Source: Solirubrum puertoriconensis
GTDB lineage: Bacteria > Bacteroidota > Bacteroidia > Cytophagales > Hymenobacteraceae
Direction: 5' to 3'
Length of the DNA stretch: 64,000 nucleotides
Assembly: GCF_001483135.1 (NCBI RefSeq)
Contig: NZ_LNAL01000006.1
Span: forward strand, 62,003 to 126,002
Shown: positions 1 to 64,000 of the stretch, piece after piece
Layout of the letters: every line of letters starts with the position of its first letter
Position numbering within the stretch: position 1 is the first letter of the stretch
The notes under the pieces: generated by a model
Told to the model about the DNA's origin: nothing
The model's input: only the letters and a program-made list of their open reading frames with translations
Databases searched by the model: none
Program-made: the position numbers and the translations under genes

Positions 1-826
1 GCGTACTGCTTTGGGTGCGAAAAATTCGGTCGAGCACGCGGCCGTCGGTTTGGTACTGCCGCGGAGTTTCGCCGGCAAAGTCGCGGTAGTCGCGGATAAG
101 GTGCGACTGATCGGTGTAGCCAAAGCGCAGCACGGCATCGGCCCAGGTGGCGTCGGGCTCCTGCAGGTAGGCGTGCGCTGCCCGAAAGCGAACCAGCCGG
201 GCAAACGTTTTGGGCGGCATGCCCACCTCGCGCGAAAAGCGCCGCAGCAGGGTACGCACCGATACCTCGAGTTGCAGCGCTACATCTTCTACCTCCAGCT
301 GGCCTTGGCTGCGCATCAGCAAGGCCGCGGCTTGCCCGCCGAGGCCCAATGTAGCTTGCTGCTTGGCCAGCTGATGCAGAAAAAAAGCGTCGGCGGCGGC
401 ACAGCACCCGGCAAAATCCAGATCGGGCCTTAATTGCCGCGCAATGCCATCGGCCATCGGAGCACCTAGGGCCTGGTGCAGCGGCACGGTGGCGTTTTGG
501 TAGCGGCTGACTTCGCAGCGCAGCAAATCGTAGGCGCCGGCTGGCGTCAGCTGCACAATAAAGCCCCGAATGGTGCCCGTGTACTCGTTGCCGCCGCTGC
601 GCGTAAGCTGGCCTACAAACCCGGCCGGCGGCGCTATTTGGTTGGCGGCTGGCCCATCGGTTATGCGAATCTGGCCTTCGTGAAAAAGCACGATGGCAGG
701 ACACCCAATGGGTATGATGCGCGCGGCATACCGCTGATCGGGCGGCAAGGGCACAAATACATCGGCGTAGCCAACAATGAACGGCTGTAGAGCAGCCGCC
801 GGCGGTACGGTAACCGGCTGCGACAT
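1..826 (-). CDS. AraC-family transcriptional regulator (partial, 3' end outside window)
   Basis: The reverse strand is open from an ATG at 826 to the window edge, giving about 275 residues without a stop. The N-terminal half (starting MSQPVTVPPAAALQPFIVGY, then RIIPIGCPAIVLFHEG) resembles the sensory domain of AraC regulators of the DUF6597 type. The C-terminal part is an AraC double helix-turn-helix: VEDVALQLEVSVRTLLRRFS is the first helix pair, and FGYTDQSHLIRDYRDFAG with TPRQY is the classic second-helix signature. The last few residues and the stop lie beyond position 1. It probably activates or represses a nearby or remote target in response to a small ligand; neither can be read from the sequence. 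The gene stands alone here, transcribed towards the window edge. Confidence 0.85.
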   Translation of the reverse strand, partial: MSQPVTVPPAAALQPFIVGYADVFVPLPPDQRYAARIIPIGCPAIVLFHEGQIRITDGPAANQIAPPAGFVGQLTRSGGNEYTGTIRGFIVQLTPAGAYDLLRCEVSRYQNATVPLHQALGAPMADGIARQLRPDLDFAGCCAAADAFFLHQLAKQQATLGLGGQAAALLMRSQGQLEVEDVALQLEVSVRTLLRRFSREVGMPPKTFARLVRFRAAHAYLQEPDATWADAVLRFGYTDQSHLIRDYRDFAGETPRQYQTDGRVLDRIFRTQSST

Positions 827-971
827 AAGCGAAAGCAGTATAGAAGTTTCCTGGTGTGAAGAATAGCTTCTGATTGCTGTACACGTCCGCAGCCTAATTG
901 TTTAAATCAGCTAGCGCCTTATAAGCCGAAAACCGGGCTATGCTGCTCGGCAACCCCACAACTCACAAAAT

Positions 972-1000
972 AAAACCCCAGCCCAAAGGGCCAGGGTTTT
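972..1000. terminator. Imperfect hairpin between the AraC and DUF434 genes
   Basis: AAAACCC and GCCC on the left pair with GGGC and GGGTTTT on the right, around an AAA loop. The hairpin lies in the 311-base gap between the AraC start and the DUF434 stop, and both its flanks are A/T. It is plausibly the terminator of the DUF434 gene. Nothing else is recognisable in the gap. Confidence 0.4.
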
Positions 1001-1137
1001 AAGGTGGAGCTATGTCGGCAATGCTGCCGAAAACGAATAAATACCTCTGTGCAAAAAGGATGCCGTTGCTAATTGCTGCTGCTGAGGTTGGCCGCCAGCC
1101 CTAGGTGCTTGGCTGCTTATTGAGTGCCAGCAGGTAC

Positions 1138-1869
1138 CTAGGCTGCGTCGCCGTGGCTTAAATCGAGCAGCCACTGCGGTGGCTCAGCCGCTAGCGCCAG
1201 GGCGCCTAGATTCAGCCAAGCTCCTGCCCGATCGAGCACTACCGAATCGGAAGTCACGACAACATCCGTGGTATCGGCCAACACGCGGTCGGGGTTCATG
1301 ACTACCTCGGCCGTCCAGGAGAAGCCGAGCGCGGGCCCCAACTCGCGCAAGCGCGCCGCCAACCGGCCACTGTTCGACACGGGCTGATCGAGCAGCCACC
1401 GCACCGGGCCAGGAGCCAGTGGCAGCAGCGCGGCGGCGGCTAGGCGTATGGCTCTATCGGTTTCCTGCACGGCGCGGTAAGTGCCGTGTATGCTCGATAA
1501 GTCGCGCAGGGCGCCGTCGCGGCCGCGCAGTACCACTCCGCCGCTCAGGGCCGTTTCGAGGGTAATGAGCAGGTTGAAGCCGTCGATGGATACGGGCCGG
1601 CCGCCTAGGTGGACAGCGGGCAGTTGTGTAGCGGCACGCTGGGCGTATTGCTCATCGGTGCAGGCCGCGCGCCCCGCAGCCCAGCGCTGCCGTTCGGTTA
1701 GGGCATATCGGTCGCCTACCAGCTTCAGGGTGGCACCGGGTGGGTAGCCGCGTGTTAGCAGCCACGACAGCTCGCCCACGGCGCGGCACAGCACCGGCAG
1801 CCACTCGGGCGCAAACAGCTTGGCATCGGAAGGGTGGGGGCCGCGGTGGCGGGTATCGGCTGGGCGCAT
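1138..1869 (-). CDS. DUF434 domain-containing protein
   Basis: The start MRPADTRHRGPHPSDAKLFA begins just before the point where this family normally begins (RGPHPxDAxLF). The protein is 243 residues. It shows the family's conserved blocks: ELSWLLTRGY, LKLVGDRYALTERQR, the RPVSIDGFNLLITLE block, the GGVVLRGRDGALRDLSSIHG block, WLLDQPVSNSGRLAA, DRVLAD and VVTSDSVVLDRAG. DUF434 proteins are scattered through archaea and bacteria and their activity is not established. The Asp-rich motifs (IDGFN, LRGRDG, TSDS) resemble a PIN/NYN-like nuclease core, but that is only inference. An in-frame ATG at 1986 would add 39 residues outside the family profile; a CTACTTTGGG box just upstream of it leaves that start possible. 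The gene is monocistronic. Confidence 0.8.
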   Translation of the reverse strand: MRPADTRHRGPHPSDAKLFAPEWLPVLCRAVGELSWLLTRGYPPGATLKLVGDRYALTERQRWAAGRAACTDEQYAQRAATQLPAVHLGGRPVSIDGFNLLITLETALSGGVVLRGRDGALRDLSSIHGTYRAVQETDRAIRLAAAALLPLAPGPVRWLLDQPVSNSGRLAARLRELGPALGFSWTAEVVMNPDRVLADTTDVVVTSDSVVLDRAGAWLNLGALALAAEPPQWLLDLSHGDAA

Positions 1870-2353
1870 AGGGCGTGGTGTACGTAGGCAATGCTCGTGA
1901 AAGCTTGCGTACGAAATCGTCCCTTTTGCAGTAAAACCAAGCTCCAGCGGCCTGCGCCAGGTAAGGCCGTCCACAAACCAAAGCATCTTACTAGGTAGTT
2001 CGAGCAGTGGTGCCCAAAGTAGCGCAATAAACCGCTAGGTTTGGCCGAGTTGCCTTATTTACGCTGCTTGCTCGGCCAAGCCTCATTCTTCAAAAGTACG
2101 CTGATACGGAGTCTTGCCTAATGCGTCGTTATGCCAGCGCTTGGCTCTTTTGTGGCCTTCTGAAGGGCTCCTCGCGAGCAAGTTCAATGCCCAGCGACAG
2201 GCTCGGTGCGGCGGCTTCTCTGCTGAACGCTATGCTCCTGGGACGTGCTGGCGTTGGCGCCCGGTAGGTGCGTTGTGCTGTTCTCAATTCAGCAAGCCAA
2301 GGGCTATGGGCAATAAAAATGCCCACCGGGTTGCGGCGGGCATTTTAATTTTG
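1870..2353. other. Intergenic region upstream of DUF434, no gene seen
   Basis: About 480 bases between the DUF434 start and tRNA-Asn. Open frames here are short and on both strands, with no recognisable protein. It contains a CTACTTTGGG stretch near 2010-2025 (reverse strand) that resembles a degenerate -7 box, also seen upstream of the gene at 10911. It also contains the tRNA terminator at 2316-2345. Confidence 0.5.
2316..2345 (-). terminator. Terminator of tRNA-Asn
   Basis: A 13-bp stem with one G-U-type mismatch (AAAATGCCC.CCG against CGGCGGGCATTTT) lies 9 bases past the tRNA 3' end. It is followed on the reverse strand by a T-rich tail. Confidence 0.75.
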
Positions 2354-2427
2354 CGCTCCCTCCTGGGCTCGAACCAGGGACCCTCTGATTAACAGTCAGA
2401 TGCTCTAACCGACTGAGCTAAGGAAGC
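2354..2427 (-). tRNA. tRNA-Asn (GTT)
   Basis: A full cloverleaf is visible on the reverse strand, 74 bases. The 7-bp acceptor is GCTTCCT paired with AGGGAGC (one G-U). The D-arm begins GCTCAG, the anticodon loop is CTGACTGTTAATCAG with anticodon GTT, and the T-arm is CCTGG-TTCGAGC-CCAGG. The discriminator base is G. CCA is not encoded. The gene is monocistronic, with its own promoter-like sequence upstream and a terminator downstream. Confidence 0.97.
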
Positions 2428-2460
2428 GGGTCGCAATTGCTTAGTAGCTGATTGCGGGTG

Positions 2461-2491
2461 CAATATTACAGCGCGTTACCGGTTCTCACAA
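2461..2491 (-). promoter_or_regulatory. Probable promoter of tRNA-Asn
   Basis: On the reverse strand TTGT is followed after exactly 19 bases by TAATATTG. This is one base off the Bacteroidota -7 consensus TAnnTTTG, at the usual -33/-7 spacing. The box lies about 34 bases before the tRNA. Confidence 0.5.
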
Positions 2492-2523
2492 CCCTTCTGC
2501 AATAATTTTTTTCGCAATACAGG

Positions 2524-2958
2524 TTAGTTGGTGATGTACAGCAAGTTGCCGGATAAGGCGGTGCTGTATTGGCGCAGCGGTCGGCGGGCCGGACCGCTGG
2601 TTACTTGGCCGCGCATATCAAAACGTGAGCCGCAGCAGGAGTCGGCCATGAAGAAGCCCGACTTGTCGACGGTGACCTTGGCGCAGGCGTTGTACGGCTC
2701 GTAGGGGCAGTTGCGTTCGAAGGCGAGGTACTGCTGGGCGTTCTGCCGCACCACCACAAGGCCGCGTACGCCGCCGCCTAGGTAAACGTAACCGTTGTCG
2801 AAGCGCAGGGCGGAGTACTGCTGGTTGGTGAGGTTGAGCTGCTCGCTGACAACCGCCGACGGAATGCCGGGCTCGGCCGCGGTATTGGAGGAGCAGGCCG
2901 CTAGCCCGGCAGCTAGCAGCAGGGCAGAAGGCAGGCAGAAACGCAGAAGAGAATCCAT
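2524..2958 (-). CDS. Rieske-like lipoprotein lacking the cluster histidines
   Basis: 144 residues. Residues 1-22 form a lipoprotein signal with lipobox LAAC (Cys22), so it should be membrane-anchored outside the cytoplasm. Residues 45-144 have the length and strand pattern of a small Rieske domain, including the final repeat-like GNLLYITN. In a true Rieske protein the iron-sulphur cluster is held by CxH and CxxH. Here the equivalent segments read N-C84-P-Y and D-S-C108-C109-G-S-R-F, so both histidines are missing while cysteines remain (also Cys92). I believe related Cytophagales proteins have the same pattern. It may be a disulphide-stabilised binding domain rather than an electron carrier. 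Monocistronic; its 5' neighbour is the dehydrogenase ending at 3003. Confidence 0.65.
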   Translation of the reverse strand: MDSLLRFCLPSALLLAAGLAACSSNTAAEPGIPSAVVSEQLNLTNQQYSALRFDNGYVYLGGGVRGLVVVRQNAQQYLAFERNCPYEPYNACAKVTVDKSGFFMADSCCGSRFDMRGQVTSGPARRPLRQYSTALSGNLLYITN

Positions 2959-3002
2959 ACCGGTACTAACGTGCGCCCAGGTAGTTTATGTTCGGGCAGC
3001 GG

Positions 3003-3860
3003 CTAGTATTGGTAGAAACCGCGACCCGACTTGCGCCCGTGGTGGCCGGCATCCACTTTCTGCTGCTGAATGCGGTTGGGGCGAAACTTGGGGTCGTAGT
3101 GGAAAGCTTCGTAAAGCGAACTGGTAACGGCAAAATTGGTGTCAACGCCAATCAGGTCCATCAGTTTGAAGGGACCCATGCGGAAACCTGCCGATTCCAG
3201 CAGCTCGTCAATGGTTTCGAGCGGGGCTACGTTCTCTTCCAGCGCCTTCAGGCTTTCAACATAGTAATGCCGGGCCACGCGGTTCACAATAAAACCAGGG
3301 GCATCGGCGGCCAGCACAGGTTTCTTGCCTAACGCTACGGCGAGTTGGCGCACCCGTTCGCTTACTTCCGGCGCAGTGGTAACGCCCGAAATAATTTCCA
3401 CGAGCGGCATCAGTGGGGCCGGGTTGAAGAAGTGCATGCCCACCACGCGCTCGGGGTGCGGCACCGGGGCAGCCAGCTGCGTAATAGGGAAGGTGCTGGT
3501 ATTGGAGGCCAGAATAGTGGCGGTACTGTTGATGGCTGCCAGGTCGATAAACAATTGGTGCTTCACGCTCATCTTTTCCACCACGGCTTCAATCACGATA
3601 TCGGCCTGCACTTTCTCCAGGTCGTGGGTGATAGCGAGGCGCTCGAGAGCGGCGTCGCGGTCGGTAGCGCTCATCCGGCCTTTTTCCACCAGCTTACCTA
3701 GGCCCGCATCGATGCCCTGTTGGCCCCGCAGCAGCATGTTCTGGCTTACATCGTAAAGCAAGGTGCGGTAGCCGGCTTGCAGGCAAAGCTGGGCAATGCC
3801 CGCACCCATGGTGCCGGCGCCAACCACGGCGATTGTTTGGAGTGCAGCAGGAGAGGTCAT
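3003..3860 (-). CDS. 3-hydroxyacyl-CoA (3-hydroxybutyryl-CoA) dehydrogenase
   Basis: Oxidises the 3-hydroxyl of short acyl-CoAs with NAD+, in fatty-acid or butanoate metabolism in the cytoplasm. Starting at the ATG at 3860 (MTSPAALQTIAVVGAGTMG) it is 285 residues, the normal length for the stand-alone enzyme. The NAD-binding G14-x-G16-xx-G19 motif opens a Rossmann domain. MHFFNPAPLMPLVEII carries the catalytic His-Glu pair, followed by PGFIVNR. The C-terminal helical domain ends SGRGFYQY. An alternative start 10 codons upstream would lie in a hairpin tail and is unlikely. The pheS terminator sits directly before this gene. Confidence 0.93.
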   Translation of the reverse strand: MTSPAALQTIAVVGAGTMGAGIAQLCLQAGYRTLLYDVSQNMLLRGQQGIDAGLGKLVEKGRMSATDRDAALERLAITHDLEKVQADIVIEAVVEKMSVKHQLFIDLAAINSTATILASNTSTFPITQLAAPVPHPERVVGMHFFNPAPLMPLVEIISGVTTAPEVSERVRQLAVALGKKPVLAADAPGFIVNRVARHYYVESLKALEENVAPLETIDELLESAGFRMGPFKLMDLIGVDTNFAVTSSLYEAFHYDPKFRPNRIQQQKVDAGHHGRKSGRGFYQY

Positions 3861-3868
3861 AGCAGGGG

Positions 3869-3905
3869 CAAAAAAGAAAGCGAGACGCAAGATATTGCGT
3901 CTCGC
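3869..3905 (-). terminator. Terminator of pheS, immediately upstream of the dehydrogenase start
   Basis: An 11-bp perfect stem (GCGAGACGCAA at 3880-3890 and its complement at 3895-3905) with a 4-base loop is followed on the reverse strand by CTTTCTTTTTTG. Only about 8 bases separate the T tract from the dehydrogenase ATG. Confidence 0.8.
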
Positions 3906-3935
3906 CTCAATGCAGCAGGCAAGTGCACCTAGGGC

Positions 3936-4976
3936 TTAGTGAATAGCCTCGAACTGGCGCAGGAAGCGCATGTCGTTTTGGGTGAACAAGCGCAAGTCTT
4001 TGATCTGGTACTTGAGCATGGTGGGGCGCTCCAGGCCCATGCCGAAGGCAAAGCCGGAGTAGCGCTCGGGGTCGATGCCGCAGTTGCGCAGCACGTTCGG
4101 ATCGACCATGCCCGCGCCCATAATCTCGACCCAGCCGGTGTATTTGCAGATGTTACAGCCCGCACCTTTGCAGATCAGGCACGAAATGTCAATCTCGGTG
4201 CTGGGCTCGGTGAAGGGGAAGTACGAGGGACGCATCCGCATCTTCACGTCCTTGCCGTAGAACTCCTGCGCGAAGTAATAGATGGTTTGCTTCAGGTCGG
4301 CGAAGCTCACGTTTTCGTCGATATACAAGCCCTCGATCTGGTGGAACACCATGTGCGCCCGGGCCGAAATGGCCTCGTTGCGGTACACGCGGCCCGGCAT
4401 GATGCTGCGGATGGGCGGCTTCTGGCTTTGCATCAGGCGCACCTGCACGGTGCTGGTGTGCGTGCGCAGCAAGCGGTTTTGCTCTTCCTCGCCAGCAGCG
4501 GGCACGAAGAACGTGTCCTGCATTTCGCGGGCGGGGTGGTTCTCGGGGAAGTTAAGGGCCGAGAAGTTGTGCCAGTCGTCTTCGATTTCGGGCCCTTCGG
4601 CCACGTTGAAGCCGATACGCGAGAAAATGCGCACGATTTCGTCGCGGGTGAGGCTCAGGGGGTGGCGCGTGCCTAGGGCACCCGGCACGGGCGGCAGGGT
4701 GTAGTCGTAGCCCGGGTCGGCGGGTTGGCTGGCGGCTTCGTCCTCGAGCTGCTGGCGGCGCTGGTCAAACTTATCCTGCGCCAGCTGCTTCAGCTGGTTG
4801 AGCTGCTGCCCCACGGCGCGGCGGTCTTCGGCCGCTACCGTCTTGAGCTGGTCGAACAGGTCGGCCAGGCGGCCTTTACGGCCCGTGTAGGCAATGCGAA
4901 ACTGATCGAGTTGCTGCGCCGTCGAAACGTCGTAGGCCTCTATTTCCTCCCGAAGCTGTTGAATCGTGTCCTGCAT
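3936..4976 (-). CDS. pheS: Phenylalanine--tRNA ligase alpha subunit
   Basis: Charges tRNA-Phe as part of the alpha2-beta2 synthetase. 346 residues, the standard alpha-subunit length. The N-terminal ~85 residues are the coiled-coil tRNA-binding arm (QLREEIEAYD, then KQLAQDKFDQRRQQLEDE). The class II catalytic core follows with HPLSLTRDEIVRIFSRIGF, the TSTVQVRLMQ block, motif 2 around VFHQIEGLYIDENVSFADLK, the cysteine-rich CLICKGAGCNICK, and motif 3 GFAFGMGLERPTMLKY. The usual Leu or Ile after Arg in motif 3 is Pro. The start ATG at 4976 lies 8 bases after a perfect TATCTTTG promoter box, suggesting a very short leader. pheT is not adjacent, as is common in this phylum. Confidence 0.96.
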   Translation of the reverse strand: MQDTIQQLREEIEAYDVSTAQQLDQFRIAYTGRKGRLADLFDQLKTVAAEDRRAVGQQLNQLKQLAQDKFDQRRQQLEDEAASQPADPGYDYTLPPVPGALGTRHPLSLTRDEIVRIFSRIGFNVAEGPEIEDDWHNFSALNFPENHPAREMQDTFFVPAAGEEEQNRLLRTHTSTVQVRLMQSQKPPIRSIMPGRVYRNEAISARAHMVFHQIEGLYIDENVSFADLKQTIYYFAQEFYGKDVKMRMRPSYFPFTEPSTEIDISCLICKGAGCNICKYTGWVEIMGAGMVDPNVLRNCGIDPERYSGFAFGMGLERPTMLKYQIKDLRLFTQNDMRFLRQFEAIH

Positions 4977-4984
4977 AACAAGAG

Positions 4985-4992
4985 CAAAGATA
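4985..4992 (-). promoter_or_regulatory. -7 promoter box of pheS
   Basis: TATCTTTG on the reverse strand matches the Bacteroidota -7 consensus TAnnTTTG. It ends 8 bases from the pheS ATG. I see no clear TTTG at the -33 distance. Confidence 0.55.
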
Positions 4993-5121
4993 GGTTGCGG
5001 GTGGGCTTTTGCGGCCCTAGGTGCACAATTGCCCGGCGAGCCGCGCTAAACCATTGACCCTTTGTGGCGCGGGTACGTATCAGGCTGGTAAGCATTTTAT
5101 TCACCTAAACCCGCCCGTTGC

Positions 5122-5460
5122 ATGGTACGCCGTTTACTTCTGCCCTTGTTCCTGATGCTAGCTGGCGTAGTAGCCGAGCTACCAGCCGAAGCTCAGTCCC
5201 GCACGGGCCGTGGTTACCGCGCCCGCACACAACCCCGCTCCTCCGACGACGTGAAGCTGGCCCCCGGCATGCGCCTAGGTAGGCCGCTGGCCCTTACCAC
5301 CGATTACATGGGCCGGCCCATCAAGCCCAAAGCCAAGCTCACGTCCACGCCTGTAAAATCGAAGGTTACGGGCGCCACCTCCATGTCGGCCAGCAGCCGC
5401 GGGGCGGCCACTCCTGCATCCAATGCCAAAGCACCCGTCGCCAAGCCACGCCGGCGATGA
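5122..5460 (+). CDS. Secreted basic protein with DYMGRPI motif
   Basis: 112 residues. A signal peptide (MVRRLLLPLFLMLAGVVAEL, cleavage near AEAQS) is followed by a low-complexity basic tail ending KPRRR. The one structured-looking piece is LAPGMRLGRPLALTTDYMGR followed by PIKPK. The same motif recurs in the next gene (5598-6185), so the two are probably paralogous in that segment. Function is unknown; the basic composition suggests an interaction with the envelope or nucleic acid outside the membrane, but that is a guess. It is separated by 137 bases from its paralogue and both are transcribed in the same direction. Confidence 0.6.
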   Translation: MVRRLLLPLFLMLAGVVAELPAEAQSRTGRGYRARTQPRSSDDVKLAPGMRLGRPLALTTDYMGRPIKPKAKLTSTPVKSKVTGATSMSASSRGAATPASNAKAPVAKPRRR

Positions 5461-5597
5461 ACTGTTTTTGGAAGGGTGCGGTTGCGCATGAAATTGCCAA
5501 TTGGCGCAGCGGGTTAATGAACTGATTGTCGGGCTTGTACCTGCTTAACCAGAACCGTAAATTCCCTCTCCACCCCCACGTACTCCTTTAACTCGCT

Positions 5598-6185
5598 ATG
5601 AAAAGCTTAGCTTTCCTTGTACTAGCCATGGGTTTGACTGCCGTATCGGCCGAAGCCCAGCAAAAAAAGACATCCAGCAAGGGCAACGACGGCTGGGGCA
5701 GCTCCAGCGGCAGTGGCTGGGGTAGCTCGAGCGGCTGGGACGCACCGGCACCGAAGCCCGCGGCCAAGCCCAAAACCACGACTACCAAAACCACTACCAC
5801 CAAGGCCGCTACTACTCCCAACGCTGCTGCTACCAACGGCGCTGCTGCTACGCCAGCCGCAGGCAACGCCACGGCTACCACTCCTGCCAGCGGCACCGGT
5901 GCAACGGGTGATGCTTCGCAAGCCATGGGTGGCCAGCAGGGCGCAGCCGGCGCTACGGGCAATGCTGCCAACGGTGGCTTTGGCGACATGGGTCCCGGTG
6001 ACCGTACGCCCGAGCGCATCGAAGGCATGAGCGTGGCTCCGGGCCGCCCCTTAATGCCCTCCGGCCGCACCCGCTCCGACTACATGGGCCGCCCGATTCA
6101 GCCCAAGCCCTCGATGCGCCCCCGCAGCATCGACAACACGCAACAAACCGACCTGCTAAACACTGCCCCCGGCCAGCGCCCCTAG
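5598..6185 (+). CDS. Secreted low-complexity protein with DYMGRPI motif
   Basis: 195 residues. Signal peptide MKSLAFLVLAMGLTAVSAEA with cleavage before QQKK. A Gly/Ser/Trp repeat region follows (WGSSSGSGWGSSSGW), then Lys/Thr repeats (KTTTTKTTTTKAATT), then an Ala/Gly/Thr-rich linker to about residue 135. The C-terminal segment VAPGRPLMPSGRTRSDYMGR continuing PIQPK repeats the motif of the upstream gene, with the same SDYMGRPI core. The repeats suggest a flexible, perhaps surface-exposed protein. Function is unknown. Its terminator lies inside the 3' end of the opposing peptidase gene. Confidence 0.6.
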   Translation: MKSLAFLVLAMGLTAVSAEAQQKKTSSKGNDGWGSSSGSGWGSSSGWDAPAPKPAAKPKTTTTKTTTTKAATTPNAAATNGAAATPAAGNATATTPASGTGATGDASQAMGGQQGAAGATGNAANGGFGDMGPGDRTPERIEGMSVAPGRPLMPSGRTRSDYMGRPIQPKPSMRPRSIDNTQQTDLLNTAPGQRP

Positions 6186-6242
6186 GTGGGGCCCCAACCG
6201 GGGGCAGAGCAACACCCAGGGCAACGGCCCTAGGTGGTGTAC

Positions 6243-7526
6243 TTAAGCCGAGGCTGTTTCAGCCTCGGCTATTTTTTTGGGCGCTGCGGCCGGGCGGGCC
6301 TGGTAGCGCAAGGTAGAGCAGTTGTCGGAACGCAATACCTCACAAGCAGCCTCCAGCACGTCGGCGGGGGTTACGGCCTGCACGCGGGCGCTTTCTTCGT
6401 TTACTAGGTTAGCGTCGCCGATGAGCTTGTAGTAGGCTAAGTTCATGGCGCGGTGCAGCAGTTCTACTTCGCTGAACACGATGCTGGCCTCGGCTTGGTT
6501 TTTCACTTTTTCCAGCTCTTCGGCGGTTATTTCCTGTTGGCGTAGTTCCTCTACAATCTCCGTTACGGCCGCGTCGGCTTCTTCCAGGCCCACGCCTTCG
6601 TTCAGCTTGCCGCTGATTACAAACAAGCCCGGCTCCAAGGACCCCGATACCGAAGCCGAAATGGAGTTGAACAAGGGCCGCTCTTTTACCAAACGCTGGT
6701 ACAAGCGGCTCGATTTGCCCCGGCCCAGTACATCGCTCAGCAGGTCAGCGGCTTGGTAAGCATCTTCGGCGCGGCTGGGCATGTGGTACACCTTGTAGAG
6801 CGCACTGAGCGGCACATCGGCCTCTACTGTGAGTAGGCGGGCTTCGGTTTGGCGCGGCTCTTTGGGTAGCTGCCGCTCGTAGCGCGTACCGGCCGGAATG
6901 GGGCCAAACCACTTCTCGGCCAAGCGTTTTACTTCATCGAAGCTAACTGCGCCGGCCACCACCAAAATGGCATTGGCGGGTGAGTAGTGCTTAGCAAAGA
7001 AGTCGCGCACCAGCTGCATGCTGGCGTTTTCGATGTGGCTGATTTCCTTGCCGATGGTAGCCCACTGGTAGGGGTGGTGCTGGTAGGCCAAGGGGCGCAG
7101 CTTCAGCCACACGTCGCCGTAGGGTTGGTTGAGGTAGTTCTGCTTAAACTCCTCTACCACCACTTTGCGCTGTACCTCCAAGCCGTTCTCGGAAAACGCC
7201 AGGCTCAGCATGCGGTCCGATTCGAGCCAAAAGCCCGTTTCAACGTTTTGGGCCGGAACGGTGAGGTAATAGTTGGTAATGTCGGGCGAGGTGAAGGCGT
7301 TGTTTTCGCCGCCTACGCGCTGCAGCGGTTCGTCGTAGCTCGGAATGTTGACGGAGCCCGAAAACATAAGGTGCTCGAACAGGTGTGCGAAGCCGGTGTG
7401 TTCGGGCGATTCGTCGCGCGAGCCCACGTTGTACAGCACGTTCAGCACGGCCATTGGCTGCGTGAAATCCTCGTGCACAATGCAGCGCAGGCCGTTGGTG
7501 AGGGTGAATTCCTGGAATTGTATCAT
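6243..7526 (-). CDS. M16-family zinc metallopeptidase
   Basis: 427 residues, the single-repeat (half-length) form of the pitrilysin/insulinase family. The zinc site is the inverted motif H48-L-F-E51-H52 with the third ligand in VVVEEFKQN about 75 residues later. The substrate-binding R/Y region of the inactive-like second half is present (GRGKSSRLYQRLVKERPLFN). There is no clear signal peptide (MIQFQEFTLTNGLRCIVHED), so it may act in the cytoplasm or depend on an atypical export route. M16 peptidases degrade short peptides or process precursors; the substrate here is unknown. In many Bacteroidota two M16 genes are paired, one carrying HxxEH and one R/Y. Here only one is present. Confidence 0.9.
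   Translation of the reverse strand: MIQFQEFTLTNGLRCIVHEDFTQPMAVLNVLYNVGSRDESPEHTGFAHLFEHLMFSGSVNIPSYDEPLQRVGGENNAFTSPDITNYYLTVPAQNVETGFWLESDRMLSLAFSENGLEVQRKVVVEEFKQNYLNQPYGDVWLKLRPLAYQHHPYQWATIGKEISHIENASMQLVRDFFAKHYSPANAILVVAGAVSFDEVKRLAEKWFGPIPAGTRYERQLPKEPRQTEARLLTVEADVPLSALYKVYHMPSRAEDAYQAADLLSDVLGRGKSSRLYQRLVKERPLFNSISASVSGSLEPGLFVISGKLNEGVGLEEADAAVTEIVEELRQQEITAEELEKVKNQAEASIVFSEVELLHRAMNLAYYKLIGDANLVNEESARVQAVTPADVLEAACEVLRSDNCSTLRYQARPAAAPKKIAEAETASA
6246..6278 (+). terminator. Terminator of the DYMGRPI gene, inside the M16 coding end
   Basis: An 11-bp perfect stem (AGCCGAGGCTG / CAGCCTCGGCT) with a TTT loop and a seven-T tract serves the forward strand. It overlaps the last ten or so codons of the convergent peptidase gene, where it encodes AEAETASA. 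Confidence 0.85.
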
Positions 7527-7620
7527 GAGAAGCGGTAGGTGCGAGCCGGAAAGTAACGTATCAAGAAGATTAACCTACGAAATCGGTAGCAGGTTCGGCC
7601 GGAACCCGTGCGCGTGAGGC

Positions 7621-10221
7621 TTACAGCGTGGCCTGCACGCCCAATACGATTGTGCGCGGCACGGGGTAAGCGCCCGCGTCGAGCCCCGCCTGCTTGCTAT
7701 CGGAGCCGGCAGAACTTACGTTGGGGTCGTAGCCGCGGTACCGCGCAAGTACCAGCAGGTTGTGGCCGCCGGCCCATACGCTCGCTTCCCGCGCTGCCGT
7801 GCTCCATATTTTACAGCGGAACACCAGCGAAGTGAGGCGCAGGTGGTTGCCCGATTGCAGCGCGTAAGTGCTGAGCGGCATATTGTACAAGCTAGCGTCG
7901 GCTCCAGGAATACTAGCGTTGGGTGCAGAAGAGCGCCAGCGATTACGCACGCGGCCCGAGGCATTTGCTTCGCCGTTGGGCATATCAAGGTACATCGCCG
8001 TAGTGTTCAACACTTGGTAGCCAAACATGCCGTCGAGCTGTGCCTGTACCTTTATGCGCTTAATGCTGACTTCCTGCTGCAGGCTTAGTAGTTGCCGGGG
8101 TAAGCCGCTACCCAAAGCCTGCCGGTCGTCGGGCTGAAAGCGGCCGTCGTTGTTGCGGTCGAGGTACCGCGGGGCACCCGTGGCCGGATCGGCTCCTAGG
8201 TACTGCCACCCTTGAAAGTTGGACAGCGTTTGGCCAGCGCTAAACTCGTGGTAGCGAAAGCCGAGAGTAAGGGGGCTGTTGGCCTCGAAATGATTTTGGT
8301 TAACCGAAGCCGCAACGGTTGAACGTGCCTTTACCTGCCCTAGGTGCCACCGAGCGGCCACCGAAACCTCCACCCCTTGGTTGCGGATGTACTGATCGGC
8401 CGATTGGGTGCCAATTGCAATGCTGGTGTTTCGCTGGTATGCGCTAAGGGTGGTTGTTACTTGGTTTTGGCACAGCCCTAGGTGCAGGCCCGCGTCGGTG
8501 TGCCTGGTGAGTTCGGTTAGCAGAAAAGGGTAAGCTGCTTGGCCAGGTACGGGCAGCAAGATGAAATTGCTGCTGCCAAAGTCGCCCGCGTTGCTGGTGC
8601 TGCCCCAGCCAACCCAGGCATCGAGGTAACTAACAGCATTTTGGTTGGCCAGAAAACCCTCTTGAGCGGCGTGCCAAGTTACTTGCGCGCTTGGCAGCCA
8701 TTGCCAACGCTTCGTGGGCAGGCCTCGGCTGCTGGCAGTGCGCTGAATACTGGCTTGCAACTCGTAACGGCTGGCATAACTGTAGCTGCCTCGCAGACGC
8801 GCACTCATAAAAGTTTGCCCAATGCTGAAAAAGCCGGAGCTACTCGCAATGCCACCGGTTGCGGTACGCGGGTCGACCAACAGGTAGGTCGTAACCGAGT
8901 CTGCCGTGGTGTTGCTCTGGTGCATCAACTCCAAATCGGCTGCCACAGCATGGCGTCCGGCAAATTGCCGGCTGTAACGTAGAGCTGGGTTGAGTACCCA
9001 TTGCCGATAGCGCGAAACCTGCCGCTGCGCCAAACCCAGCGGGTGCCGTTCGTAGGTGTCGTAGGTTTTCTGCCGGAGGTAGTCGCGCTCCAAACTGCCA
9101 CGCACCTCAAGCTGCAAGTTGGTGCTTAGTTCGTAGCGGGCACCTAGGCGCACTAGCAGCCGCTGCTGGCGGGGCGTGCGGTTGCTGCGCTCAGCCATGG
9201 CTATCGAATTGTACTCGCCGGCGTACTGCCCGTCGGGGTTGCGCAAGGGCAGCGTTGGCAGGGCAAGCAGCGTATTCTGCAGGGCGTTGTAAGCTAGCTG
9301 GTGCTGATTGGTTAGGCTGGCGCTTACGCCGCCGTCGAGGTGCCAGCGGCCTAGGTCCTGGGCAAGGTTGGTGCGCAAGCTATAGCGCTGCAAAAACGAA
9401 TTAAGCAGTACCCCACCCTGGCTTAGGTAGTCCAGACCCGTGAAGTAGCGGGTGCCGTGGGCGGTGCCGCCGCTCAGGCCTAGGTGGTGCTCGTGCAGCG
9501 GCGCGGTGCGCAGCAGCGCGCCTTGCCAATCCGTTCCCGGCCCGAGGGTGTTTAGTTGAGTGGCCGAGTAGGCAGCCGGCTCATTGGCCTTAGCGGCAGC
9601 TTCGTTGGCTAACTCGGCAAACTCGCGCGCATCAAGCAAATCGTAGCGCCGCCGCACCTGCTGCATGCCGCCGTACCCGGTATAGCTTACCCGCAGCGGT
9701 TGGTTAGCTGAGCCTCGGCGAGTGGTTATGCGCACTACACCGTTTTGGCCCTGAGCACCGTATTGAGCTGTTTCAAAAGCACCTTTTAGCACCTCTACCG
9801 ATTCAACATCGCCGAGCGGCAAAGCCAATAATGGGTTGTTGCCGGCTTGCGCTGCTTCGGCCGGCGTAAATCGGCTTTGGCTGCTCGTGTATCCGGAGAA
9901 CTGATACTGAAATACGGGCACGCCATCTACTACGTACAGCGGTTGCGCGTTATCGCCAAGGCTAGCCGCTCCCCGAATACGCACTACCGCATTGGCGCCT
10001 GGTGCACCCGAGTACGGCGTTACCTGTACGCCCGCCACCCGGCTAAGCAGCGGTTGAATGGTGGTAAAAGCAGGCGTTGCCGTGGCGGAGTCTGTGGCGA
10101 GAAAAATAACCGAGCTGCGGCGGGTAAGCAGCGAATCGGGTTGCTGGGCCTGGGCAGTAGCGGCACATAGGAATAACGCACACGCGGGTAAAAGTCGAGG
10201 CATAGAAAGGATAAAGTGCAA
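7621..10221 (-). CDS. SusC/RagA-like TonB-dependent outer-membrane receptor, short form
   Basis: 866 residues. After a signal peptide (cleavage near AQAQQ) the plug domain begins almost at once: LLSRVAGVQVTPYSGAPGAN, VVRIRGAASLGDNAQPLYVV, DGVPV, and VESVEVLKGAFETAQYGAQG leading into NGVVRITTRRG. A long C-terminal beta-barrel ends YPVPRTIVLGVQATL, the standard SusC ending. Normal SusC proteins exceed 1000 residues and carry an N-terminal carboxypeptidase-regulatory-like domain, which is absent here. No susD gene follows. It may import a non-glycan ligand or pair with a remote SusD. The start may instead be the Met at 10203 (MPRLLPACALF), which gives a tidier signal peptide. Confidence 0.88.
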   Translation of the reverse strand: MHFILSMPRLLPACALFLCAATAQAQQPDSLLTRRSSVIFLATDSATATPAFTTIQPLLSRVAGVQVTPYSGAPGANAVVRIRGAASLGDNAQPLYVVDGVPVFQYQFSGYTSSQSRFTPAEAAQAGNNPLLALPLGDVESVEVLKGAFETAQYGAQGQNGVVRITTRRGSANQPLRVSYTGYGGMQQVRRRYDLLDAREFAELANEAAAKANEPAAYSATQLNTLGPGTDWQGALLRTAPLHEHHLGLSGGTAHGTRYFTGLDYLSQGGVLLNSFLQRYSLRTNLAQDLGRWHLDGGVSASLTNQHQLAYNALQNTLLALPTLPLRNPDGQYAGEYNSIAMAERSNRTPRQQRLLVRLGARYELSTNLQLEVRGSLERDYLRQKTYDTYERHPLGLAQRQVSRYRQWVLNPALRYSRQFAGRHAVAADLELMHQSNTTADSVTTYLLVDPRTATGGIASSSGFFSIGQTFMSARLRGSYSYASRYELQASIQRTASSRGLPTKRWQWLPSAQVTWHAAQEGFLANQNAVSYLDAWVGWGSTSNAGDFGSSNFILLPVPGQAAYPFLLTELTRHTDAGLHLGLCQNQVTTTLSAYQRNTSIAIGTQSADQYIRNQGVEVSVAARWHLGQVKARSTVAASVNQNHFEANSPLTLGFRYHEFSAGQTLSNFQGWQYLGADPATGAPRYLDRNNDGRFQPDDRQALGSGLPRQLLSLQQEVSIKRIKVQAQLDGMFGYQVLNTTAMYLDMPNGEANASGRVRNRWRSSAPNASIPGADASLYNMPLSTYALQSGNHLRLTSLVFRCKIWSTAAREASVWAGGHNLLVLARYRGYDPNVSSAGSDSKQAGLDAGAYPVPRTIVLGVQATL

Positions 10222-10284
10222 ACGACAAGGCGCGAAGATAGGCGCCCATTAGGCCAGATTATTAGTAAACCGAGCACCCGCAGT

Positions 10285-10911
10285 CTACCGATACCAATAT
10301 GGGCTGATGGTCACGTTGAGGCCGATGTGGCGCAACTGCTGCGCGCTATAGCGGCTACCTCCCGGTGAGTAGCTGTATTCGTTGACGGCGGGCGTGAGGC
10401 CATAGTACAAGTAGGTGCCGAGCGCGGCCGTGCGCCGCTCCTGGTGCAGATAGTCCGACTCTAAGCCGAGCAGTACAAAGGTGTCTTGCCGTTTTACTTC
10501 TCGGAACTGCGTAGGAGCGGGCGGCCTCTTTAGCGTTCTGGTAAACCCACCTCCTATTAGCACATGAAAGCGCGCTCCACCTAGGCCGGTGCGCAGAAAC
10601 ACCGGGACTGTAAGCGAGGGGCGGGTTCCCTGTTCCAGGTTATTGCGCACCTGGTACGTCAGCTCGGTACTTAGCCAAGAGCGCAACTGCCCAATGCGGT
10701 AGCCGGCAGTCAGGCTTGCAGCGGGGCGCAGGGTGGCGGTGCCTTCGCCGTTGTGGTAGGCCGACAAGCCAGCTCCCAACCGGAAGCCATAGTAAACGCG
10801 GTGCGCAGTTGATAACTCAATTTGAGCAGTAGCAGGCGTAGGAGCATCTTGAGCCGCCGCAGCTGAAGTAAATCCGATCAACAATAAACCACTGGTACAG
10901 TAACGGAGCAT
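10285..10911 (-). CDS. Outer-membrane beta-barrel protein
   Basis: 208 residues. A signal peptide (to AAAAQD) is followed by alternating amphipathic strands typical of an 8-10 stranded barrel: HRVYYGFRLGAGLSAY, RPAASLTAGYRIG, STELTYQV, GGARFHVLIGGGFT, LNVTISPYWYR. The protein ends in an aromatic-basic pair. No specific family is recognised; in this phylum such proteins are usually annotated as porin-family or OmpW-like. It is upstream of the SusC-like receptor on the same strand, 63 bases from it, and may be co-transcribed. Confidence 0.7.
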   Translation of the reverse strand: MLRYCTSGLLLIGFTSAAAAQDAPTPATAQIELSTAHRVYYGFRLGAGLSAYHNGEGTATLRPAASLTAGYRIGQLRSWLSTELTYQVRNNLEQGTRPSLTVPVFLRTGLGGARFHVLIGGGFTRTLKRPPAPTQFREVKRQDTFVLLGLESDYLHQERRTAALGTYLYYGLTPAVNEYSYSPGGSRYSAQQLRHIGLNVTISPYWYR

Positions 10912-10995
10912 AGCCCAAAGTAGCGTAAACCCGGCAGTTGGCGGCTATTTCTGAGCGACTTTGGGGCGGGCAATGCGCGCAACGGCCCAACCTTC

Positions 10996-11003
10996 TACCT
11001 TTG
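10996..11003 (+). promoter_or_regulatory. -7 promoter box of the E1 fusion gene
   Basis: TACCTTTG, a perfect TAnnTTTG, 33 bases before the ATG at 11037. It supports that start over the upstream in-frame ATG at 10938, which would precede the transcript. Confidence 0.6.
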
Positions 11004-11036
11004 CCGCCACCCATTTTCCCGAATCCTCTCCACCCG

Positions 11037-13016
11037 ATGACATTCGACCGCAAAGACTACTCGAACGACGAGCTGCTCCGCCTGTACGAGGGCTTGCTGA
11101 AGCCCCGCATGATCGAAGAGAAAATGCTTATTCTGCTGCGCCAAGGCAAAGTAAGCAAGTGGTTTTCGGGCATTGGGCAAGAGGCCATTTCGGTGGGTAG
11201 CACCCTGGCCCTGCACCCCGACGAGTACATTTTGCCGCTGCACCGCAACCTAGGCGTGTTTACGTGCCGTCAGCTGCCGCTTGATCGGCTGTTTGCGCAG
11301 TGGCAGGGCAAGAAAACGGGCTTCACAAAAGGCCGCGACCGGTCGTTCCACTTCGGCACCAACGAGCACCACATCGTGGGCATGATTTCGCACCTAGGGC
11401 CGCAACTGGCCGTGGCCGATGGCATTGCCCTGGCCTCGGTGCTCGATAACGAAGGCAAAGTAACGGTAGTGTACTCCGGCGACGGCGGCGCTTCCGAGGG
11501 CGACTTCCACGAAGGCCTGAATGTGGCCGCCGTGTGGCAGTTGCCCGTCATCTTCATCGTCGAAAACAACGGCTACGGCCTGAGCACGCCCAGCAACGAG
11601 CAGTTCCGCCACGGCTACTTCATCAACAAAGGCCCGGCCTACGGCATCGAGGCCGTGCAGGTAGATGGCAACAACGTGCTGGAGGTGTACGACACCGTGC
11701 GTCGCCTTGCCGAAGACCTGCGCCAGAACCCGCGCCCCGTGCTGCTGGAGGCGCTTACTTTCCGGATGCGCGGCCACGAAGAAGCCTCGGGCACCAAATA
11801 CGTGCCGCAGGAGCTGTTTGAGGAATGGGGCCAGAAAGACCCGGTGGAAAACTTCGAGCGCTACTTGCTGGAGCAAGGCGTGCTCGATGAAGAAGCCAAG
11901 CAGCGCTACCGCCGCACCATCAAAGACGAAATTGACGAGGCGTGGCGTGTGGTGTTCGACACGCCCGAAGTAACCGCCGACACCGCCGAGGAAGTGGCCG
12001 ATATGTACCGCCCCTTCGCGGCACCCGACCAGGCGCCGGCCCTAGGTGCGCCCACTACCGAAAAGCGCTACGTAGATGCCATTTCCGACGGCCTGCGCCA
12101 GAGCATGGAGCGCTACCCCGAGCTAGTGCTCATGGGCCAGGACATTGCCGAGTACGGCGGCGTGTTTAAAGTCACCGACGGCTTTGTGCAGCAGTTCGGC
12201 AAAGGCCGCGTGCGCAACACGCCCCTGTGCGAATCGGCCATTGTGGGCGCGGGCCTGGGACTGAGCATCCGGGGCAAGAAGGCCATGGTAGAAATGCAGT
12301 TTGCCGATTTCGTTACCTGCGGCTTCAACCAAATTGTAAACAACCTCGCCAAAAGCCACTACCGCTGGGGCCAGAACGCCGACGTGGTGGTGCGTATGCC
12401 CACCGGCGCCGGTTCGGCCGCCGGGCCGTTCCACTCGCAGTCGAACGAGGCGTGGTTTGTGCACACGCCCGGCCTGAAGGTAGTATACCCCAGCACGCCC
12501 TCCGACGCCAAGGGTCTGCTGGCCGCCGCCATCGAAGACCCCAACCCGGTTATTTTCTTCGAACACAAACTGCTGTACCGCTCGGTAAGCGAGCCGGTGC
12601 CCGATGAGTACTATACCGTGCCTATTGGCAAGGCCCGCCTAGCGCGCGAAGGTGCCGACCTAAGCATCATCACCTACGGCCTAGGGGTGCACTGGGCAAC
12701 CAAGCTGGCCAACGAGATGCAGCTGGATTGCGACATCCTGGATTTGCGCAGCCTGCTGCCCTGGGACCAAGACGCCGTGCGCGCTACCGTCGAGAAAACC
12801 GGCCGCGTCATCATCCTGCACGAAGACACGCTCACCGGCGGCATCGGCGGCGAAATCGCCGCCTGGATTGCCGAGCACTGCTTTACCTCCCTGGATGCCC
12901 CCGTGCAGCGCGTGGCCTCGCTCGACACGGCCATTCCGTTTGCGCCGGCCCTGGAGCAAAACTTTCTGGCCGAAAGCCGCCTGCGCCAGTGCCTCGAAAA
13001 GCTGCTTGCCTACTAA
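11037..13016 (+). CDS. 2-oxoacid dehydrogenase E1, fused alpha and beta subunits
   Basis: Thiamine-diphosphate-dependent decarboxylating component of a branched-chain 2-oxoacid dehydrogenase-type complex. 659 residues from MTFDRKDYSNDELLRLYEGL. Residues 1-~320 are E1 alpha: FSGIGQEAISVG, the diphosphate/Mg motif SGDGGASEGDFHEGLNVAAV, ENNGYGLS, and the loop FRMRGHEEASGTKYV. Residues ~340-659 are E1 beta: MGQDIAEYGGVFKVTDGF, ESAIVGAGLGLSIRGKKAMV, EMQFADF, and LDLRSLLPWDQDAV near the end. The fusion is common in Bacteroidota. No E2 or E3 gene is adjacent; the sucB-type E2 at 39568 and lipoate from lipA would serve such complexes. Substrate preference (branched-chain against pyruvate) cannot be settled by reading. 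Confidence 0.92.
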   Translation: MTFDRKDYSNDELLRLYEGLLKPRMIEEKMLILLRQGKVSKWFSGIGQEAISVGSTLALHPDEYILPLHRNLGVFTCRQLPLDRLFAQWQGKKTGFTKGRDRSFHFGTNEHHIVGMISHLGPQLAVADGIALASVLDNEGKVTVVYSGDGGASEGDFHEGLNVAAVWQLPVIFIVENNGYGLSTPSNEQFRHGYFINKGPAYGIEAVQVDGNNVLEVYDTVRRLAEDLRQNPRPVLLEALTFRMRGHEEASGTKYVPQELFEEWGQKDPVENFERYLLEQGVLDEEAKQRYRRTIKDEIDEAWRVVFDTPEVTADTAEEVADMYRPFAAPDQAPALGAPTTEKRYVDAISDGLRQSMERYPELVLMGQDIAEYGGVFKVTDGFVQQFGKGRVRNTPLCESAIVGAGLGLSIRGKKAMVEMQFADFVTCGFNQIVNNLAKSHYRWGQNADVVVRMPTGAGSAAGPFHSQSNEAWFVHTPGLKVVYPSTPSDAKGLLAAAIEDPNPVIFFEHKLLYRSVSEPVPDEYYTVPIGKARLAREGADLSIITYGLGVHWATKLANEMQLDCDILDLRSLLPWDQDAVRATVEKTGRVIILHEDTLTGGIGGEIAAWIAEHCFTSLDAPVQRVASLDTAIPFAPALEQNFLAESRLRQCLEKLLAY

Positions 13017-13025
13017 ATCAGGCGC

Positions 13026-13060
13026 AAAGGCCGGGGATATTCTCCGGCCTTTGTATTTTT
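13026..13060 (+). terminator. Terminator of the E1 fusion gene
   Basis: A 9-bp stem AAAGGCCGG / CCGGCCTTT with a 9-base loop, followed by GTATTTTT. Confidence 0.85.
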
Positions 13061-13098
13061 CGAACTGATTGTACTTTACTTACTCCCTGCCATTTGTG

Positions 13099-13539
13099 AT
13101 GGAGCTGCTTCGGGTGCGCCGGCTGGGCTGGCTGTTGCTGGTGTTGATATTGTTGGCTGGGCCTGGGCTGCAAAGCTGCCGGCCTTACCGTTTGCCCAAC
13201 CCCTCGGGCCCCGTAACCAAGAAAACCAAGACCAAGAAGAAAGACCCGAACGCCACCGAAATGGCCGACGGTTCGACGGGCACGGCCAGTACAGAAGCTC
13301 CCAAAATTCAGAAGAACAGCTACGACAAAAACGGGCTGCTGAAGAAGCCGAAGTACAAGCGCCGCCGCCTAGCCAAGCCGGGCGAAAAGTTTGTTCTGGG
13401 TGTGCGCATTCCGGCCTGGCCTTGGATTTCGTTTAAAAAGAAAAACAAGAGCCGCGTGCCCAGCACCGTGCCTTCGCGCTCGAGGCATTACCCCAACAAG
13501 GCCAAAAACGCACCGGCCGATACCCCCGATAGCAATTAA
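13099..13539 (+). CDS. Basic lipoprotein, unknown function
   Basis: 146 residues from MELLRVRRLGWLLLVLILLA, with lipobox LQSC (Cys27). The mature protein is strikingly lysine-rich (KKTKTKKKDPN, KKPKYKRRR, SFKKKNKSR) with a short hydrophobic piece PAWPWISF. I recognise no domain. The start at 13099 is preferred over the ATG at 13069 because it gives a clean lipoprotein signal. It is the first gene of a tight three-gene run (12 bases to the next gene) ending in a YtxJ-type thiol protein. Confidence 0.65.
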   Translation: MELLRVRRLGWLLLVLILLAGPGLQSCRPYRLPNPSGPVTKKTKTKKKDPNATEMADGSTGTASTEAPKIQKNSYDKNGLLKKPKYKRRRLAKPGEKFVLGVRIPAWPWISFKKKNKSRVPSTVPSRSRHYPNKAKNAPADTPDSN

Positions 13540-13551
13540 CCCATTCGCTCT

Positions 13552-13890
13552 ATGCTGCTTCGTTACGCATTAGTGCTTACCCTGTTGTGCGGTGCCGCCA
13601 CGGCGGTTTCGGCCCAGGAGTCGGTTGTTAGCCCAAACCCTAAGAAAGAAGCGCGGCGCTCGTTGCGCGATGCCCGCAAGTACCCGGCCGCTGAGGATTT
13701 ACGCGAGAGCCACCTAGCCGTAACCAAGCAAGACCTGCGCCCCGGCGAGAGCGGCCGCTTGCGAAACCCAAAAGATGGCAGCGAGCGTTACAAGTTCGAT
13801 AACACCGGCACGCCGCGCGTCAGCGACCAACGCCAGCGCGTAGGCCTGGGCTTATCGAAACCCAAAAGAAAAATTAAAGCAACCGAATAA
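13552..13890 (+). CDS. Small secreted basic protein, unknown function
   Basis: 112 residues. Signal peptide MLLRYALVLTLLCGAATAVS with cleavage before QESVV. The mature part is charged (KKEARRSLRDARKY, RPGESGRLRNPKDG) with no recognised domain. It may resemble its upstream neighbour only in composition. The stop codon TAA abuts the ATG of ytxJ, so the two are translated from one message. Confidence 0.6.
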   Translation: MLLRYALVLTLLCGAATAVSAQESVVSPNPKKEARRSLRDARKYPAAEDLRESHLAVTKQDLRPGESGRLRNPKDGSERYKFDNTGTPRVSDQRQRVGLGLSKPKRKIKATE

Positions 13891-14229
13891 ATGCAGTGGC
13901 ATCAGCTTACCCAGCCCGAGCAGCTCGACGACATCGTGCGCGAATCGGCCGAACACCCCGTCGTCATTTTTAAGCATAGCACCAGCTGCTCCATCAGCGC
14001 CATGGCCAAAAGCCGATTGGAGCGCCAGTGGGCCGATGCGGGCCTAGCTGACGTGAAGCCCTACTACCTCGATCTGCTGCGCTTTCGGCCCATTTCCAAT
14101 CAAATTGCCGAGCAGTTTGGCATCCGGCACGAGTCGCCGCAGCTGCTGCTGATCCGCAACGGCGAGTGCCGCTACGATGCTTCGCACATGAGCATTCAGC
14201 TTGGCGAGGTAAAGAAAAAGCTCGCCTAG
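13891..14229 (+). CDS. ytxJ: YtxJ-like monothiol protein (bacillithiol-system type)
   Basis: 112 residues with a thioredoxin-like fold. The family signature FKHSTSCSISAMA places a single cysteine (Cys33) where thioredoxins have CxxC, followed by YYLDLLRFRPISNQIAEQFG and HESPQLLLI (cis-proline equivalent). YtxJ proteins are annotated as monothiol bacilliredoxin candidates that would remove bacillithiol from oxidised proteins; many Bacteroidota make bacillithiol. The gene follows its neighbour with no gap and is followed by a strong bidirectional hairpin. Confidence 0.88.
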   Translation: MQWHQLTQPEQLDDIVRESAEHPVVIFKHSTSCSISAMAKSRLERQWADAGLADVKPYYLDLLRFRPISNQIAEQFGIRHESPQLLLIRNGECRYDASHMSIQLGEVKKKLA

Positions 14230-14251
14230 GTAGCCCCGGGTTCAACACACC

Positions 14252-14310
14252 AAAGGCCGCCTTTTACCGTTCTGGGCAATGCACCAGAAAAGCGGTAAAA
14301 GGCGGCCTTT
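14252..14310. terminator. Bidirectional terminator between ytxJ and the OsmC gene
   Basis: An 18-bp perfect outer stem (14252-14269 with 14293-14310) encloses a second small stem TTCTGG / CCAGAA. T-rich stretches lie on both flanks, suiting the convergent genes. Confidence 0.85.
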
Positions 14311-14330
14311 TGGCGGTGTAACGAAGGCAA

Positions 14331-14738
14331 TTAGCCTTCGTAGGAGAACTGAACCGACTGACGGATTTCCGGGTTCAGGCTAAGAGCAACGGGGCAAGTG
14401 CGGGCGGCGTTTTCCAGCACCGTGCGGTCTTTGGGCGAAAGGCCGGCCGGCATGCGGAAACTCACCTCGATTTCGGCAATGCGCCGGGGCTCCGAAGCCA
14501 TGTGCTTGGTCACCTCGAACGTAACGCCGGTGAGGTCGAGGCTGCTGCGCTCCGCCACGATGCCCATGATGGTCATCATGCACGAGCCCAGCGCCGCGCT
14601 TACCAAATCGGTGGGCGAAAACGCTTCGCCGCGTCCGTGGTTATCTACCGGGGCGTCGGTATGAATGGTAGTGCCCGAGGCCACGTGTTGGGCTTCGGTG
14701 CGCAGCTGGCCGGCGTAGCGGGCGGTGGCAGTGCTCAT
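14331..14738 (-). CDS. OsmC-family peroxiredoxin-like protein
   Basis: 135 residues, normal family length. OsmC/Ohr proteins reduce organic hydroperoxides using two cysteines; here they are Cys53 in ALGSCMMTIMG and Cys115 in ARTCPVALSL, both at the expected places. The N-terminal strand region includes GEAFSPTDLVSAALG, typical of the YhfA/OsmC-like branch. It is cytoplasmic with no signal peptide. Monocistronic, convergent with ytxJ, another thiol-redox protein. Confidence 0.9.
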   Translation of the reverse strand: MSTATARYAGQLRTEAQHVASGTTIHTDAPVDNHGRGEAFSPTDLVSAALGSCMMTIMGIVAERSSLDLTGVTFEVTKHMASEPRRIAEIEVSFRMPAGLSPKDRTVLENAARTCPVALSLNPEIRQSVQFSYEG

Positions 14739-14831
14739 ATATTCTAAAAAACTTACAGACGGATGCGTTCAAATTTACGTACTTTCGGAATGGCCCGCTC
14801 CGTGGGCACAGCCCTTTCTCATTCGCACCCT

Positions 14832-15629
14832 ATGCCAGCTTCTACTGCCGTGCGTACTCCGCTTTTGTTTGCTGTGCTGCTCGCGGCTGCTTGCTTGGCT
14901 GCGCCGGCTGCCCGCGCGCAGGAGGCGCAAGATGGCCCCTCGTATCAGAAAGAATTTACGTACGGCATCAACCTCAACTCCAACGCTGGCCTGATTGGTG
15001 GGGTAGCCGTGCGCTCGACGCACCTGCTCAACAACGATTGGTCGCGCTTTTGGATGATTGAGGGCGTGGAGGTGAAAAACCGCAAGGAGCAGCGGGCGCA
15101 AACCTACGTAGGCGGGGTGTACGTGCTGGGCAAAAGCAACTACCTGTTTGTGGTGCGCCCGAGCGTAGGCCTGCAGCGCGTTATCTTCCGCAAAGCCGCC
15201 GAATCGGGGGTGCAGGTAAACGGCTTGGTAGGCGCCGGCCCCTCGTTGGGCCTGCTGATGCCGTACTACATTTACTACGACTACACGCCCGCGCCCGACC
15301 CCAGCAACCCCAGCCCGCGCGAAGACATTCGCTCGGAGCAGTACGACCCCGGCAAGCACAACGACCCAAACCGCATTTACGACCGCGCGCCGCTGTTTAC
15401 CGGCATCAACGAGCTAAAGCCGAACATCGGGGCCCACTTGCGCGGGGCTTTTACATTTGAGTACGGCCGCTACCGCGACGCCGTGGCGGGCCTCGAGGCC
15501 GGTGTGCTCCTCGAGGCGTACACCAAGCGCCTCACGGTGCTGCGCGCCCTCAACACGCCCGATCGGCAAATCAACGACAACGTGTTTTCGTCGGTGTACG
15601 TGACGCTGTACATCGGCCAGCGTAAGTAG
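14832..15629 (+). CDS. Outer-membrane-type protein, unknown function
   Basis: 265 residues from MPASTAVRTPLLFAVLLAAA. Signal peptide to ARAQE. The body has the alternating strands of a small barrel (FTYGINLNSNAGLIGGVAVR, YLFVVRPSVGLQRVIF, NIGAHLRGAFTFEYGRY, VFSSVYVTLYIGQ), with a Pro/Asp-rich insertion around residues 155-190 (APDPSNPSPREDIRSEQYDP). I recognise no named family. A TACTTTCG box near 14780 may be its -7 element, which supports the start at 14832 over 14763. Confidence 0.6.
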   Translation: MPASTAVRTPLLFAVLLAAACLAAPAARAQEAQDGPSYQKEFTYGINLNSNAGLIGGVAVRSTHLLNNDWSRFWMIEGVEVKNRKEQRAQTYVGGVYVLGKSNYLFVVRPSVGLQRVIFRKAAESGVQVNGLVGAGPSLGLLMPYYIYYDYTPAPDPSNPSPREDIRSEQYDPGKHNDPNRIYDRAPLFTGINELKPNIGAHLRGAFTFEYGRYRDAVAGLEAGVLLEAYTKRLTVLRALNTPDRQINDNVFSSVYVTLYIGQRK

Positions 15630-15693
15630 TTGCAGCGCCGGCTGTTGGCTTCTGAAGCTGCTCCTGGCACCTAGTGTTTTGAACCAGCTATTA

Positions 15694-15740
15694 CGTGGGT
15701 TTGGTTGCGGCTATACGGCCAGCGGCCAAACCCACGCTTT
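15694..15740 (+). terminator. Possible terminator of the 14832 gene
   Basis: An 11-bp perfect stem CGTGGGTTTGG / CCAAACCCACG with a 21-base loop that itself contains complementary bases, followed by CTTTGTT. Confidence 0.55.
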
Positions 15741-15778
15741 GTTGGGTGGTTACTGACTACCAACTACCCAATACCAAC

Positions 15779-15786
15779 TACCTTTG
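15779..15786 (+). promoter_or_regulatory. -7 promoter box of lipA
   Basis: TACCTTTG, a perfect TAnnTTTG, ends only 4 bases before the lipA ATG at 15791. If it is used, transcription would start at or next to the ATG, giving a leaderless message. No TTTG is found at the -33 distance. Confidence 0.5.
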
Positions 15787-15790
15787 TGGT

Positions 15791-16693
15791 ATGGATACTC
15801 TCCTGACCTTACCCGTAATACAACCCGAAGCGGCTGCCCCGGCCAAGCCCCGCAAGCCCGATTGGCTGCGCGTGAAGCTGCCCGTAGGCGAATCGTACGC
15901 CAACGTGCGCCGCCTCGTGGACGAACATAAGCTGCATACCATCTGCGAAAGCGGTAACTGCCCCAACATGGGCGAGTGCTGGGGTGCCGGCACCGCCACG
16001 TTCATGATTCTGGGCAACATCTGCACGCGCTCGTGCTCGTTTTGCGCGGTGGCCACGGGCCGCCCCACCGAGTACGACCTCGATGAGCCCCGCCGCGTAG
16101 CCGAGGCCATTAAGCTGATGGGCGTGAAGCACGCCGTAATTACCTCCGTAAACCGCGACGAACTGAAAGACCGCGGCGCCAGCGTGTGGTACGAAACGGT
16201 GGTGCAAACCAAGCAGCTTTCGCCCGAAACCACCATCGAAACGCTCATCCCCGACGTGAAAGCCAACTGGGATGCGCTGCACACCATGATTGCCGGCGGC
16301 CAGGAGGTGGTGTCGCACAACATGGAAACCGTGGGCAGCCTCTACCGCTTAGTGCGCCCCCAAGCCAAATACGACCGCAGCCTGGAGCAAATTCGCCGTA
16401 CCAAGGATGCCGGCAAGCGCACCAAATCGGGCATTATGCTGGGCCTGGGCGAAACCAAGGACGAGATGTACAAGGCCATGGACGACCTCGTAGCCAATGG
16501 CCTTGATATCCTAACCCTGGGTCAGTACCTGCAGCCTACCAAGCGCCACATTGAGGTAGCCGAGTTCATCCACCCCGATTTGTTTGCGCACTACCGCGAA
16601 GAGGGCTTGCGCCGCGGCCTGAAGTACGTAGAGAGCGGCCCGCTGGTGCGCTCGAGCTACCACGCCGAGCGCCACGTAAACGTGCCGATTTAA
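15791..16693 (+). CDS. lipA: Lipoyl synthase
   Basis: Radical-SAM enzyme that inserts two sulphurs into octanoyl groups on lipoyl domains, as needed by GcvH and the E2 subunits of 2-oxoacid dehydrogenases. 300 residues from [20 protein letters not shown]. The auxiliary cluster motif [13 protein letters not shown] and the radical-SAM CTRSCSFC are both intact. The family landmarks [23 protein letters not shown] and [11 protein letters not shown] are present. The genes for its client complexes (gcvP, sucB, E1 fusion) are elsewhere in the window. A start at 15695 is ruled out because it would precede the promoter box. Confidence 0.96.
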
Positions 16694-16718
16694 GTTTCTG
16701 GGTAACTCCATACGTGAT

Positions 16719-16766
16719 GCAAGCAAAAGCCCCGCTCCTCGGCCGAGGAGCGGGGCTTTTGCTTGC
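16719..16766. terminator. 48-bp perfect palindrome, bidirectional terminator
   Basis: Every base from 16719 to 16742 pairs with 16743-16766 (arms beginning GCAAGCAAAAGCCCCG). A-rich and T-rich segments inside the arms would give a U tract in either direction. It separates convergent lipA and the T9SS protein. Confidence 0.9.
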
Positions 16767-16777
16767 GGTGGGTTTCG

Positions 16778-19195
16778 CTAGCGTACTACGCGCAACACTT
16801 GCTGCTTGCCATCGGCCGCGACAAGGCGCAGCAGATACGAGCCGGGCTTGAGCGCGCCTAGGTCTTCCAGCGTTACGGTTTGGGCGGCAGGTGCCAGCGC
16901 CGTGGTGCGCACCGTACGACCTAGGGCATCGAGCAGCTCTACCGTGGCTGCCATACGTAAGGGACGCTCTAGGCGCACTTGCAAGCGGTTGCCGAAGGGC
17001 ACCGGATAGGCCGCCACGCCCAGGTCGGCAGTGCGGGGTGCTTGCGCCGAAAGCACCGTGAACTCGTAGGCGCCTAGGTCGGGGGTGGTGCTGTGCCGCA
17101 AGGTGCCCATAACATCGGAGGTTACCTCGGCTAGCGCAACGCCTTTGCCTTTGAGCAAGCCGCTGGTAGGGCGCAAATCGGTGGCCGATACAAACCTGGG
17201 GTTTTCGCCGAGGCTGTTGGCATCTTGGCTGGTAGCGGTGCGCCACTCGGGCAAGGCAGCGTGCTCGAAAGTAGTGGTGCGGCCTACAAACCCGCCGGTG
17301 CTGTTGGCCAAGTGCAGGTTGTTGTAATCGACCACCGAGCCCGTACTGCCCGCCGTGCTCGTGAGGAAGTACAGCACGTAATGCTTGCCCGAGGTCTGTG
17401 CGCCCGTGAGGTTGGCGAAGATGTTGTTCCGGATGTCAACCTTGCCGCCCGCAGCAGCCGAACCACTCGATTCGAAAGCCGCGCTGATGAATTTCGCGTC
17501 GGTGCCGGCATCAACCTGCACGGTGTTGTGCCACAAGGCAATCTTGGTGTCGGCGTTAGAGCCGGTAGTGGTCACGTGAATGCCGCGCAGCAGCCGGTTG
17601 GCTGGCGTGGTGGTAGCGTTGAAATCGCGCGCAATGCCCGAAATCACGTTGTTGTAGATGTAAACCGCCTGCGTGCCCGCGGTGTGCGGCGCTACGGCCA
17701 AGCCGTTGGCCGAGATGGTAGTGGAGGTGCTGGTAGCGCTGGCAAAGCGCACATCCAAGATACGGTTGTTGTAGAGGCGGCTGGCTGCGGCATTGGTACC
17801 CTGCAGGCCTAGGGCCTGAATACCGTATACCGCTGCGTTGCTCGAGTGTACGCCCCGGATCAGGTTGTCGTACACGAGCGCGTGGTATTGGTTCTCTAGC
17901 TGAATGCCGTAGCTCAGCGTGGCATTGCCGATGTCGCCGGGTGTGCCGTTGCCTACCTGCACGTTGGCTACCTCGTTATCCATGTCGGGGTAGGCGGTTT
18001 CGGCGCCCAGCAGCCACACGCCGCTGTTGGCATTGCTGATCTTCAGATTGTGGTAGTGGTTGCCGATGTTTACGCCCGTGCCCGCCGTGGGAGCACCAGC
18101 GCCGTAATTTGCGCCCGTGCCTTGTAGCAGCCCCACCGAGTTGATGGCGCGGTTAAGCGTAATGTTGGCGTTGCGAATGATGTTGCCCTGCGTACCATTG
18201 GTAGGAGAGACATTGCGCACGCGGTAGCCGTAAAGCGGGCCGTTGCCAGTGCCGGCTTGCACGTCGAGCCCGTCAAACGTAACGTAATCGGCACCGGCTA
18301 AGTCGATTGCCGCAGCACCGGTGTTTAATTGCACTACCGGGTTGGCACCGGTGCCCGCCTTGCGGAACACAATGCGCGCCGTGGCGCTGCCGCTGGCCTG
18401 CAGGGGCGGCAAGGCTTCGCTGAAGACTTGCCCTGCAGCTACGTCGAAGGTTATGGCACCTGCTGCGCCTGCTTGGTTCAGCCGCTCGAAAGCAGCCCGC
18501 AGCGAGGCGAAGTTGGTGGCGCTGATGGGCAGCGAATTGTCGATGGTGTAGGTACCGGCCGCCAGCGGCTGTACCGTGCTGGCTGTAAGCACCACGTTGT
18601 CGATGGCTGCTGGCATTTGACTGCCCGAAGACGAGTTGTTGCTCCAGGTAAAAATCAGGCGGCGCGTGGTGCCGGCTAACGCAGCACCGCCGGGCAGAGG
18701 CAGCGTAAGGCGAGCGTAGCTATTCTGTTGGCTGAGCGGGGCCGTGGTTACTAGTACCGCATTGGCGCTGGCCGGTGGCTGAGCTCCGGCAGTGGGCGTA
18801 AAGTCTTCGGGAGCCAGGTACACGCGTAGCACGTCGTTGGGAGCCACATCGCCCTGGTTTTTCCAGTCGAAGGAAAGCTCGAACACGTTGTTGCCGGCAG
18901 GCAGCGCTACGGTACGGTACAAGTGCGATACCGACGTGGTGCTGAGGTCGTACTCGTGCGTGGTGCCGTTGTCTTTGGTTATAAAGGCCGCTTTGCTACC
19001 CGCAGTAGTAGGGCCGTTGCCGGGCACGCTGCCGGCAAACCACTTGTTGGCAATGGCGTTGGCAGCCGTAAAGGAGCCAAAGTCGGCGCCTTCAAAGTCC
19101 TCGGAAAATACGGTGGTTTGAGCATGCGCCGCTAGTGGAAAAAGCAAGCCGAGCAGCGGCAGCCATAAGCGCCGGGTTGGTAGATATGTTGTCAT
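16778..19195 (-). CDS. Secreted beta-helix protein with type IX secretion sorting domain
   Basis: 805 residues. Signal peptide to AHAQT. Residues ~28-210 look like a jelly-roll or MAM/cleaved-adhesin-type module (FSEDFEGADFGSFTAANAIA, AAIDNVVLTAS). Residues ~240-690 contain irregular short strand repeats with many Asn residues typical of a right-handed parallel beta-helix (VTFDGLDVQ, GNIIRNANITLN, HYHNLKISNANSGVWLLGAE, VYIYNNVISGI, NTVQV, VDIRNNIFANL). The last ~80 residues (AAYPVPFGNRLQVRLERPLR to KPGSYLLRLV and QVLRVVR) form a type A T9SS C-terminal sorting domain, so it should be exported and attached to the cell surface. Substrate or ligand is unknown; the beta-helix suggests polysaccharide binding or cleavage. 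Confidence 0.87.
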   Translation of the reverse strand: MTTYLPTRRLWLPLLGLLFPLAAHAQTTVFSEDFEGADFGSFTAANAIANKWFAGSVPGNGPTTAGSKAAFITKDNGTTHEYDLSTTSVSHLYRTVALPAGNNVFELSFDWKNQGDVAPNDVLRVYLAPEDFTPTAGAQPPASANAVLVTTAPLSQQNSYARLTLPLPGGAALAGTTRRLIFTWSNNSSSGSQMPAAIDNVVLTASTVQPLAAGTYTIDNSLPISATNFASLRAAFERLNQAGAAGAITFDVAAGQVFSEALPPLQASGSATARIVFRKAGTGANPVVQLNTGAAAIDLAGADYVTFDGLDVQAGTGNGPLYGYRVRNVSPTNGTQGNIIRNANITLNRAINSVGLLQGTGANYGAGAPTAGTGVNIGNHYHNLKISNANSGVWLLGAETAYPDMDNEVANVQVGNGTPGDIGNATLSYGIQLENQYHALVYDNLIRGVHSSNAAVYGIQALGLQGTNAAASRLYNNRILDVRFASATSTSTTISANGLAVAPHTAGTQAVYIYNNVISGIARDFNATTTPANRLLRGIHVTTTGSNADTKIALWHNTVQVDAGTDAKFISAAFESSGSAAAGGKVDIRNNIFANLTGAQTSGKHYVLYFLTSTAGSTGSVVDYNNLHLANSTGGFVGRTTTFEHAALPEWRTATSQDANSLGENPRFVSATDLRPTSGLLKGKGVALAEVTSDVMGTLRHSTTPDLGAYEFTVLSAQAPRTADLGVAAYPVPFGNRLQVRLERPLRMAATVELLDALGRTVRTTALAPAAQTVTLEDLGALKPGSYLLRLVAADGKQQVLRVVR

Positions 19196-19338
19196 GCAGG
19201 GTAGGGAAGCGCAGATTAGTCAAGAGTAATCAGCGCAAATTAGCCTTTTTACTGCCCAGCTTCGCTGCTGCCGATGGTACAATGCTGTATTACCTGTGCG
19301 CCCTAGGTGCCCAATGCGGGTACCGGCTAAGGCACAAA

Positions 19339-19368
19339 AAAAGCCCCGCCGGTGGTGGCGGGGCTTTT
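19339..19368. terminator. Terminator of the DUF4136 gene
   Basis: A 12-bp perfect stem (AAAAGCCCCGCC / GGCGGGGCTTTT) with a 6-base loop. The long A run to its left gives a good U tract for the reverse-strand gene. Confidence 0.85.
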
Positions 19369-19393
19369 CAAAAGTTACGTGGTGTGCTTACGC

Positions 19394-20002
19394 TTAGCGG
19401 CGAGCGGTGTTATCGGTAGGAGGGTAGGTGCCCAGCACACCCGAAACGATGCGGTTCACTTCCTCATCCGACAGGTTCTGCTCGTCTACCTGGCTTTGGC
19501 CGTAGCCACGCCATACCAGCTCTTTGCGCTTGGCATCCACGATATCGATGATAACGTTGCCGGCCTTGTACTCCACTACAGGCTGCTGATACAGGCCGCG
19601 GTTCCAGCCGTAGCCCCAGTACGGATACCAGCCGTAAGGGCCGTACGGTACGGCCGTGTTGGTGCGCTGCTTATCCTCTACGCGCGCCGAGTAGGCCACG
19701 TACACGTCGGGGTTCTTCTCCACCTTCGCCATGCCTTTGCGTACCATCTCGGCTTCTACCGAGCGGCGCATGCGCTTGTCGAAGAACGAGTTGTATCCTT
19801 GAGCAGGGCCGCCTTCAGCGTCGGAGGGTTGCTGGGGGTACCACGCCCACGTTTTGTAGTTGCGGAAGTTAACGGCATGATCGAAGTCGGAGGTGACGCC
19901 TACACGCGGAATGGAGGCACAGCCAGCCGAGCCCAACAGCAGGGCAAGCCCAACAGCAGCCAGCGCCGCCGGACGGATGAACAATTGAGTGATGGATTTC
20001 AT
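19394..20002 (-). CDS. DUF4136 lipoprotein
   Basis: 202 residues from MKSITQLFIRPAALAAVGLA, with a lipobox at GSAGC (Cys28). The DUF4136 body is recognisable: VTSDFDHAVNFRNYKTWAWY, then YNSFFDKRMRRSVEAEMVRK, NPDVYVAYSARVEDKQR, VVEYKAGNVIIDIVDAKRKE, LVWRG and DEEVNRIVSGVLGTYPP. An aromatic Gly/Tyr/Trp loop (YGPYGWYPYWGYGWN) is inserted in the middle, as in many Bacteroidota members. Such proteins are envelope lipoproteins of unknown role. An ATG four codons earlier (20014) is an alternative start. Divergent from the SH3-like lipoprotein pair. Confidence 0.88.
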   Translation of the reverse strand: MKSITQLFIRPAALAAVGLALLLGSAGCASIPRVGVTSDFDHAVNFRNYKTWAWYPQQPSDAEGGPAQGYNSFFDKRMRRSVEAEMVRKGMAKVEKNPDVYVAYSARVEDKQRTNTAVPYGPYGWYPYWGYGWNRGLYQQPVVEYKAGNVIIDIVDAKRKELVWRGYGQSQVDEQNLSDEEVNRIVSGVLGTYPPTDNTARR

Positions 20003-20216
20003 AAGAAGGTGCATAGTGAAACGCGCTCAAAACCGCCGCTGCGTACTGCGTTGGCCCATTTTGCTGGCGCATTAGTATAACACCTAGGGTAGGGCGTACG
20101 TTCCCCATTATTGTATATCCCGAAGAATGTAGTAGAATAAAAAGACAGGAATATTTTGATATAATACTGACGAGTTACATATTGTAGCACAGCTCTGTTT
20201 CCCCAAAATCCTACCC

Positions 20217-20510
20217 ATGATCCGCCTATTGTTTGCTGCGCTCCTGCTGACGCTCGGGGCCTGCGCCACCGCCAAAGACGATGTGGCTAAAATCCCAACG
20301 CTGCTGCCGGTAGCCATCGACCGCACCACCGGCACTACCTGCGGCCTCTACAGCCAAGCCTCTACCCAGTCCGAAATGCTGGCCATGGTTGATGAAGGCG
20401 CCAAGGTTCAAGTGCTCGATTCGGCCAATGCCCACTTTGTGCGCGCCCGCATGAGCAAGGACGGCAAAACCCTCACGGGCTTTATGTACAAAGCCTGCCT
20501 AGGTAAGTAA
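20217..20510 (+). CDS. Small SH3-like lipoprotein, copy 1
   Basis: 97 residues. Lipobox LGAC (Cys16). The rest (TTCGLYSQASTQSEMLAMVD, EGAKVQVLDSANAHFVRARM, GFMYKACLGK) has the spacing of a bacterial SH3 domain, with a conserved Cys pair (CGLY and KAC) that may form a disulphide. It is a tandem paralogue of the next gene, 87 bases downstream: both have the AKDD start to the mature protein, a CxLY motif, a VQV(L/M)D strand and a GxMYxxC ending. It is preceded by an A/T-rich promoter region of about 110 bases shared with the divergent DUF4136 gene. Confidence 0.65.
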   Translation: MIRLLFAALLLTLGACATAKDDVAKIPTLLPVAIDRTTGTTCGLYSQASTQSEMLAMVDEGAKVQVLDSANAHFVRARMSKDGKTLTGFMYKACLGK

Positions 20511-20597
20511 AGTATTTATGTGGGCGCCGCTCGCCAGGCATTTTTTCACTTTTCGGCACCCAATCAATTTACTATCTTCCTGACATAATTCAGTTAT

Positions 20598-20894
20598 ATG
20601 AAAAAAGCTCTACTGTTCTGTTCCCTCGTAGCCCTAGGTGCCTGCAGCGCCGCCAAAGATGATGGCAGCTCGGCATCGCGTGGCAACCGCACACCCGTAG
20701 CACACAACACCGTAGTAGAATGCGCCCTCTACGACGGCATGAAGAAGGAAGCCACGCAACTGATGACGGTGGCTTCGGGCATGGAAGTACAAGTGATGGA
20801 TACCGTCGATACGTACTTTGTAAAGGCCCGCGTTACCAACCCCGCCGGCGAAGCGCAGGTGGGTTACATGTACCGCTCTTGCTTTAGCCGCTAA
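20598..20894 (+). CDS. Small SH3-like lipoprotein, copy 2
   Basis: 98 residues. Lipobox LGAC (Cys16), mature start SAAKDDGSS. It carries the same layout as copy 1: VVECALYDGMKKEATQLMTV, MEVQVMDTVDTYFVKARVTN, VGYMYRSCFSR. Identity with copy 1 is moderate, so the duplication is not recent. Function is unknown; SH3b domains often bind cell wall or partner proteins. It ends at a strong bidirectional terminator. Confidence 0.65.
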   Translation: MKKALLFCSLVALGACSAAKDDGSSASRGNRTPVAHNTVVECALYDGMKKEATQLMTVASGMEVQVMDTVDTYFVKARVTNPAGEAQVGYMYRSCFSR

Positions 20895-20909
20895 CCCTAG
20901 GTGCCTCGC

Positions 20910-20951
20910 AACAAAAAGGCCCGCTGCCATCTGGCAGCGGGCCTTTTTGTT
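20910..20951. terminator. Bidirectional terminator between the SH3-like gene and gcvP
   Basis: A 20-bp perfect stem with a 2-base loop; its arms start AACAAAAAGGCCCG and end CGGGCCTTTTTGTT, so there is a T tract in both directions. Confidence 0.92.
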
Positions 20952-21029
20952 GGTAGTTAGTACTCAGTATTTGGTAGTGGGCACTCAGCTCTGCTCAATC
21001 AGTACCAAGTGCCCACAACCGTTTACCGG

Positions 21030-23948
<2,919 letters not shown>

Positions 23949-24261
23949 ACAGGGAAACAGATGGATGGCGGGAAATGGGACCTCGTTAGGCCCTAACAAA
24001 GGTAGCTTGAAATGGATTGCCCCTTAAACCAAAAACCCGATGAAAATGTGCAAAATGAGGAAGCATGGGTTTGGGCCGAACGGTAAATGCGCGGGTGCAC
24101 CAGCAAGGGGCCCCGCGCAAGCAGGCTACCTAGGGGGCTTGGCAGCGGGCAGTGCATGCGGCGCCGGGCAGCAGGGCTTGTAAGGGCAACAGGGCGTAGC
24201 GACGCATTTATGCCTGAAAACAATAGCTTTGCCGTTACCACCCACCCGTTCTGTTACTGCT
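23949..24261. other. Divergent intergenic region between gcvP and the saccharopine dehydrogenase-like gene
   Basis: About 310 bases with no convincing gene. The gcvP side holds the TACCTTTG box. The middle is G-rich (GCGGCGCCGGGCAGCAGGG near 24160) without a clear regulatory palindrome. I see no riboswitch-like glycine aptamer. Confidence 0.5.
23997..24004 (-). promoter_or_regulatory. -7 promoter box of gcvP
   Basis: TACCTTTG on the reverse strand, a perfect TAnnTTTG, about 48 bases before the gcvP ATG. There is no TTTG at exactly -33. Confidence 0.55.
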
Positions 24262-25497
24262 ATGCCACCCATCCGTTTAGGCCTTATCCGCGAAGGCAAA
24301 GTACCCGTCGACCGCCGCGTGCCGCTTACCCCCAAGAAGTGCGTAGAGGTGCAGCACACCTGGCCCCACGTGAAAGTGGTGGTGCAGAGCAGCGACATCC
24401 GCAGCTACGACGACCAAGAGTACCGCGACCTAGGCATTGAGGTGCAAGCCGACGTATCGGACTGCGATATTTTGATGGGCGTGAAGGAGGTGCCCGTGGC
24501 GCAGCTCATTCCGCACAAAACCTACCTGTTCTTCTCGCACACGGTAAAAAAGCAGCCGGCCAACCGCGAGCTGCTGCGCCAAGTGTTGCAGAAAGACATC
24601 ACGCTTATCGACTACGAAATGCTCACCAACGCCGAGGCCGAGCGGATTGTGGCCTTTGGGCGCTGGGCTGGCATTGTAGGCGCCTACAACGGGCTGCTCA
24701 CCTACGGCCGCAAGCACGGGTTGTACCAGCTTAAGCCTGCCTACCAGTGCACCGACCTAGGCGACATGCAGGAGGAGTACTTTAAGGTAAAGCGCCTGCC
24801 GCCCATCAAAATTGCCGTTACGGGCTCGGGCCGCGTAGCCAAGGGCGCTTTGGAAGTGCTCGATTGCATGGGCATCCGGCGCGTGAGCGTGTACGATTAC
24901 CTCTACCACGATTTCGCGGAGCCGGTGTACACGCAGCTGCGCTCTTCTGATTACAACGCCCGCCTCGATGGCCGCGTGTGGGACACCCCCGATTTCCACC
25001 GCAACCCGCAGGAGTATAAGTCCACCTTCGACAAGTTTCTGCCCGTAACCGACTTACTGATTGCCTGCGCTTACTGGCACCCCACGGCACCTAGGCTGTT
25101 TTCGGAAGACGACACGCGCCGCCCCGACTTCCGCATCAATACCATTGCCGATGTTACCTGCGATGTCGACGGCTCGATACCGGTAACCAAGCGCAGCACC
25201 AGCATCCCCGATCCAGCTTTCGACTACAACCCCACCACCGGCGAGCTGGAGGCCGCGTACTCGCGCCCCGGCAACATCACGGTAATGGCGGTGGACAACC
25301 TGCCGTGCGAGCTGCCCCGCAACGCCTCGCGCGACTTCGGGCGGCAGCTTATTGATAATGTGTTCCCGCACCTGTTCGGCCCCGACCCTGATAAGGTAGT
25401 GGAGCGGGCAACCATTGCCGCCCACGGGCAGCTCGCTCCTAGGTTCGAGTACCTGCACGATTACGTGGGCGAAGACGTGCTAACCGGCGTGCACTAG
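24262..25497 (+). CDS. Saccharopine dehydrogenase (lysine-forming)/alanine dehydrogenase-like oxidoreductase
   Basis: 411 residues from MPPIRLGLIREGKVPVDRRV. The N-terminal half is the AlaDh/PNT-type domain (RVPLTPKKCVEVQHTW, VKEVPVAQLIPHKTYLFFSH). The NAD-binding core contains IKIAVTGSGRVAKGALEVLD. INTIADVTCDVDGSIP and NITVMAVDNLPCELPRNASR are signatures shared with LYS1-type saccharopine dehydrogenase. In fungi LYS1 makes lysine in the aminoadipate route; in Bacteroidota close relatives are common and may act on saccharopine or another amino-acid conjugate in lysine breakdown. Monocistronic, divergent from gcvP. Confidence 0.82.
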   Translation: MPPIRLGLIREGKVPVDRRVPLTPKKCVEVQHTWPHVKVVVQSSDIRSYDDQEYRDLGIEVQADVSDCDILMGVKEVPVAQLIPHKTYLFFSHTVKKQPANRELLRQVLQKDITLIDYEMLTNAEAERIVAFGRWAGIVGAYNGLLTYGRKHGLYQLKPAYQCTDLGDMQEEYFKVKRLPPIKIAVTGSGRVAKGALEVLDCMGIRRVSVYDYLYHDFAEPVYTQLRSSDYNARLDGRVWDTPDFHRNPQEYKSTFDKFLPVTDLLIACAYWHPTAPRLFSEDDTRRPDFRINTIADVTCDVDGSIPVTKRSTSIPDPAFDYNPTTGELEAAYSRPGNITVMAVDNLPCELPRNASRDFGRQLIDNVFPHLFGPDPDKVVERATIAAHGQLAPRFEYLHDYVGEDVLTGVH

Positions 25498-25512
25498 CCC
25501 AACTAAACGCCA

Positions 25513-25547
25513 ACAAAAAAGCCCGCTCGGCATTGCCAAGCGGGCTT
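25513..25547 (-). terminator. Terminator of the DUF1206 gene
   Basis: A 9-bp stem AAGCCCGCT / AGCGGGCTT whose loop contains a further GGC/GCC pair. The AAAAAA run on its left becomes the U tract of the reverse strand. It may also help end the convergent forward gene. Confidence 0.75.
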
Positions 25548-25570
25548 CGTTGTGTTTTGACCTAGGCGGC

Positions 25571-26407
25571 TTACACGCCGCGCAGGATGGGGTACTTGGC
25601 CCGGACAAACATGTACAGGCCGTAGGCCACCAGGCCCAGTGCCACTACCAGCATAATGCCCGAGCCCATGCTGGCCAAAAAGTCGAAGGCGCCTTCGGTG
25701 CCTTGCGCTTCGTTGGCGTTGCTGTGCATGGCTGCCTGAATCAGGAAATAGCCCAGAATAGCCCACACAATGCCACGCGCCGTGTAGCCTAGTTGGCCCA
25801 CGCGGTGTACCATGCGCTGCTGATTAGCCGGAATGCGGCTGGAGTTTACGTGCTTGGCAAACGAGCCGGAGTAAGCCCGCATCAGTTGGTAAATGCCAAT
25901 GCCGATTACCGTCAGGCCAATAGCGCCTACCAGCCACTGCCCATACGATTGCTCGAGCAGGGTGGCTACAAACGACTGCCTAGAGTTGCCGCCACTGTTG
26001 GCTGAGGTATTTTCGAAAGCTGCTTTGCCGGCGATGTAGGCCAGCACGCCATAACCCAAAGCGCTGGCTGCATACGCAAGGCGCTTGCCCATGCCTTTGG
26101 CGTCGTTGCCGTGGCCCTCGGTGTCGCGAATGGCCTGCACCAAGCGCCAGATAACGTAGCCCGCCAGCCCCAGGGCTACAAGGCCCAGCAGCCAGCGGCC
26201 CATGGGCATGTCCTGAATGGTTTGCAGCACCTGCGTTTTGCTGGCGGTGCGGCCGCCTTCGGTACCGGTGGCCGCCATTACGGCCAGCACGCCAAGAACG
26301 GTGTACACAACACCTTTCGCGGCAAAGCCTAGGCGAGCCAGAGTACGGATGCCATCGGAGGGCGAAGCCGGAAGGTGAGTAGGAATATGAGACGCTAGAG
26401 TAGCCAT
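25571..26407 (-). CDS. DUF1206 membrane protein
   Basis: 278 residues with six predicted membrane segments in three paired repeats, the DUF1206 arrangement. Each repeat starts with a motif of the LARLGFAAKGVVYTVLGVLA type; the others are AYAASALGYGVLAYIAGKAA and VGQLGYTARGIVWAILGYFL. The second halves are MGRWLLGLVALGLAGYVIWR, YGQWLVGAIGLTVIGIGIYQ and SGIMLVVALGLVAYGLYMFV. Function is unknown across the family; members are often stress-associated inner-membrane proteins. Monocistronic. Confidence 0.9.
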   Translation of the reverse strand: MATLASHIPTHLPASPSDGIRTLARLGFAAKGVVYTVLGVLAVMAATGTEGGRTASKTQVLQTIQDMPMGRWLLGLVALGLAGYVIWRLVQAIRDTEGHGNDAKGMGKRLAYAASALGYGVLAYIAGKAAFENTSANSGGNSRQSFVATLLEQSYGQWLVGAIGLTVIGIGIYQLMRAYSGSFAKHVNSSRIPANQQRMVHRVGQLGYTARGIVWAILGYFLIQAAMHSNANEAQGTEGAFDFLASMGSGIMLVVALGLVAYGLYMFVRAKYPILRGV

Positions 26408-26471
26408 GGTGTTTGGGTCGGAAAAGTGAACACCCTAGCATACGCATCAATTACGCCGAAAGGTTAGGGTA

Positions 26472-27035
26472 CTACAGCTTATTGCTAAGCGCAAGCTGTG
26501 GCCGGAACACGGTGGCCCCTAATGCTTTAAGCGGGTAGTTCTCGGGCAGATCGAGCGTTACGACCGGCTTTTGCCGGAAGGCCGCGTGTTGCAGCAAGTC
26601 GTTGAGGTTGCCGCCCGGCGTGAGGTAGGGAATGAAAAATGAGTCGGCCAGATCGGCAATCAGTAGGTTGCGGATGTTGGCCGTGTCTTGGGTGATGGTG
26701 TGCACATCCTCGGCAAAGGGCGTGATGAACAGCAGGCGCCCGGCCGCAATCTGCATTTCGTACTCGAAGCGCGTGCTGGGCTGAATGCCGCGGGCCAGTG
26801 CATAAACCACAGGTTGCCACAAGCCCTGCAACAAATAGCGTAGCACCTTTTGCTCGAGCCTGGAGTGGAACCCCGACAGCACGCAGGTACCTAAGGAGCG
26901 CTGCTCGAGTGCCCACAGGTATACTTGGCGCTCAATGGCGCTTGGATAATCGCGCGAGCAGAGGAACGCGGTTTTAGGCAGTCGCAGCAGGGCTTTGTTG
27001 CCTAAGGTTAAAAATTGTTCTGCGCTGGTAATCAT
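26472..27035 (-). CDS. Conserved protein, possible DprA-like Rossmann fold
   Basis: 187 residues from MITSAEQFLTLGNKALLRLP. Segments TCVLSGFHSRLEQKVLRYLL, QPVVYALARGI and AAGRLLFITPFAEDVHTITQ look like successive beta-alpha units of a nucleotide-binding fold. They recall the SGxA-E--L loop region of DprA/Smf-like proteins, although the sequence is not close enough for a firm call. The C-terminal third (LADSFFIPYLTPGGNLNDLL) predicts mixed helix. An ATG 34 codons upstream opens a Cys-rich stretch that does not look like protein. Function unknown. Confidence 0.5.
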   Translation of the reverse strand: MITSAEQFLTLGNKALLRLPKTAFLCSRDYPSAIERQVYLWALEQRSLGTCVLSGFHSRLEQKVLRYLLQGLWQPVVYALARGIQPSTRFEYEMQIAAGRLLFITPFAEDVHTITQDTANIRNLLIADLADSFFIPYLTPGGNLNDLLQHAAFRQKPVVTLDLPENYPLKALGATVFRPQLALSNKL

Positions 27036-27098
27036 CGAGATACAAAACAAAATAAGGACGTATTTGGATGTGCATAGCGTGTGTTTATAGCAGTAGAA

Positions 27099-27123
27099 AG
27101 CCCCGCAGCAGCGCTGCGGGGCT
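27099..27123 (-). terminator. Terminator downstream of the 27180 gene
   Basis: An 11-bp perfect stem AGCCCCGCAGC / GCTGCGGGGCT with a 3-base loop, followed on the reverse strand by TTTCTACTG. Confidence 0.65.
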
Positions 27124-27179
27124 AGGATTGGTAGCATGCAGGTAAAATTTCTTACGGCTGGGTGCAGTCGAGGTTGCTC

Positions 27180-27773
27180 CTACAAGCCCTGGGTAGCCAG
27201 CAGCAGCACCAGCGCGGCCTGCATGCCAATAGCCACGCCAAAGCCCGCAGCGGCCTTGCCCGTGCGCCGGGCTTGTGCCTGCTTGCGGTAGCCGCGGTAG
27301 TAATCGGCATCCTGAAGCAGCTCGGGGTGCGGGGCGTTTAGCTTTGCGGCCCCAGGGGGCGTAGCCGCTATGACAGTGCCGCTAGCCAAGCCCAACAGCG
27401 GGCCGGCCCCGAACGGGGCAATGGAAGTAGCTCCGAACGTAATCCAGAACGCTCCTTTGCTGGGCTTGTAATGTTTGCGCGCATCGGCCTGGCCTAGCTG
27501 GTAACGCTCCTTGGCCGATAAACCTACGAATTGGCTGCTGGCGGCCGCCTCGGGGCTACTGAGAACCGGTTCAGCTAGGTTGTGGCCCAGGGTGTCGGCT
27601 AACAAGAAAGCATCCAGCTCGGCATCCGAGAGCAGAGTTGCCTGGGCTGCAGAGCTGGCAACAGCTACAGTAACAGGCGTTGCGGCATCGTGATCAGCCG
27701 AAGAGCTTTGCGCAAACGAAGCAACGTGGCCGAGCAACAGGCCGACGAATAAGAGTACTGAACGGCGGAGCAT
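27180..27773 (-). CDS. Exported protein with C-terminal membrane segments, unknown function
   Basis: 197 residues from MLRRSVLLFVGLLLGHVASF, with cleavage near FAQSS. A low-complexity Ala/Ser/Val stretch is followed by ERYQLGQADARKHYKPSKGA and two hydrophobic segments (FGAGPLLGLASGTVIAATPP and FGVAIGMQAALVLLLATQGL) separated by a basic loop YYRGYRKQAQARRTGKAA. I recognise no family. The layout is common among small Bacteroidota envelope proteins. The start at 27851 is rejected because it would place a long unrelated stretch before the signal peptide. Confidence 0.55.
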   Translation of the reverse strand: MLRRSVLLFVGLLLGHVASFAQSSSADHDAATPVTVAVASSAAQATLLSDAELDAFLLADTLGHNLAEPVLSSPEAAASSQFVGLSAKERYQLGQADARKHYKPSKGAFWITFGATSIAPFGAGPLLGLASGTVIAATPPGAAKLNAPHPELLQDADYYRGYRKQAQARRTGKAAAGFGVAIGMQAALVLLLATQGL

Positions 27774-27978
27774 ACAGGGGCTTGGAAATAGTGTTTTGAT
27801 GCTCCGAAAGTAGGCGCCCGCTCGGCTACACTGCCAACGAATAGTTGGCATAACCTGACTTTATAACACCTTGATATTTGATGTTAAGTGTTTGTTTACT
27901 AAAAAATTGATAGAGTATAAACTGACCTTGTAAACACGATATAGGTAAGGCTCGAGTCATTTTATGCATCTTTCATGC

Positions 27979-29517
27979 ATGGATGATCTGCGCACCACCT
28001 TGGCTACTTTCTCGCCCGACGACCGCAAAGAGTTTTTGCGGTTTTTGCAGCGGCAACGACGCAAGGAAAAAGGCCGAAAAGATGCCCACCTGTGCGAGCT
28101 GCTCTGGCAAAAGCAGGAGTACGACACGCCCGAGCTGTTGCAGCATCTCTACCCCAACGAGCCCAACGCCGTGGCGTATTACGCCCTGCGCAAACGCCTG
28201 CTGCGGCAGGTAACCGATTTCTTGTTGCTCAAGCAGCGCGACCAGGACCTTACGGCAGCCTCCACCGTGCGCGGGCAGCTCAGCTTAGCGCAGTACCTCT
28301 TCGATAGCGGCATCGCACGCCTGGCCTGGAACATCCTGCGCAAAGCCGAAAAGCTGGCTGCCCAAAATGAGCAGTACGAACTGCTGAACACAGTGTACAA
28401 CCTGCAGATTGAATACGCCCACAGCGAGCATGCCGAGCCCCTAGGTGAAATTTTGAAGCGACGTAACCGCAACAAGCCCGCCGCCGAGGAAGAAGAACGC
28501 GCTGCCATTGCCTACAGCCTAATGCGCCAGCGCCTGCGCGAGGCGCGCACCCACGGCCGCTCGGGCGCGGCTTTCGATCAGATAATACAGGATATCCTGC
28601 GCGAATACGACCTGCAGGAAGCCTTTGCCCGTCGGCCCTCGCTGTTGTACCGCCTGCTTAGCATTGCCCGCTCGGCCATGCTGGTGCGCCGCGATTTTGC
28701 GTCGTTCGAGCCGTTTGTACGCCGCTGCTACCACCTCATGGAAAAGCGCCACGGTTTTCAGGCCGCTCACCGCGAGTACCAGTTGGGGCTGCTCTACATG
28801 ATTGCGCACGCGCTCTACCGCAACCGGCGCTTCACCGAGTCGGTGGAGTACCTAGGGCAGTTGCACCAGCTGCTGAGCACGGGCTCGCGCAGCCACCAGA
28901 ACGAGTTTTACCCCCGGTATATCTTTCTGCTGGCCGCCAACCTGGCTTTTTTGCGCCGCAACGCCGAAAGCATTGCGCTGCTCGAGGAACTGCTGCGCAC
29001 CCACCAGCTCAGCCCGCGCGACCACCTTACGGCTCGCCTGGGGTTGGGCTTTCATTACTTTGCCGAGGGGCAATACCAGCGCACCAACCAGGTACTGCTC
29101 ACCATTGGCCGCTCCGACCACTGGTGCGAAGAAAAAATGGGCGTGGAGTGGCTGCTGAATAAGAACCTAGGCGAAATGCTGACGCAGCTTGAAATGGGCC
29201 ACCACGATGTGGCGGCGCACCGCCTGCGGGCCATCGAGCGGTTGGTGCGCGACCGGTTTGGGGCCGATGGCGGCGCATACCGCTACGTGCTTAGCTACTT
29301 GGCTTTGGTGCGCGACATCATCGAGAACCCCACCGCGGCCCGGCAGCCGGCTTTTGCGGCCCGCGTGGCCGAAATGCCGCGTTTTCTGCCCCTCGAGCGC
29401 GAAGACCTGCAAGCCCTGAGCTTTTATGCCTGGCTGCGGGCGCGCATGATGAACCGGCCCTACTACGACGTGCTGGTAGAGCTTACGGCCCCGCAGCCAG
29501 CCGCCGCAATAGCCTAA
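27979..29517 (+). CDS. All-helical TPR-like protein, unknown function
   Basis: 512 residues from MDDLRTTLATFSPDDRKEFL. The first ~90 residues (EFLRFLQRQRRKEKGRKDAH, AVAYYALRKRLLRQVTDFLL) are strongly basic and helical. The rest is a chain of paired helices with TPR-like spacing (ARLAWNILRKAEKLAAQNEQ; AHALYRNRRFTESVEYLGQL; LTARLGLGFHYFAEGQYQRT). There is no signal peptide, helix-turn-helix or kinase domain, so it is probably a cytoplasmic scaffold. A second ATG at 27964 would add MHLSC. The upstream 200 bases are A/T-rich and presumably hold the promoter. Confidence 0.6.
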   Translation: MDDLRTTLATFSPDDRKEFLRFLQRQRRKEKGRKDAHLCELLWQKQEYDTPELLQHLYPNEPNAVAYYALRKRLLRQVTDFLLLKQRDQDLTAASTVRGQLSLAQYLFDSGIARLAWNILRKAEKLAAQNEQYELLNTVYNLQIEYAHSEHAEPLGEILKRRNRNKPAAEEEERAAIAYSLMRQRLREARTHGRSGAAFDQIIQDILREYDLQEAFARRPSLLYRLLSIARSAMLVRRDFASFEPFVRRCYHLMEKRHGFQAAHREYQLGLLYMIAHALYRNRRFTESVEYLGQLHQLLSTGSRSHQNEFYPRYIFLLAANLAFLRRNAESIALLEELLRTHQLSPRDHLTARLGLGFHYFAEGQYQRTNQVLLTIGRSDHWCEEKMGVEWLLNKNLGEMLTQLEMGHHDVAAHRLRAIERLVRDRFGADGGAYRYVLSYLALVRDIIENPTAARQPAFAARVAEMPRFLPLEREDLQALSFYAWLRARMMNRPYYDVLVELTAPQPAAAIA

Positions 29518-29523
29518 AAAGCA

Positions 29524-29558
29524 CAAGCGCCTGCTCCCGGGCTGGGAGCAGGCGCTTG
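29524..29558. terminator. Terminator between the TPR-like gene and the Ala-rich lipoprotein
   Basis: A 15-bp perfect stem (CAAGCGCCTGCTCCC / GGGAGCAGGCGCTTG) with a 5-base loop. It lies between convergent genes and has no long T tract. Confidence 0.75.
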
Positions 29559-29578
29559 GTATGCTAAGCAAGAAAATA

Positions 29579-29887
29579 CTACTTCTTCTGAGTTTCGTCA
29601 ACTACGCCGTTGGCGGGCTTGTTTTGTACGGTAGCGGTGTCGCCCTTCTCAGGAGCAACGGTGTTTTGGCCGTCGCCGTCGGGCGTTACTGCGTCAGCAG
29701 CGGCGTTGCCGGCCGCATCAGCAGCGTTCGAAGTGGCATCGGCCGCGCCCGAAGTAGCATTAGCAGCGTCGTTGGCTGCGCTTTCGGTCGTAGCTTCGGC
29801 GTTTTCTTGGGTTTTTTCGCTGCACGAAGTGGTAGCGAAAGCGGCGAAGGCAGCTACTGCCAGCAGGGTTTTAAAGGAGAATTTCAT
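29579..29887 (-). CDS. Small Ala/Asp-rich lipoprotein
   Basis: 102 residues. Signal MKFSFKTLLAVAAFAAFATT with the lipid-anchor Cys22 in TSCSEK. The mature chain is an Ala/Asn/Asp/Thr low-complexity repeat (SAANDAANATSGAADATSNA, then ADAAGNAAADAV), likely helical or disordered, ending VVDETQKK. It is acidic, unlike the basic secreted proteins elsewhere in the window. Function is unknown; it may be an abundant envelope spacer protein. Confidence 0.65.
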   Translation of the reverse strand: MKFSFKTLLAVAAFAAFATTSCSEKTQENAEATTESAANDAANATSGAADATSNAADAAGNAAADAVTPDGDGQNTVAPEKGDTATVQNKPANGVVDETQKK

Positions 29888-30017
29888 GATGTTTGGCTGT
29901 TTTAGGTGGACAAATCGAAGCTTGATACAGCATTCGTCGAAAGGTAACCCAGTGCTGCACCAACGTTTGGCAACCGGGCGGCGTAAAAGCGGCTTCGCTT
30001 ACGTTTCTGCCCCACCG

Positions 30018-30473
30018 ATGTTGCCTCACTTGCTCTCCTTTGTTTTGCGCAAAACCTGGGTTGGGGCGCTATTGGCTTGCTTGCTGAGTTGGCCTGCCGT
30101 TGGGCAATCGGGTGCCGCCAACGACGGCTTTCTGCGCCAAAACGGTACCACTTATGTAGTGCGTCATGGCCAATTGCGCCCCCTCTCCCGCGAAGTGCAT
30201 CTGCCCAACGGCCGTACCGTTACGCCCGAGGGGTTTGTAATTGAACCCGATGGCAAGCGTCAGCCACTGGCCGAAGGGCAAGCCTGCGACCTGCAAGGTA
30301 CCCTGCGCAGTGCCCGCCGCCAGCCCAACGGCACCTGGGCCGTGGTGGGCGGGCGTTCGGCACCTAGGGGCAGCCAAACCGTGAGCCTTGATGACGAAGG
30401 CCGTTGGGTGCCGCCGGGCGTGCGCAAAAAATGGCAGAAGCGCCGGGGCAAACGCAAAAAGCACGACGATTAA
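30018..30473 (+). CDS. DUF6799-type secreted protein
   Basis: 151 residues from MLPHLLSFVLRKTWVGALLA, signal peptide to VGQSG. The mature part contains two short repeats of the kind DGFLRQNGTTYVVRHGQLRP and VHLPNGRTVTPEGFVIEPDG, which match the DUF6799 pattern seen in Hymenobacter (repeated short strands with paired Gly turns). The C-terminus is basic (KKWQKRRGKRKKHDD). It is convergent with the WG-repeat gene, with 14 bases between stops. The open frame extends far upstream, antisense to the lipoprotein gene, but that part has no protein character. Confidence 0.65.
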   Translation: MLPHLLSFVLRKTWVGALLACLLSWPAVGQSGAANDGFLRQNGTTYVVRHGQLRPLSREVHLPNGRTVTPEGFVIEPDGKRQPLAEGQACDLQGTLRSARRQPNGTWAVVGGRSAPRGSQTVSLDDEGRWVPPGVRKKWQKRRGKRKKHDD

Positions 30474-30487
30474 TCAGCTTACCGCAG

Positions 30488-32527
30488 CTATTCGGCTACC
30501 TCATCGCCGTCTTCGTCGATGAAGAAGCTACGGCCATCTTGCCGTACGCGGGCGCGGCCATCCACAAAGTCGGTGGCTTGCTCGTAGCGGCCAAACGGCT
30601 CCAAGCTGCGCTCGGGGTCGGTAAGGTGCTTCGGCGTGATGAACGTGTACGTACCATTCAGCCGCACCCGTGCCAGCCCGTTGCGGAAGGGGTAAGCCTC
30701 CTGAAACAGCCGCGGATTGTCGGGCACGCCCGCATCAGGCCCACTGATGTAAAACCAGCCGCGGCGGTCGAGCACTGGGGCATAGCCCTCGGCAAAGTCG
30801 TAGGCATTGTAGAAATAGTGGCTGAACTCCTGGCCGTCCTCATCAATAAAGGTGTACAAATCGCCGACGCGCACTCGAGCATAGCCGCCGGCGTAGGCGT
30901 TCAGAGCATCGTAGGTGGGCGGCACTACCTCGGTACCGTCGGTATCCACAAAGCCAAAAGCACCGTCGCGCTCCACCACGGCCAAGCCTTCCTGAAACGG
31001 CTGCACCGAGCTGTACTTGGCTTCAACTACCGGCTCATCGCCCTTGGCAAAGCCCCAGCGGCCGTTGGCTTGGTAAGGCTCGGGCGCACTGCTGCTGAAC
31101 AGCTTGCTGCCGAGCCATACCAGCAGCACAACCCCTAGGGCACCACCCAGCAGCTTCAGCAAGCCGGGCGTGAGGCGCGGGCCCAACCGCTCGCGCAAAG
31201 CCGCTACACTTAGGGCCAGCCGATCCGCGAATTGTCGGGCACCGGCCTTGGCGGCTGCACTATCAAAAGCCTTAGCCGCTTGGGGTGAGCTGGCAGGAGC
31301 CTGGGCCGGGCGAACGGGTGGGGGCGGAACTGCAGCCCTAGGTGGTGCTTGGGCAGGCTGCGGAGCAGGAGGCGGCACCGTAGGAGCAGTAGCCTCGGCC
31401 GCGGCTGGTGCAGCACTGGGCTGCTCAGCGGCGGTTGGGGCAGCCGGCGCTGGTGGAGCAGCCTGCGAGGGGACTGCCTGCAACCGCTGAATCAGCTGCT
31501 CCAAGGCCTGAATCTTGGAGTCGAGGTCGTGGTTGCGTTGCTGCCACTCCTGCTGCGACTGCCGCAGCGCGGCTTCCTCTTCCTCCTTGGCTTGGTTCTC
31601 GCGCGCCAGCCGCGCCTGCAGCTCGGCTGTGTTCGGGGCCGATTGGGCCTGAGCTTGCGCCAGTTGGTTGCGCAGCTGCGCCATGCTTTGCTCGCGGGCC
31701 GATTCGCGGGCTTCCAAGGCTCGCACTTGGTCGGCGAGTTGTTGTTGCAGCGCTGCTTGCTGCTGCTCCAGCTCGTGCTTGCGGTCTTCGGTTTGGGCGG
31801 CTAGCTCGTACGTGTCGGGCGAAAGCGAGTCGATGTCTTCGGCTCCAATCCACCGCCAAAGCTGCCGGGCCGAGTTTTGCATCAGCGAGCCAAACGAACG
31901 ACGGTTGCCGTCGGCCCCGGTCCCCGCAGCCTGCCCAGCACCTAGGGCGCTGGGCAGGGCTTCGGCCAGGTGGCGGATGTCGGCGTCGGTCAGCTCAATT
32001 TCGGGAGTGGCCAACTGGGCTAGGCGCCGCGGCAGGCGGGCCACTTCGGGCAGCAGCTGAAACTGCCGGGCCTCCGGCGCTTCGGCCATGCTGGCCTCCA
32101 CATCGGCGCCAAAACGTACGGAGCCAGTAGGCACCCACAATCCCGTTACGAACTGGCTGTTGATAGCATCGGGGGGCAACAGTGGGCCGATGAGCTTCAG
32201 CAGTGCCTCCCGCTGCTCCTGAAAAGCCACGTAAGGATTGATGGCCGAGCCAGTGGGTAGGGGTACCCCATCGAGCCGCCACCCGCTGGCCGCAAACGAC
32301 GGAATACTTAGCTCGCCGGCGCCGGGGTGCAGCGTCAGCAGGGTTAGGCTGTGCGGGCGCACCAACAGCGCATCAACCAACGAGCCGTTGGGCAAGCGCA
32401 ATGGCCCGGCCAGCAGGGCATCGGCCTGGCTGGTTTGGGCTGAAGCCCGAAGGGCATCCTGCACGGCTTCGAACAAAGCTTGCCGGGCCGAATCGGAAAA
32501 AGAAGCGGGCTGAAAAACGTGTAGCAT
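30488..32527 (-). CDS. NERD-like / coiled-coil / WG-repeat membrane protein
   Basis: 679 residues from MLHVFQPASFSDSARQALFE. In order: residues ~30-120 resemble a NERD (nuclease-related) domain (ADALLAGPLRLPNGSLVDAL, LVRPHSLTLLTLHPGAGELS, then the NPYVAFQEQREALLKLIGP helix). A spacer leads to a coiled coil at ~245-350, rich in Gln/Glu/Ala (EDRKHELEQQQAALQQQLAD). A Pro/Ala linker spans ~355-425. A membrane helix (LLKLLGGALGVVLLVWLGSK) sits at ~465-485. About five WG-type repeats follow (NGRWGFAKGD, DGAFGFVDTDG, GDLYTFIDEDG, RRGWFYISG, DGRSFFIDEDG). The likely topology is a cytoplasmic N-terminus with WG repeats outside, or the reverse. Function is unknown; the combination is unusual. Confidence 0.7.
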   Translation of the reverse strand: MLHVFQPASFSDSARQALFEAVQDALRASAQTSQADALLAGPLRLPNGSLVDALLVRPHSLTLLTLHPGAGELSIPSFAASGWRLDGVPLPTGSAINPYVAFQEQREALLKLIGPLLPPDAINSQFVTGLWVPTGSVRFGADVEASMAEAPEARQFQLLPEVARLPRRLAQLATPEIELTDADIRHLAEALPSALGAGQAAGTGADGNRRSFGSLMQNSARQLWRWIGAEDIDSLSPDTYELAAQTEDRKHELEQQQAALQQQLADQVRALEARESAREQSMAQLRNQLAQAQAQSAPNTAELQARLARENQAKEEEEAALRQSQQEWQQRNHDLDSKIQALEQLIQRLQAVPSQAAPPAPAAPTAAEQPSAAPAAAEATAPTVPPPAPQPAQAPPRAAVPPPPVRPAQAPASSPQAAKAFDSAAAKAGARQFADRLALSVAALRERLGPRLTPGLLKLLGGALGVVLLVWLGSKLFSSSAPEPYQANGRWGFAKGDEPVVEAKYSSVQPFQEGLAVVERDGAFGFVDTDGTEVVPPTYDALNAYAGGYARVRVGDLYTFIDEDGQEFSHYFYNAYDFAEGYAPVLDRRGWFYISGPDAGVPDNPRLFQEAYPFRNGLARVRLNGTYTFITPKHLTDPERSLEPFGRYEQATDFVDGRARVRQDGRSFFIDEDGDEVAE

Positions 32528-32654
32528 AGAAAGCCACCGCAAATTGGTGGCGCGGAAAGGAATTGGCGGCCTCTGCCGGCCAACTTTTTGTATTCAGCCG
32601 AAGTATACGCAAGCGGTTGCCGTTTCTGTTTGTTTGATTTTCCAGCCCTCTTGT

Positions 32655-33056
32655 ATGGATTCGCTTACGCCCACTCCCACTCACACGCCCGAATTTCAGG
32701 CACCGCTCGAAGTAACTGATGGCCAGCACTCCGCGCTTATCGATGATACCCTGGCCCTGCTCAACAACGGCGTGCCCACGCAAGCCGACCAATACGGCCT
32801 CACCGAAATCGGCCGGTGGACGGAAGTACTGCGGGCCAGCGAAAAAACCGGCCTCGCCAAAATCATTCAGGAGCTGACGTCTTTGCGCGAGCAGCTCACT
32901 TCCGACAGCATCGACTCGCACACCCTGGCCGAAACGCTGGCTACCCTAGGTGCCGAAACCAGCAAAGTAGCCGATGATGCCTCGAGCGGCTACGGCCCGC
33001 CGCTGGCCCAGCTGGGCAAGCTGCTCATTAAGCTTGGCTCGTCGCTGTCGCGCTAA
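32655..33056 (+). CDS. Small conserved protein, unknown function
   Basis: 133 residues from MDSLTPTPTHTPEFQAPLEV. The N-terminal 25 residues are disordered. The rest is amphipathic helix (IDDTLALLNNGVPTQADQYG, IGRWTEVLRASEKTGLAKII, QELTSLREQLTS, ending QLGKLLIKLGSSLSR). It is acidic, cytoplasmic and has no recognised domain. A strong terminator follows 30 bases after the stop. The upstream start at 32544 is rejected because it would cross the divergent promoter of the WG-repeat gene. Confidence 0.55.
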   Translation: MDSLTPTPTHTPEFQAPLEVTDGQHSALIDDTLALLNNGVPTQADQYGLTEIGRWTEVLRASEKTGLAKIIQELTSLREQLTSDSIDSHTLAETLATLGAETSKVADDASSGYGPPLAQLGKLLIKLGSSLSR

Positions 33057-33085
33057 GTTTCAGCCGGATCCGGTATATAATAGTG

Positions 33086-33134
33086 CTGCCCGCCGCGGCC
33101 GGTTCGTTCCGGCTGCGGCGGGCAGTGTATTTTT
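33086..33134 (+). terminator. Terminator of the 32655 gene, abutting the next start
   Basis: An 11-bp stem CTGCCCGCCGC / GCGGCGGGCAG with an inner GCCGG/CCGGC, followed by TGTATTTTT. The T tract also forms TATTTTTG, a -7-like box for the next gene. Confidence 0.8.
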
Positions 33135-33135
33135 G
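33128..33135 (+). promoter_or_regulatory. -7-like box overlapping the terminator T tract
   Basis: TATTTTTG fits TAnnTTTG and ends 6 bases before the ATG at 33142, so a message from it would be almost leaderless. No -33 TTTG is visible. Confidence 0.4.
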
Positions 33136-33141
33136 CGGCCT

Positions 33142-34152
33142 ATGGCAGCTGTTCCTACGCCCGATCTTACGCTCTACGACCCCTTTGTGCGCATGCAGTT
33201 GGTAGCGCCCAACTGCTTTTTGTGCGGTACCCCCGTCGACCCGGCCGTTGATAAAGTGCCGGTGTTTGCACCGTGGTTGCGCGAGCGTTACCAGCTAGGC
33301 AGCAAGCCCATCCAAATGCTCGACCAAAGCACCAGCAGTTTTGATGAGCTGAGCATCCCGTGCTGCGCCAAATGCCACCACGAGCACGTAAACGCGCTGG
33401 AAGCGCGCGTAGAGCAGGCCACCGCCGAAAGCCCGCAAGGCCTGCGGACGCTCGACGAGCAAACGCTGTTTTTGTGGTTGGGCAAGATGTTTTATGGCAT
33501 CTTCGTGAACGAGCTGGCGCGCGAGCTGGAGCCCCTCATCAAACCGCGCTACCCACTGGCCGAAAACCGCACGCTGTTCAGCCGCTTCCGCTGCTTTTTT
33601 CAGGTGCTGCAGGCCTTGCGCGTACCCATGGAGTACGACGACTTTACGCCTGGCTCGGTGTTTTTGCTTGATGTGAACCTAGGGCCCGACGACGCGCCGT
33701 TTGCCTACGACGACGACCTCGCTACCATGGTGTTCAGCATTCGCCTCGGCAACGTGGCCGTGGTCAGCTGCGTGCTCGATAACGCCATGCTGCGCGACGT
33801 GATGGAGCGCGTTTACGCCGATGCGCAAACGCGGCCCTTGCACCCGGTGCAGTTGGCTGAATTTAAGGCGCGTGTGTACTACGGGGCTTACCTCATCAGT
33901 GCCATTCCGGAGTACTTCCCCCGCCCGGTAAAGCCTGGCGACGAAGTGCTCGTGATGGACACTTTCCTAGATGATGTAACCGGCTCGGTGTTCAACCCTT
34001 GGGATACCATGGCTTACGCCCAAACGCTCGAGGAGCTCTGGCTGCCCTGGCAAATAAGCCTGCGCGATATCTTGCGCGACCCTCGGCAGCCGCTTAGCTA
34101 CCTCTACGATGAGGCTGGCAACCCGCGGGTGCTGACACAGTTTCCGGAATAA
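33142..34152 (+). CDS. HNH-like zinc-binding protein lacking the catalytic histidine
   Basis: 336 residues from MAAVPTPDLTLYDPFVRMQL. The N-terminal ~90 residues mimic an HNH module: C25-F-L-C28, then VPVFAPWLRERYQL where HNH nucleases usually read EH(V/I)FPKWL, then C75-A-K-C78-H-H at the position of the second zinc pair. The catalytic His of the ββα-metal motif is therefore replaced by Val. The remaining 240 residues include helices (FYGIFVNELARELEPLI, SRFRCFFQVLQALRVPM) and strands (ATMVFSIRLGNVAVVSCVLD) without a known family. It may be a DNA-binding derivative of an HNH nuclease or an unrelated zinc-ribbon enzyme. Monocistronic. Confidence 0.55.
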   Translation: MAAVPTPDLTLYDPFVRMQLVAPNCFLCGTPVDPAVDKVPVFAPWLRERYQLGSKPIQMLDQSTSSFDELSIPCCAKCHHEHVNALEARVEQATAESPQGLRTLDEQTLFLWLGKMFYGIFVNELARELEPLIKPRYPLAENRTLFSRFRCFFQVLQALRVPMEYDDFTPGSVFLLDVNLGPDDAPFAYDDDLATMVFSIRLGNVAVVSCVLDNAMLRDVMERVYADAQTRPLHPVQLAEFKARVYYGAYLISAIPEYFPRPVKPGDEVLVMDTFLDDVTGSVFNPWDTMAYAQTLEELWLPWQISLRDILRDPRQPLSYLYDEAGNPRVLTQFPE

Positions 34153-34160
34153 TACACGCA

Positions 34161-34193
34161 CTGCTTCAAGAAAATAGGAAGCAGCTAATTTTT
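34161..34193 (+). terminator. Terminator of the HNH-like gene
   Basis: A 7-bp stem CTGCTTC / GAAGCAG with a 10-base A-rich loop, followed by CTAATTTTT. Confidence 0.6.
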
Positions 34194-34249
34194 GATAAGA
34201 CGCTGCAAAGCCTAGCTAGGCATGAGCGGGCTTAAGCGGTGCAAACGGC

Positions 34250-34774
34250 TTAGCCGGCTTGCCACTGCGGGATTACCACCGGGCGCTTAGGCACCGGGCT
34301 AATGCGGACGTCCGTCCAACGGCCGTAAAAGTCTTCGTGCTTGGCCACGAGCAGATCGATGCCGTGCTTAAAGCGACGATTCATCGTGTCGTGCACCACG
34401 TACACGCCATCAAGTTCGGGCGAAACGCCCCGAACCTGCACGGAATCGCCGAAGCGGAACGGGCCGCCCCACTTGTCGAGCAGGTCGCGCGAAAGGGCCA
34501 TCCAGCGAATTTTGCTTGTGGCACGGCGTGGAATACGGGAATTATCGGCCGTTACGAGCGGATCCGAATCGGTTTGACGGGCTTCGGCCATGTACACGGT
34601 GGCCGTTACGCGGTATGTCGGCAGCTTACGAGGCGGTTTTTGGTAAGCCACAACGGCTGGCGTTGGTTTCACTTTCACCACGCGCGGTGCCAGGGGCGCA
34701 GTGGGCAAGTTCCGGGGGGCAAAATCTGAGGCGGAGGGGAAGAATAAATACAGGAGGAAAAGTGCGATAGACAT
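34250..34774 (-). CDS. 3D-domain (double-psi beta-barrel) envelope protein
   Basis: 174 residues. The N-terminus MSIALFLLYLFFPSASDFAP is a signal peptide or membrane anchor, followed by a Pro-rich linker. The C-terminal ~120 residues carry the 3D fold named for its aspartates, as in MltA-type and RlpA-like proteins: TATVYMAEARQTDSDPLVTA with D-S-R-I, then RWMALSRDLL, GGPFRFGDSVQVRGV, and YVVHDTMNRRFKHGIDLLVA. In MltA this barrel binds and cleaves peptidoglycan. Here only the barrel is present, and the Asp residues of SDP, HDT and GID are retained. Likely a cell-wall-active or wall-binding protein. Monocistronic. Confidence 0.8.
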   Translation of the reverse strand: MSIALFLLYLFFPSASDFAPRNLPTAPLAPRVVKVKPTPAVVAYQKPPRKLPTYRVTATVYMAEARQTDSDPLVTADNSRIPRRATSKIRWMALSRDLLDKWGGPFRFGDSVQVRGVSPELDGVYVVHDTMNRRFKHGIDLLVAKHEDFYGRWTDVRISPVPKRPVVIPQWQAG

Positions 34775-35150
34775 CTCTTTAGGGTTCGTGCACTCCCTCT
34801 TTCACCTGGGGAGGTTAAGGTCCGGCCGACGCACGGCCAGAATTCATATGAGTAAGAAGGCGCAAATAGTGGCCTTGCTTGCCAGTGTCCATTGATGTTA
34901 AGGTATAGAATATAATTTGTTTAGTTTAAATTTTTATGTGTTAAATTATATAAATAGCTGCATTAGGTAGTCGAATAGGGGGCAGAGGTAGCTTAAACGG
35001 GAGCAACCTTGGAGGGTTATGGTAGAGGCTTGCAAGCTGCCCAACAAGCCATGAGTAAGGCAGCACACCAACAACTGAAAGGTTGCTACGTACCTGCACA
35101 ACAAATGCTTGTACGCTTTGGGCTTTTGCCGCAATTCTTACCCAAATACC
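34775..35150. other. A/T-rich intergenic region, no gene seen
   Basis: About 375 bases between divergent genes. The middle (34885-34960) is markedly A/T-rich (TTAAATTATATAAATAG) against a GC-rich background. That fits promoter DNA for the divergent MRJP-like and 3D-domain genes. No precise -33/-7 pair stands out. Confidence 0.5.
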
Positions 35151-36347
35151 ATGAAAAACATACACTTACCCAGCTTGACTGGAGTGTTGCGTTGCTTCCT
35201 AGGTGCGGCCGCCCTGACTATATCCCTGGCAGGTTGCTCCTCGCGCCAGCAGCCCGAAGAAACCGCCGCTCAGCAAAACGCGGATGGTACTAACCCGGCC
35301 ACCGATGCGAAAGTTCCCGCCAGCTCGGCGCTTCAGGTAGTGGCCGAGTTTCAGGAGCCGCAGATTGTGGGCGTGGCCGTTACGCCTGATGGCCGCGTGT
35401 TCGGTGTATTTCCTAGATGGGACGACAACCCCGTTAACCCCATTGCCGAGGTAGGCCCCAACAACAGCGTTAAGCCATACCCAAACGCCAGTTGGTGCAT
35501 GTGGAACGACTCGGTGAAGAACGAGCCTGCCAAGCACTGGATTTGCCCGCAGGCCGCCACCGTTGACCGCAACGGCATGCTGTGGGTGCTCGACCCCGCC
35601 GCACCCGGCCTGAAAACCGTGGTGAACGGCGGCGCCAAGCTGGTGAAGATTGACCCGAAGACAGATCAGGTGGTGCAAACCATCGTGTTCGACAAGCAAG
35701 CCGCACCCGAGAGGTCCTACCTCAACGACGTGCGCATCGACACCGACAACAACTACGCCTACATCACCGAATCGGCGCAGGGCGGCATTGTAGTAGTTGA
35801 TCTGAAAACCCAAAAAGCGCGCCGCCTGCTTACCAACCACCCCTCCGTAAAGCCCGAGGATATTCGGCTGAACGTGGAGGGCAACCCCATGATCGACGCA
35901 CAAGGCAAGCCCATGAAAATTGCTTCGGACGGCATTGCCCTTAGCCGCGACAATAAGCATCTGTACTACCAAGCTCTCACCGGACGCACACTCTATCGCA
36001 TTCCTACAGCAGCCTTGCGCAACGCCGCTCTGTCCGAAACCCAGCTTGGCGAGCAGGTTGAAAACCTAGGGAAGACCACTGCCACCGATGGTATGGAAAT
36101 TGATCAGGCGGGCAACGTGTACCTAACGGCTTTCGAGCAAAACGCCTTGGTGCGCCGTACGCCCGATGGCAAGGTGAGCGAATGGATCAAAGATCCACGC
36201 CTGCAATGGCCCGATACGTATTTTCTGATGCCCGACGGTACCATGTACGTCACCACTTCGGCCATTCACAAAACACCCACTTGGAACAAAGGCGTAAGCA
36301 AAAAAGACCAGCCCTACCGCATTCTAAAGACCTCGTTGCCGCAATAA
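35151..36347 (+). CDS. Major royal jelly/Yellow-family lipoprotein
   Basis: 398 residues from MKNIHLPSLTGVLRCFLGAA, lipobox SLAGC (Cys29). The body is a six-bladed propeller of the MRJP/Yellow type: IVGVAVTPDGRVFGVFPRWD, LWVLDPAAPGLKTVVNGGAK, SYLNDVRIDTDNNYAYITES, AQGGIVVVDLKT, then SDGIALSRDNKHLYYQALTG and DGMEIDQAGNVYLTAFEQNA. Bacterial members are sometimes called dopachrome-tautomerase-like, but their substrates are not known. It should sit in the periplasm or outer membrane, held by the lipid anchor. Monocistronic, with its own terminator. Confidence 0.88.
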   Translation: MKNIHLPSLTGVLRCFLGAAALTISLAGCSSRQQPEETAAQQNADGTNPATDAKVPASSALQVVAEFQEPQIVGVAVTPDGRVFGVFPRWDDNPVNPIAEVGPNNSVKPYPNASWCMWNDSVKNEPAKHWICPQAATVDRNGMLWVLDPAAPGLKTVVNGGAKLVKIDPKTDQVVQTIVFDKQAAPERSYLNDVRIDTDNNYAYITESAQGGIVVVDLKTQKARRLLTNHPSVKPEDIRLNVEGNPMIDAQGKPMKIASDGIALSRDNKHLYYQALTGRTLYRIPTAALRNAALSETQLGEQVENLGKTTATDGMEIDQAGNVYLTAFEQNALVRRTPDGKVSEWIKDPRLQWPDTYFLMPDGTMYVTTSAIHKTPTWNKGVSKKDQPYRILKTSLPQ

Positions 36348-36369
36348 CCTAAACTGCGCAGTTACCTAG

Positions 36370-36397
36370 GGCCTGCTCAACCATGAGCAGGCCTTTT
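36370..36397 (+). terminator. Terminator of the MRJP-like gene
   Basis: A 10-bp perfect stem GGCCTGCTCA / TGAGCAGGCC with a 4-base loop and TTTT. Confidence 0.85.
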
Positions 36398-36489
36398 CGT
36401 TTACAATCGTTTATTATCGAGAATTGGAGGAGTCCTTTTCGCAGCTCCAACCAGAGTCAAAATGCCGCATAAGTCAACCATAAGCTACT

Positions 36490-36517
36490 TGATATAAGCT
36501 GAGCTTATTGTATATCA
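36490..36517. promoter_or_regulatory. Nested inverted repeats upstream of sucA
   Basis: ATAAGCT-G-AGCTTAT (36494-36508) lies inside an outer pair TGATATA (36490-36496) / TATATCA (36511-36517). It ends 27 bases before the sucA -33 box, a suitable place for an activator or repressor site. A further palindrome TATGCGCATA is at 36530-36539. Confidence 0.45.
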
Positions 36518-36543
36518 GGTGTATTTGCGTATGCGCATATGTA

Positions 36544-36574
36544 TTTGCGCTTCTTTCGGTACTACTTACATTTG
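36544..36574 (+). promoter_or_regulatory. Promoter of sucA
   Basis: TTTG (36544-36547), exactly 19 bases, then TACATTTG (36567-36574): a perfect Bacteroidota-type promoter. The expected start is about 18 bases before the ATG. Confidence 0.8.
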
Positions 36575-36598
36575 CCTTTTCCAACATAGCCGTTCTCC

Positions 36599-39451
36599 AT
36601 GGACGCATACTCTTATATCGCCAACGCCCACGGCGACTACATCGACCAGCTGTACCAAGCCTATAAAAACGACCCCGAGTCGGTTGATTTCGGCTGGCGC
36701 AAGTTTTTCGAAGGTTTTGACTTCTCGCAAGCCTACCCCGAGGATGGCCAGAACGGCCAGGAGGTAGGCACCGGCGTGCTTACCAAAGCTGCCTCTACCA
36801 TCGGCACCACGGCCATCAGCTCGTCGGACGCGGTATCGGCAGACAAGGAGACGGCCGTGCGCAACCTCATTCATGCGTACCGGAGCCGCGGCCACCTAGT
36901 GGCCCGCACCAACCCGGTGCGCGAACGGAAAGACCGTAAGGCCCGCTTGAGCCTGTCGGATTTTGGCCTGAGCGAAGCCGACCTCGATACCACCTTTAAA
37001 AACGGTGAGCTGCTAGGCCTGGGTAGCGGTGCTAAGCTACGCGACATCATCGATGCCCTGCAGAAAATTTATACCCGCACCATCGGGTTCGAGTACATGT
37101 ACATCCGCGACCCGCAGGTGCTCGACTGGTTCCGCAACAAAGTGGAGCGCGACTCGCTGTCGTTTAACCCCGGCGTTGAGTACAAAAAGCGCATCCTCAG
37201 CAAGCTGAACGAGGCCGTAGTGTTCGAGAACTTCTTGCACACGAAGTTCCTAGGTCAGAAGCGCTTCTCGCTTGAAGGCGGCGAAACCACCATTCCGGCG
37301 CTCGATGCCATCATCCAGAAGGGTGCTGAGCTGGGCGTAGAGGAAGTTGTGGTGGGCATGGCGCACCGCGGCCGCCTCAACGTGCTGGCCAACATCATGG
37401 GCAAAACGTACGAGCAGATCTTCTCGGAATTCGAGGGCACTGCCGTACCGGACCTGACCATGGGCGACGGCGACGTGAAGTACCACATGGGCTACTCGTC
37501 GGAGGTGGATACCACCGCCGGCAAGAAAGTGCACCTGAAGCTCGCTCCTAACCCCTCGCACCTTGAGGCCGTGAACCCCGTGGTGGAAGGCTTTGTGCGC
37601 GCCAAGCTTGATACGCTCTACAAAGGCGATTTCAACCGCGTGCTGCCCATCCTGATTCATGGCGACGCGGCCGTGGCTGGACAAGGCATCGGCTTCGAGG
37701 TGACGCAGATGTCGCAGCTGGAGGGCTACAAGACTGGCGGCACGGTGCACTTCGTCATCAACAACCAAGTGGGCTTCACCACCGACTTCGAAGATGCCCG
37801 TTCGTCGATTTACTCGACTGACCTAGCGAAAATTATTGACGCGCCGGTGCTGCACGTGAACGGCGACGACCCCGAAGCCGTGGTGTTTGCCGTGCAGCTG
37901 GCCACGGAGTACCGTCAGCAGTTCCACGCCGATATCTTTATTGATATGGTGTGCTACCGCCGCCACGGCCACAACGAGTCGGATGAGCCGAAGTTCACGC
38001 AGCCTTCGCTGTACAACGTCATCAGCAAGCACAAAAACCCGCGCGAGGTATACAACGAAACGTTGGTGCAGCGCGGCGAAGTGGATGCCAAGCTGGCCGA
38101 GCAGATGGACCGCGAGTTCCGCGACTTGCTGCAAGCCCGCCTCGACATGGTGAAGCAGAAGCCACTGCCCTACAACTACCAAGCCCTCGAAAACGAGTGG
38201 CGCAACCTAGGCCGTGCCAAAGCCGAAGACTTTAACCAGTCGCCGGAAACGGGCATCAGCGAGGCAGTAGTTGAGAAAGTAGCCAAGGCTCTGACGACCA
38301 TTCCGGAGAGCTTTAAGCCCATCAAGCAGATTGAAAACCTGCTGAAGGAGCGCCGCAAGATGTTCTACGAAACGCGCGTGCTCAACTGGGCGGCCGGCGA
38401 ACAGCTGGCCTACGGCTCGCTGCTGCTCGAAAACAAGATTGTGCGCGTGAGCGGCCAAGACGTGCAGCGGGGCACTTTCTCGCACCGCCACGCCGTGCTG
38501 CACGATGCCGTTACCTCGGCGCCGTACACGCCGCTCAACCACATCGAGGGTGAGCACGAAGAGTTGCGCATCTACAACTCGCTGCTGAGCGAGTACGGCG
38601 TGCTGGGCTTCGAATTTGGCTACGCCATGGCCAACCCCTCGGCGCTGGTTATTTGGGAAGCTCAGTTTGGCGACTTCGCAAACGGCGCCCAAACGATGAT
38701 CGACCAGTTCATCTCATCGTCGGAAAGCAAGTGGCAGCGCATGAACGGCCTCGTGATGCAATTGCCTCACGGTTATGAAGGCCAGGGCCCCGAGCACTCC
38801 AATGCCCGTCCCGAGCGTTTCCTGCAGCTGTCGGCCGAGCTGAACATGGTGGTGGCCAACATCACCACGCCGGCCAACTTCTTCCACTTGCTGCGTCGCC
38901 AGCTGGCCTGGAATTTCCGCAAGCCCTGCGTGGTAATGTCGCCGAAGTCCTTGCTCCGTCACCCGCTGTGCATGTCGCCGGTAGAGGAGTTTACCTCGGG
39001 CGGCTTCCGCGAAGTGCTGGGCGATACCTACGCCGACGCCAAAAAGGTGAAGCGCGTGCTGCTGTGCTCGGGCAAGGTGTACTACGACCTGCTGGAGGAG
39101 CAAACCAAGAGCGAGCATAAGGATGTAGCCATTGTACGCCTCGAGCAGCTGCACCCCTTCCCGCAAACGCAGCTGGCCGCCGAGCTGGCCAAGTACCCCA
39201 AGGCCGAGCTGATCTGGGTTCAGGAAGAGCCCGAAAACATGGGCTACTGGAACTACATGCTCCGCTACATGCGCCGCGAACTGGCCGATGTGGTGGCTCG
39301 TAAGCCTTCGGCTTCGCCCGCTACCGGCTACAACAAGGTGCACGTGCAGGAGCAAAAGCAAATCGTGGCCCGGGCCTTCGGCATCAAGCAAAACGAAGTC
39401 GAAGACCAGAACATCAAGACCACGGCCGCCACGGCTAAGCGCGTAGACTAA
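36599..39451 (+). CDS. sucA: 2-oxoglutarate dehydrogenase E1 component
   Basis: Thiamine-dependent E1 of the 2-oxoglutarate dehydrogenase complex in the TCA cycle. 950 residues, full length. The N-terminus (MDAYSYIANAHGDYIDQLYQ) is the segment that engages E2. Landmarks: GFEYMYIRDPQVLDWFRNKV, RFSLEGGETTIPALD, GMAHRGRLNVLANIMGK, HLKLAPNPSHLEAVNPVVEG, the TPP/Mg region HGDAAVAGQGIGFE from His354, FTTDFEDARSS, and VCYRRHGHNESDEP. In the C-terminal half: QRGTFSHRHAVLHD, LWEAQFGDF-type IWEAQFGDFANGAQTMIDQF, and WVQEEPENMGYW. sucB follows after 116 bases on the same strand. Confidence 0.97.
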   Translation: MDAYSYIANAHGDYIDQLYQAYKNDPESVDFGWRKFFEGFDFSQAYPEDGQNGQEVGTGVLTKAASTIGTTAISSSDAVSADKETAVRNLIHAYRSRGHLVARTNPVRERKDRKARLSLSDFGLSEADLDTTFKNGELLGLGSGAKLRDIIDALQKIYTRTIGFEYMYIRDPQVLDWFRNKVERDSLSFNPGVEYKKRILSKLNEAVVFENFLHTKFLGQKRFSLEGGETTIPALDAIIQKGAELGVEEVVVGMAHRGRLNVLANIMGKTYEQIFSEFEGTAVPDLTMGDGDVKYHMGYSSEVDTTAGKKVHLKLAPNPSHLEAVNPVVEGFVRAKLDTLYKGDFNRVLPILIHGDAAVAGQGIGFEVTQMSQLEGYKTGGTVHFVINNQVGFTTDFEDARSSIYSTDLAKIIDAPVLHVNGDDPEAVVFAVQLATEYRQQFHADIFIDMVCYRRHGHNESDEPKFTQPSLYNVISKHKNPREVYNETLVQRGEVDAKLAEQMDREFRDLLQARLDMVKQKPLPYNYQALENEWRNLGRAKAEDFNQSPETGISEAVVEKVAKALTTIPESFKPIKQIENLLKERRKMFYETRVLNWAAGEQLAYGSLLLENKIVRVSGQDVQRGTFSHRHAVLHDAVTSAPYTPLNHIEGEHEELRIYNSLLSEYGVLGFEFGYAMANPSALVIWEAQFGDFANGAQTMIDQFISSSESKWQRMNGLVMQLPHGYEGQGPEHSNARPERFLQLSAELNMVVANITTPANFFHLLRRQLAWNFRKPCVVMSPKSLLRHPLCMSPVEEFTSGGFREVLGDTYADAKKVKRVLLCSGKVYYDLLEEQTKSEHKDVAIVRLEQLHPFPQTQLAAELAKYPKAELIWVQEEPENMGYWNYMLRYMRRELADVVARKPSASPATGYNKVHVQEQKQIVARAFGIKQNEVEDQNIKTTAATAKRVD

Positions 39452-39567
39452 GCCGAACGTAACGCGGCAGTAGCGCAGATTGGTAAATCCGCACTGCTGC
39501 TGCGCTACATTCAGCGGAGCTTCCTACTTTCCCATATCCAACGACATCCTTTCCCACCAGCTAGTAC

Positions 39568-41235
39568 ATGGCTCTGGAAATCAAAATACCCGCCGTCGGC
39601 GAATCCATCACGGAAGTAACCATCGCCAAATGGCTTAAGAAAGACGGCGAGGCCGTGAAGCGCGACGAAGTAATTGCCGAACTGGAGTCGGACAAGGCTA
39701 CGTTTGAGCTGCCTGCCGAGGGCAACGGCACCCTGACGATTCGCGTGGCCGAAGGCGAAACCATTGGCATCGGTACGGTTATCGCCGAAATTAGCGGCGA
39801 TGGTGCTGTGGCCTCGGCTCCGGCGGCTGCACCTGCCGCTGCTGCTACCACCTCGACACCCGCTGCCGACCCGGTAACGCAAGGCGAGCAAAACCCGCAG
39901 GCCAGCAACCAGTCGGGCTACGGCGGTTCGCAAGCCGGCTCGGCCAATACCCCCACCAACGCAGCTACGGCTGATGGCGGCAACGCTGGTGGCGGCACCG
40001 TAGAAATGAAAATCCCGACCGTCGGCGAATCCATCACGGAAGTAACCGTAGCCAAGTGGCTTAAGAAAGACGGCGAGGCCGTGAAGCGCGACGAAGTAAT
40101 TGCCGAGTTGGAATCGGACAAGGCTACGTTCGAGCTGCCTTCGGAGGCTAGCGGCACGCTGCGCCACGCCGTGAAAGAAGGCGAAACCATTGGCATTGGA
40201 GCGGTAATTGCCCGCATCGAGGGTGCTGGCGCTTCGGCTGCCGCGGCCCCGGCGGCTGCTCCGCAGGCAGCCGCTGCTGCTCCGGCCGCTTCGGCCACGG
40301 TAGGTGGTAGCTCAGCTTACGCTGCTGGTACGCCTTCGCCGGCTGCTGGCAAAATCCTCGACGAGAAAGGCATCAACGCTGCCAACGTGCAAGGCACCGG
40401 CCGCGATGGTCGCATCACCAAAGAGGACGCCCTGAAAGCCCAGCCCCAAGCGGCTGCTCCGGCAGCTGCCCCGTCGCCGGCCGCTGCTGCCCCTGCACCG
40501 CAGGCCCAAGCTGCTGCTCCGGTTGCTGCCGGCAACCGCAACCAGCGTCGCGAACGGATGAGCAACCTGCGCAAAACGGTTTCGCGCCGCCTGGTAGCCG
40601 TGAAAAACGAAACGGCCATGCTCACCACGTTCAACGAGGTGAACATGCAGCCCATCATGGACCTGCGCAACAAGTTCAAAGACAAGTTCAAGGAGAAGCA
40701 CTCGGTGGGCCTCGGCTTCATGTCGTTCTTCACCAAGGCGGTGTGCGTAGCCCTGCAAGAGTGGCCGGCCGTGAATGCCCAGATCGACGGTACCGACATC
40801 GTGTACAACGATTTCTGCGACATCAGCATCGCCGTATCGGCTCCGAAAGGCTTGGTGGTGCCGGTAATCCGCAACGCCGAGCAGCTGTCGTTCGATGGTA
40901 TCGAGAAGGAAATCGTGCGCCTGGCTACGCTGGCCCGCGACAACAAGCTCACCATCGAGCAGATGACCGGCGGTACGTTCACCATCACCAACGGAGGGGT
41001 GTTCGGCTCGATGATGAGCACGCCGATTATCAACGCGCCGCAGTCGGCCATCCTGGGTATGCACAACATCGTGCAGCGCCCCATCGCCGAAAACGGCCAG
41101 GTGGTAATCCGCCCGATGATGTACCTAGCCCTGAGCTACGACCACCGCATTATCGACGGCCGCGAGTCGGTGTCGTTCCTGGTGCGCGTGAAGGAGCTAC
41201 TCGAAGATCCGACCCGTTTGCTGCTAGGGGTGTAA
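39568..41235 (+). CDS. sucB: Dihydrolipoyllysine succinyltransferase (E2) with two lipoyl domains
   Basis: Core E2 of the 2-oxoglutarate dehydrogenase complex. 555 residues. Two lipoyl domains, residues ~1-78 and ~145-220, each with the lipoate lysine in [10 protein letters not shown] (Lys43 and Lys185). Ala/Pro-rich linkers separate them. The E3-binding domain is at ~255-290 ([33 protein letters not shown]). The catalytic acetyltransferase-type domain is from ~325 ([20 protein letters not shown]) to the end, with active-site [13 protein letters not shown]. Most SucB proteins have one lipoyl domain. The two copies here are almost identical at DNA level. It is downstream of sucA and followed by a strong terminator, so sucAB form a unit. 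Confidence 0.95.
39595..39714 (+). repeat. Lipoyl-domain direct repeat, copy 1
   Basis: 120 bases coding for lipoyl domain 1. They match 40021-40140 with about 7 mismatches, mostly silent, at an offset of exactly 426 bases (142 codons). Confidence 0.9.
40021..40140 (+). repeat. Lipoyl-domain direct repeat, copy 2
   Basis: Coding for lipoyl domain 2; near-identical partner of 39595-39714. The linkers on each side are not repeated to the same degree, which points to recent duplication or gene conversion limited to the domain. Confidence 0.9.
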
Positions 41236-41253
41236 GTCACCTAGGCACCTTTG

Positions 41254-41293
41254 CAAGAGCCGCACCCCTGTGTAGGGGTGCGGCTCTTGTTTT
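41254..41293 (+). terminator. Terminator of sucAB
   Basis: A 16-bp perfect stem (CAAGAGCCGCACCCCT and its complement) with a GTGT loop, followed by TTTTA. Confidence 0.92.
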
Positions 41294-41464
41294 ATGCGCC
41301 TACTACTTGGCTAGAAGGTGATAGGAGAGAGCTATCGTAACAGGAAATGGTGGGGTTAGTAGTCTAGGGTGATTTATTATAATTGAATATTGCTAAGACT
41401 GGTCGAAACCATGAAAAACGAAGTAAACAAGGCTGATGTAAGTTATTATTGCGTGTAGGCTGTA

Positions 41465-41493
41465 TTTGCTACGTATTATCCGCAATATCTTTG
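41465..41493 (+). promoter_or_regulatory. Promoter upstream of the Fnr-type gene
   Basis: TTTG (41465-41468), 17 bases, TATCTTTG (41486-41493). The -7 box is perfect and the spacing is two short of the usual 19. Confidence 0.55.
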
Positions 41494-41693
41494 CGGTTGG
41501 GTTCGGTGGTAATGTTGTATTATATCGCGCTGTTTGAATGTTTACTGGAGTTGATGACGGACAGTTGGCCGGGTATCTAAGGAAAGTAACAGGCAGTGTT
41601 TATGCACCATTAGCCGCTTGGGCTTCGAGCAAGCTATCCGGAAAACAAGCCTATTGCCTACCCAACTAGTAGGCGGCCAACGCAAACCTTACT

Positions 41694-42404
41694 ATGAGAA
41701 AAGTGCCCCAGCTGGCACCAAGTAATTGCCAGAACTGCCCGCGCCGACAACAATCTGTGCTGGGGTGCTGCCAATTACCCGAGCTAAACCTGATCGAAGG
41801 CGGAAAGTCCTTCCAGGTGTACCAGAAAGGCCAGATCATCTTTCGGGAGGGCAGCCGCCTCAACAGCCTATACTGCATCTTCCAAGGCAAGGTGAAGATG
41901 ATAAAAACGGGCGGCGACGGCAAGGAGCAGATTATGCGCTTCATGACGGAAGGCGGTACCATGGGCTACCGTGGCCTGATCAGCGATGCGCCCAAATCGT
42001 GCTCGGCCGTAGCGCTGGAGGATTGCGTGGTGTGCACGGTGCCCAAGGCCGACGTGCTCAGTATTATGGAGCAAAACTCGCAGTTTACGCACGCGCTGCT
42101 GCGTCAGCTTACGCTGTTGCTGAACGAGGCCGAAGCCCGCATGCTGCACATGACCTACAAGCCCGTGCGCGAACGGCTGGCCGAAGCCTTAATGCTGCTG
42201 CACCGCACTTTCTGCCAAGAAGACCGAGCTTCCGCCATTCCCATTTCGCGCGACGACTTAGCTTCGTTGATCGGAACGGCAACCGAAACGGCTAGCCGCC
42301 TTGTATCCGAGTTTAAAGAGGAAGGCCTTATCACCACCAAAGGCAGCAAAATCACCATCCTAAACGCCGCTACGCTAACGCAGATTTCTACTCAGTACGA
42401 CTAA
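41694..42404 (+). CDS. Crp/Fnr-family regulator, Fnr-like
   Basis: 236 residues. An N-terminal cysteine cluster (Cys12, Cys15, Cys25, Cys26 in NCQNCP and LGCC) precedes the cyclic-nucleotide-binding-type domain (ISFREGSRLNSLYCIFQGKV-like segment, residues ~35-140) and the dimerisation helix. The C-terminal winged helix reads ISRDDLASLIGTATETASRL; the recognition positions Glu198, Ser201 and Arg202 are those by which E. coli Fnr reads TTGAT. The Cys spacing differs from E. coli Fnr, so an oxygen-sensing iron-sulphur cluster is likely but not proven. Matching TGAy-N4-rTCA sites occur before the Roadblock gene, ccoI and ccoNO. I infer it is their regulator. Confidence 0.85.
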   Translation: MRKVPQLAPSNCQNCPRRQQSVLGCCQLPELNLIEGGKSFQVYQKGQIIFREGSRLNSLYCIFQGKVKMIKTGGDGKEQIMRFMTEGGTMGYRGLISDAPKSCSAVALEDCVVCTVPKADVLSIMEQNSQFTHALLRQLTLLLNEAEARMLHMTYKPVRERLAEALMLLHRTFCQEDRASAIPISRDDLASLIGTATETASRLVSEFKEEGLITTKGSKITILNAATLTQISTQYD

Positions 42405-42405
42405 C

Positions 42406-42443
42406 CGACCTAGGCCCTTGCTGCGCAGCAAGGGCCTAGGTCG
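42406..42443. terminator. 38-bp perfect palindrome after the Fnr-type gene
   Basis: Self-complementary around 42424/42425; arms CGACCTAGGCCCTTGCTGC. It carries CCTAGG in both arms. There is no T tract of its own; a classic terminator follows at once. Confidence 0.75.
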
Positions 42444-42448
42444 CTACC

Positions 42449-42494
42449 AAAGCCCGTAAGCCTTGCAACCTGTAAGACTTACGGGCTTTTTGTG
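42449..42494 (+). terminator. Terminator of the Fnr-type gene
   Basis: A 12-bp perfect stem AAAGCCCGTAAG / CTTACGGGCTTT, loop 17 bases, tail TTTTTGTG. Confidence 0.85.
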
Positions 42495-42570
42495 TTTGCG
42501 TAACCAGGGGTGTAAATGGTATAAAAGGCAGTACTGGGACTGCCAATATTGACGAGAATCAAAATTGAAT

Positions 42571-42614
42571 TTGATCTAGGTCATTTTTTTAGGGGTAATC
42601 TTTATGGACCTTTG
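42571..42614 (+). promoter_or_regulatory. Fnr-type promoter of the Roadblock cluster
   Basis: TGAT-CTAG-GTCA (42572-42583) is followed by seven T's. Exactly 23 bases after its end comes GACCTTTG (42607-42614). The distance from palindrome centre to the -7 start (29.5 bases) equals that in the ccoI and ccoNO promoters, placing the site near -41.5. Confidence 0.7.
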
Positions 42615-42764
42615 AAGTGTTATAAGTGCTGATTAACAAGTCGTTGGAAGCAAGTTGAGCTGGTTCTGTATGCCGTAGTACAGTGCAAGCAGCAGCCAGC
42701 GGATAGATAACGTTAATAGTACTTTAAGTAGACAGCACTTCAACCACTTACATAAACAACCCTC

Positions 42765-43145
42765 GTGGCTTACTCAGTAAACAACCCCGCTGGCAAAATT
42801 GTACAAGGCGTAATCGACGACCTGCCCACCCTTATGGCTATTGCCGTAGTTGACACTACCTCGGGTATGTCGTTGGCGTCGCACACCAACTCGCCCGGCA
42901 TTAACCCCGATACGGCTGCTGCCTACAACACCGAAGTAGTAAAGCAGAAGCAAAAGGCCATGTCGGCCCTGAAGCTGTCGGGCGAAATCATTGAGGATAT
43001 CCTGATTACGCTCTCCAACCAGCTGCACCTGATTAAGCTGAACAGCACCGGCTCGAAGTTCATTTACCTGGTAGTGAACTCGCGCGATACTAACCTGGCA
43101 ATTGCCCGCGAAGTGCTGCGTTCGCACTCGGCTCAGCTGAACTAA
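42765..43145 (+). CDS. Roadblock/LC7-fold protein, copy 1
   Basis: 126 residues from a GTG start (GTG GCT TAC). Short alternating strands and helices of the Roadblock type: LMAIAVVDTTSGMSLASHT, a long helix INPDTAAAYNTEVVKQKQKA, then IIEDILITLSNQLHLIKLNS, TGSKFIYLVVNSRDTNLAIA and the final helix REVLRSHSAQLN. Roadblock proteins dimerise and often regulate small GTPases (MglB and MglA), but no GTPase gene is near. It shares the signature AAxNTEVVxQKxxA...EDILITL..QLHL with the genes at 43352 and 44584. It has its own Fnr-type promoter. Confidence 0.75.
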   Translation: MAYSVNNPAGKIVQGVIDDLPTLMAIAVVDTTSGMSLASHTNSPGINPDTAAAYNTEVVKQKQKAMSALKLSGEIIEDILITLSNQLHLIKLNSTGSKFIYLVVNSRDTNLAIAREVLRSHSAQLN

Positions 43146-43351
43146 GCTCTTGATTTCTCCTGCTTCGCAACATCTGCGACGCGCCGCGCTCCTGCACTAC
43201 TAACTCACATAACAATGCCGCCATGGCAGGCGGCCAGGCCTAGGTTGCTGGCAGCGGTTGCGAAAGCTGCTGCTGGTAATCTAGTGCCGCTGCTACGCGC
43301 AGCTCCCTCCTCTCTCCGAAAGCTCCGCTCTGCCACCCAACGCGAGGCTGC

Positions 43352-43792
43352 ATGAATATTCCTTTTCTTCAGAAGCTAACCGGGCCGGTGCTCCACAAAG
43401 TGGTGGGCGCGGGGCCTGCAAGTGCCGAGCGCAACGCCGCCGAGCACGTGCTGCAGCGCGTGTTGGCCGGTTTGCCCGAGCTCTTGGCTGCTGCCGTAGT
43501 GCGCATCGATACGGGCCAACTGCTGGCGTGCTATACCACGGCCCGAGAGCTAAACCCGGCGAAAGTAGCTGCCTTCAACGCCGAAGTAGTCAAACAGAAG
43601 CGCATGGCGTTGGCTGCACTGCAGCTCGAAGGCGAGGTGCTGGAAGATATCCTTATCACCCTTACCTCGCAGCTGCATTTACTGCGGGTGTTGGCCGATG
43701 GCGAGCGGGTGTTGTATGTAGCCGTGGACTGCCGCGATACCAACCTAGGCATTGCCCGGGATGTACTGCGCAACTGCGAAGAAGGCGCCTAA
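43352..43792 (+). CDS. Roadblock/LC7-fold protein, copy 2
   Basis: 146 residues from ATG, the most diverged copy. It has an N-terminal extension (MNIPFLQKLTGPVLHKVVGA). The core reads LLAAAVVRIDTGQLLACYTT, LNPAKVAAFNAEVVKQKRMA, VLEDILITLTSQLHLLRVLA, GERVLYVAVDCRDTNLGIAR, DVLRNCEEGA. Gly/Ser-rich positions of copy 1 are replaced by bulkier residues. It lies 206 bases after copy 1. The intervening DNA has several short inverted repeats but no strong terminator, so a shared message is possible. Confidence 0.75.
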   Translation: MNIPFLQKLTGPVLHKVVGAGPASAERNAAEHVLQRVLAGLPELLAAAVVRIDTGQLLACYTTARELNPAKVAAFNAEVVKQKRMALAALQLEGEVLEDILITLTSQLHLLRVLADGERVLYVAVDCRDTNLGIARDVLRNCEEGA

Positions 43793-43877
43793 CGGATTAC
43801 AACGGGGCAGCGAGGAGGCTGAGCAGCAGGCGCACATCAACGCTGTATCTACCCTTCTCCATTTAAATGCTTCTTGT

Positions 43878-44549
43878 ATGAAACTAACTGCTTCACCCTT
43901 CGATCCGAACACGGGTGAACTGTTGCCGGTGTACCGCGACGCTTACCTGCGCGGCGACCTAAGCAAAGCCTCGGCCCGAGCCGTGGAAGAGTACCTGCGC
44001 CGCGACGCCGACCAAGCCCACGAAACGCTTACGCGTTGGCACCAAATCCAAAACGAAGCCGATGAGGCGGCGCCGGGTTGGGTGCGTCGGCAAATTCAAT
44101 ACATCCAGGCCGAGCCGCAGCGCTTTCGCCGGCGGGCTGCTAGCATCGTGACGGGTGCTGCACTGCTGGGCGGCGCCGTGTTTGCTGGCACCAACCTGCC
44201 TAACCGCAACCTGCCTACCGAATCGTTGCCCAACTTCGAAGCCGAGCCGATGATGTCGCCGGCGGCTGAAGCTGCCAGCGCTATCCGGATGGTAACGGTG
44301 AAGGGCCGCATTTTGGGCGAAGATGGTAAACCGCTGGTAGGGGCTACCGTGCTGCAGAAGGGCACGCGCTTTGGCGTGAGCACCGATGCCAACGGAACCT
44401 ACGCCATGCGCGTGCCAGCTGGCCAAAATACGCTGGTGTACGGCTATGGTGGCTACAACGACCAAGAGGTGCAGGTGCAAGCCTCAGCTGCCTCGGCCAA
44501 CGTAACCCTGACGCCCCGCGCCAAGCACCGCCGCTGGTTTTTGTTTTAG
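43878..44549 (+). CDS. Membrane protein with carboxypeptidase-regulatory-like domain
   Basis: 223 residues from MKLTASPFDPNTGELLPVYR. Residues ~1-80 are a helical cytoplasmic domain (YLRGDLSKASARAVEEYLRR, then DADQAHETLTRWHQIQNEAD) whose layout recalls the zinc-less anti-sigma domain. One membrane helix is at ~95-110 (AASIVTGAALLGGAVFAGTN). The outer part, residues ~140-215, is a CarboxypepD_reg-like beta-sandwich (VTVKGRILGEDGKPLVGATV, FGVSTDANGTYAMRVPAGQN). The same domain introduces SusC proteins. It lies between Roadblock copies 2 and 3 (85 and 34 bases), so all four genes probably form one unit. An envelope-to-cytoplasm signalling role is plausible but inferred. Confidence 0.7.
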   Translation: MKLTASPFDPNTGELLPVYRDAYLRGDLSKASARAVEEYLRRDADQAHETLTRWHQIQNEADEAAPGWVRRQIQYIQAEPQRFRRRAASIVTGAALLGGAVFAGTNLPNRNLPTESLPNFEAEPMMSPAAEAASAIRMVTVKGRILGEDGKPLVGATVLQKGTRFGVSTDANGTYAMRVPAGQNTLVYGYGGYNDQEVQVQASAASANVTLTPRAKHRRWFLF

Positions 44550-44583
44550 TCGGCGGCAGGCGCGGTGCCTAACGCTACTTTTT

Positions 44584-45015
44584 GTGAAACCGAAGTCTTA
44601 CCGTAAAAAAACTGCTACCAAACGTGCCCGCTTGGCCGCCCAGGATGCGGCGGCCGGAGCCGGCGAGGTAGTGCAGAATGTACTGGCTGAGCTGCCCGAC
44701 TTGTTGGCCGTAGCCGTGGTTGATGCCCGCACGGGCACCAGCCTGGCTGCGCACTCCAACACGGCAAGTATTGCGCCGGCTACCGCAGCGGCTTTTAACG
44801 CCGAGGTGGTGCGCCAAAAGCAGAAAGCCCTAACGGCGCTCAACCTCATCGATGAGCACATCGAGGACATTCTGATTTCGCTTTCGAATCAGCTGCACCT
44901 CATGAAGCTCGCCGATGGTGGCCGCAAGTTCATTTACCTCGCCGTAAGTGCCCACAATACCAATTTGGCTGCCGCTAGAGAGGTGCTGCGGGTGCAAGCG
45001 GGCCAGCTCGAATAA
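44584..45015 (+). CDS. Roadblock/LC7-fold protein, copy 3
   Basis: 143 residues from a GTG start (GTG AAA CCG). A basic N-terminal tail (KPKSYRKKTATKRARLAAQD) precedes the core, which is closest to copy 1: LLAVAVVDARTGTSLAAHSN, IAPATAAAFNAEVVRQKQKA, HIEDILISLSNQLHLMKLAD, GGRKFIYLAVSAHNTNLAAA, REVLRVQAGQLE. The basic tail is absent from the other two copies and may bind membrane or nucleic acid. It ends the four-gene run. Hairpins at about 45068-45097 and 45107-45157 follow. Confidence 0.75.
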   Translation: MKPKSYRKKTATKRARLAAQDAAAGAGEVVQNVLAELPDLLAVAVVDARTGTSLAAHSNTASIAPATAAAFNAEVVRQKQKALTALNLIDEHIEDILISLSNQLHLMKLADGGRKFIYLAVSAHNTNLAAAREVLRVQAGQLE

Positions 45016-45106
45016 GGGCACCGGCTGCTAGTGTTGGCGGCCGAAGCCCTGCTGATGATGTTGCCGCGACGGCCTAGGCAGCTGCCTACGTGCCGTCCTG
45101 TTTGTG

Positions 45107-45157
45107 CACGACGTGTTTGGCTCCGATTTGGGTAGATAGGAAGCCAGGCACGTCGTG
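45107..45157. terminator. Possible bidirectional terminator
   Basis: CACGACGTG (45107-45115) pairs with CACGTCGTG (45149-45157), with an inner TGGCT/AGCCA. It sits between convergent Roadblock copy 3 and the globin gene. Another hairpin, GACGGC...GCCGTC around GGCAGCTGCC, lies just before it. Confidence 0.5.
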
Positions 45158-45270
45158 TTGCTGTTTGTGGCGGCTGGCGCAAATGGTTAGCTGCAAAAGC
45201 GAACAGCGGCTACCAGAGGGGTTAGGTCTGGGCAGCCGCTGTGCAAAGCTGGTAGTAGTAGGATGCGGTG

Positions 45271-45636
45271 TTAAGAGCCCGATGCCAAGTTTACGGCTGT
45301 GGCTTTGGCTTCTTCGGCTTTGGGGCCGGCAAAATGCTCTTGCACGGTGGCGTTAAACAAGTTCAGCCAACGCCCCGAGTGCGGCCCGGCAAACGACAGC
45401 CCGGCTTCTTGGGCAGGAGCCTCGGCTGCAGGAGTCGGCTTCGAGCCCAGCAGTTTGGAGCTCCAGAAATCGTACATCGAGAACAGGTGCTGCGGCCAGT
45501 ACACGCGGGCCACGGCATTGAACACCGGGCTCAGAACCTCATCGTGATTAACCTTCTCGCAAAAGCAATCCACAAGCGTCTTAATGTCGGCTTCGCGGGT
45601 GATGTCGGTGAGGGCAGAAGTCGGAACTGTTTTCAT
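45271..45636 (-). CDS. Truncated haemoglobin-like protein, shortened and degenerate
   Basis: 121 residues. It is a clear paralogue of the globin at 45892: ITREADIKTLVDCFCEKVNH, VYWPQHLFSMYDFWSSKLLG and NLFNATVQEHFAGPKAEEAK. The middle (PTPAAEAPAQEAGLSFAGPH) is replaced relative to the full copy, and the C-terminal helix stops at NLASGS, about 12 residues short. The proximal-helix HFRRW of the full copy reads HSGRW. Haem binding is therefore uncertain. A perfect 16-bp palindrome lies about 60-75 bases upstream. It could be a decaying duplicate or a specialised small globin. Confidence 0.65.
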   Translation of the reverse strand: MKTVPTSALTDITREADIKTLVDCFCEKVNHDEVLSPVFNAVARVYWPQHLFSMYDFWSSKLLGSKPTPAAEAPAQEAGLSFAGPHSGRWLNLFNATVQEHFAGPKAEEAKATAVNLASGS

Positions 45637-45697
45637 AGAACGAGGTAACTAGGGGCTCGAAATACGGTGGAGGTTGGGCGCAGGTTGGGCGAAATTA

Positions 45698-45713
45698 GTG
45701 CAAACGTTTGCAC
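45698..45713. promoter_or_regulatory. 16-bp perfect palindrome upstream of the short globin gene
   Basis: GTGCAAACGTTTGCAC. The central AAACGTTT with flanking GC is the look of a LacI/PurR-type operator. On the reverse strand it abuts CTAATTTCG, a near -7 box, so it could act as an operator on the globin promoter. Confidence 0.5.
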
Positions 45714-45851
45714 GTTGAGTTAAGCCTATAGTATTTAGTTGATAATCAATACTAAAAAATGCACTTGTTGAGGTAGGAGCGGTGCTTTACCGCCAAAGAA
45801 AAGCAGCAGTATTCGGCACTGCCTAGGTAGGCACGAAGGTGTAACAAACCA

Positions 45852-45886
45852 CGGGCCCCGCACCAAGTACTTTGGTGCGGGGCCCG
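45852..45886. terminator. Hairpin after the full-length globin gene
   Basis: A 15-bp perfect stem (CGGGCCCCGCACCAA and its complement) with a 5-base loop lies 6 bases past the globin stop on the reverse strand. There is no T tract. Confidence 0.7.
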
Positions 45887-45891
45887 CGGCA

Positions 45892-46305
45892 TTATAGGAT
45901 CGAAAGCGGCGAGTTGGCAGTCTTCATTTTGTACTCGAACATGGAAGCAATGTTCAGGGCCTTTGCTTTGGCTTCCTCGGCTTTGGGTCCGGCGAAGTTC
46001 TCCTGCACAGTGGCGTAAAACAGCTGCAGCCAGCGCCGGAAATGCTCGCCCTCAATGGGCAGCGGCAGGTGCTTCGGAAAGGGGCGGCCTTTATAGCGCA
46101 TGGTGCCAAACAGCACCGAGCTCCAGAAATCGTACATGGTGGGCAGGTGCTTGGCCCAGTGCACCTGCGCAATCTGGTTGAACACCGGACCTAGGAGCTC
46201 ATCCTGATTGACCTTGTCGTAGAACGTGTCAACCAGCTTCTGAATGTCGGCTTCGGTGGTGATATCGGGAAGGGCGGCGGCAGCAGGGGTGGTGGGGCTC
46301 GGCAT
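45892..46305 (-). CDS. Group III truncated haemoglobin
   Basis: 137 residues from MPSPTTPAAAALPDITTEAD. Small haem protein that binds oxygen or nitric oxide, often linked to microaerobic life. Family features: VDTFYDKVNQDELLGPVFNQ, VHWAKHLPTMYDFWSSVLFG, TMRYKGRPFPKHLPLPIEGE, and the proximal histidine in H-F-RRWLQLFYATVQENF. The C-terminal helix ends KALNIASMFEYKM. It is 43 bases downstream of a four-helix membrane protein on the same strand, probably in one operon. The long N-terminal extension to 46407 is rejected as it overlaps that neighbour. Confidence 0.9.
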   Translation of the reverse strand: MPSPTTPAAAALPDITTEADIQKLVDTFYDKVNQDELLGPVFNQIAQVHWAKHLPTMYDFWSSVLFGTMRYKGRPFPKHLPLPIEGEHFRRWLQLFYATVQENFAGPKAEEAKAKALNIASMFEYKMKTANSPLSIL

Positions 46306-46348
46306 AGAGCGGAAAGCTAAAGCGGGCAGTGCCCGGCGGAAAAGCAAG

Positions 46349-46834
46349 TTAAGCGGTAACGCGGCGGTGGTCTTCGCGCCGGCGGGCCATGCGCATAGCC
46401 CAGCCAAAAGCCATGCTACCGCTGGTGAATAGGGTGAGCAGTTTAAGGGCCTCCAGTACTACATAGGTAAGGTGCTGGGAGTTCGGCGGGTTGGGAGAGC
46501 CGGCCAGCAGAGCGGCGGCCCGAACATCGAGAGCTGGTAACAGCCACAGCGTTTGGGCAAGCAAAATGGTTACTGCGGTGAGCAGCGTCAGCCAAATGCG
46601 CGAGGGCACACCCAGCAGGCCAGCGCTGAGCAGGGCCACTAAGCTTAGCGCCAGCTCGGCTTTGTTGAGCGCATGAAATACAATGCGGCCAATGCCTACG
46701 CCCAGCACTACCGTGATGTTGGGGGCCGTGAACTTCAGCGGGGCCTCCATAAAGGAAATAGCCGCCACCATGCCGGCCCACACGAACAAGGCCAGTACCA
46801 GCAGCAGCGAGAGAGTATGATGAGAAGGGCGCAT
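46349..46834 (-). CDS. Four-helix membrane protein (DUF4149-like)
   Basis: 161 residues from MRPSHHTLSLLLVLALFVWA. Four predicted membrane segments: LLLVLALFVWAGMVAAISFM, VVLGVGIGRIVFHALN-type, LALSLVALLSAGLLGVP with LTLLTAVTILLAQTLWLLPA, and LKLLTLFTSGSMAFGWAM. The GxGIGRxVFxxLNKAE and SFMEAPLKF motifs resemble DUF4149/TMEM205-like proteins. The frame continues upstream through repeat copy A, but a TACCTTTC box near 46845 favours the start at 46834. It is co-transcribed with the truncated haemoglobin by position. Confidence 0.7.
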   Translation of the reverse strand: MRPSHHTLSLLLVLALFVWAGMVAAISFMEAPLKFTAPNITVVLGVGIGRIVFHALNKAELALSLVALLSAGLLGVPSRIWLTLLTAVTILLAQTLWLLPALDVRAAALLAGSPNPPNSQHLTYVVLEALKLLTLFTSGSMAFGWAMRMARRREDHRRVTA

Positions 46835-46872
46835 AACTCGAAAGGTAGCGAGCGTAAAGAGGGCGTTGAGCA

Positions 46873-46972
46873 GTAGCGTGGGTTTTGGCCCGCGTTTGCA
46901 TAAACTGTGTCGTTGAACCGGGAACGTACCAACAAAGTCGTTCGAGCAAACGCGGGCTAAAGCCCACGCTAC
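46873..46972. repeat. REP-like repeat, copy A
   Basis: 100 bases. The left end GTAGCGTGGGTTTTGGCCCG and the right end, whose complement begins GTAGCGTGGGCT, are inverted copies. Each contains its own palindrome. The centre is related to that of copy C (TTGAACCGGG, GTCGTTC). It lies between the ccoI promoter and the DUF4149-like gene. Confidence 0.85.
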
Positions 46973-47022
46973 AGGCAGCCGGAACAACAGCTCAAAAGTC
47001 CGGCTTGGTTCGCGCCGGAGTG

Positions 47023-47089
47023 CTGACTAGTATCAGCCCAAGCGCCTGATTTTCGTCATCTTTTGCCCTAGGTAAGCAGGGGAAATTTG
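47023..47089 (+). promoter_or_regulatory. Tandem Fnr-like sites and promoter of ccoI
   Basis: Site 1 TGAC-TAGT-ATCA (47024-47035); site 2 TGAT-TTTC-GTCA (47047-47058), 23 bases from the first. Then ATCTTTT and, 17 bases later, GAAATTTG (47082-47089). It matches the ccoNO promoter in sequence and every spacing. Site 2 is centred near -41.5 (class II position) and site 1 near -64.5. Confidence 0.8.
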
Positions 47090-49542
47090 TGCAGCCACCA
47101 GAGCTGACCAACCGCGTGAACATCACCGCTGCCCATACCCATACCCACACGGCTTGCACCCACTGCGGCGACGACTGCCCCGAGCAGCCCGTTGTGCTGC
47201 ACGACAAGCCGTTTTGCTGCCAGGGCTGCAAGGCCGTGTACGAACTGCTCGAGGCCAACAACCTCTGCACCTACTACTCGCTATCGGAGGAGCACCCCGG
47301 CCAGAAAGTAAAGGAAGTGGAGCTGCCCGGCCGCTTCGATTACCTCGACGAGGAATCGGTGCAGGCGCAGCTGCTCAGCTTCCACTCCGATAAGCTGGCC
47401 CGCCTCACGCTTACGCTGCCGCAAATGCATTGCGCTTCGTGCATTTACCTACTCGAGAACCTGTACAAGCTCAACCCCGGCGTGTCGGAGTCGCGGGTGA
47501 ACTTCTTGCGCAAGGAAATCAGCATCAGCTACGTGCCGTCGGAAACCTCGCTGAAGGAGGTGGTGAAACTGTTAACGGCCCTAGGTTACGAGCCCCAAAT
47601 TACGCTGGCCGAGCTGGGCGCGCAGCCCAACCACGGCTCGCGTGCCATTTACTACAAGCTGGGCTTGGCGGGCTTTTGCTTCGGCAACGTAATGCTGCTG
47701 GCTTTCCCCGATTACCTCTCCTTCACCGACGAGCTGGCCCGCGAGTTCGGCCGCTTCTTCGGTTACATCAGCTTGGTGCTGGCGTTGCCGGTGCTGCTCT
47801 ACAGCGCGCAGGATTTTTACCGCTCGGCGTGGGCGGGTATTCGGCAGCGGTACATCAACCTCGACTTCCCGATTAGCCTAGGTCTGACGGCGCTGTTCGG
47901 CGTAAGCACCTATGAAATTCTGTCGGGCACCGGTCCGGGCTACCTCGATTCATTTACGGGCCTCGTGTTCTTTATGCTGATTGGCAAGTGGGTGCAGCAG
48001 CGCACTTACGAAGCCCTGCGCTTCGACCGCGACTTCACCTCGTACTTTCCCGTTGCCGTTACGCTGCTCACCAAAGAAGGGGAGAAGTCGGTTTCGGTAA
48101 AGGACCTGCAAGTGGGCCACCGCATTGTGGTGCGTAACCAGGAGGTAATTCCGGCCGATGCCATGCTGATGCGCGGCACCGGGCAAATCGACTACTCGTT
48201 TGTGTCGGGCGAGAGCGTGCCGGTGGCCAAAGTAGCCGGCGAAGTGGTGTACGCCGGCGGCCGGCAAGTAGGCGAAGCCGTGGAGCTGGAGGTAGTGCGC
48301 GAGGTGTCGCAGGGCTACCTCACCCAACTCTGGAACAACCCCGCCTTTCAAAAAGCTGAAAAGCAGACGCTCGAAACCTACGCCAACAAAGTGGGCCGCT
48401 ACTTTGTAGGAGCCACGCTGCTCATTGCCGCCGGCGCTATTGCCTACTGGCTGCCCCGCAACCAGCACATGATGTGGCGCGCTTTTACCTCGGTGCTGGT
48501 TATTGCCTGCCCGTGCGCATTGTCGCTGGCTACGCCGTTTGCCCTAGGTAGCGCCCTCACGGCGTTTGGCCGCCGCAAGTTCTTTCTGAAGAACTCGGCC
48601 GTGGCCGAAATTCTAGGTCGGGCCACCACCATTGTGTTCGACAAGACGGGTACCCTCACCGACGTAAAGCAATCGGCGGTGGAGTACCTAGGGCCCACGC
48701 TTACGCTGCGCGAGCAGCAAGCCGTAGCGGCCGTGGTGCGCCAATCAACGCACCCGCTTAGCCAGCGCTTAGCGCAGGAACTACCCCAAAGCTCCTTTGC
48801 GGTAGTTGATTTTCTGGAAGTGCCCGGGCAAGGCCTGCGCGGTACCGTTGATGGCCTGGTGGTGAAGGTGGGTTCGGCGGCGTTCGTGGGCGCCGCGCCG
48901 GTAGCACCGCAAGCGTCGGGAACCTCCGACAACATGCAGTCGCGGGTGTACGTGAGCCTCGATAACGACCTAGGCGGCTGCTACATGTTCCGGAACGTGT
49001 ACCGCCAAAACTTGCGCGAGGTACTCGCCGACCTAGGCAAGCGCTACCGCCTGGCCGTGCTCTCGGGCGACAACGATACCGAGCAGGAGCGCTTGCGCGA
49101 GCTGTTCGGCCCGAAAGCCGAGCTGCGCTTCCGCCAGACCCCGCAAAACAAGCTCGACTACATTGCCGAGCTCAAGCGCCAGGGCGACACGGTGATTATG
49201 ATCGGCGACGGGCTGAACGACGCCGGTGCGCTGCAGCAAGCCGATGCCGGCATTGCCCTCACCGATACGCTCAGCAACTTCTCGCCCGCCTGCGACGCCA
49301 TCCTCGACGCCAGCAGCTTCGGGCAGCTCAACACCTTCCTCAAGTTCACGCAGGACTGCCTGCAAGTGGTGCTGGGCACGTTCGTTCTCTCTTTCATCTA
49401 CAACGGCATTGGCCTGGGCTTGGCGGTGCAGGGCAAGTTCACGCCCATTGTATCGGCCATTCTCATGCCCATCAGCTCGCTCAGCGTGATGCTGTTTGCC
49501 ACGCTGCTGGTGCGCCTCGCCGCCTACCAACGAAAACTCTAA
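47089..49542 (+). CDS. ccoI: Heavy-metal P-type ATPase, CcoI/FixI type
   Basis: Copper-exporting P1B ATPase required to load copper into cbb3 oxidase. 817 residues if it starts at the GTG at 47089. The N-terminus carries a cysteine-rich module (CTHCGDDCP, DKPFCCQGCKAVYELL) and an HMA domain with M114-H-C115-xx-C118. The core has the CPC ion site (C474-P-C476 in VIACPCALSLATPFALG), the phosphorylated Asp518 in FDKTGTLTD, MIGDGLNDAGAL, and a C-terminal membrane pair. No ATG is available near the start. The first base of GTG 47089 is the last base of the -7 box, so GTG 47116 (VNITAAHTHTH) may be the true start. ccoS follows after 14 bases. Confidence 0.93.
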   Translation: MQPPELTNRVNITAAHTHTHTACTHCGDDCPEQPVVLHDKPFCCQGCKAVYELLEANNLCTYYSLSEEHPGQKVKEVELPGRFDYLDEESVQAQLLSFHSDKLARLTLTLPQMHCASCIYLLENLYKLNPGVSESRVNFLRKEISISYVPSETSLKEVVKLLTALGYEPQITLAELGAQPNHGSRAIYYKLGLAGFCFGNVMLLAFPDYLSFTDELAREFGRFFGYISLVLALPVLLYSAQDFYRSAWAGIRQRYINLDFPISLGLTALFGVSTYEILSGTGPGYLDSFTGLVFFMLIGKWVQQRTYEALRFDRDFTSYFPVAVTLLTKEGEKSVSVKDLQVGHRIVVRNQEVIPADAMLMRGTGQIDYSFVSGESVPVAKVAGEVVYAGGRQVGEAVELEVVREVSQGYLTQLWNNPAFQKAEKQTLETYANKVGRYFVGATLLIAAGAIAYWLPRNQHMMWRAFTSVLVIACPCALSLATPFALGSALTAFGRRKFFLKNSAVAEILGRATTIVFDKTGTLTDVKQSAVEYLGPTLTLREQQAVAAVVRQSTHPLSQRLAQELPQSSFAVVDFLEVPGQGLRGTVDGLVVKVGSAAFVGAAPVAPQASGTSDNMQSRVYVSLDNDLGGCYMFRNVYRQNLREVLADLGKRYRLAVLSGDNDTEQERLRELFGPKAELRFRQTPQNKLDYIAELKRQGDTVIMIGDGLNDAGALQQADAGIALTDTLSNFSPACDAILDASSFGQLNTFLKFTQDCLQVVLGTFVLSFIYNGIGLGLAVQGKFTPIVSAILMPISSLSVMLFATLLVRLAAYQRKL

Positions 49543-49556
49543 TCCTTCCCTGAGTC

Positions 49557-49727
49557 ATGGAAATCATCTTCGGCCTTATCACCTTTTCGCTTACCGTTGC
49601 CGTGCTGTTCCTGCTGGCCTTCGTGTGGGCCGTGCGCAGCCACCAGTACGACGATACCTACACACCCGCCGTGCGCATGCTGTTTGAAGACAACGAAACG
49701 CAAGCCCCAACGGAGCAGCCGCAATAA
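49557..49727 (+). CDS. ccoS: cbb3 oxidase maturation protein CcoS
   Basis: 56 residues, a standard CcoS length. Read directly from the sequence: MEIIFGLITFSLTVAVLFLL, AFVWAVRSHQYDDTYTPAVR, MLFEDNETQAPTEQPQ. One N-terminal membrane helix and the family's W-A-x-R-S-x-Q-Y-D-D motif are present. CcoS is needed for haem and copper insertion into CcoN. It lies 14 bases after ccoI, in the usual ccoI-ccoS order. REP-like copy B begins 38 bases after its stop. Confidence 0.92.
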   Translation: MEIIFGLITFSLTVAVLFLLAFVWAVRSHQYDDTYTPAVRMLFEDNETQAPTEQPQ

Positions 49728-49765
49728 TTTGAAGTTAGCACAACTGTAGCGCAGTGTAATGCGGT

Positions 49766-49865
49766 GTAGCGCGGGCTTCAGCCCGCGTTTGCGTGAACGA
49801 TTGGTGCCGCGCAGATCTGGCCACACGATTACGTTCGGGCAAAAGCGGGCTGAAGTCCGCGCTAC
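49766..49865. repeat. REP-like repeat, copy B
   Basis: 100 bases, GTAGCGCGGGCTTCAGCCCG at the left and GCGGGCTGAAGTCCGCGCTAC-type end at the right (complement starts GTAGCGCGGACT). The last five bases GCTAC include the stop codon of the RAYT gene on the reverse strand. Confidence 0.9.
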
Positions 49866-50467
49866 AGGTCGCGCCAGTAGGAGTAAGGCCACTTTTGCCA
49901 ATCGGCTACCAGCCCGGCTTTCACGGGGTTTTCCAGCACATAGGCAATTATGCGCTGCATCTCCTCGCCGTTGCGCACCACGTGGTCGTAGCTTTCGGGC
50001 TGCCAAAAAGCGCCTTCGCGGCCTAGCAGCAGGTTTGCTTGTCGGGCGGTTCGGCCTTTTAGTTCTCGCAGGGTTTGTATCAGAGGCGGTGCTTGTTCGG
50101 GTACATGCACCAGCAAATGCACGTGGTTCGGCATCAGGCAGTAGCATATTAGATCGTAGCTCCTGCTATCGAAGTGATGTATAGCGGTGCGTACCGTCTC
50201 GGCTATATCGGGCCGTTGCAACCACAACGGGCCGGTGGGTGCCTGATCGAGCATTTGATCAAAATGCTTGAAGTAGCGCTTGCGTCGGACGGATGATTCC
50301 TCCGCATCAGAGCGCTTTTCTACCTGCTCCACGCGTTGCAACTGCGCGCGCAAGCTCTCCACCACCGTGCGGGGTAACGTGCCTGCTAACCGAAACGTGA
50401 TGAATATGGATTCGCCGGGTGGCAGGCGGTGCGGGAGGTTGCGTTCGTAATGCGCGGTGTTATTCAC
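49862..50467 (-). CDS. REP-associated tyrosine transposase (RAYT, Y1/HUH type)
   Basis: 201 residues from a GTG start. Single-strand DNA nuclease of the Y1 class, related to IS200/IS605 TnpA; RAYTs nick and move REP elements. The HUH motif is L111-M-P-N-H115-V-H117-LLV, and the catalytic tyrosine is Tyr160 in WQPESYDHVVRNGEEM, followed by the RAYT hallmark IIAYVLENPVKAGLV and W-PYSYW. It is bracketed on both sides by repeat copies: copy B overlaps its stop codon and copy C starts 6 bases before its start. With no second IS gene and no target duplication visible, this is a domesticated REP/RAYT arrangement, not a classical insertion sequence. Confidence 0.93.
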   Translation of the reverse strand: MNNTAHYERNLPHRLPPGESIFITFRLAGTLPRTVVESLRAQLQRVEQVEKRSDAEESSVRRKRYFKHFDQMLDQAPTGPLWLQRPDIAETVRTAIHHFDSRSYDLICYCLMPNHVHLLVHVPEQAPPLIQTLRELKGRTARQANLLLGREGAFWQPESYDHVVRNGEEMQRIIAYVLENPVKAGLVADWQKWPYSYWRDL

Positions 50468-50473
50468 GAAGAT

Positions 50474-50575
50474 GTAGCGCGGGCTTTAGCCCGCTTTTGC
50501 TAGCACAATTACCGTTGAACGGCAAAACGTCCCCACAAGGTCGTTCACGCAAACGCGGGCTAAAGCCCGCGCTAC
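50474..50575. repeat. REP-like repeat, copy C
   Basis: 102 bases. The left end GTAGCGCGGGCTTTAGCCCG and right end CGGGCTAAAGCCCGCGCTAC are near-perfect inverted copies. The centre resembles copy A. It sits between the RAYT start and the glycosidase stop. Confidence 0.9.
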
Positions 50576-50603
50576 TGCCGTTCTGTTTGGTTACGCGTTT
50601 GTT

Positions 50604-53354
50604 TTACCGCACTCGCGTCAGGCGCAGCTGGTCGAGCATGGCTTGGTTTACCTCGCCGTTCATGTTCTCGTTGGCCCGCTCGAAGGTGAGCGTGAGTGTA
50701 TGCGTGCCTTTGCTGAGCTGCGCCATCACAGGATTAGAGTAACCCCAATCCGACCACTCACCAACCCCGCGCTGCGGCAGCACCACGGTACCTAGCTGGC
50801 GCACGCCGTTGCGCAGCGTGCGAATTGCGCACTTGTTGCTGGTGTTGATGGGGCCATTGCCGTTGGCGTAGCGGAAGTCGATGGCGTACACGCCATCGGC
50901 GGGTACCTGCACGCGCACGGCTACGCGGCGGTTCTGCGTTTTGCTGATTTCGATGAACCCTTTGCCTGCGAAGCCTTTGTAGGGCAACTTGGCTGCCGGT
51001 GCCGAGGCCTCGAGCTCGTAGCTGCGGCGAAACTTGTCACCCTCAATGGCCAGCGGCTCACTGGCGAAACTCTCGTGGCCGGCCGCATCCACGGCTAGTA
51101 CCTGGTACTCGGTATAGGCAGTAGGGGCGGGTACGGCAAAATCCGTATCGGTAGTGCGGGCGGCGAACTGTCCGTTGCGTAGTACTTGGTAAGCTTTGGC
51201 ACCCGCCACGGCTGGCCAGCTAAGGCGGCCGCTGCGGTAGCTTACGGCGGGCGTCATGGGCGAGATGTGGTGCGGCACTTTGTTTTGGGCGGCCGCGCTA
51301 GGTGCCTCGTTGGCCAACTCGATGCGGATGTTGTGCGTGCCCGTGAGCGTAGCCAGCAGGGTGGCCTCGGGCAGAGGCTGGCCATCCATGGTAATGCTGC
51401 GGATGGTGCGGCCGTAGCCAGTCATCTCCACATTCAGCACCGCTTGGCGGTACTTGAAGTTGGTAAGCCGGCGGGTGCCTTGCAGCACTTGCGGCACAAA
51501 CGGCCGGAACACCAGTTTATCGGCCTGAAAATCCATGCCGAACAGGCCTTTGTACACCAACCCTAGGTTGCCCGAGAGGCTCCAAAGCATAACGCTGCTG
51601 TTTACCTGCGTGCCGGCGAAGTCGCCGTTCGAGGCCACGAAGTTCTCCTTGTTGGTAACGAACAGGGCCGCGGGGCGCGTTACGGCCGCTATGCTCTCCA
51701 TGAGCGCGGTTTCGTTGCCTGCTTTGGCGGCGGCCAGGCCCCAGTAGCTCTGCACAAAGGGCCACACGGCGTTGTTGTGGTAGGGCGGAATGCCGGCAAT
51801 TTGCGGGTAGATGCACGGAATGCCGTACGCCATTACGGGCGTGCGCTGTACCACAGTGGTCTGGCGCTCGGTCGGCGCTACATCAAATAGCACGCTTAGG
51901 GCAGCACCTAGGGCTTCAGCCCGCGGCGACACCGTCTTGTAGGTGCGGCCGTACAGGTATTGACCGTAATAGCCCTTTTCTGCCTGCCACAGGTGCTCGT
52001 TTATGCCCCCGCGAATGCGCTCGGCCAATTTGCTGAAGCGCATGGGGTCGCCATCTTCTTTAAGCAGCCGGGCCATGTGCGAGAGCACCGTGTTGGCTTG
52101 CGCGTGCACGGCATTGGTGCCTAGGTTCTCCGATTCATAAATGTCGGCGGGCTGCATCCACTTGGGATAGGTTTGCTCGCGCCAGTCCAGGAACGACGAT
52201 TCGCCGCGCACCAAGCCGGTTTGTGCGTCGTAGGCGTTCGGCACGTCGTCCTCGATGGACTTTTTGATAATGTGGTACACCTTGCGCAGCCAGGCTTCGT
52301 CGCCGGTAGTCAGGTAAATTTCCCAGGCGGCCACGGCCCAAATCATGCGGTCGGTAGAGCAGGGGTAGGCGCCGCCCGTACCGGTGTCCTGAATGATGCG
52401 GCCATCGGGCGTAACCTTGCGCATGAGACTGGTTTTGGCCACTTCAGGCTGCAGCAAAGCCTGCGAGAGAATGATGCTGTAGCTAATGTCGCGCGTCCAG
52501 ACACCAGCCCACTCCTGGCCCGTGCGGAAGGTGCCGTCGGGCTCCACGGCGCGTTTGGCTTCTTCGATGCTGAGGTTGTAAACGGCATCGAGCAGCGGGT
52601 AATCCGATTGGTACTGCGGAAACCCCGACACGTCGAGGCTCTGCTTCCACTGCTTGGCGGTGGTTTTGGCATCGGAGTGGGCGTTCAGCACCACCGTGGT
52701 TTCGTAAATGCCGTCGCCGTCAGGGTCTTTCAGCTCCAGTTGCGGCTTGTTGATGAGGTTGTCGAAGTCCCAGCTGAGCGGCGTGGTGTTGCCGGCTACG
52801 TGCACGTGCTTTAGGTCGTCTTTGTAAAGCTTCTGGCCGTTGTAAAGCTGGTAGTAGCCTTGCTTCTGAAAGGCCGCCAGCACGGGGCGCATGTCTACCC
52901 GAATCTTCAGCGGGGTGTTTGGGGCTAGGTAGGTGTTGGCCGGCACGGGCGTTTTGTCCACGTACTGCTGCCCAAACACAATCACTGGCGTTTCGAGCGC
53001 GGCGCCGCCCGCCTTAGGTAGGGCCACAAACACGTGGTCTTGGCCGGGCTGCATCTCGTTGTCTTTGCCGTTGAGGCTGAACTTGAAGCTCACCTGCGGG
53101 CTCTGGAATTCGTTGGCCGGGCTCTGGTAGTTCGATGCCAGTTCGGTGCGCGACACCGCCCTCGCCACGTGCTTGCCCTGCACCACCGAGTCGGGGTAGA
53201 GCGCGTACGTCTCCGATTGCCAAATGGGCTGGGCCGGTGCAGGCACCAACGCATTAGATGAAGCAGAGGAAGAGGTAGTTACTTTCGGCATGTGGCACGA
53301 ACCCAGCAGACCTAGGGCCAGCAAAAAGTGCGGAGGACAGAAACGGTGGCGCAT
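50604..53354 (-). CDS. Six-hairpin glycosidase-like lipoprotein with C-terminal carbohydrate-binding module
   Basis: 916 residues from MRHRFCPPHFLLALGLLGSC, lipid-anchor Cys20. An N-terminal beta-domain (~30-230) contains DPDGDGIYETTVVLNAHSDA. The alpha/alpha six-barrel core (~245-600) shows EWAGVWTRDISYSIILSQAL, STDRMIWAVAAWEIYLTTGD, GESSFLDWREQTYPKWM and PPYHNNAVWPFVQSYWGLAA, like trehalase/GH63-type or alpha-L-rhamnosidase-type enzymes. Next come a small beta-domain and an FN3-like segment (~730-790; SYRSGRLSWPAVAGAKAYQV). The C-terminal ~130 residues (YELEASAPAAKLPYKGFAGK, QVPADGVYAIDFRYANGNGP, TLTLTFERANENMNGEVNQA) look like a CBM6/CBM35-type module. Likely degrades an alpha-linked glycan at the cell surface; the substrate is not clear. 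Confidence 0.75.
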   Translation of the reverse strand: MRHRFCPPHFLLALGLLGSCHMPKVTTSSSASSNALVPAPAQPIWQSETYALYPDSVVQGKHVARAVSRTELASNYQSPANEFQSPQVSFKFSLNGKDNEMQPGQDHVFVALPKAGGAALETPVIVFGQQYVDKTPVPANTYLAPNTPLKIRVDMRPVLAAFQKQGYYQLYNGQKLYKDDLKHVHVAGNTTPLSWDFDNLINKPQLELKDPDGDGIYETTVVLNAHSDAKTTAKQWKQSLDVSGFPQYQSDYPLLDAVYNLSIEEAKRAVEPDGTFRTGQEWAGVWTRDISYSIILSQALLQPEVAKTSLMRKVTPDGRIIQDTGTGGAYPCSTDRMIWAVAAWEIYLTTGDEAWLRKVYHIIKKSIEDDVPNAYDAQTGLVRGESSFLDWREQTYPKWMQPADIYESENLGTNAVHAQANTVLSHMARLLKEDGDPMRFSKLAERIRGGINEHLWQAEKGYYGQYLYGRTYKTVSPRAEALGAALSVLFDVAPTERQTTVVQRTPVMAYGIPCIYPQIAGIPPYHNNAVWPFVQSYWGLAAAKAGNETALMESIAAVTRPAALFVTNKENFVASNGDFAGTQVNSSVMLWSLSGNLGLVYKGLFGMDFQADKLVFRPFVPQVLQGTRRLTNFKYRQAVLNVEMTGYGRTIRSITMDGQPLPEATLLATLTGTHNIRIELANEAPSAAAQNKVPHHISPMTPAVSYRSGRLSWPAVAGAKAYQVLRNGQFAARTTDTDFAVPAPTAYTEYQVLAVDAAGHESFASEPLAIEGDKFRRSYELEASAPAAKLPYKGFAGKGFIEISKTQNRRVAVRVQVPADGVYAIDFRYANGNGPINTSNKCAIRTLRNGVRQLGTVVLPQRGVGEWSDWGYSNPVMAQLSKGTHTLTLTFERANENMNGEVNQAMLDQLRLTRVR

Positions 53355-53514
53355 AAAGGCAAAGTAACGTGCTTTTAAGGCGCGCAGCTGCGGTATACGG
53401 CGGCCGGCCAACGGGGCCAAGCATAGCCTGGCGAGCAGGTAGCTGGGGCACCCAAGCCGGTAGCGTTGCACAACCGCTATTTTTGGCTGCTCCTACGCCC
53501 TTCAGCCCGCCCGT

Positions 53515-55227
53515 ATGCACCGCGTCATCCTAGGTATTAATTGCAGTGGTTTTCACTCCTCGGCCTGCCTGCTCGATGCCCAAGGGCGGGTGCAGTTTGC
53601 CATTGCCGAGGAGCGGCTCTCGCGCCAGAAGCAGGATAAGTCGTTCCCGCGGCGCGCCATTCAGTACTGCTGCGAGGCGGCGGGCCTGCGGGTGCAGGAG
53701 GTTACCGATGTGTTTGTGGGCTGGAACCCGGCCGCCTACCTAGGGCAATCGGGCCAAACGCTGGCCGATGCTTTCCAGAACCGCGGCAAACTGGCGCAGC
53801 TCACGGCGCAGGAGCTGGCCGCCATGCAAGGCGATGCGCACCACCTAGGGCAAACGCTGCTGCGCGCGGGCGGCCACCAAACGCGCATTCACTATGTCAA
53901 TCACCACCACGCGCACTTGGCCAACGCGCTGGTGCCCTCGGGCTTTGCCGAAGCCGACTTCTTCGTTGCCGATGGCTTTGGCGAAACCACCACCGGACTC
54001 ATTGGCACCGCCGACGCGCACGGCCTGCACGAGTTGGCCGCCAACCGCACGCCGCACTCCCTCGGTCTATTTTATGCCGCCTTCACCGAATTCCTGGGCT
54101 TCCGGCCCAACAGCGACGAGTGGAAGATTATGGCCCTGGCTGCCCGCGGCAACCCGAATACCTACTATGAGCAGCTCCGCCCGCTTATCACGGTAGAGGG
54201 GCTGCACTTCGAACTCGATCTGCGCTATTTCGAGTTCTTCCTGTTTTTCACGCCCCGGTATTTTTCGCCCAAACTCGAGGCGTTGCTGGGCCCGGCCGTG
54301 GCACCCGGTGCCGAGCTTACCCAACGCGACTACGACATTGTAGCCGCCGTGCAGCGCATTACCGAGGAGGCGGTGTTTGAGCTGCTGAACAACCTTCAGG
54401 CCCAAACCGGCCGGCGGCGCCTGGTGCTCGGCGGCGGCGTGCTCATGAACTCGGTGCTCAACGGCAAGCTGCGCCAGCACACCCGATACGCCGAGGTGTT
54501 CATCGGCGGCACCCCCGACGATACCGGCATTAGCGTGGGCAGCGCCCTCTACGGCCGGCACTTTGTGCTGTGCGAACCCAGGGCCGCGCACCCCGAGGCC
54601 AGCCGCCACAACTTTTTCGGGCGCGCGTACGCCGAGGCCGAACTGGAGGCCGAGCTGCAGCGCCGCAAGCTGCGCTACGAGCGGCCCGCCAGCATCACCG
54701 CCGCCACGGCCGAGCTGCTGCACCAAGGGCAGGTGCTGGGCTGGTTTCAGGGCGCCTCGGAATTTGGGCAGCGGGCCCTAGGCCACCGGAGTATCTTGGC
54801 CGACCCTACCCGCCCCGACATGAAAGCCAGGGTAAACGCCAGCATTAAGTACCGCGAAGCCTTCCGGCCGTTTGCGCCCGCCGTACCTGCCGAGCACCAG
54901 CACGCGTACTTCGAGCTACCCGAAGGCGAAACGGCTTATTTCATGGAAAAGGTGTTCCGGCTGAAGCCGGACGCCCAGCGCCGCCTGCCCGCCGTAACCC
55001 ACGACGACGGCACCGGCCGCCTGCAAACCGTGCTGGCCGCCGACAATGGCCTCTTTCACGAGTTGTTGCTAAAATTCGGCCAACTCAGCGAAGTGCCCGT
55101 GCTACTCAATACCTCCTTCAACCTCAACGGCATGCCCTTGGTCGAGTCGCCGGCCGACGCTTTGGATTGCTACCTGCAATCGGGGCTCGATGCGTTGGCG
55201 CTGGGGCCCTTCTTGCTGCGGAAGTAA
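53515..55227 (+). CDS. Carbamoyltransferase, NodU/CmcH family
   Basis: 570 residues. Transfers carbamoyl from carbamoyl phosphate via carbamoyl-adenylate to a hydroxyl on a sugar or antibiotic. N-terminal kinase-like (TobZ/YrdC-TsaD fold) landmarks: RVILGINCSGFHSSACLLDA, AEERLSRQKQDKSFPRRAI, the metal-binding H130-H131-H132-A-H134-LANA, and DGFGETTTGLIG. The central region has FLGFRPNSDEWKIMALAARG and LGGGVLMNSVLNGKL. The C-terminal domain has GWFQGASEFGQRALGHRSIL, RPFAPAVPAEH and NTSFNLNGMPLVESPADALD. No glycosyltransferase or biosynthetic cluster accompanies it, so the acceptor is unknown. Divergent from the glycosidase. Confidence 0.92.
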   Translation: MHRVILGINCSGFHSSACLLDAQGRVQFAIAEERLSRQKQDKSFPRRAIQYCCEAAGLRVQEVTDVFVGWNPAAYLGQSGQTLADAFQNRGKLAQLTAQELAAMQGDAHHLGQTLLRAGGHQTRIHYVNHHHAHLANALVPSGFAEADFFVADGFGETTTGLIGTADAHGLHELAANRTPHSLGLFYAAFTEFLGFRPNSDEWKIMALAARGNPNTYYEQLRPLITVEGLHFELDLRYFEFFLFFTPRYFSPKLEALLGPAVAPGAELTQRDYDIVAAVQRITEEAVFELLNNLQAQTGRRRLVLGGGVLMNSVLNGKLRQHTRYAEVFIGGTPDDTGISVGSALYGRHFVLCEPRAAHPEASRHNFFGRAYAEAELEAELQRRKLRYERPASITAATAELLHQGQVLGWFQGASEFGQRALGHRSILADPTRPDMKARVNASIKYREAFRPFAPAVPAEHQHAYFELPEGETAYFMEKVFRLKPDAQRRLPAVTHDDGTGRLQTVLAADNGLFHELLLKFGQLSEVPVLLNTSFNLNGMPLVESPADALDCYLQSGLDALALGPFLLRK

Positions 55228-55316
55228 GCAGCACCCAAGGCAAGCGCCTAGATGCTGCGTGCCATCCTTCGGCCGGATGCGCGCGTTTAAGGCAGACCAT
55301 CCAATCTGCCTACACC

Positions 55317-55814
55317 ATGAGGATCAATCGTACATCTGTATTCTGGCAAACCCTGGGCCTAGGCGCCTTGTCGGGGTTGCGCAGCATGTCGTCGTTGGCC
55401 ATGCTTAGCCACGTATTGCACAAGCAACCGTCGGGCCGCTTGGCGGCGTCGCCGCTGCGCTGGTTCCAGTCGGGCACCGCTGCCAACGCCTTAAAGGTTA
55501 TGGCCGGCGGCGAGCTGCTGGGCGACAAGCTGCCCAACATGCCCGACCGCACCGCGCCGCCTATTTTGGGCGGCCGTATTCTGTCGGGGGCGCTGGTGGG
55601 CGGCGTTCTAGCCAAAGCCAACCGCAATAGCCTGTGGCAAGGCGCACTGCTGGGTGCCGCAGCGGCCGTAGCCAGTAGCTACGCCGCGCTGTACCTGCGC
55701 AAAGCTGCTTCGCGCAACACGCCCGTTAAGGAGCCCTGGACGGGCGTGGTGGAAGACGCCATTACGCTGGCCAGCGGCACAGCCTTGCTCAAAGGCAACA
55801 CGCCCGGCCATTAA
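55317..55814 (+). CDS. DUF4126 membrane protein
   Basis: 165 residues from MRINRTSVFWQTLGLGALSG. Family landmarks: LGALSGLRSMSSLAMLSHVL, the GGELLGDKLPNMPDRTAPPI segment, GGRILSGALVGGVLAKANRN and LLGAAAAVASSYAALYLRKA. Three or four membrane segments are expected. Members are small integral membrane proteins of unknown function found across bacteria. The gene follows the carbamoyltransferase by 89 bases and ends at a strong hairpin before the ccoNO promoter. Confidence 0.88.
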   Translation: MRINRTSVFWQTLGLGALSGLRSMSSLAMLSHVLHKQPSGRLAASPLRWFQSGTAANALKVMAGGELLGDKLPNMPDRTAPPILGGRILSGALVGGVLAKANRNSLWQGALLGAAAAVASSYAALYLRKAASRNTPVKEPWTGVVEDAITLASGTALLKGNTPGH

Positions 55815-55837
55815 ACACCTCGCAAACTCACCTACTG

Positions 55838-55885
55838 CGCAAGGGCGCTGCCTGGCTGCTTCGGTACCAAGGCAGCGCCCTTGCG
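55838..55885. terminator. Hairpin separating the DUF4126 gene from ccoNO
   Basis: A 16-bp perfect stem (CGCAAGGGCGCTGCCT / AGGCAGCGCCCTTGCG) with a 16-base loop. The tail GTTTAG is weak in T. Confidence 0.75.
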
Positions 55886-55934
55886 GTTTAGATTAGACAG
55901 TAGGAGGGAGCAGCGTCACTTCAGCGGCTTGCGG

Positions 55935-56002
55935 CCTGATATCTATCAGGCGCCGCGTCTGACTTTCGTCATCTTTTCGCGGTCCGGGTTTGGGGAGTTT
56001 TG
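55935..56002 (+). promoter_or_regulatory. Tandem Fnr-like sites and promoter of ccoNO
   Basis: Site 1 CCTGATATCTATCAGG (55935-55950, perfect palindrome; core TGAT-ATCT-ATCA); site 2 TGAC-TTTC-GTCA (55960-55971). Then ATCTTTT and, 17 bases later, GAGTTTTG (55995-56002). It aligns with the ccoI promoter without gaps from site 1 to the -7 box. Site 2 falls near -41.5. Confidence 0.85.
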
Positions 56003-56030
56003 TAACACTCAAAACAACCCGTTTCGCGCT

Positions 56031-58232
56031 ATGGCTGTGCTGGTCCAAGCGAAATCGCCCCAGGAGCTGGATAAGTCCTCGAAGGCCGTTCTCGCATCGT
56101 TTTACGACAACAAAATCGTCCGCAATTTCGGTATTGCTACCGTCTTCTGGGGCATTGCTGGCATGCTGATCGGGGTAATCGCCGCGTTTCAGCTGGCCCG
56201 CCCCGAGCTCAACATGGGTACGCCTTACACCACGTTTGGCCGTATCCGCCCCTTGCACACCAATGCCGTGATTTTCGCCTTTGTGGGCAACGGCATTTTC
56301 ATGGGGGTATACTACTCGCTGCAGCGTTTGTGCAAAACGCGCATGTTCTCCGATCTGCTGAGCAAAATTCACTTCTGGGGTTGGCAGCTCATCATCGTAT
56401 CGGCCGTGGCTACGCTGCCGCTGGGCTATACCAGCTCCAAGGAGTACGCCGAGCTGGAGTGGCCCATCGACATTGCCATTACTCTGATCTGGGTAGTGTT
56501 CGGCTGGAACATGTTCGGCACCATTGCCCGCCGCAAGGAGAAGCACCTGTATGTAGGCATCTGGTTTTACATCGCCACGTTCCTGACGGTAGCCGTGCTG
56601 CACATCGTCAACTCGATGGCCATTCCGGTGTCGTTCCTGAAGAGCTACTCGCTCTATGCCGGGGTGCAGGATGCGCTGGTGCAGTGGTGGTACGGCCACA
56701 ACGCAGTAGCCTTCTTCCTGACCACGCCTTACCTGGGCCTGATGTACTACTTCCTGCCGAAAGCGGCAGAGCGCCCGGTGTACTCGTACCGCCTCTCGAT
56801 CATTCACTTCTGGTCGCTGATCTTCATCTACATCTGGGCGGGGCCGCACCACTTGCTGTACACCGCCCTGCCCGACTGGGCCCAAAGCCTAGGTGTGGTG
56901 TTCTCGGTTATGCTGATTGCACCCTCGTGGGGCGGCATGATCAACGGCCTGCTCACCTTGCGCGGCGCCTGGGATAAAGTGCGCGAAGAGCCCATCCTGA
57001 AGTTTATGGTGGTGGCTATCACAGCCTACGGCATGGCCACTTTCGAGGGGCCGATGCTCTCGCTGAAGAACGTAAACGCCATTGCCCACTTCACCGACTG
57101 GATTGTAGCCCACGTACACGTTGGCGCCCTGGGCTGGAACGGTTTCCTCACCTTCGCCGTGCTCTACTGGTTGTGGCCCCGCCTGTACCAAACCCCGATG
57201 CACTCGCGCAAGTTGGTGAACACCCACTTCTGGCTCGGCACCCTAGGTATCCTGTTCTACGCCATTCCCATGTACTGGGCCGGCTTCACGCAGGGCCTGA
57301 TGTGGAAGCAGTTCAACGACGAGGGCATGTTGCAGTACGCCAACTTCCTCGAAACCGTGATGCAGATTGTACCCATGTACTACCTGCGCGGCATCGGCGG
57401 GGTGCTCTACCTGAGCGGCGTGTTCCTGATGGTGTACAACCTCTATAAAACCGCCAAAGCTGGCTCGCTGCTCGCCGATGAGAAGTTCCACGCGCCGGCT
57501 GTAATCGACAACGAGCACAGCCACGAAGGCGGCCACTGGCACCGCTGGATTGAGCGCCGCCCCGTGCAGCTCAGCATCTGGGCTACGGTAGCCATCCTGA
57601 TCGGCGGCGCGGTAGAAATGGTGCCCACTTTCCTCATCAAGAAAAACGTGCCCACCATTGCCTCCGTCAAGCCTTACACCTCGCTCGAGCTCGAAGGCCG
57701 CGACATCTACATCAAAGAAGGCTGCGTGAACTGCCACACCCAAATGGTGCGCCCCTTCCGCTCCGAAACCGAGCGCTACGGCGAGTACTCCAAAGCCGGC
57801 GAGTTTGTGTACGACCGGCCGTTCCTGTGGGGCTCGAAGCGCACCGGCCCCGATTTGCATCGCCTCGGGGGCAAGTACCCGCACTCGTGGCACTACAACC
57901 ACATGATGGACCCCACCAGCATGTCGCCGGGCTCGATTATGCCGCCTTACCCCTGGCTGTTCGAAAACCAGACCGACTACTCGAGCACTGCCGCCAAAAT
58001 TGCCGCCCTGCGCAAGCTCGGCACGCCTTACCCCGCCGGCTACGAGCAAGTGGCCGTGCAGGACGCCGAAAAGCAAGCCGCCGGCATTGTGGCCGACTTA
58101 GCCAAGGAAGACATCAAAGTGAAATCGGACAAGGAAATCGTGGCGCTGATTGCCTACCTGCAACGCCTAGGTACCGACATCAAAGTAAAAGAAGACCAAG
58201 CTGCTGCCTCGGCTGTAGCCGCCGCTGAATAA
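56031..58232 (+). CDS. ccoN: cbb3 cytochrome c oxidase, fused CcoN-CcoO
   Basis: Catalytic subunit I joined to the monohaem subunit CcoO: high-affinity terminal oxidase for low oxygen. 733 residues from MAVLVQAKSPQELDKSSKAV. CcoN (~30-490) has twelve membrane helices with conserved histidines in RIRPLHTNAVIFAF, WWYGHNAVAFFLTT, WAGPHHLLYTALPDW and HFTDWIVAHVHVGALGWNG. A soluble linker (HSHEGGHWHRW) follows. CcoO (~510-690) has one membrane helix and a C565-V-N-C568-H569 haem site with the axial Met in PGSIMPPYPW. The N-O fusion is common in Bacteroidota. It is preceded by the Fnr-type promoter and followed by ccoQ and ccoP. The upstream in-frame start at 55881 would cross the promoter. Confidence 0.96.
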   Translation: MAVLVQAKSPQELDKSSKAVLASFYDNKIVRNFGIATVFWGIAGMLIGVIAAFQLARPELNMGTPYTTFGRIRPLHTNAVIFAFVGNGIFMGVYYSLQRLCKTRMFSDLLSKIHFWGWQLIIVSAVATLPLGYTSSKEYAELEWPIDIAITLIWVVFGWNMFGTIARRKEKHLYVGIWFYIATFLTVAVLHIVNSMAIPVSFLKSYSLYAGVQDALVQWWYGHNAVAFFLTTPYLGLMYYFLPKAAERPVYSYRLSIIHFWSLIFIYIWAGPHHLLYTALPDWAQSLGVVFSVMLIAPSWGGMINGLLTLRGAWDKVREEPILKFMVVAITAYGMATFEGPMLSLKNVNAIAHFTDWIVAHVHVGALGWNGFLTFAVLYWLWPRLYQTPMHSRKLVNTHFWLGTLGILFYAIPMYWAGFTQGLMWKQFNDEGMLQYANFLETVMQIVPMYYLRGIGGVLYLSGVFLMVYNLYKTAKAGSLLADEKFHAPAVIDNEHSHEGGHWHRWIERRPVQLSIWATVAILIGGAVEMVPTFLIKKNVPTIASVKPYTSLELEGRDIYIKEGCVNCHTQMVRPFRSETERYGEYSKAGEFVYDRPFLWGSKRTGPDLHRLGGKYPHSWHYNHMMDPTSMSPGSIMPPYPWLFENQTDYSSTAAKIAALRKLGTPYPAGYEQVAVQDAEKQAAGIVADLAKEDIKVKSDKEIVALIAYLQRLGTDIKVKEDQAAASAVAAAE

Positions 58233-58323
58233 CTCAACTGGCCCCGGGCGGGGTGCTCCTTGCAACACGTGCTGGAAACACTTGCCGGCACCCCGCCCCT
58301 AAAGCCTCTCTAGGTCTAACGTT

Positions 58324-58524
58324 ATGTACAAGAACGTCCTTCAGGCAATCAGCGGAATCGAGATTTACCCGCTTATTTCCTTCGTCATTTTCTTTCTCTT
58401 TTTCCTGGCCCTGTTGGTGTATGTATGCGTGGTTAGCCGCGAGCATATCCAGGCCATGAAACAAATTCCGCTGCAGGCCGACGATGCCGCGCAAGCCCAG
58501 CCGGAAGGAGGTGTGCTATGCTAA
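58324..58524 (+). CDS. ccoQ: CcoQ-like small membrane subunit
   Basis: 66 residues: MYKNVLQAISGIEIYPLISF, VIFFLFFLALLVYVCVVSRE, HIQAMKQIPLQADD. One membrane helix followed by a charged cytoplasmic tail, the CcoQ layout, at the expected place between ccoNO and ccoP. CcoQ helps assemble or stabilise the oxidase. Its last codons carry a perfect AAGGAGGTG for ccoP and its stop codon overlaps the ccoP start (ATG at 58518, TAA at 58522-58524). Confidence 0.85.
   Translation: MYKNVLQAISGIEIYPLISFVIFFLFFLALLVYVCVVSREHIQAMKQIPLQADDAAQAQPEGGVLC
58505..58513 (+). promoter_or_regulatory. Strong Shine-Dalgarno sequence for ccoP
   Basis: AAGGAGGTG inside the end of ccoQ, with the AGGAGG core 6 bases before ATG 58518. 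Most other starts in the window have no such site. It favours 58518 over ATG 58524. Confidence 0.8.
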
Positions 58525-59423
58525 TGCGCCGTTGGTACCTAGGCGCGTTGCTCGTGCTGAGCAGCCTGCTCACCGGCTCGGCCGCCGTAGCGCAAGAAGC
58601 CGCCGCTGCTACCGAAGCTGCCAAGCCCGCCGCCGAAAGCGGCACCAACCTCACGGCCATGCTCTGGCTGATGGGGGGCCTCACCGCTCTGATCATCTTT
58701 GTGCTGCTGATGCTGTTTGCCCTGCTGTGGCAAATGCGGCCGTTGCTGCGGAAGGTGTACGAAATAGAGACCATTCGCGAATCGTGGTACGGCCGTGCCC
58801 TAGGTCTGTTTTTGGGCGACACGGTGGGCCTCACGGGCAAGTACAAGGAAGACGTGATGGCCGGCCATGATTACGACGGCATCACGGAGTACGACAACGA
58901 CCTGCCGCCGTGGTGGAAGTACGGCTTCTACGTTACCATCGTGTTCGGCATTGCTTACTTCGTGCACTACCACGTATCGGAAACCGGCCAGCTGAGCGAC
59001 GCTGAGTACCAACACGAAATGGCCGAAGCCGCCATGCTGGCCGCCAAGCTCGGTGCCAACGACGACCCCAACAAGCCCACCGATTACAAAGCCCTAACGG
59101 CCGCCGCCGATATTGAAGCCGGTAAGGCTGTATTCGCCCAAAACTGCGCCGCTTGCCACGGCCAGGCCGGCGAAGGCAAAGTAGGCCCCAACCTCACCGA
59201 CGAGTACTGGCTGCACGGCGGCGAGGTGAACAAGGTGTACAAAACCGTGAAGTACGGCGTAACCACCAAAGGCATGGTAGCCTGGAAAGGCAAGCTCTCA
59301 AGCAAGCAAATGCTGCAGGTGTCGTCGTACATCCTGAGCATTCAGGGCACCAACCCGGCCAACGCCAAGGCCCCGCAAGGCGAGAAGGAAGCTGCCAGCG
59401 GCAAGCCCGTAGCCAAGCTGTAG
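58518..59423 (+). CDS. ccoP: cbb3 oxidase cytochrome c subunit CcoP, single haem
   Basis: 301 residues. Signal peptide (to AVAQE), a membrane helix at ~45-70 (AMLWLMGGLTALIIFVLLML), a second at ~133-150 (WWKYGFYVTIVFGIAYFVHY), and DYDGITEYDNDLPPWW, the CcoP N-terminal signature. One haem c site C210-A-A-C213-H214 with axial Met in KGMVAWKGKLS. Classical CcoP has two haems; here only the second-type site is present. It delivers electrons to CcoN. It overlaps ccoQ by 7 bases. Its stop codon TAG is part of the first GTAG of REP-like copy D. Confidence 0.93.
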   Translation: MLMRRWYLGALLVLSSLLTGSAAVAQEAAAATEAAKPAAESGTNLTAMLWLMGGLTALIIFVLLMLFALLWQMRPLLRKVYEIETIRESWYGRALGLFLGDTVGLTGKYKEDVMAGHDYDGITEYDNDLPPWWKYGFYVTIVFGIAYFVHYHVSETGQLSDAEYQHEMAEAAMLAAKLGANDDPNKPTDYKALTAAADIEAGKAVFAQNCAACHGQAGEGKVGPNLTDEYWLHGGEVNKVYKTVKYGVTTKGMVAWKGKLSSKQMLQVSSYILSIQGTNPANAKAPQGEKEAASGKPVAKL

Positions 59424-59520
59424 CGTGAACTTTAGCCCGCGTTTGCCAGAACAATTGGCTGTGCGCGGAACTGCCCTGACGAACACCGTTTCAGAAAACG
59501 CGGGCTGAAGCCCGCGCAAC
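59420..59520. repeat. REP-like repeat, copy D
   Basis: 101 bases. The left end GTAGCGTGAACTTTAGCCCG is degenerate; the right end CGCGGGCTGAAGCCCGCG is intact. GTAG (59420-59423) includes the ccoP stop. The right terminal GCTAC has decayed to GCAAC. Confidence 0.75.
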
Positions 59521-59595
59521 ACACTGCCCGCAGCGGGTACCCTTCTCCCCGCTGTTCATCCGCAAGCCGCTCACAGCACAGCCCTAAGCTCGGAT

Positions 59596-59630
59596 GGGCC
59601 GCCAGCCCTAGGTTGGCGGCGGGCCTTTTT
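59596..59630 (+). terminator. Terminator of ccoNOQP
   Basis: Stem GGCCGCCA / TGGCGGC continuing GGGCC, with CCTAGG in the loop and TTTTTAG after it. The 321-base gap between ccoP and ccoG holds only this and repeat copy D. Confidence 0.8.
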
Positions 59631-59744
59631 AGGGAATACGGCCAGGGCAAGGTGCCCGGCCACGCCTGGCCTGCCGCAGACCGACGGAATGTGTAGCCGA
59701 TAACGCCCTAGGTGCTTTCAACGCCGCGGGGCTCCTGTACCAAG

Positions 59745-61169
59745 ATGAATCCCGTCGCCACCAAACCCGCCGCTGCCGAGTCGTTCCGCGACTCTATCTC
59801 GACGATCGACGCCGAAGGCAAGCGCGTGTGGCTCTTCCCGAAGAAACCCAGCGGCAAGCTGTACAACGCCCGCAAGTGGGTAAGCTACGGCCTGCTTACG
59901 CTGCTTTTTGCCGGCCCCTGGCTGCGCCTCAACGAATTGCCCGTGCTGATGCTCAACGTGGTTGAGCGCAAGTTCATTATCATGGGCCAAATCTTCTGGC
60001 CGCAGGATTTCTTTATCCTGCTGCTGGGCTTCATGGCCTTTATCCTGTTCATCATCCTGTTTACGGTGGTGTACGGGCGCATTTTCTGCGGCTGGGTGTG
60101 CCCCCAGACCATCTTCATGGAGATGGTGTTTCGGCGGGTAGAGTACTTTTTCGAGGGCGACGCGTCCCAGCAAAAAGCCCTCGACAAAGCCGACTGGACG
60201 TGGAACAAGATCTGGCGCCGCACCGGCAAGCACAGCGTATTTGTGCTTATCTCGTTGCTGATTGCCAATACCTTCCTGGCATACATCATCGGTTCGGAGG
60301 CCTTGGTGAAAATCATTGCCGATTCGCCGCTAAACCACCTAGGCGGTCTTAGCTCGATGGTGGTGTTCACGGGTGTGTTCTACGCGGTATTTGCCCGGTT
60401 TCGGGAGCAGGTGTGCACCATTGCTTGCCCCTACGGCCGCTTGCAGGGCGTAATGCTCGATAAAAATACCATTACCGTGGCCTACGATTACGGCCGCGGC
60501 GAGCCGCGCGAGAAGCTGCGCAAAAACCAGGAGCGCAAAGCCGGCGACTGCATCGACTGCAAACAGTGCGTGCAGGTGTGCCCGACGGGCATCGACATCC
60601 GCAACGGCGCCCAGCAAATGGAGTGCATCAACTGCACGGCGTGCATTGATGTGTGCAACTCCATAATGGACCTCATCAACAAGCCGCACGGCCTCATTCG
60701 CTACGATTCGGAAGCGCACATCGAAGCGGGTACCAAGTTCAAAGTTACGGGCCGCACCAAGGCGTACACCGCCGTGCTGGTGGTGCTGGTGGTGCTGGTG
60801 GGGGTAATGGTTGGCCTGCTGATAACGCGTTCCAACGTTGATGCTACCGTGCTGCGCACGCCGGGGCAGCTGTACCAAAAAACGGAGCGCGGCACCGTCA
60901 CCAACCTCTACAACATCTCGGTTATCAACAAAACCAACCGCGCCATGCCTATTGAGTTGCGCGTGCTCGAGCCCGCCGATGGCTCGGTGAAGCTGGTGGG
61001 CCAGAACGGCCTGAAGTTGCCCGCCCAAGGCATGGTGGAAGGCGTGTTCTTCGCCGAGCTACCCACTGCCGCGCTAACGCATACCAGCAATAAAATCCGC
61101 ATTGGTGTGTACAGTGGCGGCCAATTGATAACCGAAGAGAAAACTAAGTTTTTGGCGCCAGCGCAGTAG
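59745..61169 (+). CDS. ccoG: cbb3 oxidase accessory iron-sulphur protein CcoG
   Basis: 474 residues from MNPVATKPAAAESFRDSIST. Membrane-bound ferredoxin-like protein; in other bacteria CcoG reduces Cu(II) for oxidase assembly. Several membrane helices (~45-65, ~85-110, ~185-205, ~330-355). Cysteine motifs: FCGWVCPQ, CTIACPYGRLQ, and two [4Fe-4S] sites CIDCKQCVQVCPTG and CINCTACIDVC. The C-terminal ~110 residues are an Ig-like domain (NLYNISVINKTNRAMPIELR). It lacks its own Fnr-type site and lies after a terminator, so it may have a separate promoter. REP copy E follows. Confidence 0.94.
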   Translation: MNPVATKPAAAESFRDSISTIDAEGKRVWLFPKKPSGKLYNARKWVSYGLLTLLFAGPWLRLNELPVLMLNVVERKFIIMGQIFWPQDFFILLLGFMAFILFIILFTVVYGRIFCGWVCPQTIFMEMVFRRVEYFFEGDASQQKALDKADWTWNKIWRRTGKHSVFVLISLLIANTFLAYIIGSEALVKIIADSPLNHLGGLSSMVVFTGVFYAVFARFREQVCTIACPYGRLQGVMLDKNTITVAYDYGRGEPREKLRKNQERKAGDCIDCKQCVQVCPTGIDIRNGAQQMECINCTACIDVCNSIMDLINKPHGLIRYDSEAHIEAGTKFKVTGRTKAYTAVLVVLVVLVGVMVGLLITRSNVDATVLRTPGQLYQKTERGTVTNLYNISVINKTNRAMPIELRVLEPADGSVKLVGQNGLKLPAQGMVEGVFFAELPTAALTHTSNKIRIGVYSGGQLITEEKTKFLAPAQ

Positions 61170-61175
61170 AACGAT

Positions 61176-61277
61176 GTAGCGCGGACTTCAGTCCGCGTTC
61201 GTCAAATAGTAAGCCTCCTCGTAAGCCATCGTGCTGCGACAATCGTCCGGACGAACGCGGACTGAAGTCCGCGCTGC
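61176..61277. repeat. REP-like repeat, copy E
   Basis: 102 bases. Arms GTAGCGCGGACTTCAGTCCG and CGGACTGAAGTCCGCGCTGC. Compared with the other copies GGGC/GCCC has become GGAC/GTCC on both sides of each palindrome, so pairing is preserved by paired changes. Confidence 0.85.
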
Positions 61278-61300
61278 ATCGGCCAAACATCACCTTTCTT

Positions 61301-61786
61301 ATGACCACCCTAACCGTAAATAAACACGCCCAACAACGTAGCCTCTGGCCCTACGCCATCATTGCGGCCTTCGTTTTGTTTGCCTTGTTCATCGGCTACA
61401 TGGTAAAGCAAGCCATGAGCACCCAGGTCGACCTCGTCAGCAAAGATTACTACCAGCAGGAGCTGCAGCACCAGCAGCGCATGGATGCCGTAGCGCGCAC
61501 CAACGCCCTGCCCACCGCCGTGGATGTAGTCTACGACGCCGTGGCCGATGAGCTGACCCTGCAACTGCCCGCCAACTTAGCGGGCCAGCAGGCTACGGGC
61601 AAGGTGCAGTTCTTCCGGCCCTCCGACCAAACGCTTGATTTTGCGGTGCCGCTGCAAACCAGCGCCAGCGGTGCGCAACGCCTGAGCACGGCCAAAATGA
61701 AGCCCGGTTATTGGCGCGTTCGGCTAGACGTGGAGGCTGCTGGCCAGGCTTATTTTGTGGAGAAAAATATCACCGTCGAGGACTGA
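61301..61786 (+). CDS. ccoH: FixH/CcoH-family protein
   Basis: 161 residues. One membrane helix (~15-38; SLWPYAIIAAFVLFALFIGY) and the family motif VDLVSKDYYQQELQHQQRMD right after it. The outer domain is an Ig-like sandwich (ELTLQLPANLAGQQATGKVQ, FFRPSDQTLDFAVPLQT, GYWRVRLDVEAAGQAYFVEK). CcoH associates with the cbb3 oxidase and is needed for its assembly. It lies 131 bases after ccoG; repeat copy E fills most of that gap. Confidence 0.9.
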   Translation: MTTLTVNKHAQQRSLWPYAIIAAFVLFALFIGYMVKQAMSTQVDLVSKDYYQQELQHQQRMDAVARTNALPTAVDVVYDAVADELTLQLPANLAGQQATGKVQFFRPSDQTLDFAVPLQTSASGAQRLSTAKMKPGYWRVRLDVEAAGQAYFVEKNITVED

Positions 61787-61804
61787 TTTTTATCATGGTT
61801 GCCT

Positions 61805-61850
61805 GCCGAGGTGCTAGCGAACTTGCCTTCGTTAGCACCTCGGCGCTTTT
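61805..61850 (+). terminator. Hairpin between ccoH and the TauE/SafE gene
   Basis: A 17-bp stem with one G-T pair (GCCGAGGTGCTAGCGAA / TTCGTTAGCACCTCGGC), loop 6, tail GCTTTT. It may end ccoGH or attenuate into the next gene. Confidence 0.75.
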
Positions 61851-61895
61851 AAGCAGCGGCCATTGCTGGGTCGCGCGCAGCTTCAACTCTACTCG

Positions 61896-62654
61896 ATGCT
61901 CTGGACAGGTTTTCTTTTTGGGCTTCTGGGCAGCTTTCACTGCGTGGGCATGTGCGGCGCTATTGCGCTGGCCTTGCCGGGCGCGGGGCAGCAAGGCAGC
62001 CGCTACGTACTAGGCCGCGTGCTCTACAATCTAGGGCGCGTAAGCACCTACGCCACGCTCGGCGCTTTGGCGGGTTTGCTGGGGCAATCGTTGCGGGTGG
62101 CGGGCGTGCAGCAAGGCCTGTCCATCGCCTCGGGTTTGCTGATTTTGCTGCTCGTGGCGGTGCCTGAACGCTACACTGGCCGAGTCGCCGCCGTACTAGG
62201 TTTCGATCGGGTGCTGGCTCGCCTGAAGCAAGCGTTGGCGTATTTTTTTCGGCGCCCCGCGCTCGGTGCTTTGTACATGAGCGGCGTGCTGAACGGGCTA
62301 TTGCCCTGCGGCCTGGTGTACCTGGCGTTGGCCGGTGCCCTTAGCGCACCTGGGGTAGGAGGGGCCGCAGCCTACATGGCGTTGTTTGGCCTGGGTACCC
62401 TGCCGCTCATGCTGGCTTTGTCGCTCACGGGGCGGCTGGTGCCGCTGCAATGGCGGGCCCGGTTGCGGCAGGCCGTACCGGTGGTGGCCACGGCCATGGC
62501 GGTGCTGTTCATTGTGCGTGGGTTGGGCCTGGGCATCCCGTACCTGAGTCCGCAGGTAGCAAAAGCCGCCAACAGGCACTCGGTAAGCTGCCACCAAACG
62601 GCCGGCCATAGGCCCGCTACCATTTCGGTGTGCCACGCAACCCCGGCCAAGTAG
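61896..62654 (+). CDS. Sulfite exporter TauE/SafE-family (cco-linked) membrane protein
   Basis: 252 residues from MLWTGFLFGLLGSFHCVGMC. Six membrane segments with the family start FLFGLLGSFHCVGMCGAIAL, NLGRVSTYATLGALAGLLGQ, and LNGLLPCGLVYLALAGAL. Members of this branch lie beside cco genes in many bacteria and are thought to move copper or another metal for the oxidase; transport of sulphite is only the family name. The C-terminus is unusual: ANRHSVSCHQTAGHRPATIS followed by VCHATPAK, a Cys/His-rich tail able to bind metal. It follows a hairpin 46 bases upstream. Confidence 0.88.
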   Translation: MLWTGFLFGLLGSFHCVGMCGAIALALPGAGQQGSRYVLGRVLYNLGRVSTYATLGALAGLLGQSLRVAGVQQGLSIASGLLILLLVAVPERYTGRVAAVLGFDRVLARLKQALAYFFRRPALGALYMSGVLNGLLPCGLVYLALAGALSAPGVGGAAAYMALFGLGTLPLMLALSLTGRLVPLQWRARLRQAVPVVATAMAVLFIVRGLGLGIPYLSPQVAKAANRHSVSCHQTAGHRPATISVCHATPAK

Positions 62655-62705
62655 CCGATCCTTTTTTCCACTGATACTCCAGCTTTATCCAAGCCGCTCC
62701 GCCTG

Positions 62706-63587
62706 ATGAAAACCATCCTCGTTCCCGTCGATCTGACTGCTGCGGCCGAGCACACGTTGGTGTATGCCAACAAGCTGGCCGTACGCCTAGGTGCCGAAGT
62801 TGTGCTGCTGTACTGCCACCACGGCAACCTCTCCGCAACAGAAACCGCCGACTACCAAAAGCGCCTCGACACTTTAGCCGAGCGCCTGCGCTACGTGCAG
62901 CTGGTGCGGCAAGATGGCCGCCGCATTCGCTACCGCCACGCGGTACGCTCGGGCTGCTTGCACGACCGCATTCAGGAGGTAATCGACGCCTACGCTGCTG
63001 ATTTGGTAGTAATGAACCTCGAGCACATCGATTGCGGCGAAGAGGCCATCAGCGGCAACCACGCCATCCGCATTGCCGAGCTGGCCAGTTGCCCGGTGCT
63101 GGTGGTGCCGCCCGGCGCACGTACCTTGCCCGCACGCCTGGCTTTTATGGCCGATTTCGGCAGCCTCGACAAAGCCACGTTGCCGGGCCTCAACGACCTA
63201 GTGGTTGGCCTGCATGCGCAACTGCAACTGGTGCATTTCTACCAGCGCCTCGATTTGCCGGAGCTAATCAGCATCAAGCGGGGCATGCAAATGATTCGGA
63301 CGGAGCTGCCCACCGTGAACATCGACAGCAAACTGGTGCTCGACGACGACCCGCTGGAGGGCGTAAGCGAGTTCTGCGCCCTTATACAAGCGCAATTACT
63401 CGTTTTTGCCCCCGCCGACGTAAGCCTGCTCCGCCGCTTCTTCGACGTGTGCTACACCAAAACCCGCGCCTACCACACCCGCATTCCGGTGCTGGTGCTG
63501 CGCCAGCCGCAGCAACAAACCCGCTTCTGCTGCGAGCACTGCACCAGCAGCCAAGCTACTCTGGTAAGTGCGGCGGTAATGGAGTAG
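62706..63587 (+). CDS. Universal stress protein (UspA family), two-domain
   Basis: 293 residues. The first domain opens KTILVPVDLTAAAEHTLVYA and runs to SCPVLVVPPGARTLPAR; RIAELASCPVLVVPPGA takes the place of the G-x2-G-x9-G ATP loop, whose glycines are largely missing, so ATP binding is doubtful. The second domain (LAFMADFGSLDKATLPGLND, to HTRIPVLVLRQ) is more diverged. The tail has RFCCEHC, a metal-binding-like motif. It ends the cco region, 51 bases after the TauE/SafE gene. UspA proteins often accompany microaerobic respiration genes. Confidence 0.88.
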   Translation: MKTILVPVDLTAAAEHTLVYANKLAVRLGAEVVLLYCHHGNLSATETADYQKRLDTLAERLRYVQLVRQDGRRIRYRHAVRSGCLHDRIQEVIDAYAADLVVMNLEHIDCGEEAISGNHAIRIAELASCPVLVVPPGARTLPARLAFMADFGSLDKATLPGLNDLVVGLHAQLQLVHFYQRLDLPELISIKRGMQMIRTELPTVNIDSKLVLDDDPLEGVSEFCALIQAQLLVFAPADVSLLRRFFDVCYTKTRAYHTRIPVLVLRQPQQQTRFCCEHCTSSQATLVSAAVME

Positions 63588-63696
63588 CAAACCCTAGGTC
63601 AGCTATAGCTAAGGCTAGTTCCCCGCTTCAGATGAGGCGTGGGCTAGGGGTGGTTGGTCGTTGTTTACCCAAGGCGTCATGCCGGAGCAAAAACCA

Positions 63697-63732
63697 AGCG
63701 GGGCCACCGAACGAGAGTTCGGTGGCCCCGCT
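63697..63732. terminator. Terminator after the UspA gene
   Basis: A 16-bp perfect stem (AGCGGGGCCACCGAAC and its complement) with a GAGA loop, between convergent genes. Confidence 0.8.
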
Positions 63733-63804
63733 GCCGTCAGAACGAAATCGTTGCTGAAGTTAGGCCGTACGACTTAAGCCCTACGAGCAACCTAGGGGAT
63801 AACA

Positions 63805-64000
63805 TCAATCCTCGATATCAGCCAGCTGATGCTCACCGGCTGGCGCCGGTTGCGGTGCCGATGTTTTGCGGCCGCCCAGCACCACCAGCATCACGGCCAG
63901 CACAATCAGCAGGGCACCACCGGTCATTTGCACGTTCAGGGCTTCGCCCGCAAACGCCCAGCCCAGCAGCACCGCCACCACGGGGTTCACGAAGGCATAC
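63805..64000 (-). CDS. EamA-type (DMT superfamily) transporter, partial
   Basis: Only the C-terminal 65 or so residues lie in the window; the reading frame is open to the right edge. The first visible residues are YAFVNPVVAVLLGWAFAGEA, the signature of the last EamA repeat, followed by one membrane helix (GGALLIVLAVMLVVLGG) and a Pro/Ala tail ending HQLADIED. Such proteins export amino acids, nucleosides or drugs. The 5' end and the first repeat are outside. Confidence 0.85.
   Translation of the reverse strand, partial: YAFVNPVVAVLLGWAFAGEALNVQMTGGALLIVLAVMLVVLGGRKTSAPQPAPAGEHQLADIED

Follow-up and report, generated by a model that had tools for sequence, protein, structure and literature searches.

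The repeat units and the RAYT of the cbb3 oxidase region

The window, by which we mean the whole 64,000-nucleotide stretch of Solirubrum puertoriconensis DNA that was analysed, contains a family of repeats surrounded by a cbb3 oxidase cluster, with genes for a CcoN-CcoO fusion, CcoP, CcoG, FixH and a heavy-metal P-type ATPase. Judging from position, the ATPase gene is presumably that of CcoI, and the open reading frame beside the RAYT, for which a family search gave no match, is taken to be CcoS-like. The RAYT lies between this frame and a glycosidase gene. The features to which we refer are the following, where type I denotes the REP family of the window units:

46873..46972: REPIN copy A (type I), flanked by a hypothetical gene and by that of the heavy-metal P-type ATPase
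49766..49865: REPIN copy B (type I), on the 3' side of the RAYT, whose stop codon TAG falls within the minus-strand GTAG of this copy
49862..50467, minus strand: RAYT (TnpA-REP), 201 amino acids from a GTG start, between copies B and C
50474..50575: REPIN copy C (type I), at 6 bp from the start codon of the RAYT, on its upstream side
59420..59520: REPIN copy D (type I), with the CcoP stop codon inside its GTAG
61176..61277: REPIN copy E (type I), between the CcoG and CcoH genes

An earlier, sequence-only reading of this DNA had described five GTAG-headed inverted units of about 100 bp, all of which were found at the expected positions. The units (n=5) are 100-102 bp long and consist of two 22-nt hairpins with 5' GTAG feet, arranged outward with a variable spacer in between. 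The same reading considered all copies intergenic, which is correct for A, C and E (3/5); copies B and D (2/5) overlap the stop codons of the RAYT and of CcoP, respectively. When folded as single-stranded DNA, each of the five units surpassed all of its 200 shuffles (z from -3.8 to -9.6). The occurrence of the 12-mer GTAGCGCGGGCT in the window is hardly higher than expected by chance (26 sites with up to 2 mismatches vs. a shuffle mean of 16.3, with 3 of 100 shuffles reaching 26). The palindrome CCTAGG was counted 91 times in the 64 kb window, as compared to 20.6 expected from base composition and 73.1 from sub-words.

The sequence-only reading proposed a count of copies and orientations in the whole genome. 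In the genome from which the window comes (G000; 4.80 Mb in 8 contigs), the 22-nt REP, searched with up to 2 mismatches, gave 78 half-sites, and its reversed control none. Grouped at less than 250 bp, these form 43 places: 29 outward pairs ('+-', GTAG outside), no inward pair ('-+'), 9 singles, 3 double-foot elements of 26 bp, one '--' and one '+--'. The family thus has two of the traits by which REPs and REPINs are recognised, namely a 5' GTAG (or GTGG) foot ahead of a GC-rich hairpin and dispersed, multi-copy inverted doublets with GTAG outside (29/43 places). The flanks of 77 type I half-sites have T at position -1 in 79% of cases, together with a weak GTAGCGCGNT-like trend. In 49 type I REPINs from three genomes, spacer identity has a median of 0.63 vs. 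a shuffled mean of 0.58, so what the units have in common is the arms and not the spacers. Against this background, copy D has a non-allelic sister copy (L006, C6:540325) with a spacer identity of 0.90, the maximum in 3000 shuffled comparisons being 0.71. Some arms of both this and a second REP type (type II, GTAGCGCGGACTTTGTAGTCCGCG) contain an additional, similar loop about 20 nt long (GGCTACGCC-NNCCTNCGGTT; L077, L107, L116, L121, L127 and others), which makes the hairpin longer and possibly branched.

The RAYT, placed between copies B and C also by the sequence-only reading, scored 89.2 bits against the NCBI model NF047646 (cut-off 80), and is the single gene of G000 above this cut-off. 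Among PDB entries it matches E. coli TnpA-REP best (4ER8, E=1.8e-9). In the alignment, His59 and His61 correspond to His115 and His117, which form the HUH motif His115-Val116-His117, Tyr115 corresponds to Tyr176 in the motif YVLENP, 59 residues past the HUH, and Asn119 to Asn180. Tyr115 is the nucleophile of the E. coli protein. The earlier description of a RAYT with intact HUH and Tyr160 therefore stands as regards the two histidines; Tyr160 aligns with Trp99, and the position of the nucleophile is that of Tyr176. Residues Trp94, Gln95, His101 and Arg104, which contact GTAG, are conserved as Trp155, Gln156, His162 and Arg165, and Glu100 is replaced by Asp161; all five residues of the window RAYT are invariant in 15/15 aligned RAYT rows. 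The roles of the TnpA-REP residues that contact GTAG are those given in PMC6006769. The gene combines an HUH and a Y motif, a score above the RAYT cut-off, cognate REPs on its flanks and single-copy status; together with the cognate REPINs on either side, this single-copy RAYT makes up a REPtron (49766-50575).

RAYTs and REPs in the genus and the family

Eight genomes of the genus (G000-G007) were compared. With up to 1 mismatch, type I half-sites number 67, 0, 51, 7, 56, 7, 4 and 54, in this order. RAYTs at 75% identity to the window RAYT are found in G004 and G007, whereas G002, with its 51 half-sites, has a 35% paralogue as sole RAYT match, so that the number of REPs does not follow the presence of a RAYT one to one. 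RAYT matches reach E 1e-30 or better in 61 of the 204 genomes of the family, and exact type I REPs are present in 12, i.e. 7 of the 8 genus members plus 5 others that have one or two apiece.

Among the 32 best RAYT matches for which loci were given, an outward REP pair lies beside the RAYT in 27, and at least one GTRGCGY hairpin in 29, with differing cores (this latter count has no control). In a RAYT tree of 40 rows, 35 of which could be labelled by their REPs, the 17 unpooled cores require 16 changes, which is the minimum, whereas 500 label shuffles gave 21-25. The labels had first been pooled by hand after the tree was known, giving 14 cores and 13 changes. At L185, where two cores adjoin, the minimum is reached with either choice. 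Since REP cores track the RAYT tree, REP type is tied to RAYT lineage. Among the best 80 of 550 RAYT loci from a named collection, 25 had an outward pair of REPs no farther than 450 bp from the RAYT, as compared to 0/80 with shuffled flanks; the REP-flanked loci include Chloroflexi and Cloacimonadota records.

Other RAYT-like genes were observed in the genus. A diverged paralogue that shares 33-36% identity with the window RAYT is present in 7 of the 8 genomes (L030-L033, L036, L038, L039); the copy of G000 is the following:

G000:C8:310753-311331: diverged RAYT-like paralogue (L036), below the NF047646 cut-off (C8:311026)

This copy gave no match in Pfam and NCBIfam at the cut-offs used, and its Y motif lacks NP. 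A scan of the flanks of the paralogue for GTRGCGY hairpins found none in 7/7, and it has the look of a RAYT that was kept without REPs. Further RAYTs with their own REPs were seen in G004 (two) and G007 (one) (L034, L035, L037), and the pair that has a GTGG foot (GTGGCGCGGAGTGGTACTCCGCG) shows 98% identity across the two species.

As the sequence-only reading had suggested looking for, species differ at individual REPIN sites. The site of copy A is occupied in G004 by a REPIN with an expanded-loop arm, and the corresponding intergenic region of G005 holds a REP; no intact REPIN was found at sites D and E in G004 or G007. Downstream of CcoNO, a REPIN is present in G002 and none in G000 and G003. 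This G002 REPIN has type I arms, and its spacer start (GATAGTAAT) resembles that of type II REPINs. At L004, short REPIN remnants are found in G004 and G007, which points to loss by internal deletion rather than gain, whereas the non-allelic pair formed by copy D and L006 supports spread. Both spread and loss of REPINs are thus indicated by these comparisons, and the between-species site differences together with the non-allelic sister copy would fit a mobile family. An empty-site search starting from L006 found a sole counterpart, in G005, at 76% identity.

The gene for CcoP ends with CTG-TAG, without an intact REPIN, in G001, G004 and G007, and with TGA or TAA in G002, G003, G005 and G006. 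By the first group, the GTAG of copy D coincides with an older host GTAG, predating the REPIN. We do not claim GTAG as a general insertion target, copy D and CcoP being one case only, and abundant empty palindromic targets were dropped because unoccupied GTAGCGC-N0-10-GCGCTAC palindromes amount to at most 2 places per genome.

The counts of exact half-sites among those with up to 1 mismatch are, for type I, 51/67 in G000, where RAYT-I is present, and 39/56 in G004 and 45/54 in G007, where it was not found; for type II they are 24/37 in G000, where RAYT-II was not found, 30/35 in G004 and 40/49 in G007. The types differ, with no clear extra decay in type I, and a faster decay of orphan REPs is not claimed.

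These data also bear on a possible role of the units as fixed regulatory or terminator elements within the cbb3 cluster. Their hairpins are strong, and a terminator scan accepts the left arm of copy C, yet this is the only one of 10 arms to pass, which leads us to reject termination as the main function. A known RNA family is likewise rejected, there being no Rfam match at 46500-61600. Tens of copies throughout the genome and sites D and E without an intact counterpart in G004 and G007 make a fixed element so improbable that we reject it. The combination of no further copies and identical same-site copies in distant relatives, which the sequence-only reading associated with fixed elements, is not what was observed.

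We are therefore confident that the units are REPINs and that 49766-50575 is a REPtron with a genome-wide REPIN population. By analogy with the TnpA-REPs that have been studied, the RAYT would bind the GTAG foot and the hairpin on single-stranded DNA and would cut at a CT or CA dinucleotide picked by the GTAG guide, through a 5'-phosphotyrosine at Tyr176. That the GTAG guide selects the CT/CA at which cleavage takes place is described in PMC8266576, and the CTAC foot of the window REPs holds a CT. Rejoining of the strands by the RAYT would then lead to REPINs being copied, moved or lost at a low rate.

Shared positions, changing occupants and the RAYT locus

REP places were compared across species by their flanks, and types at shared sites were assigned from sequence patterns, allowing at most 3 mismatches. 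The sets consisted of 53 places in G000 (window copies excluded), 40 in G004 (9 listed places left out) and 20 in G007. Half of the G004 places and all of the G007 places were chosen from the type II list, and therefore the tallies of types given here are not those of a random sample. Both flanks of 26 of the 40 G004 places matched G000 places, one of the 26 (L166) being a neighbour of L101 and matched to the same locus; in this selected set the type agreed in 11/26, vs. 8.6 expected if independent (P 0.21). Between G007 and G000, 11/20 places matched, 6 of the 11 with the same type (5.2 expected), and between G007 and G004 12/20 matched, 5 of the 12 with the same type (5.7 expected). Flush junctions (0.7 or more) were found in 23/45 left and 11/44 right comparisons of same sites, four of these matches lying inside genes and not at feet, as compared to 6/287 in a control that covers the left side only. 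The shares, about half on the left and a quarter on the right, count against re-occupation at the feet. At L019/L108/L133, three species have one left junction and three different occupants.

Of the 31 same-site pairs, seven comparisons within one type involve a REPIN that is intact in both genomes: three are orthologous (0.85-0.98) and four are at the level of non-allelic copies (0.57-0.62, where the non-allelic medians are 0.61 and 0.65). An eighth same-type pair, L148/L167, is orthologous by the appearance of the alignment. From these comparisons, many REP positions persist across species while their occupants change.

The chief rival to re-occupation or exchange at the feet is differential loss from ancestral composites in which type I was nested in type II, with no exchange in place. 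Composites of the form II[I]II, i.e. type I REPINs nested inside type II, occur at several loci each in G000, G004 and G007 (the reverse, type II inside type I, is seen at L092), and one of them is orthologous between G000 and G004 (L091/L109, inner spacer 0.98). To these may be added the internal deletion at L004 in G004 and, at L134/L101, the right flank of a G004 type II element, which by eye resembles a degraded type I arm. On the other hand, four of the seven intact same-type spacers are no more alike than non-allelic ones, although three are orthologous, and at L019/L108/L133 a common left junction bounds three occupants. We regard differential loss as quite possible, if somewhat short of probable.

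Re-occupation is a less certain part of the proposed explanation, according to which a site with a GTAG...CTAC pair would tend to be occupied again, so that the position stays while the REPIN type, and at the shared locus the RAYT cassette, may be replaced in place. In a broader form, which we offer as a speculation more apt to fail than to hold, GTAG...CTAC feet would be lasting landing pads at which RAYTs swap hairpin cassettes in place, even a REPIN-bounded RAYT and in either orientation; positions would be inherited and their contents would turn over, in a manner resembling cassette exchange.

Between the CcoS-like frame and the glycosidase gene, a RAYT is present in G000, G004 and G007, and none was found at this site in G001, G002, G003, G005 and G006. 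The flanking REPINs are of type I in G000 and of type II in G004 (one side) and G007 (both sides), and the RAYT of G000 has the opposite orientation to those of G004 and G007. Nine neighbour genes have 85-96% nucleotide identity in the three pairs of these genomes (CcoI 91.4-91.6%), the glycosidase and carbamoyltransferase genes being nearest between G000 and G004 (93-94% vs. 89-90%). The RAYT of G000 is 73.2 and 72.8% identical to those of G004 and G007, respectively, which share 87.0%. In the tree, the window RAYT groups (98/93) with that of Hymenobacter gummosus, which has type I REPs and lies at an unrelated locus.

A switch of REP type by in-place mutation, without replacement of the cassette, is what has been called an orthoswitch and described for syntenic RAYTs of Pseudomonas and Stenotrophomonas (PMC3686654). 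A clade of the window, G004 and G007 RAYTs without that of H. gummosus, as such a switch implies, is not rejected by the AU test (p 0.086). Nevertheless, the opposite orientation, a RAYT far more diverged than its neighbours and the grouping with a type I RAYT found elsewhere incline us against an in-place switch, which we see as less likely than not. The same three observations favour the view that the RAYT cassette at the shared locus was replaced rather than changed in place. The description of RAYTs as single-copy and vertically inherited (PMC8049555) speaks against an easy exchange of cassettes.

Comparison with known REP/RAYT systems

The proposal of a REP/RAYT system in Bacteroidota is borne out by the NF047646 score, the TnpA-REP match, the dispersed inverted pairs and the site differences between species. 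Its novelty is smaller than the sequence-only reading suggested, since Bacteroidetes RAYTs are already published: PMC6006769 includes Bacteroidetes among the hosts of its subclass 2.4, for which it describes GT[AG]G REPs. PMC3733652 assigns GTAG repeats to Proteobacteria, Cyanobacteria, Chloroflexi and the PVC group; Bacteroidetes are among the groups for which it lists CGTC repeats. The same source describes REP dimers located within palindromes, as well as an interleaving of repeats with other families; the insertion of one repeat into another is therefore not without precedent. In the open-access literature searched, no report on REP/RAYT in Hymenobacter was found, nor one in which REPINs of one type are nested in those of another or in which the occupants of shared sites turn over.

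The window RAYT belongs to the same Y1 transposase superfamily as the transposases of IS200/IS605 transposons (29.7 bits with Pfam Y1_Tnp). Unlike these, it scores below the cut-off of the IS200 equivalog NF033573 (19.8 bits, cut-off 55), is the one gene above the RAYT cut-off and is bounded by REPINs. By the motif descriptions in PMC6006769 (Quentin et al., 2018), its motifs are nearest to subclass 2.7: NHVH and WQ fit, whereas YVLENP differs from YI[LR][NQ]NP at two positions. Asp in place of Glu100 is shared with subclasses 2.5 and 2.7, and long GT[AG]G REPs are common to the window family and to subclasses of that work. Double-foot REPs, present here, are stated there for subclass 2.4, from which the window RAYT differs in the distance from HUH to Tyr (59 vs. 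a median of 88, most subclasses having medians of 58-67) and in YVLENP vs. YIxNNP.

With the REPtrons of Pseudomonas, Stenotrophomonas and E. coli, as described in PMC3116915, PMC8266576 and PMC3686654, the system shares GTAG-footed hairpins in outward pairs, cognate REPs flanking the RAYT, a REP class tied to the RAYT, syntenic RAYTs with different REP classes and abundant REPs without their RAYT. It differs from them in its Bacteroidota host, in the RAYT motifs discussed above, in half-site number (tens here vs. over a thousand in SBW25), in having two REP types that are mutually nested and that occupy common sites in different species, and in the opposite orientation of the RAYT at a shared locus. 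New here are a REP core that follows the RAYT tree in 35 RAYTs with the fewest changes possible and, in two species of the genus, a diverged, inverted RAYT with another REP type at the same locus. The 35 labelled RAYTs with their 17 REP cores are a natural series for locating the residues that determine RAYT specificity. As regards the orthoswitch, on whose mechanism its authors can only speculate (PMC3686654), three species with both REP types, RAYT-I or RAYT-II at one locus and re-used positions make the question testable by comparison of strains.
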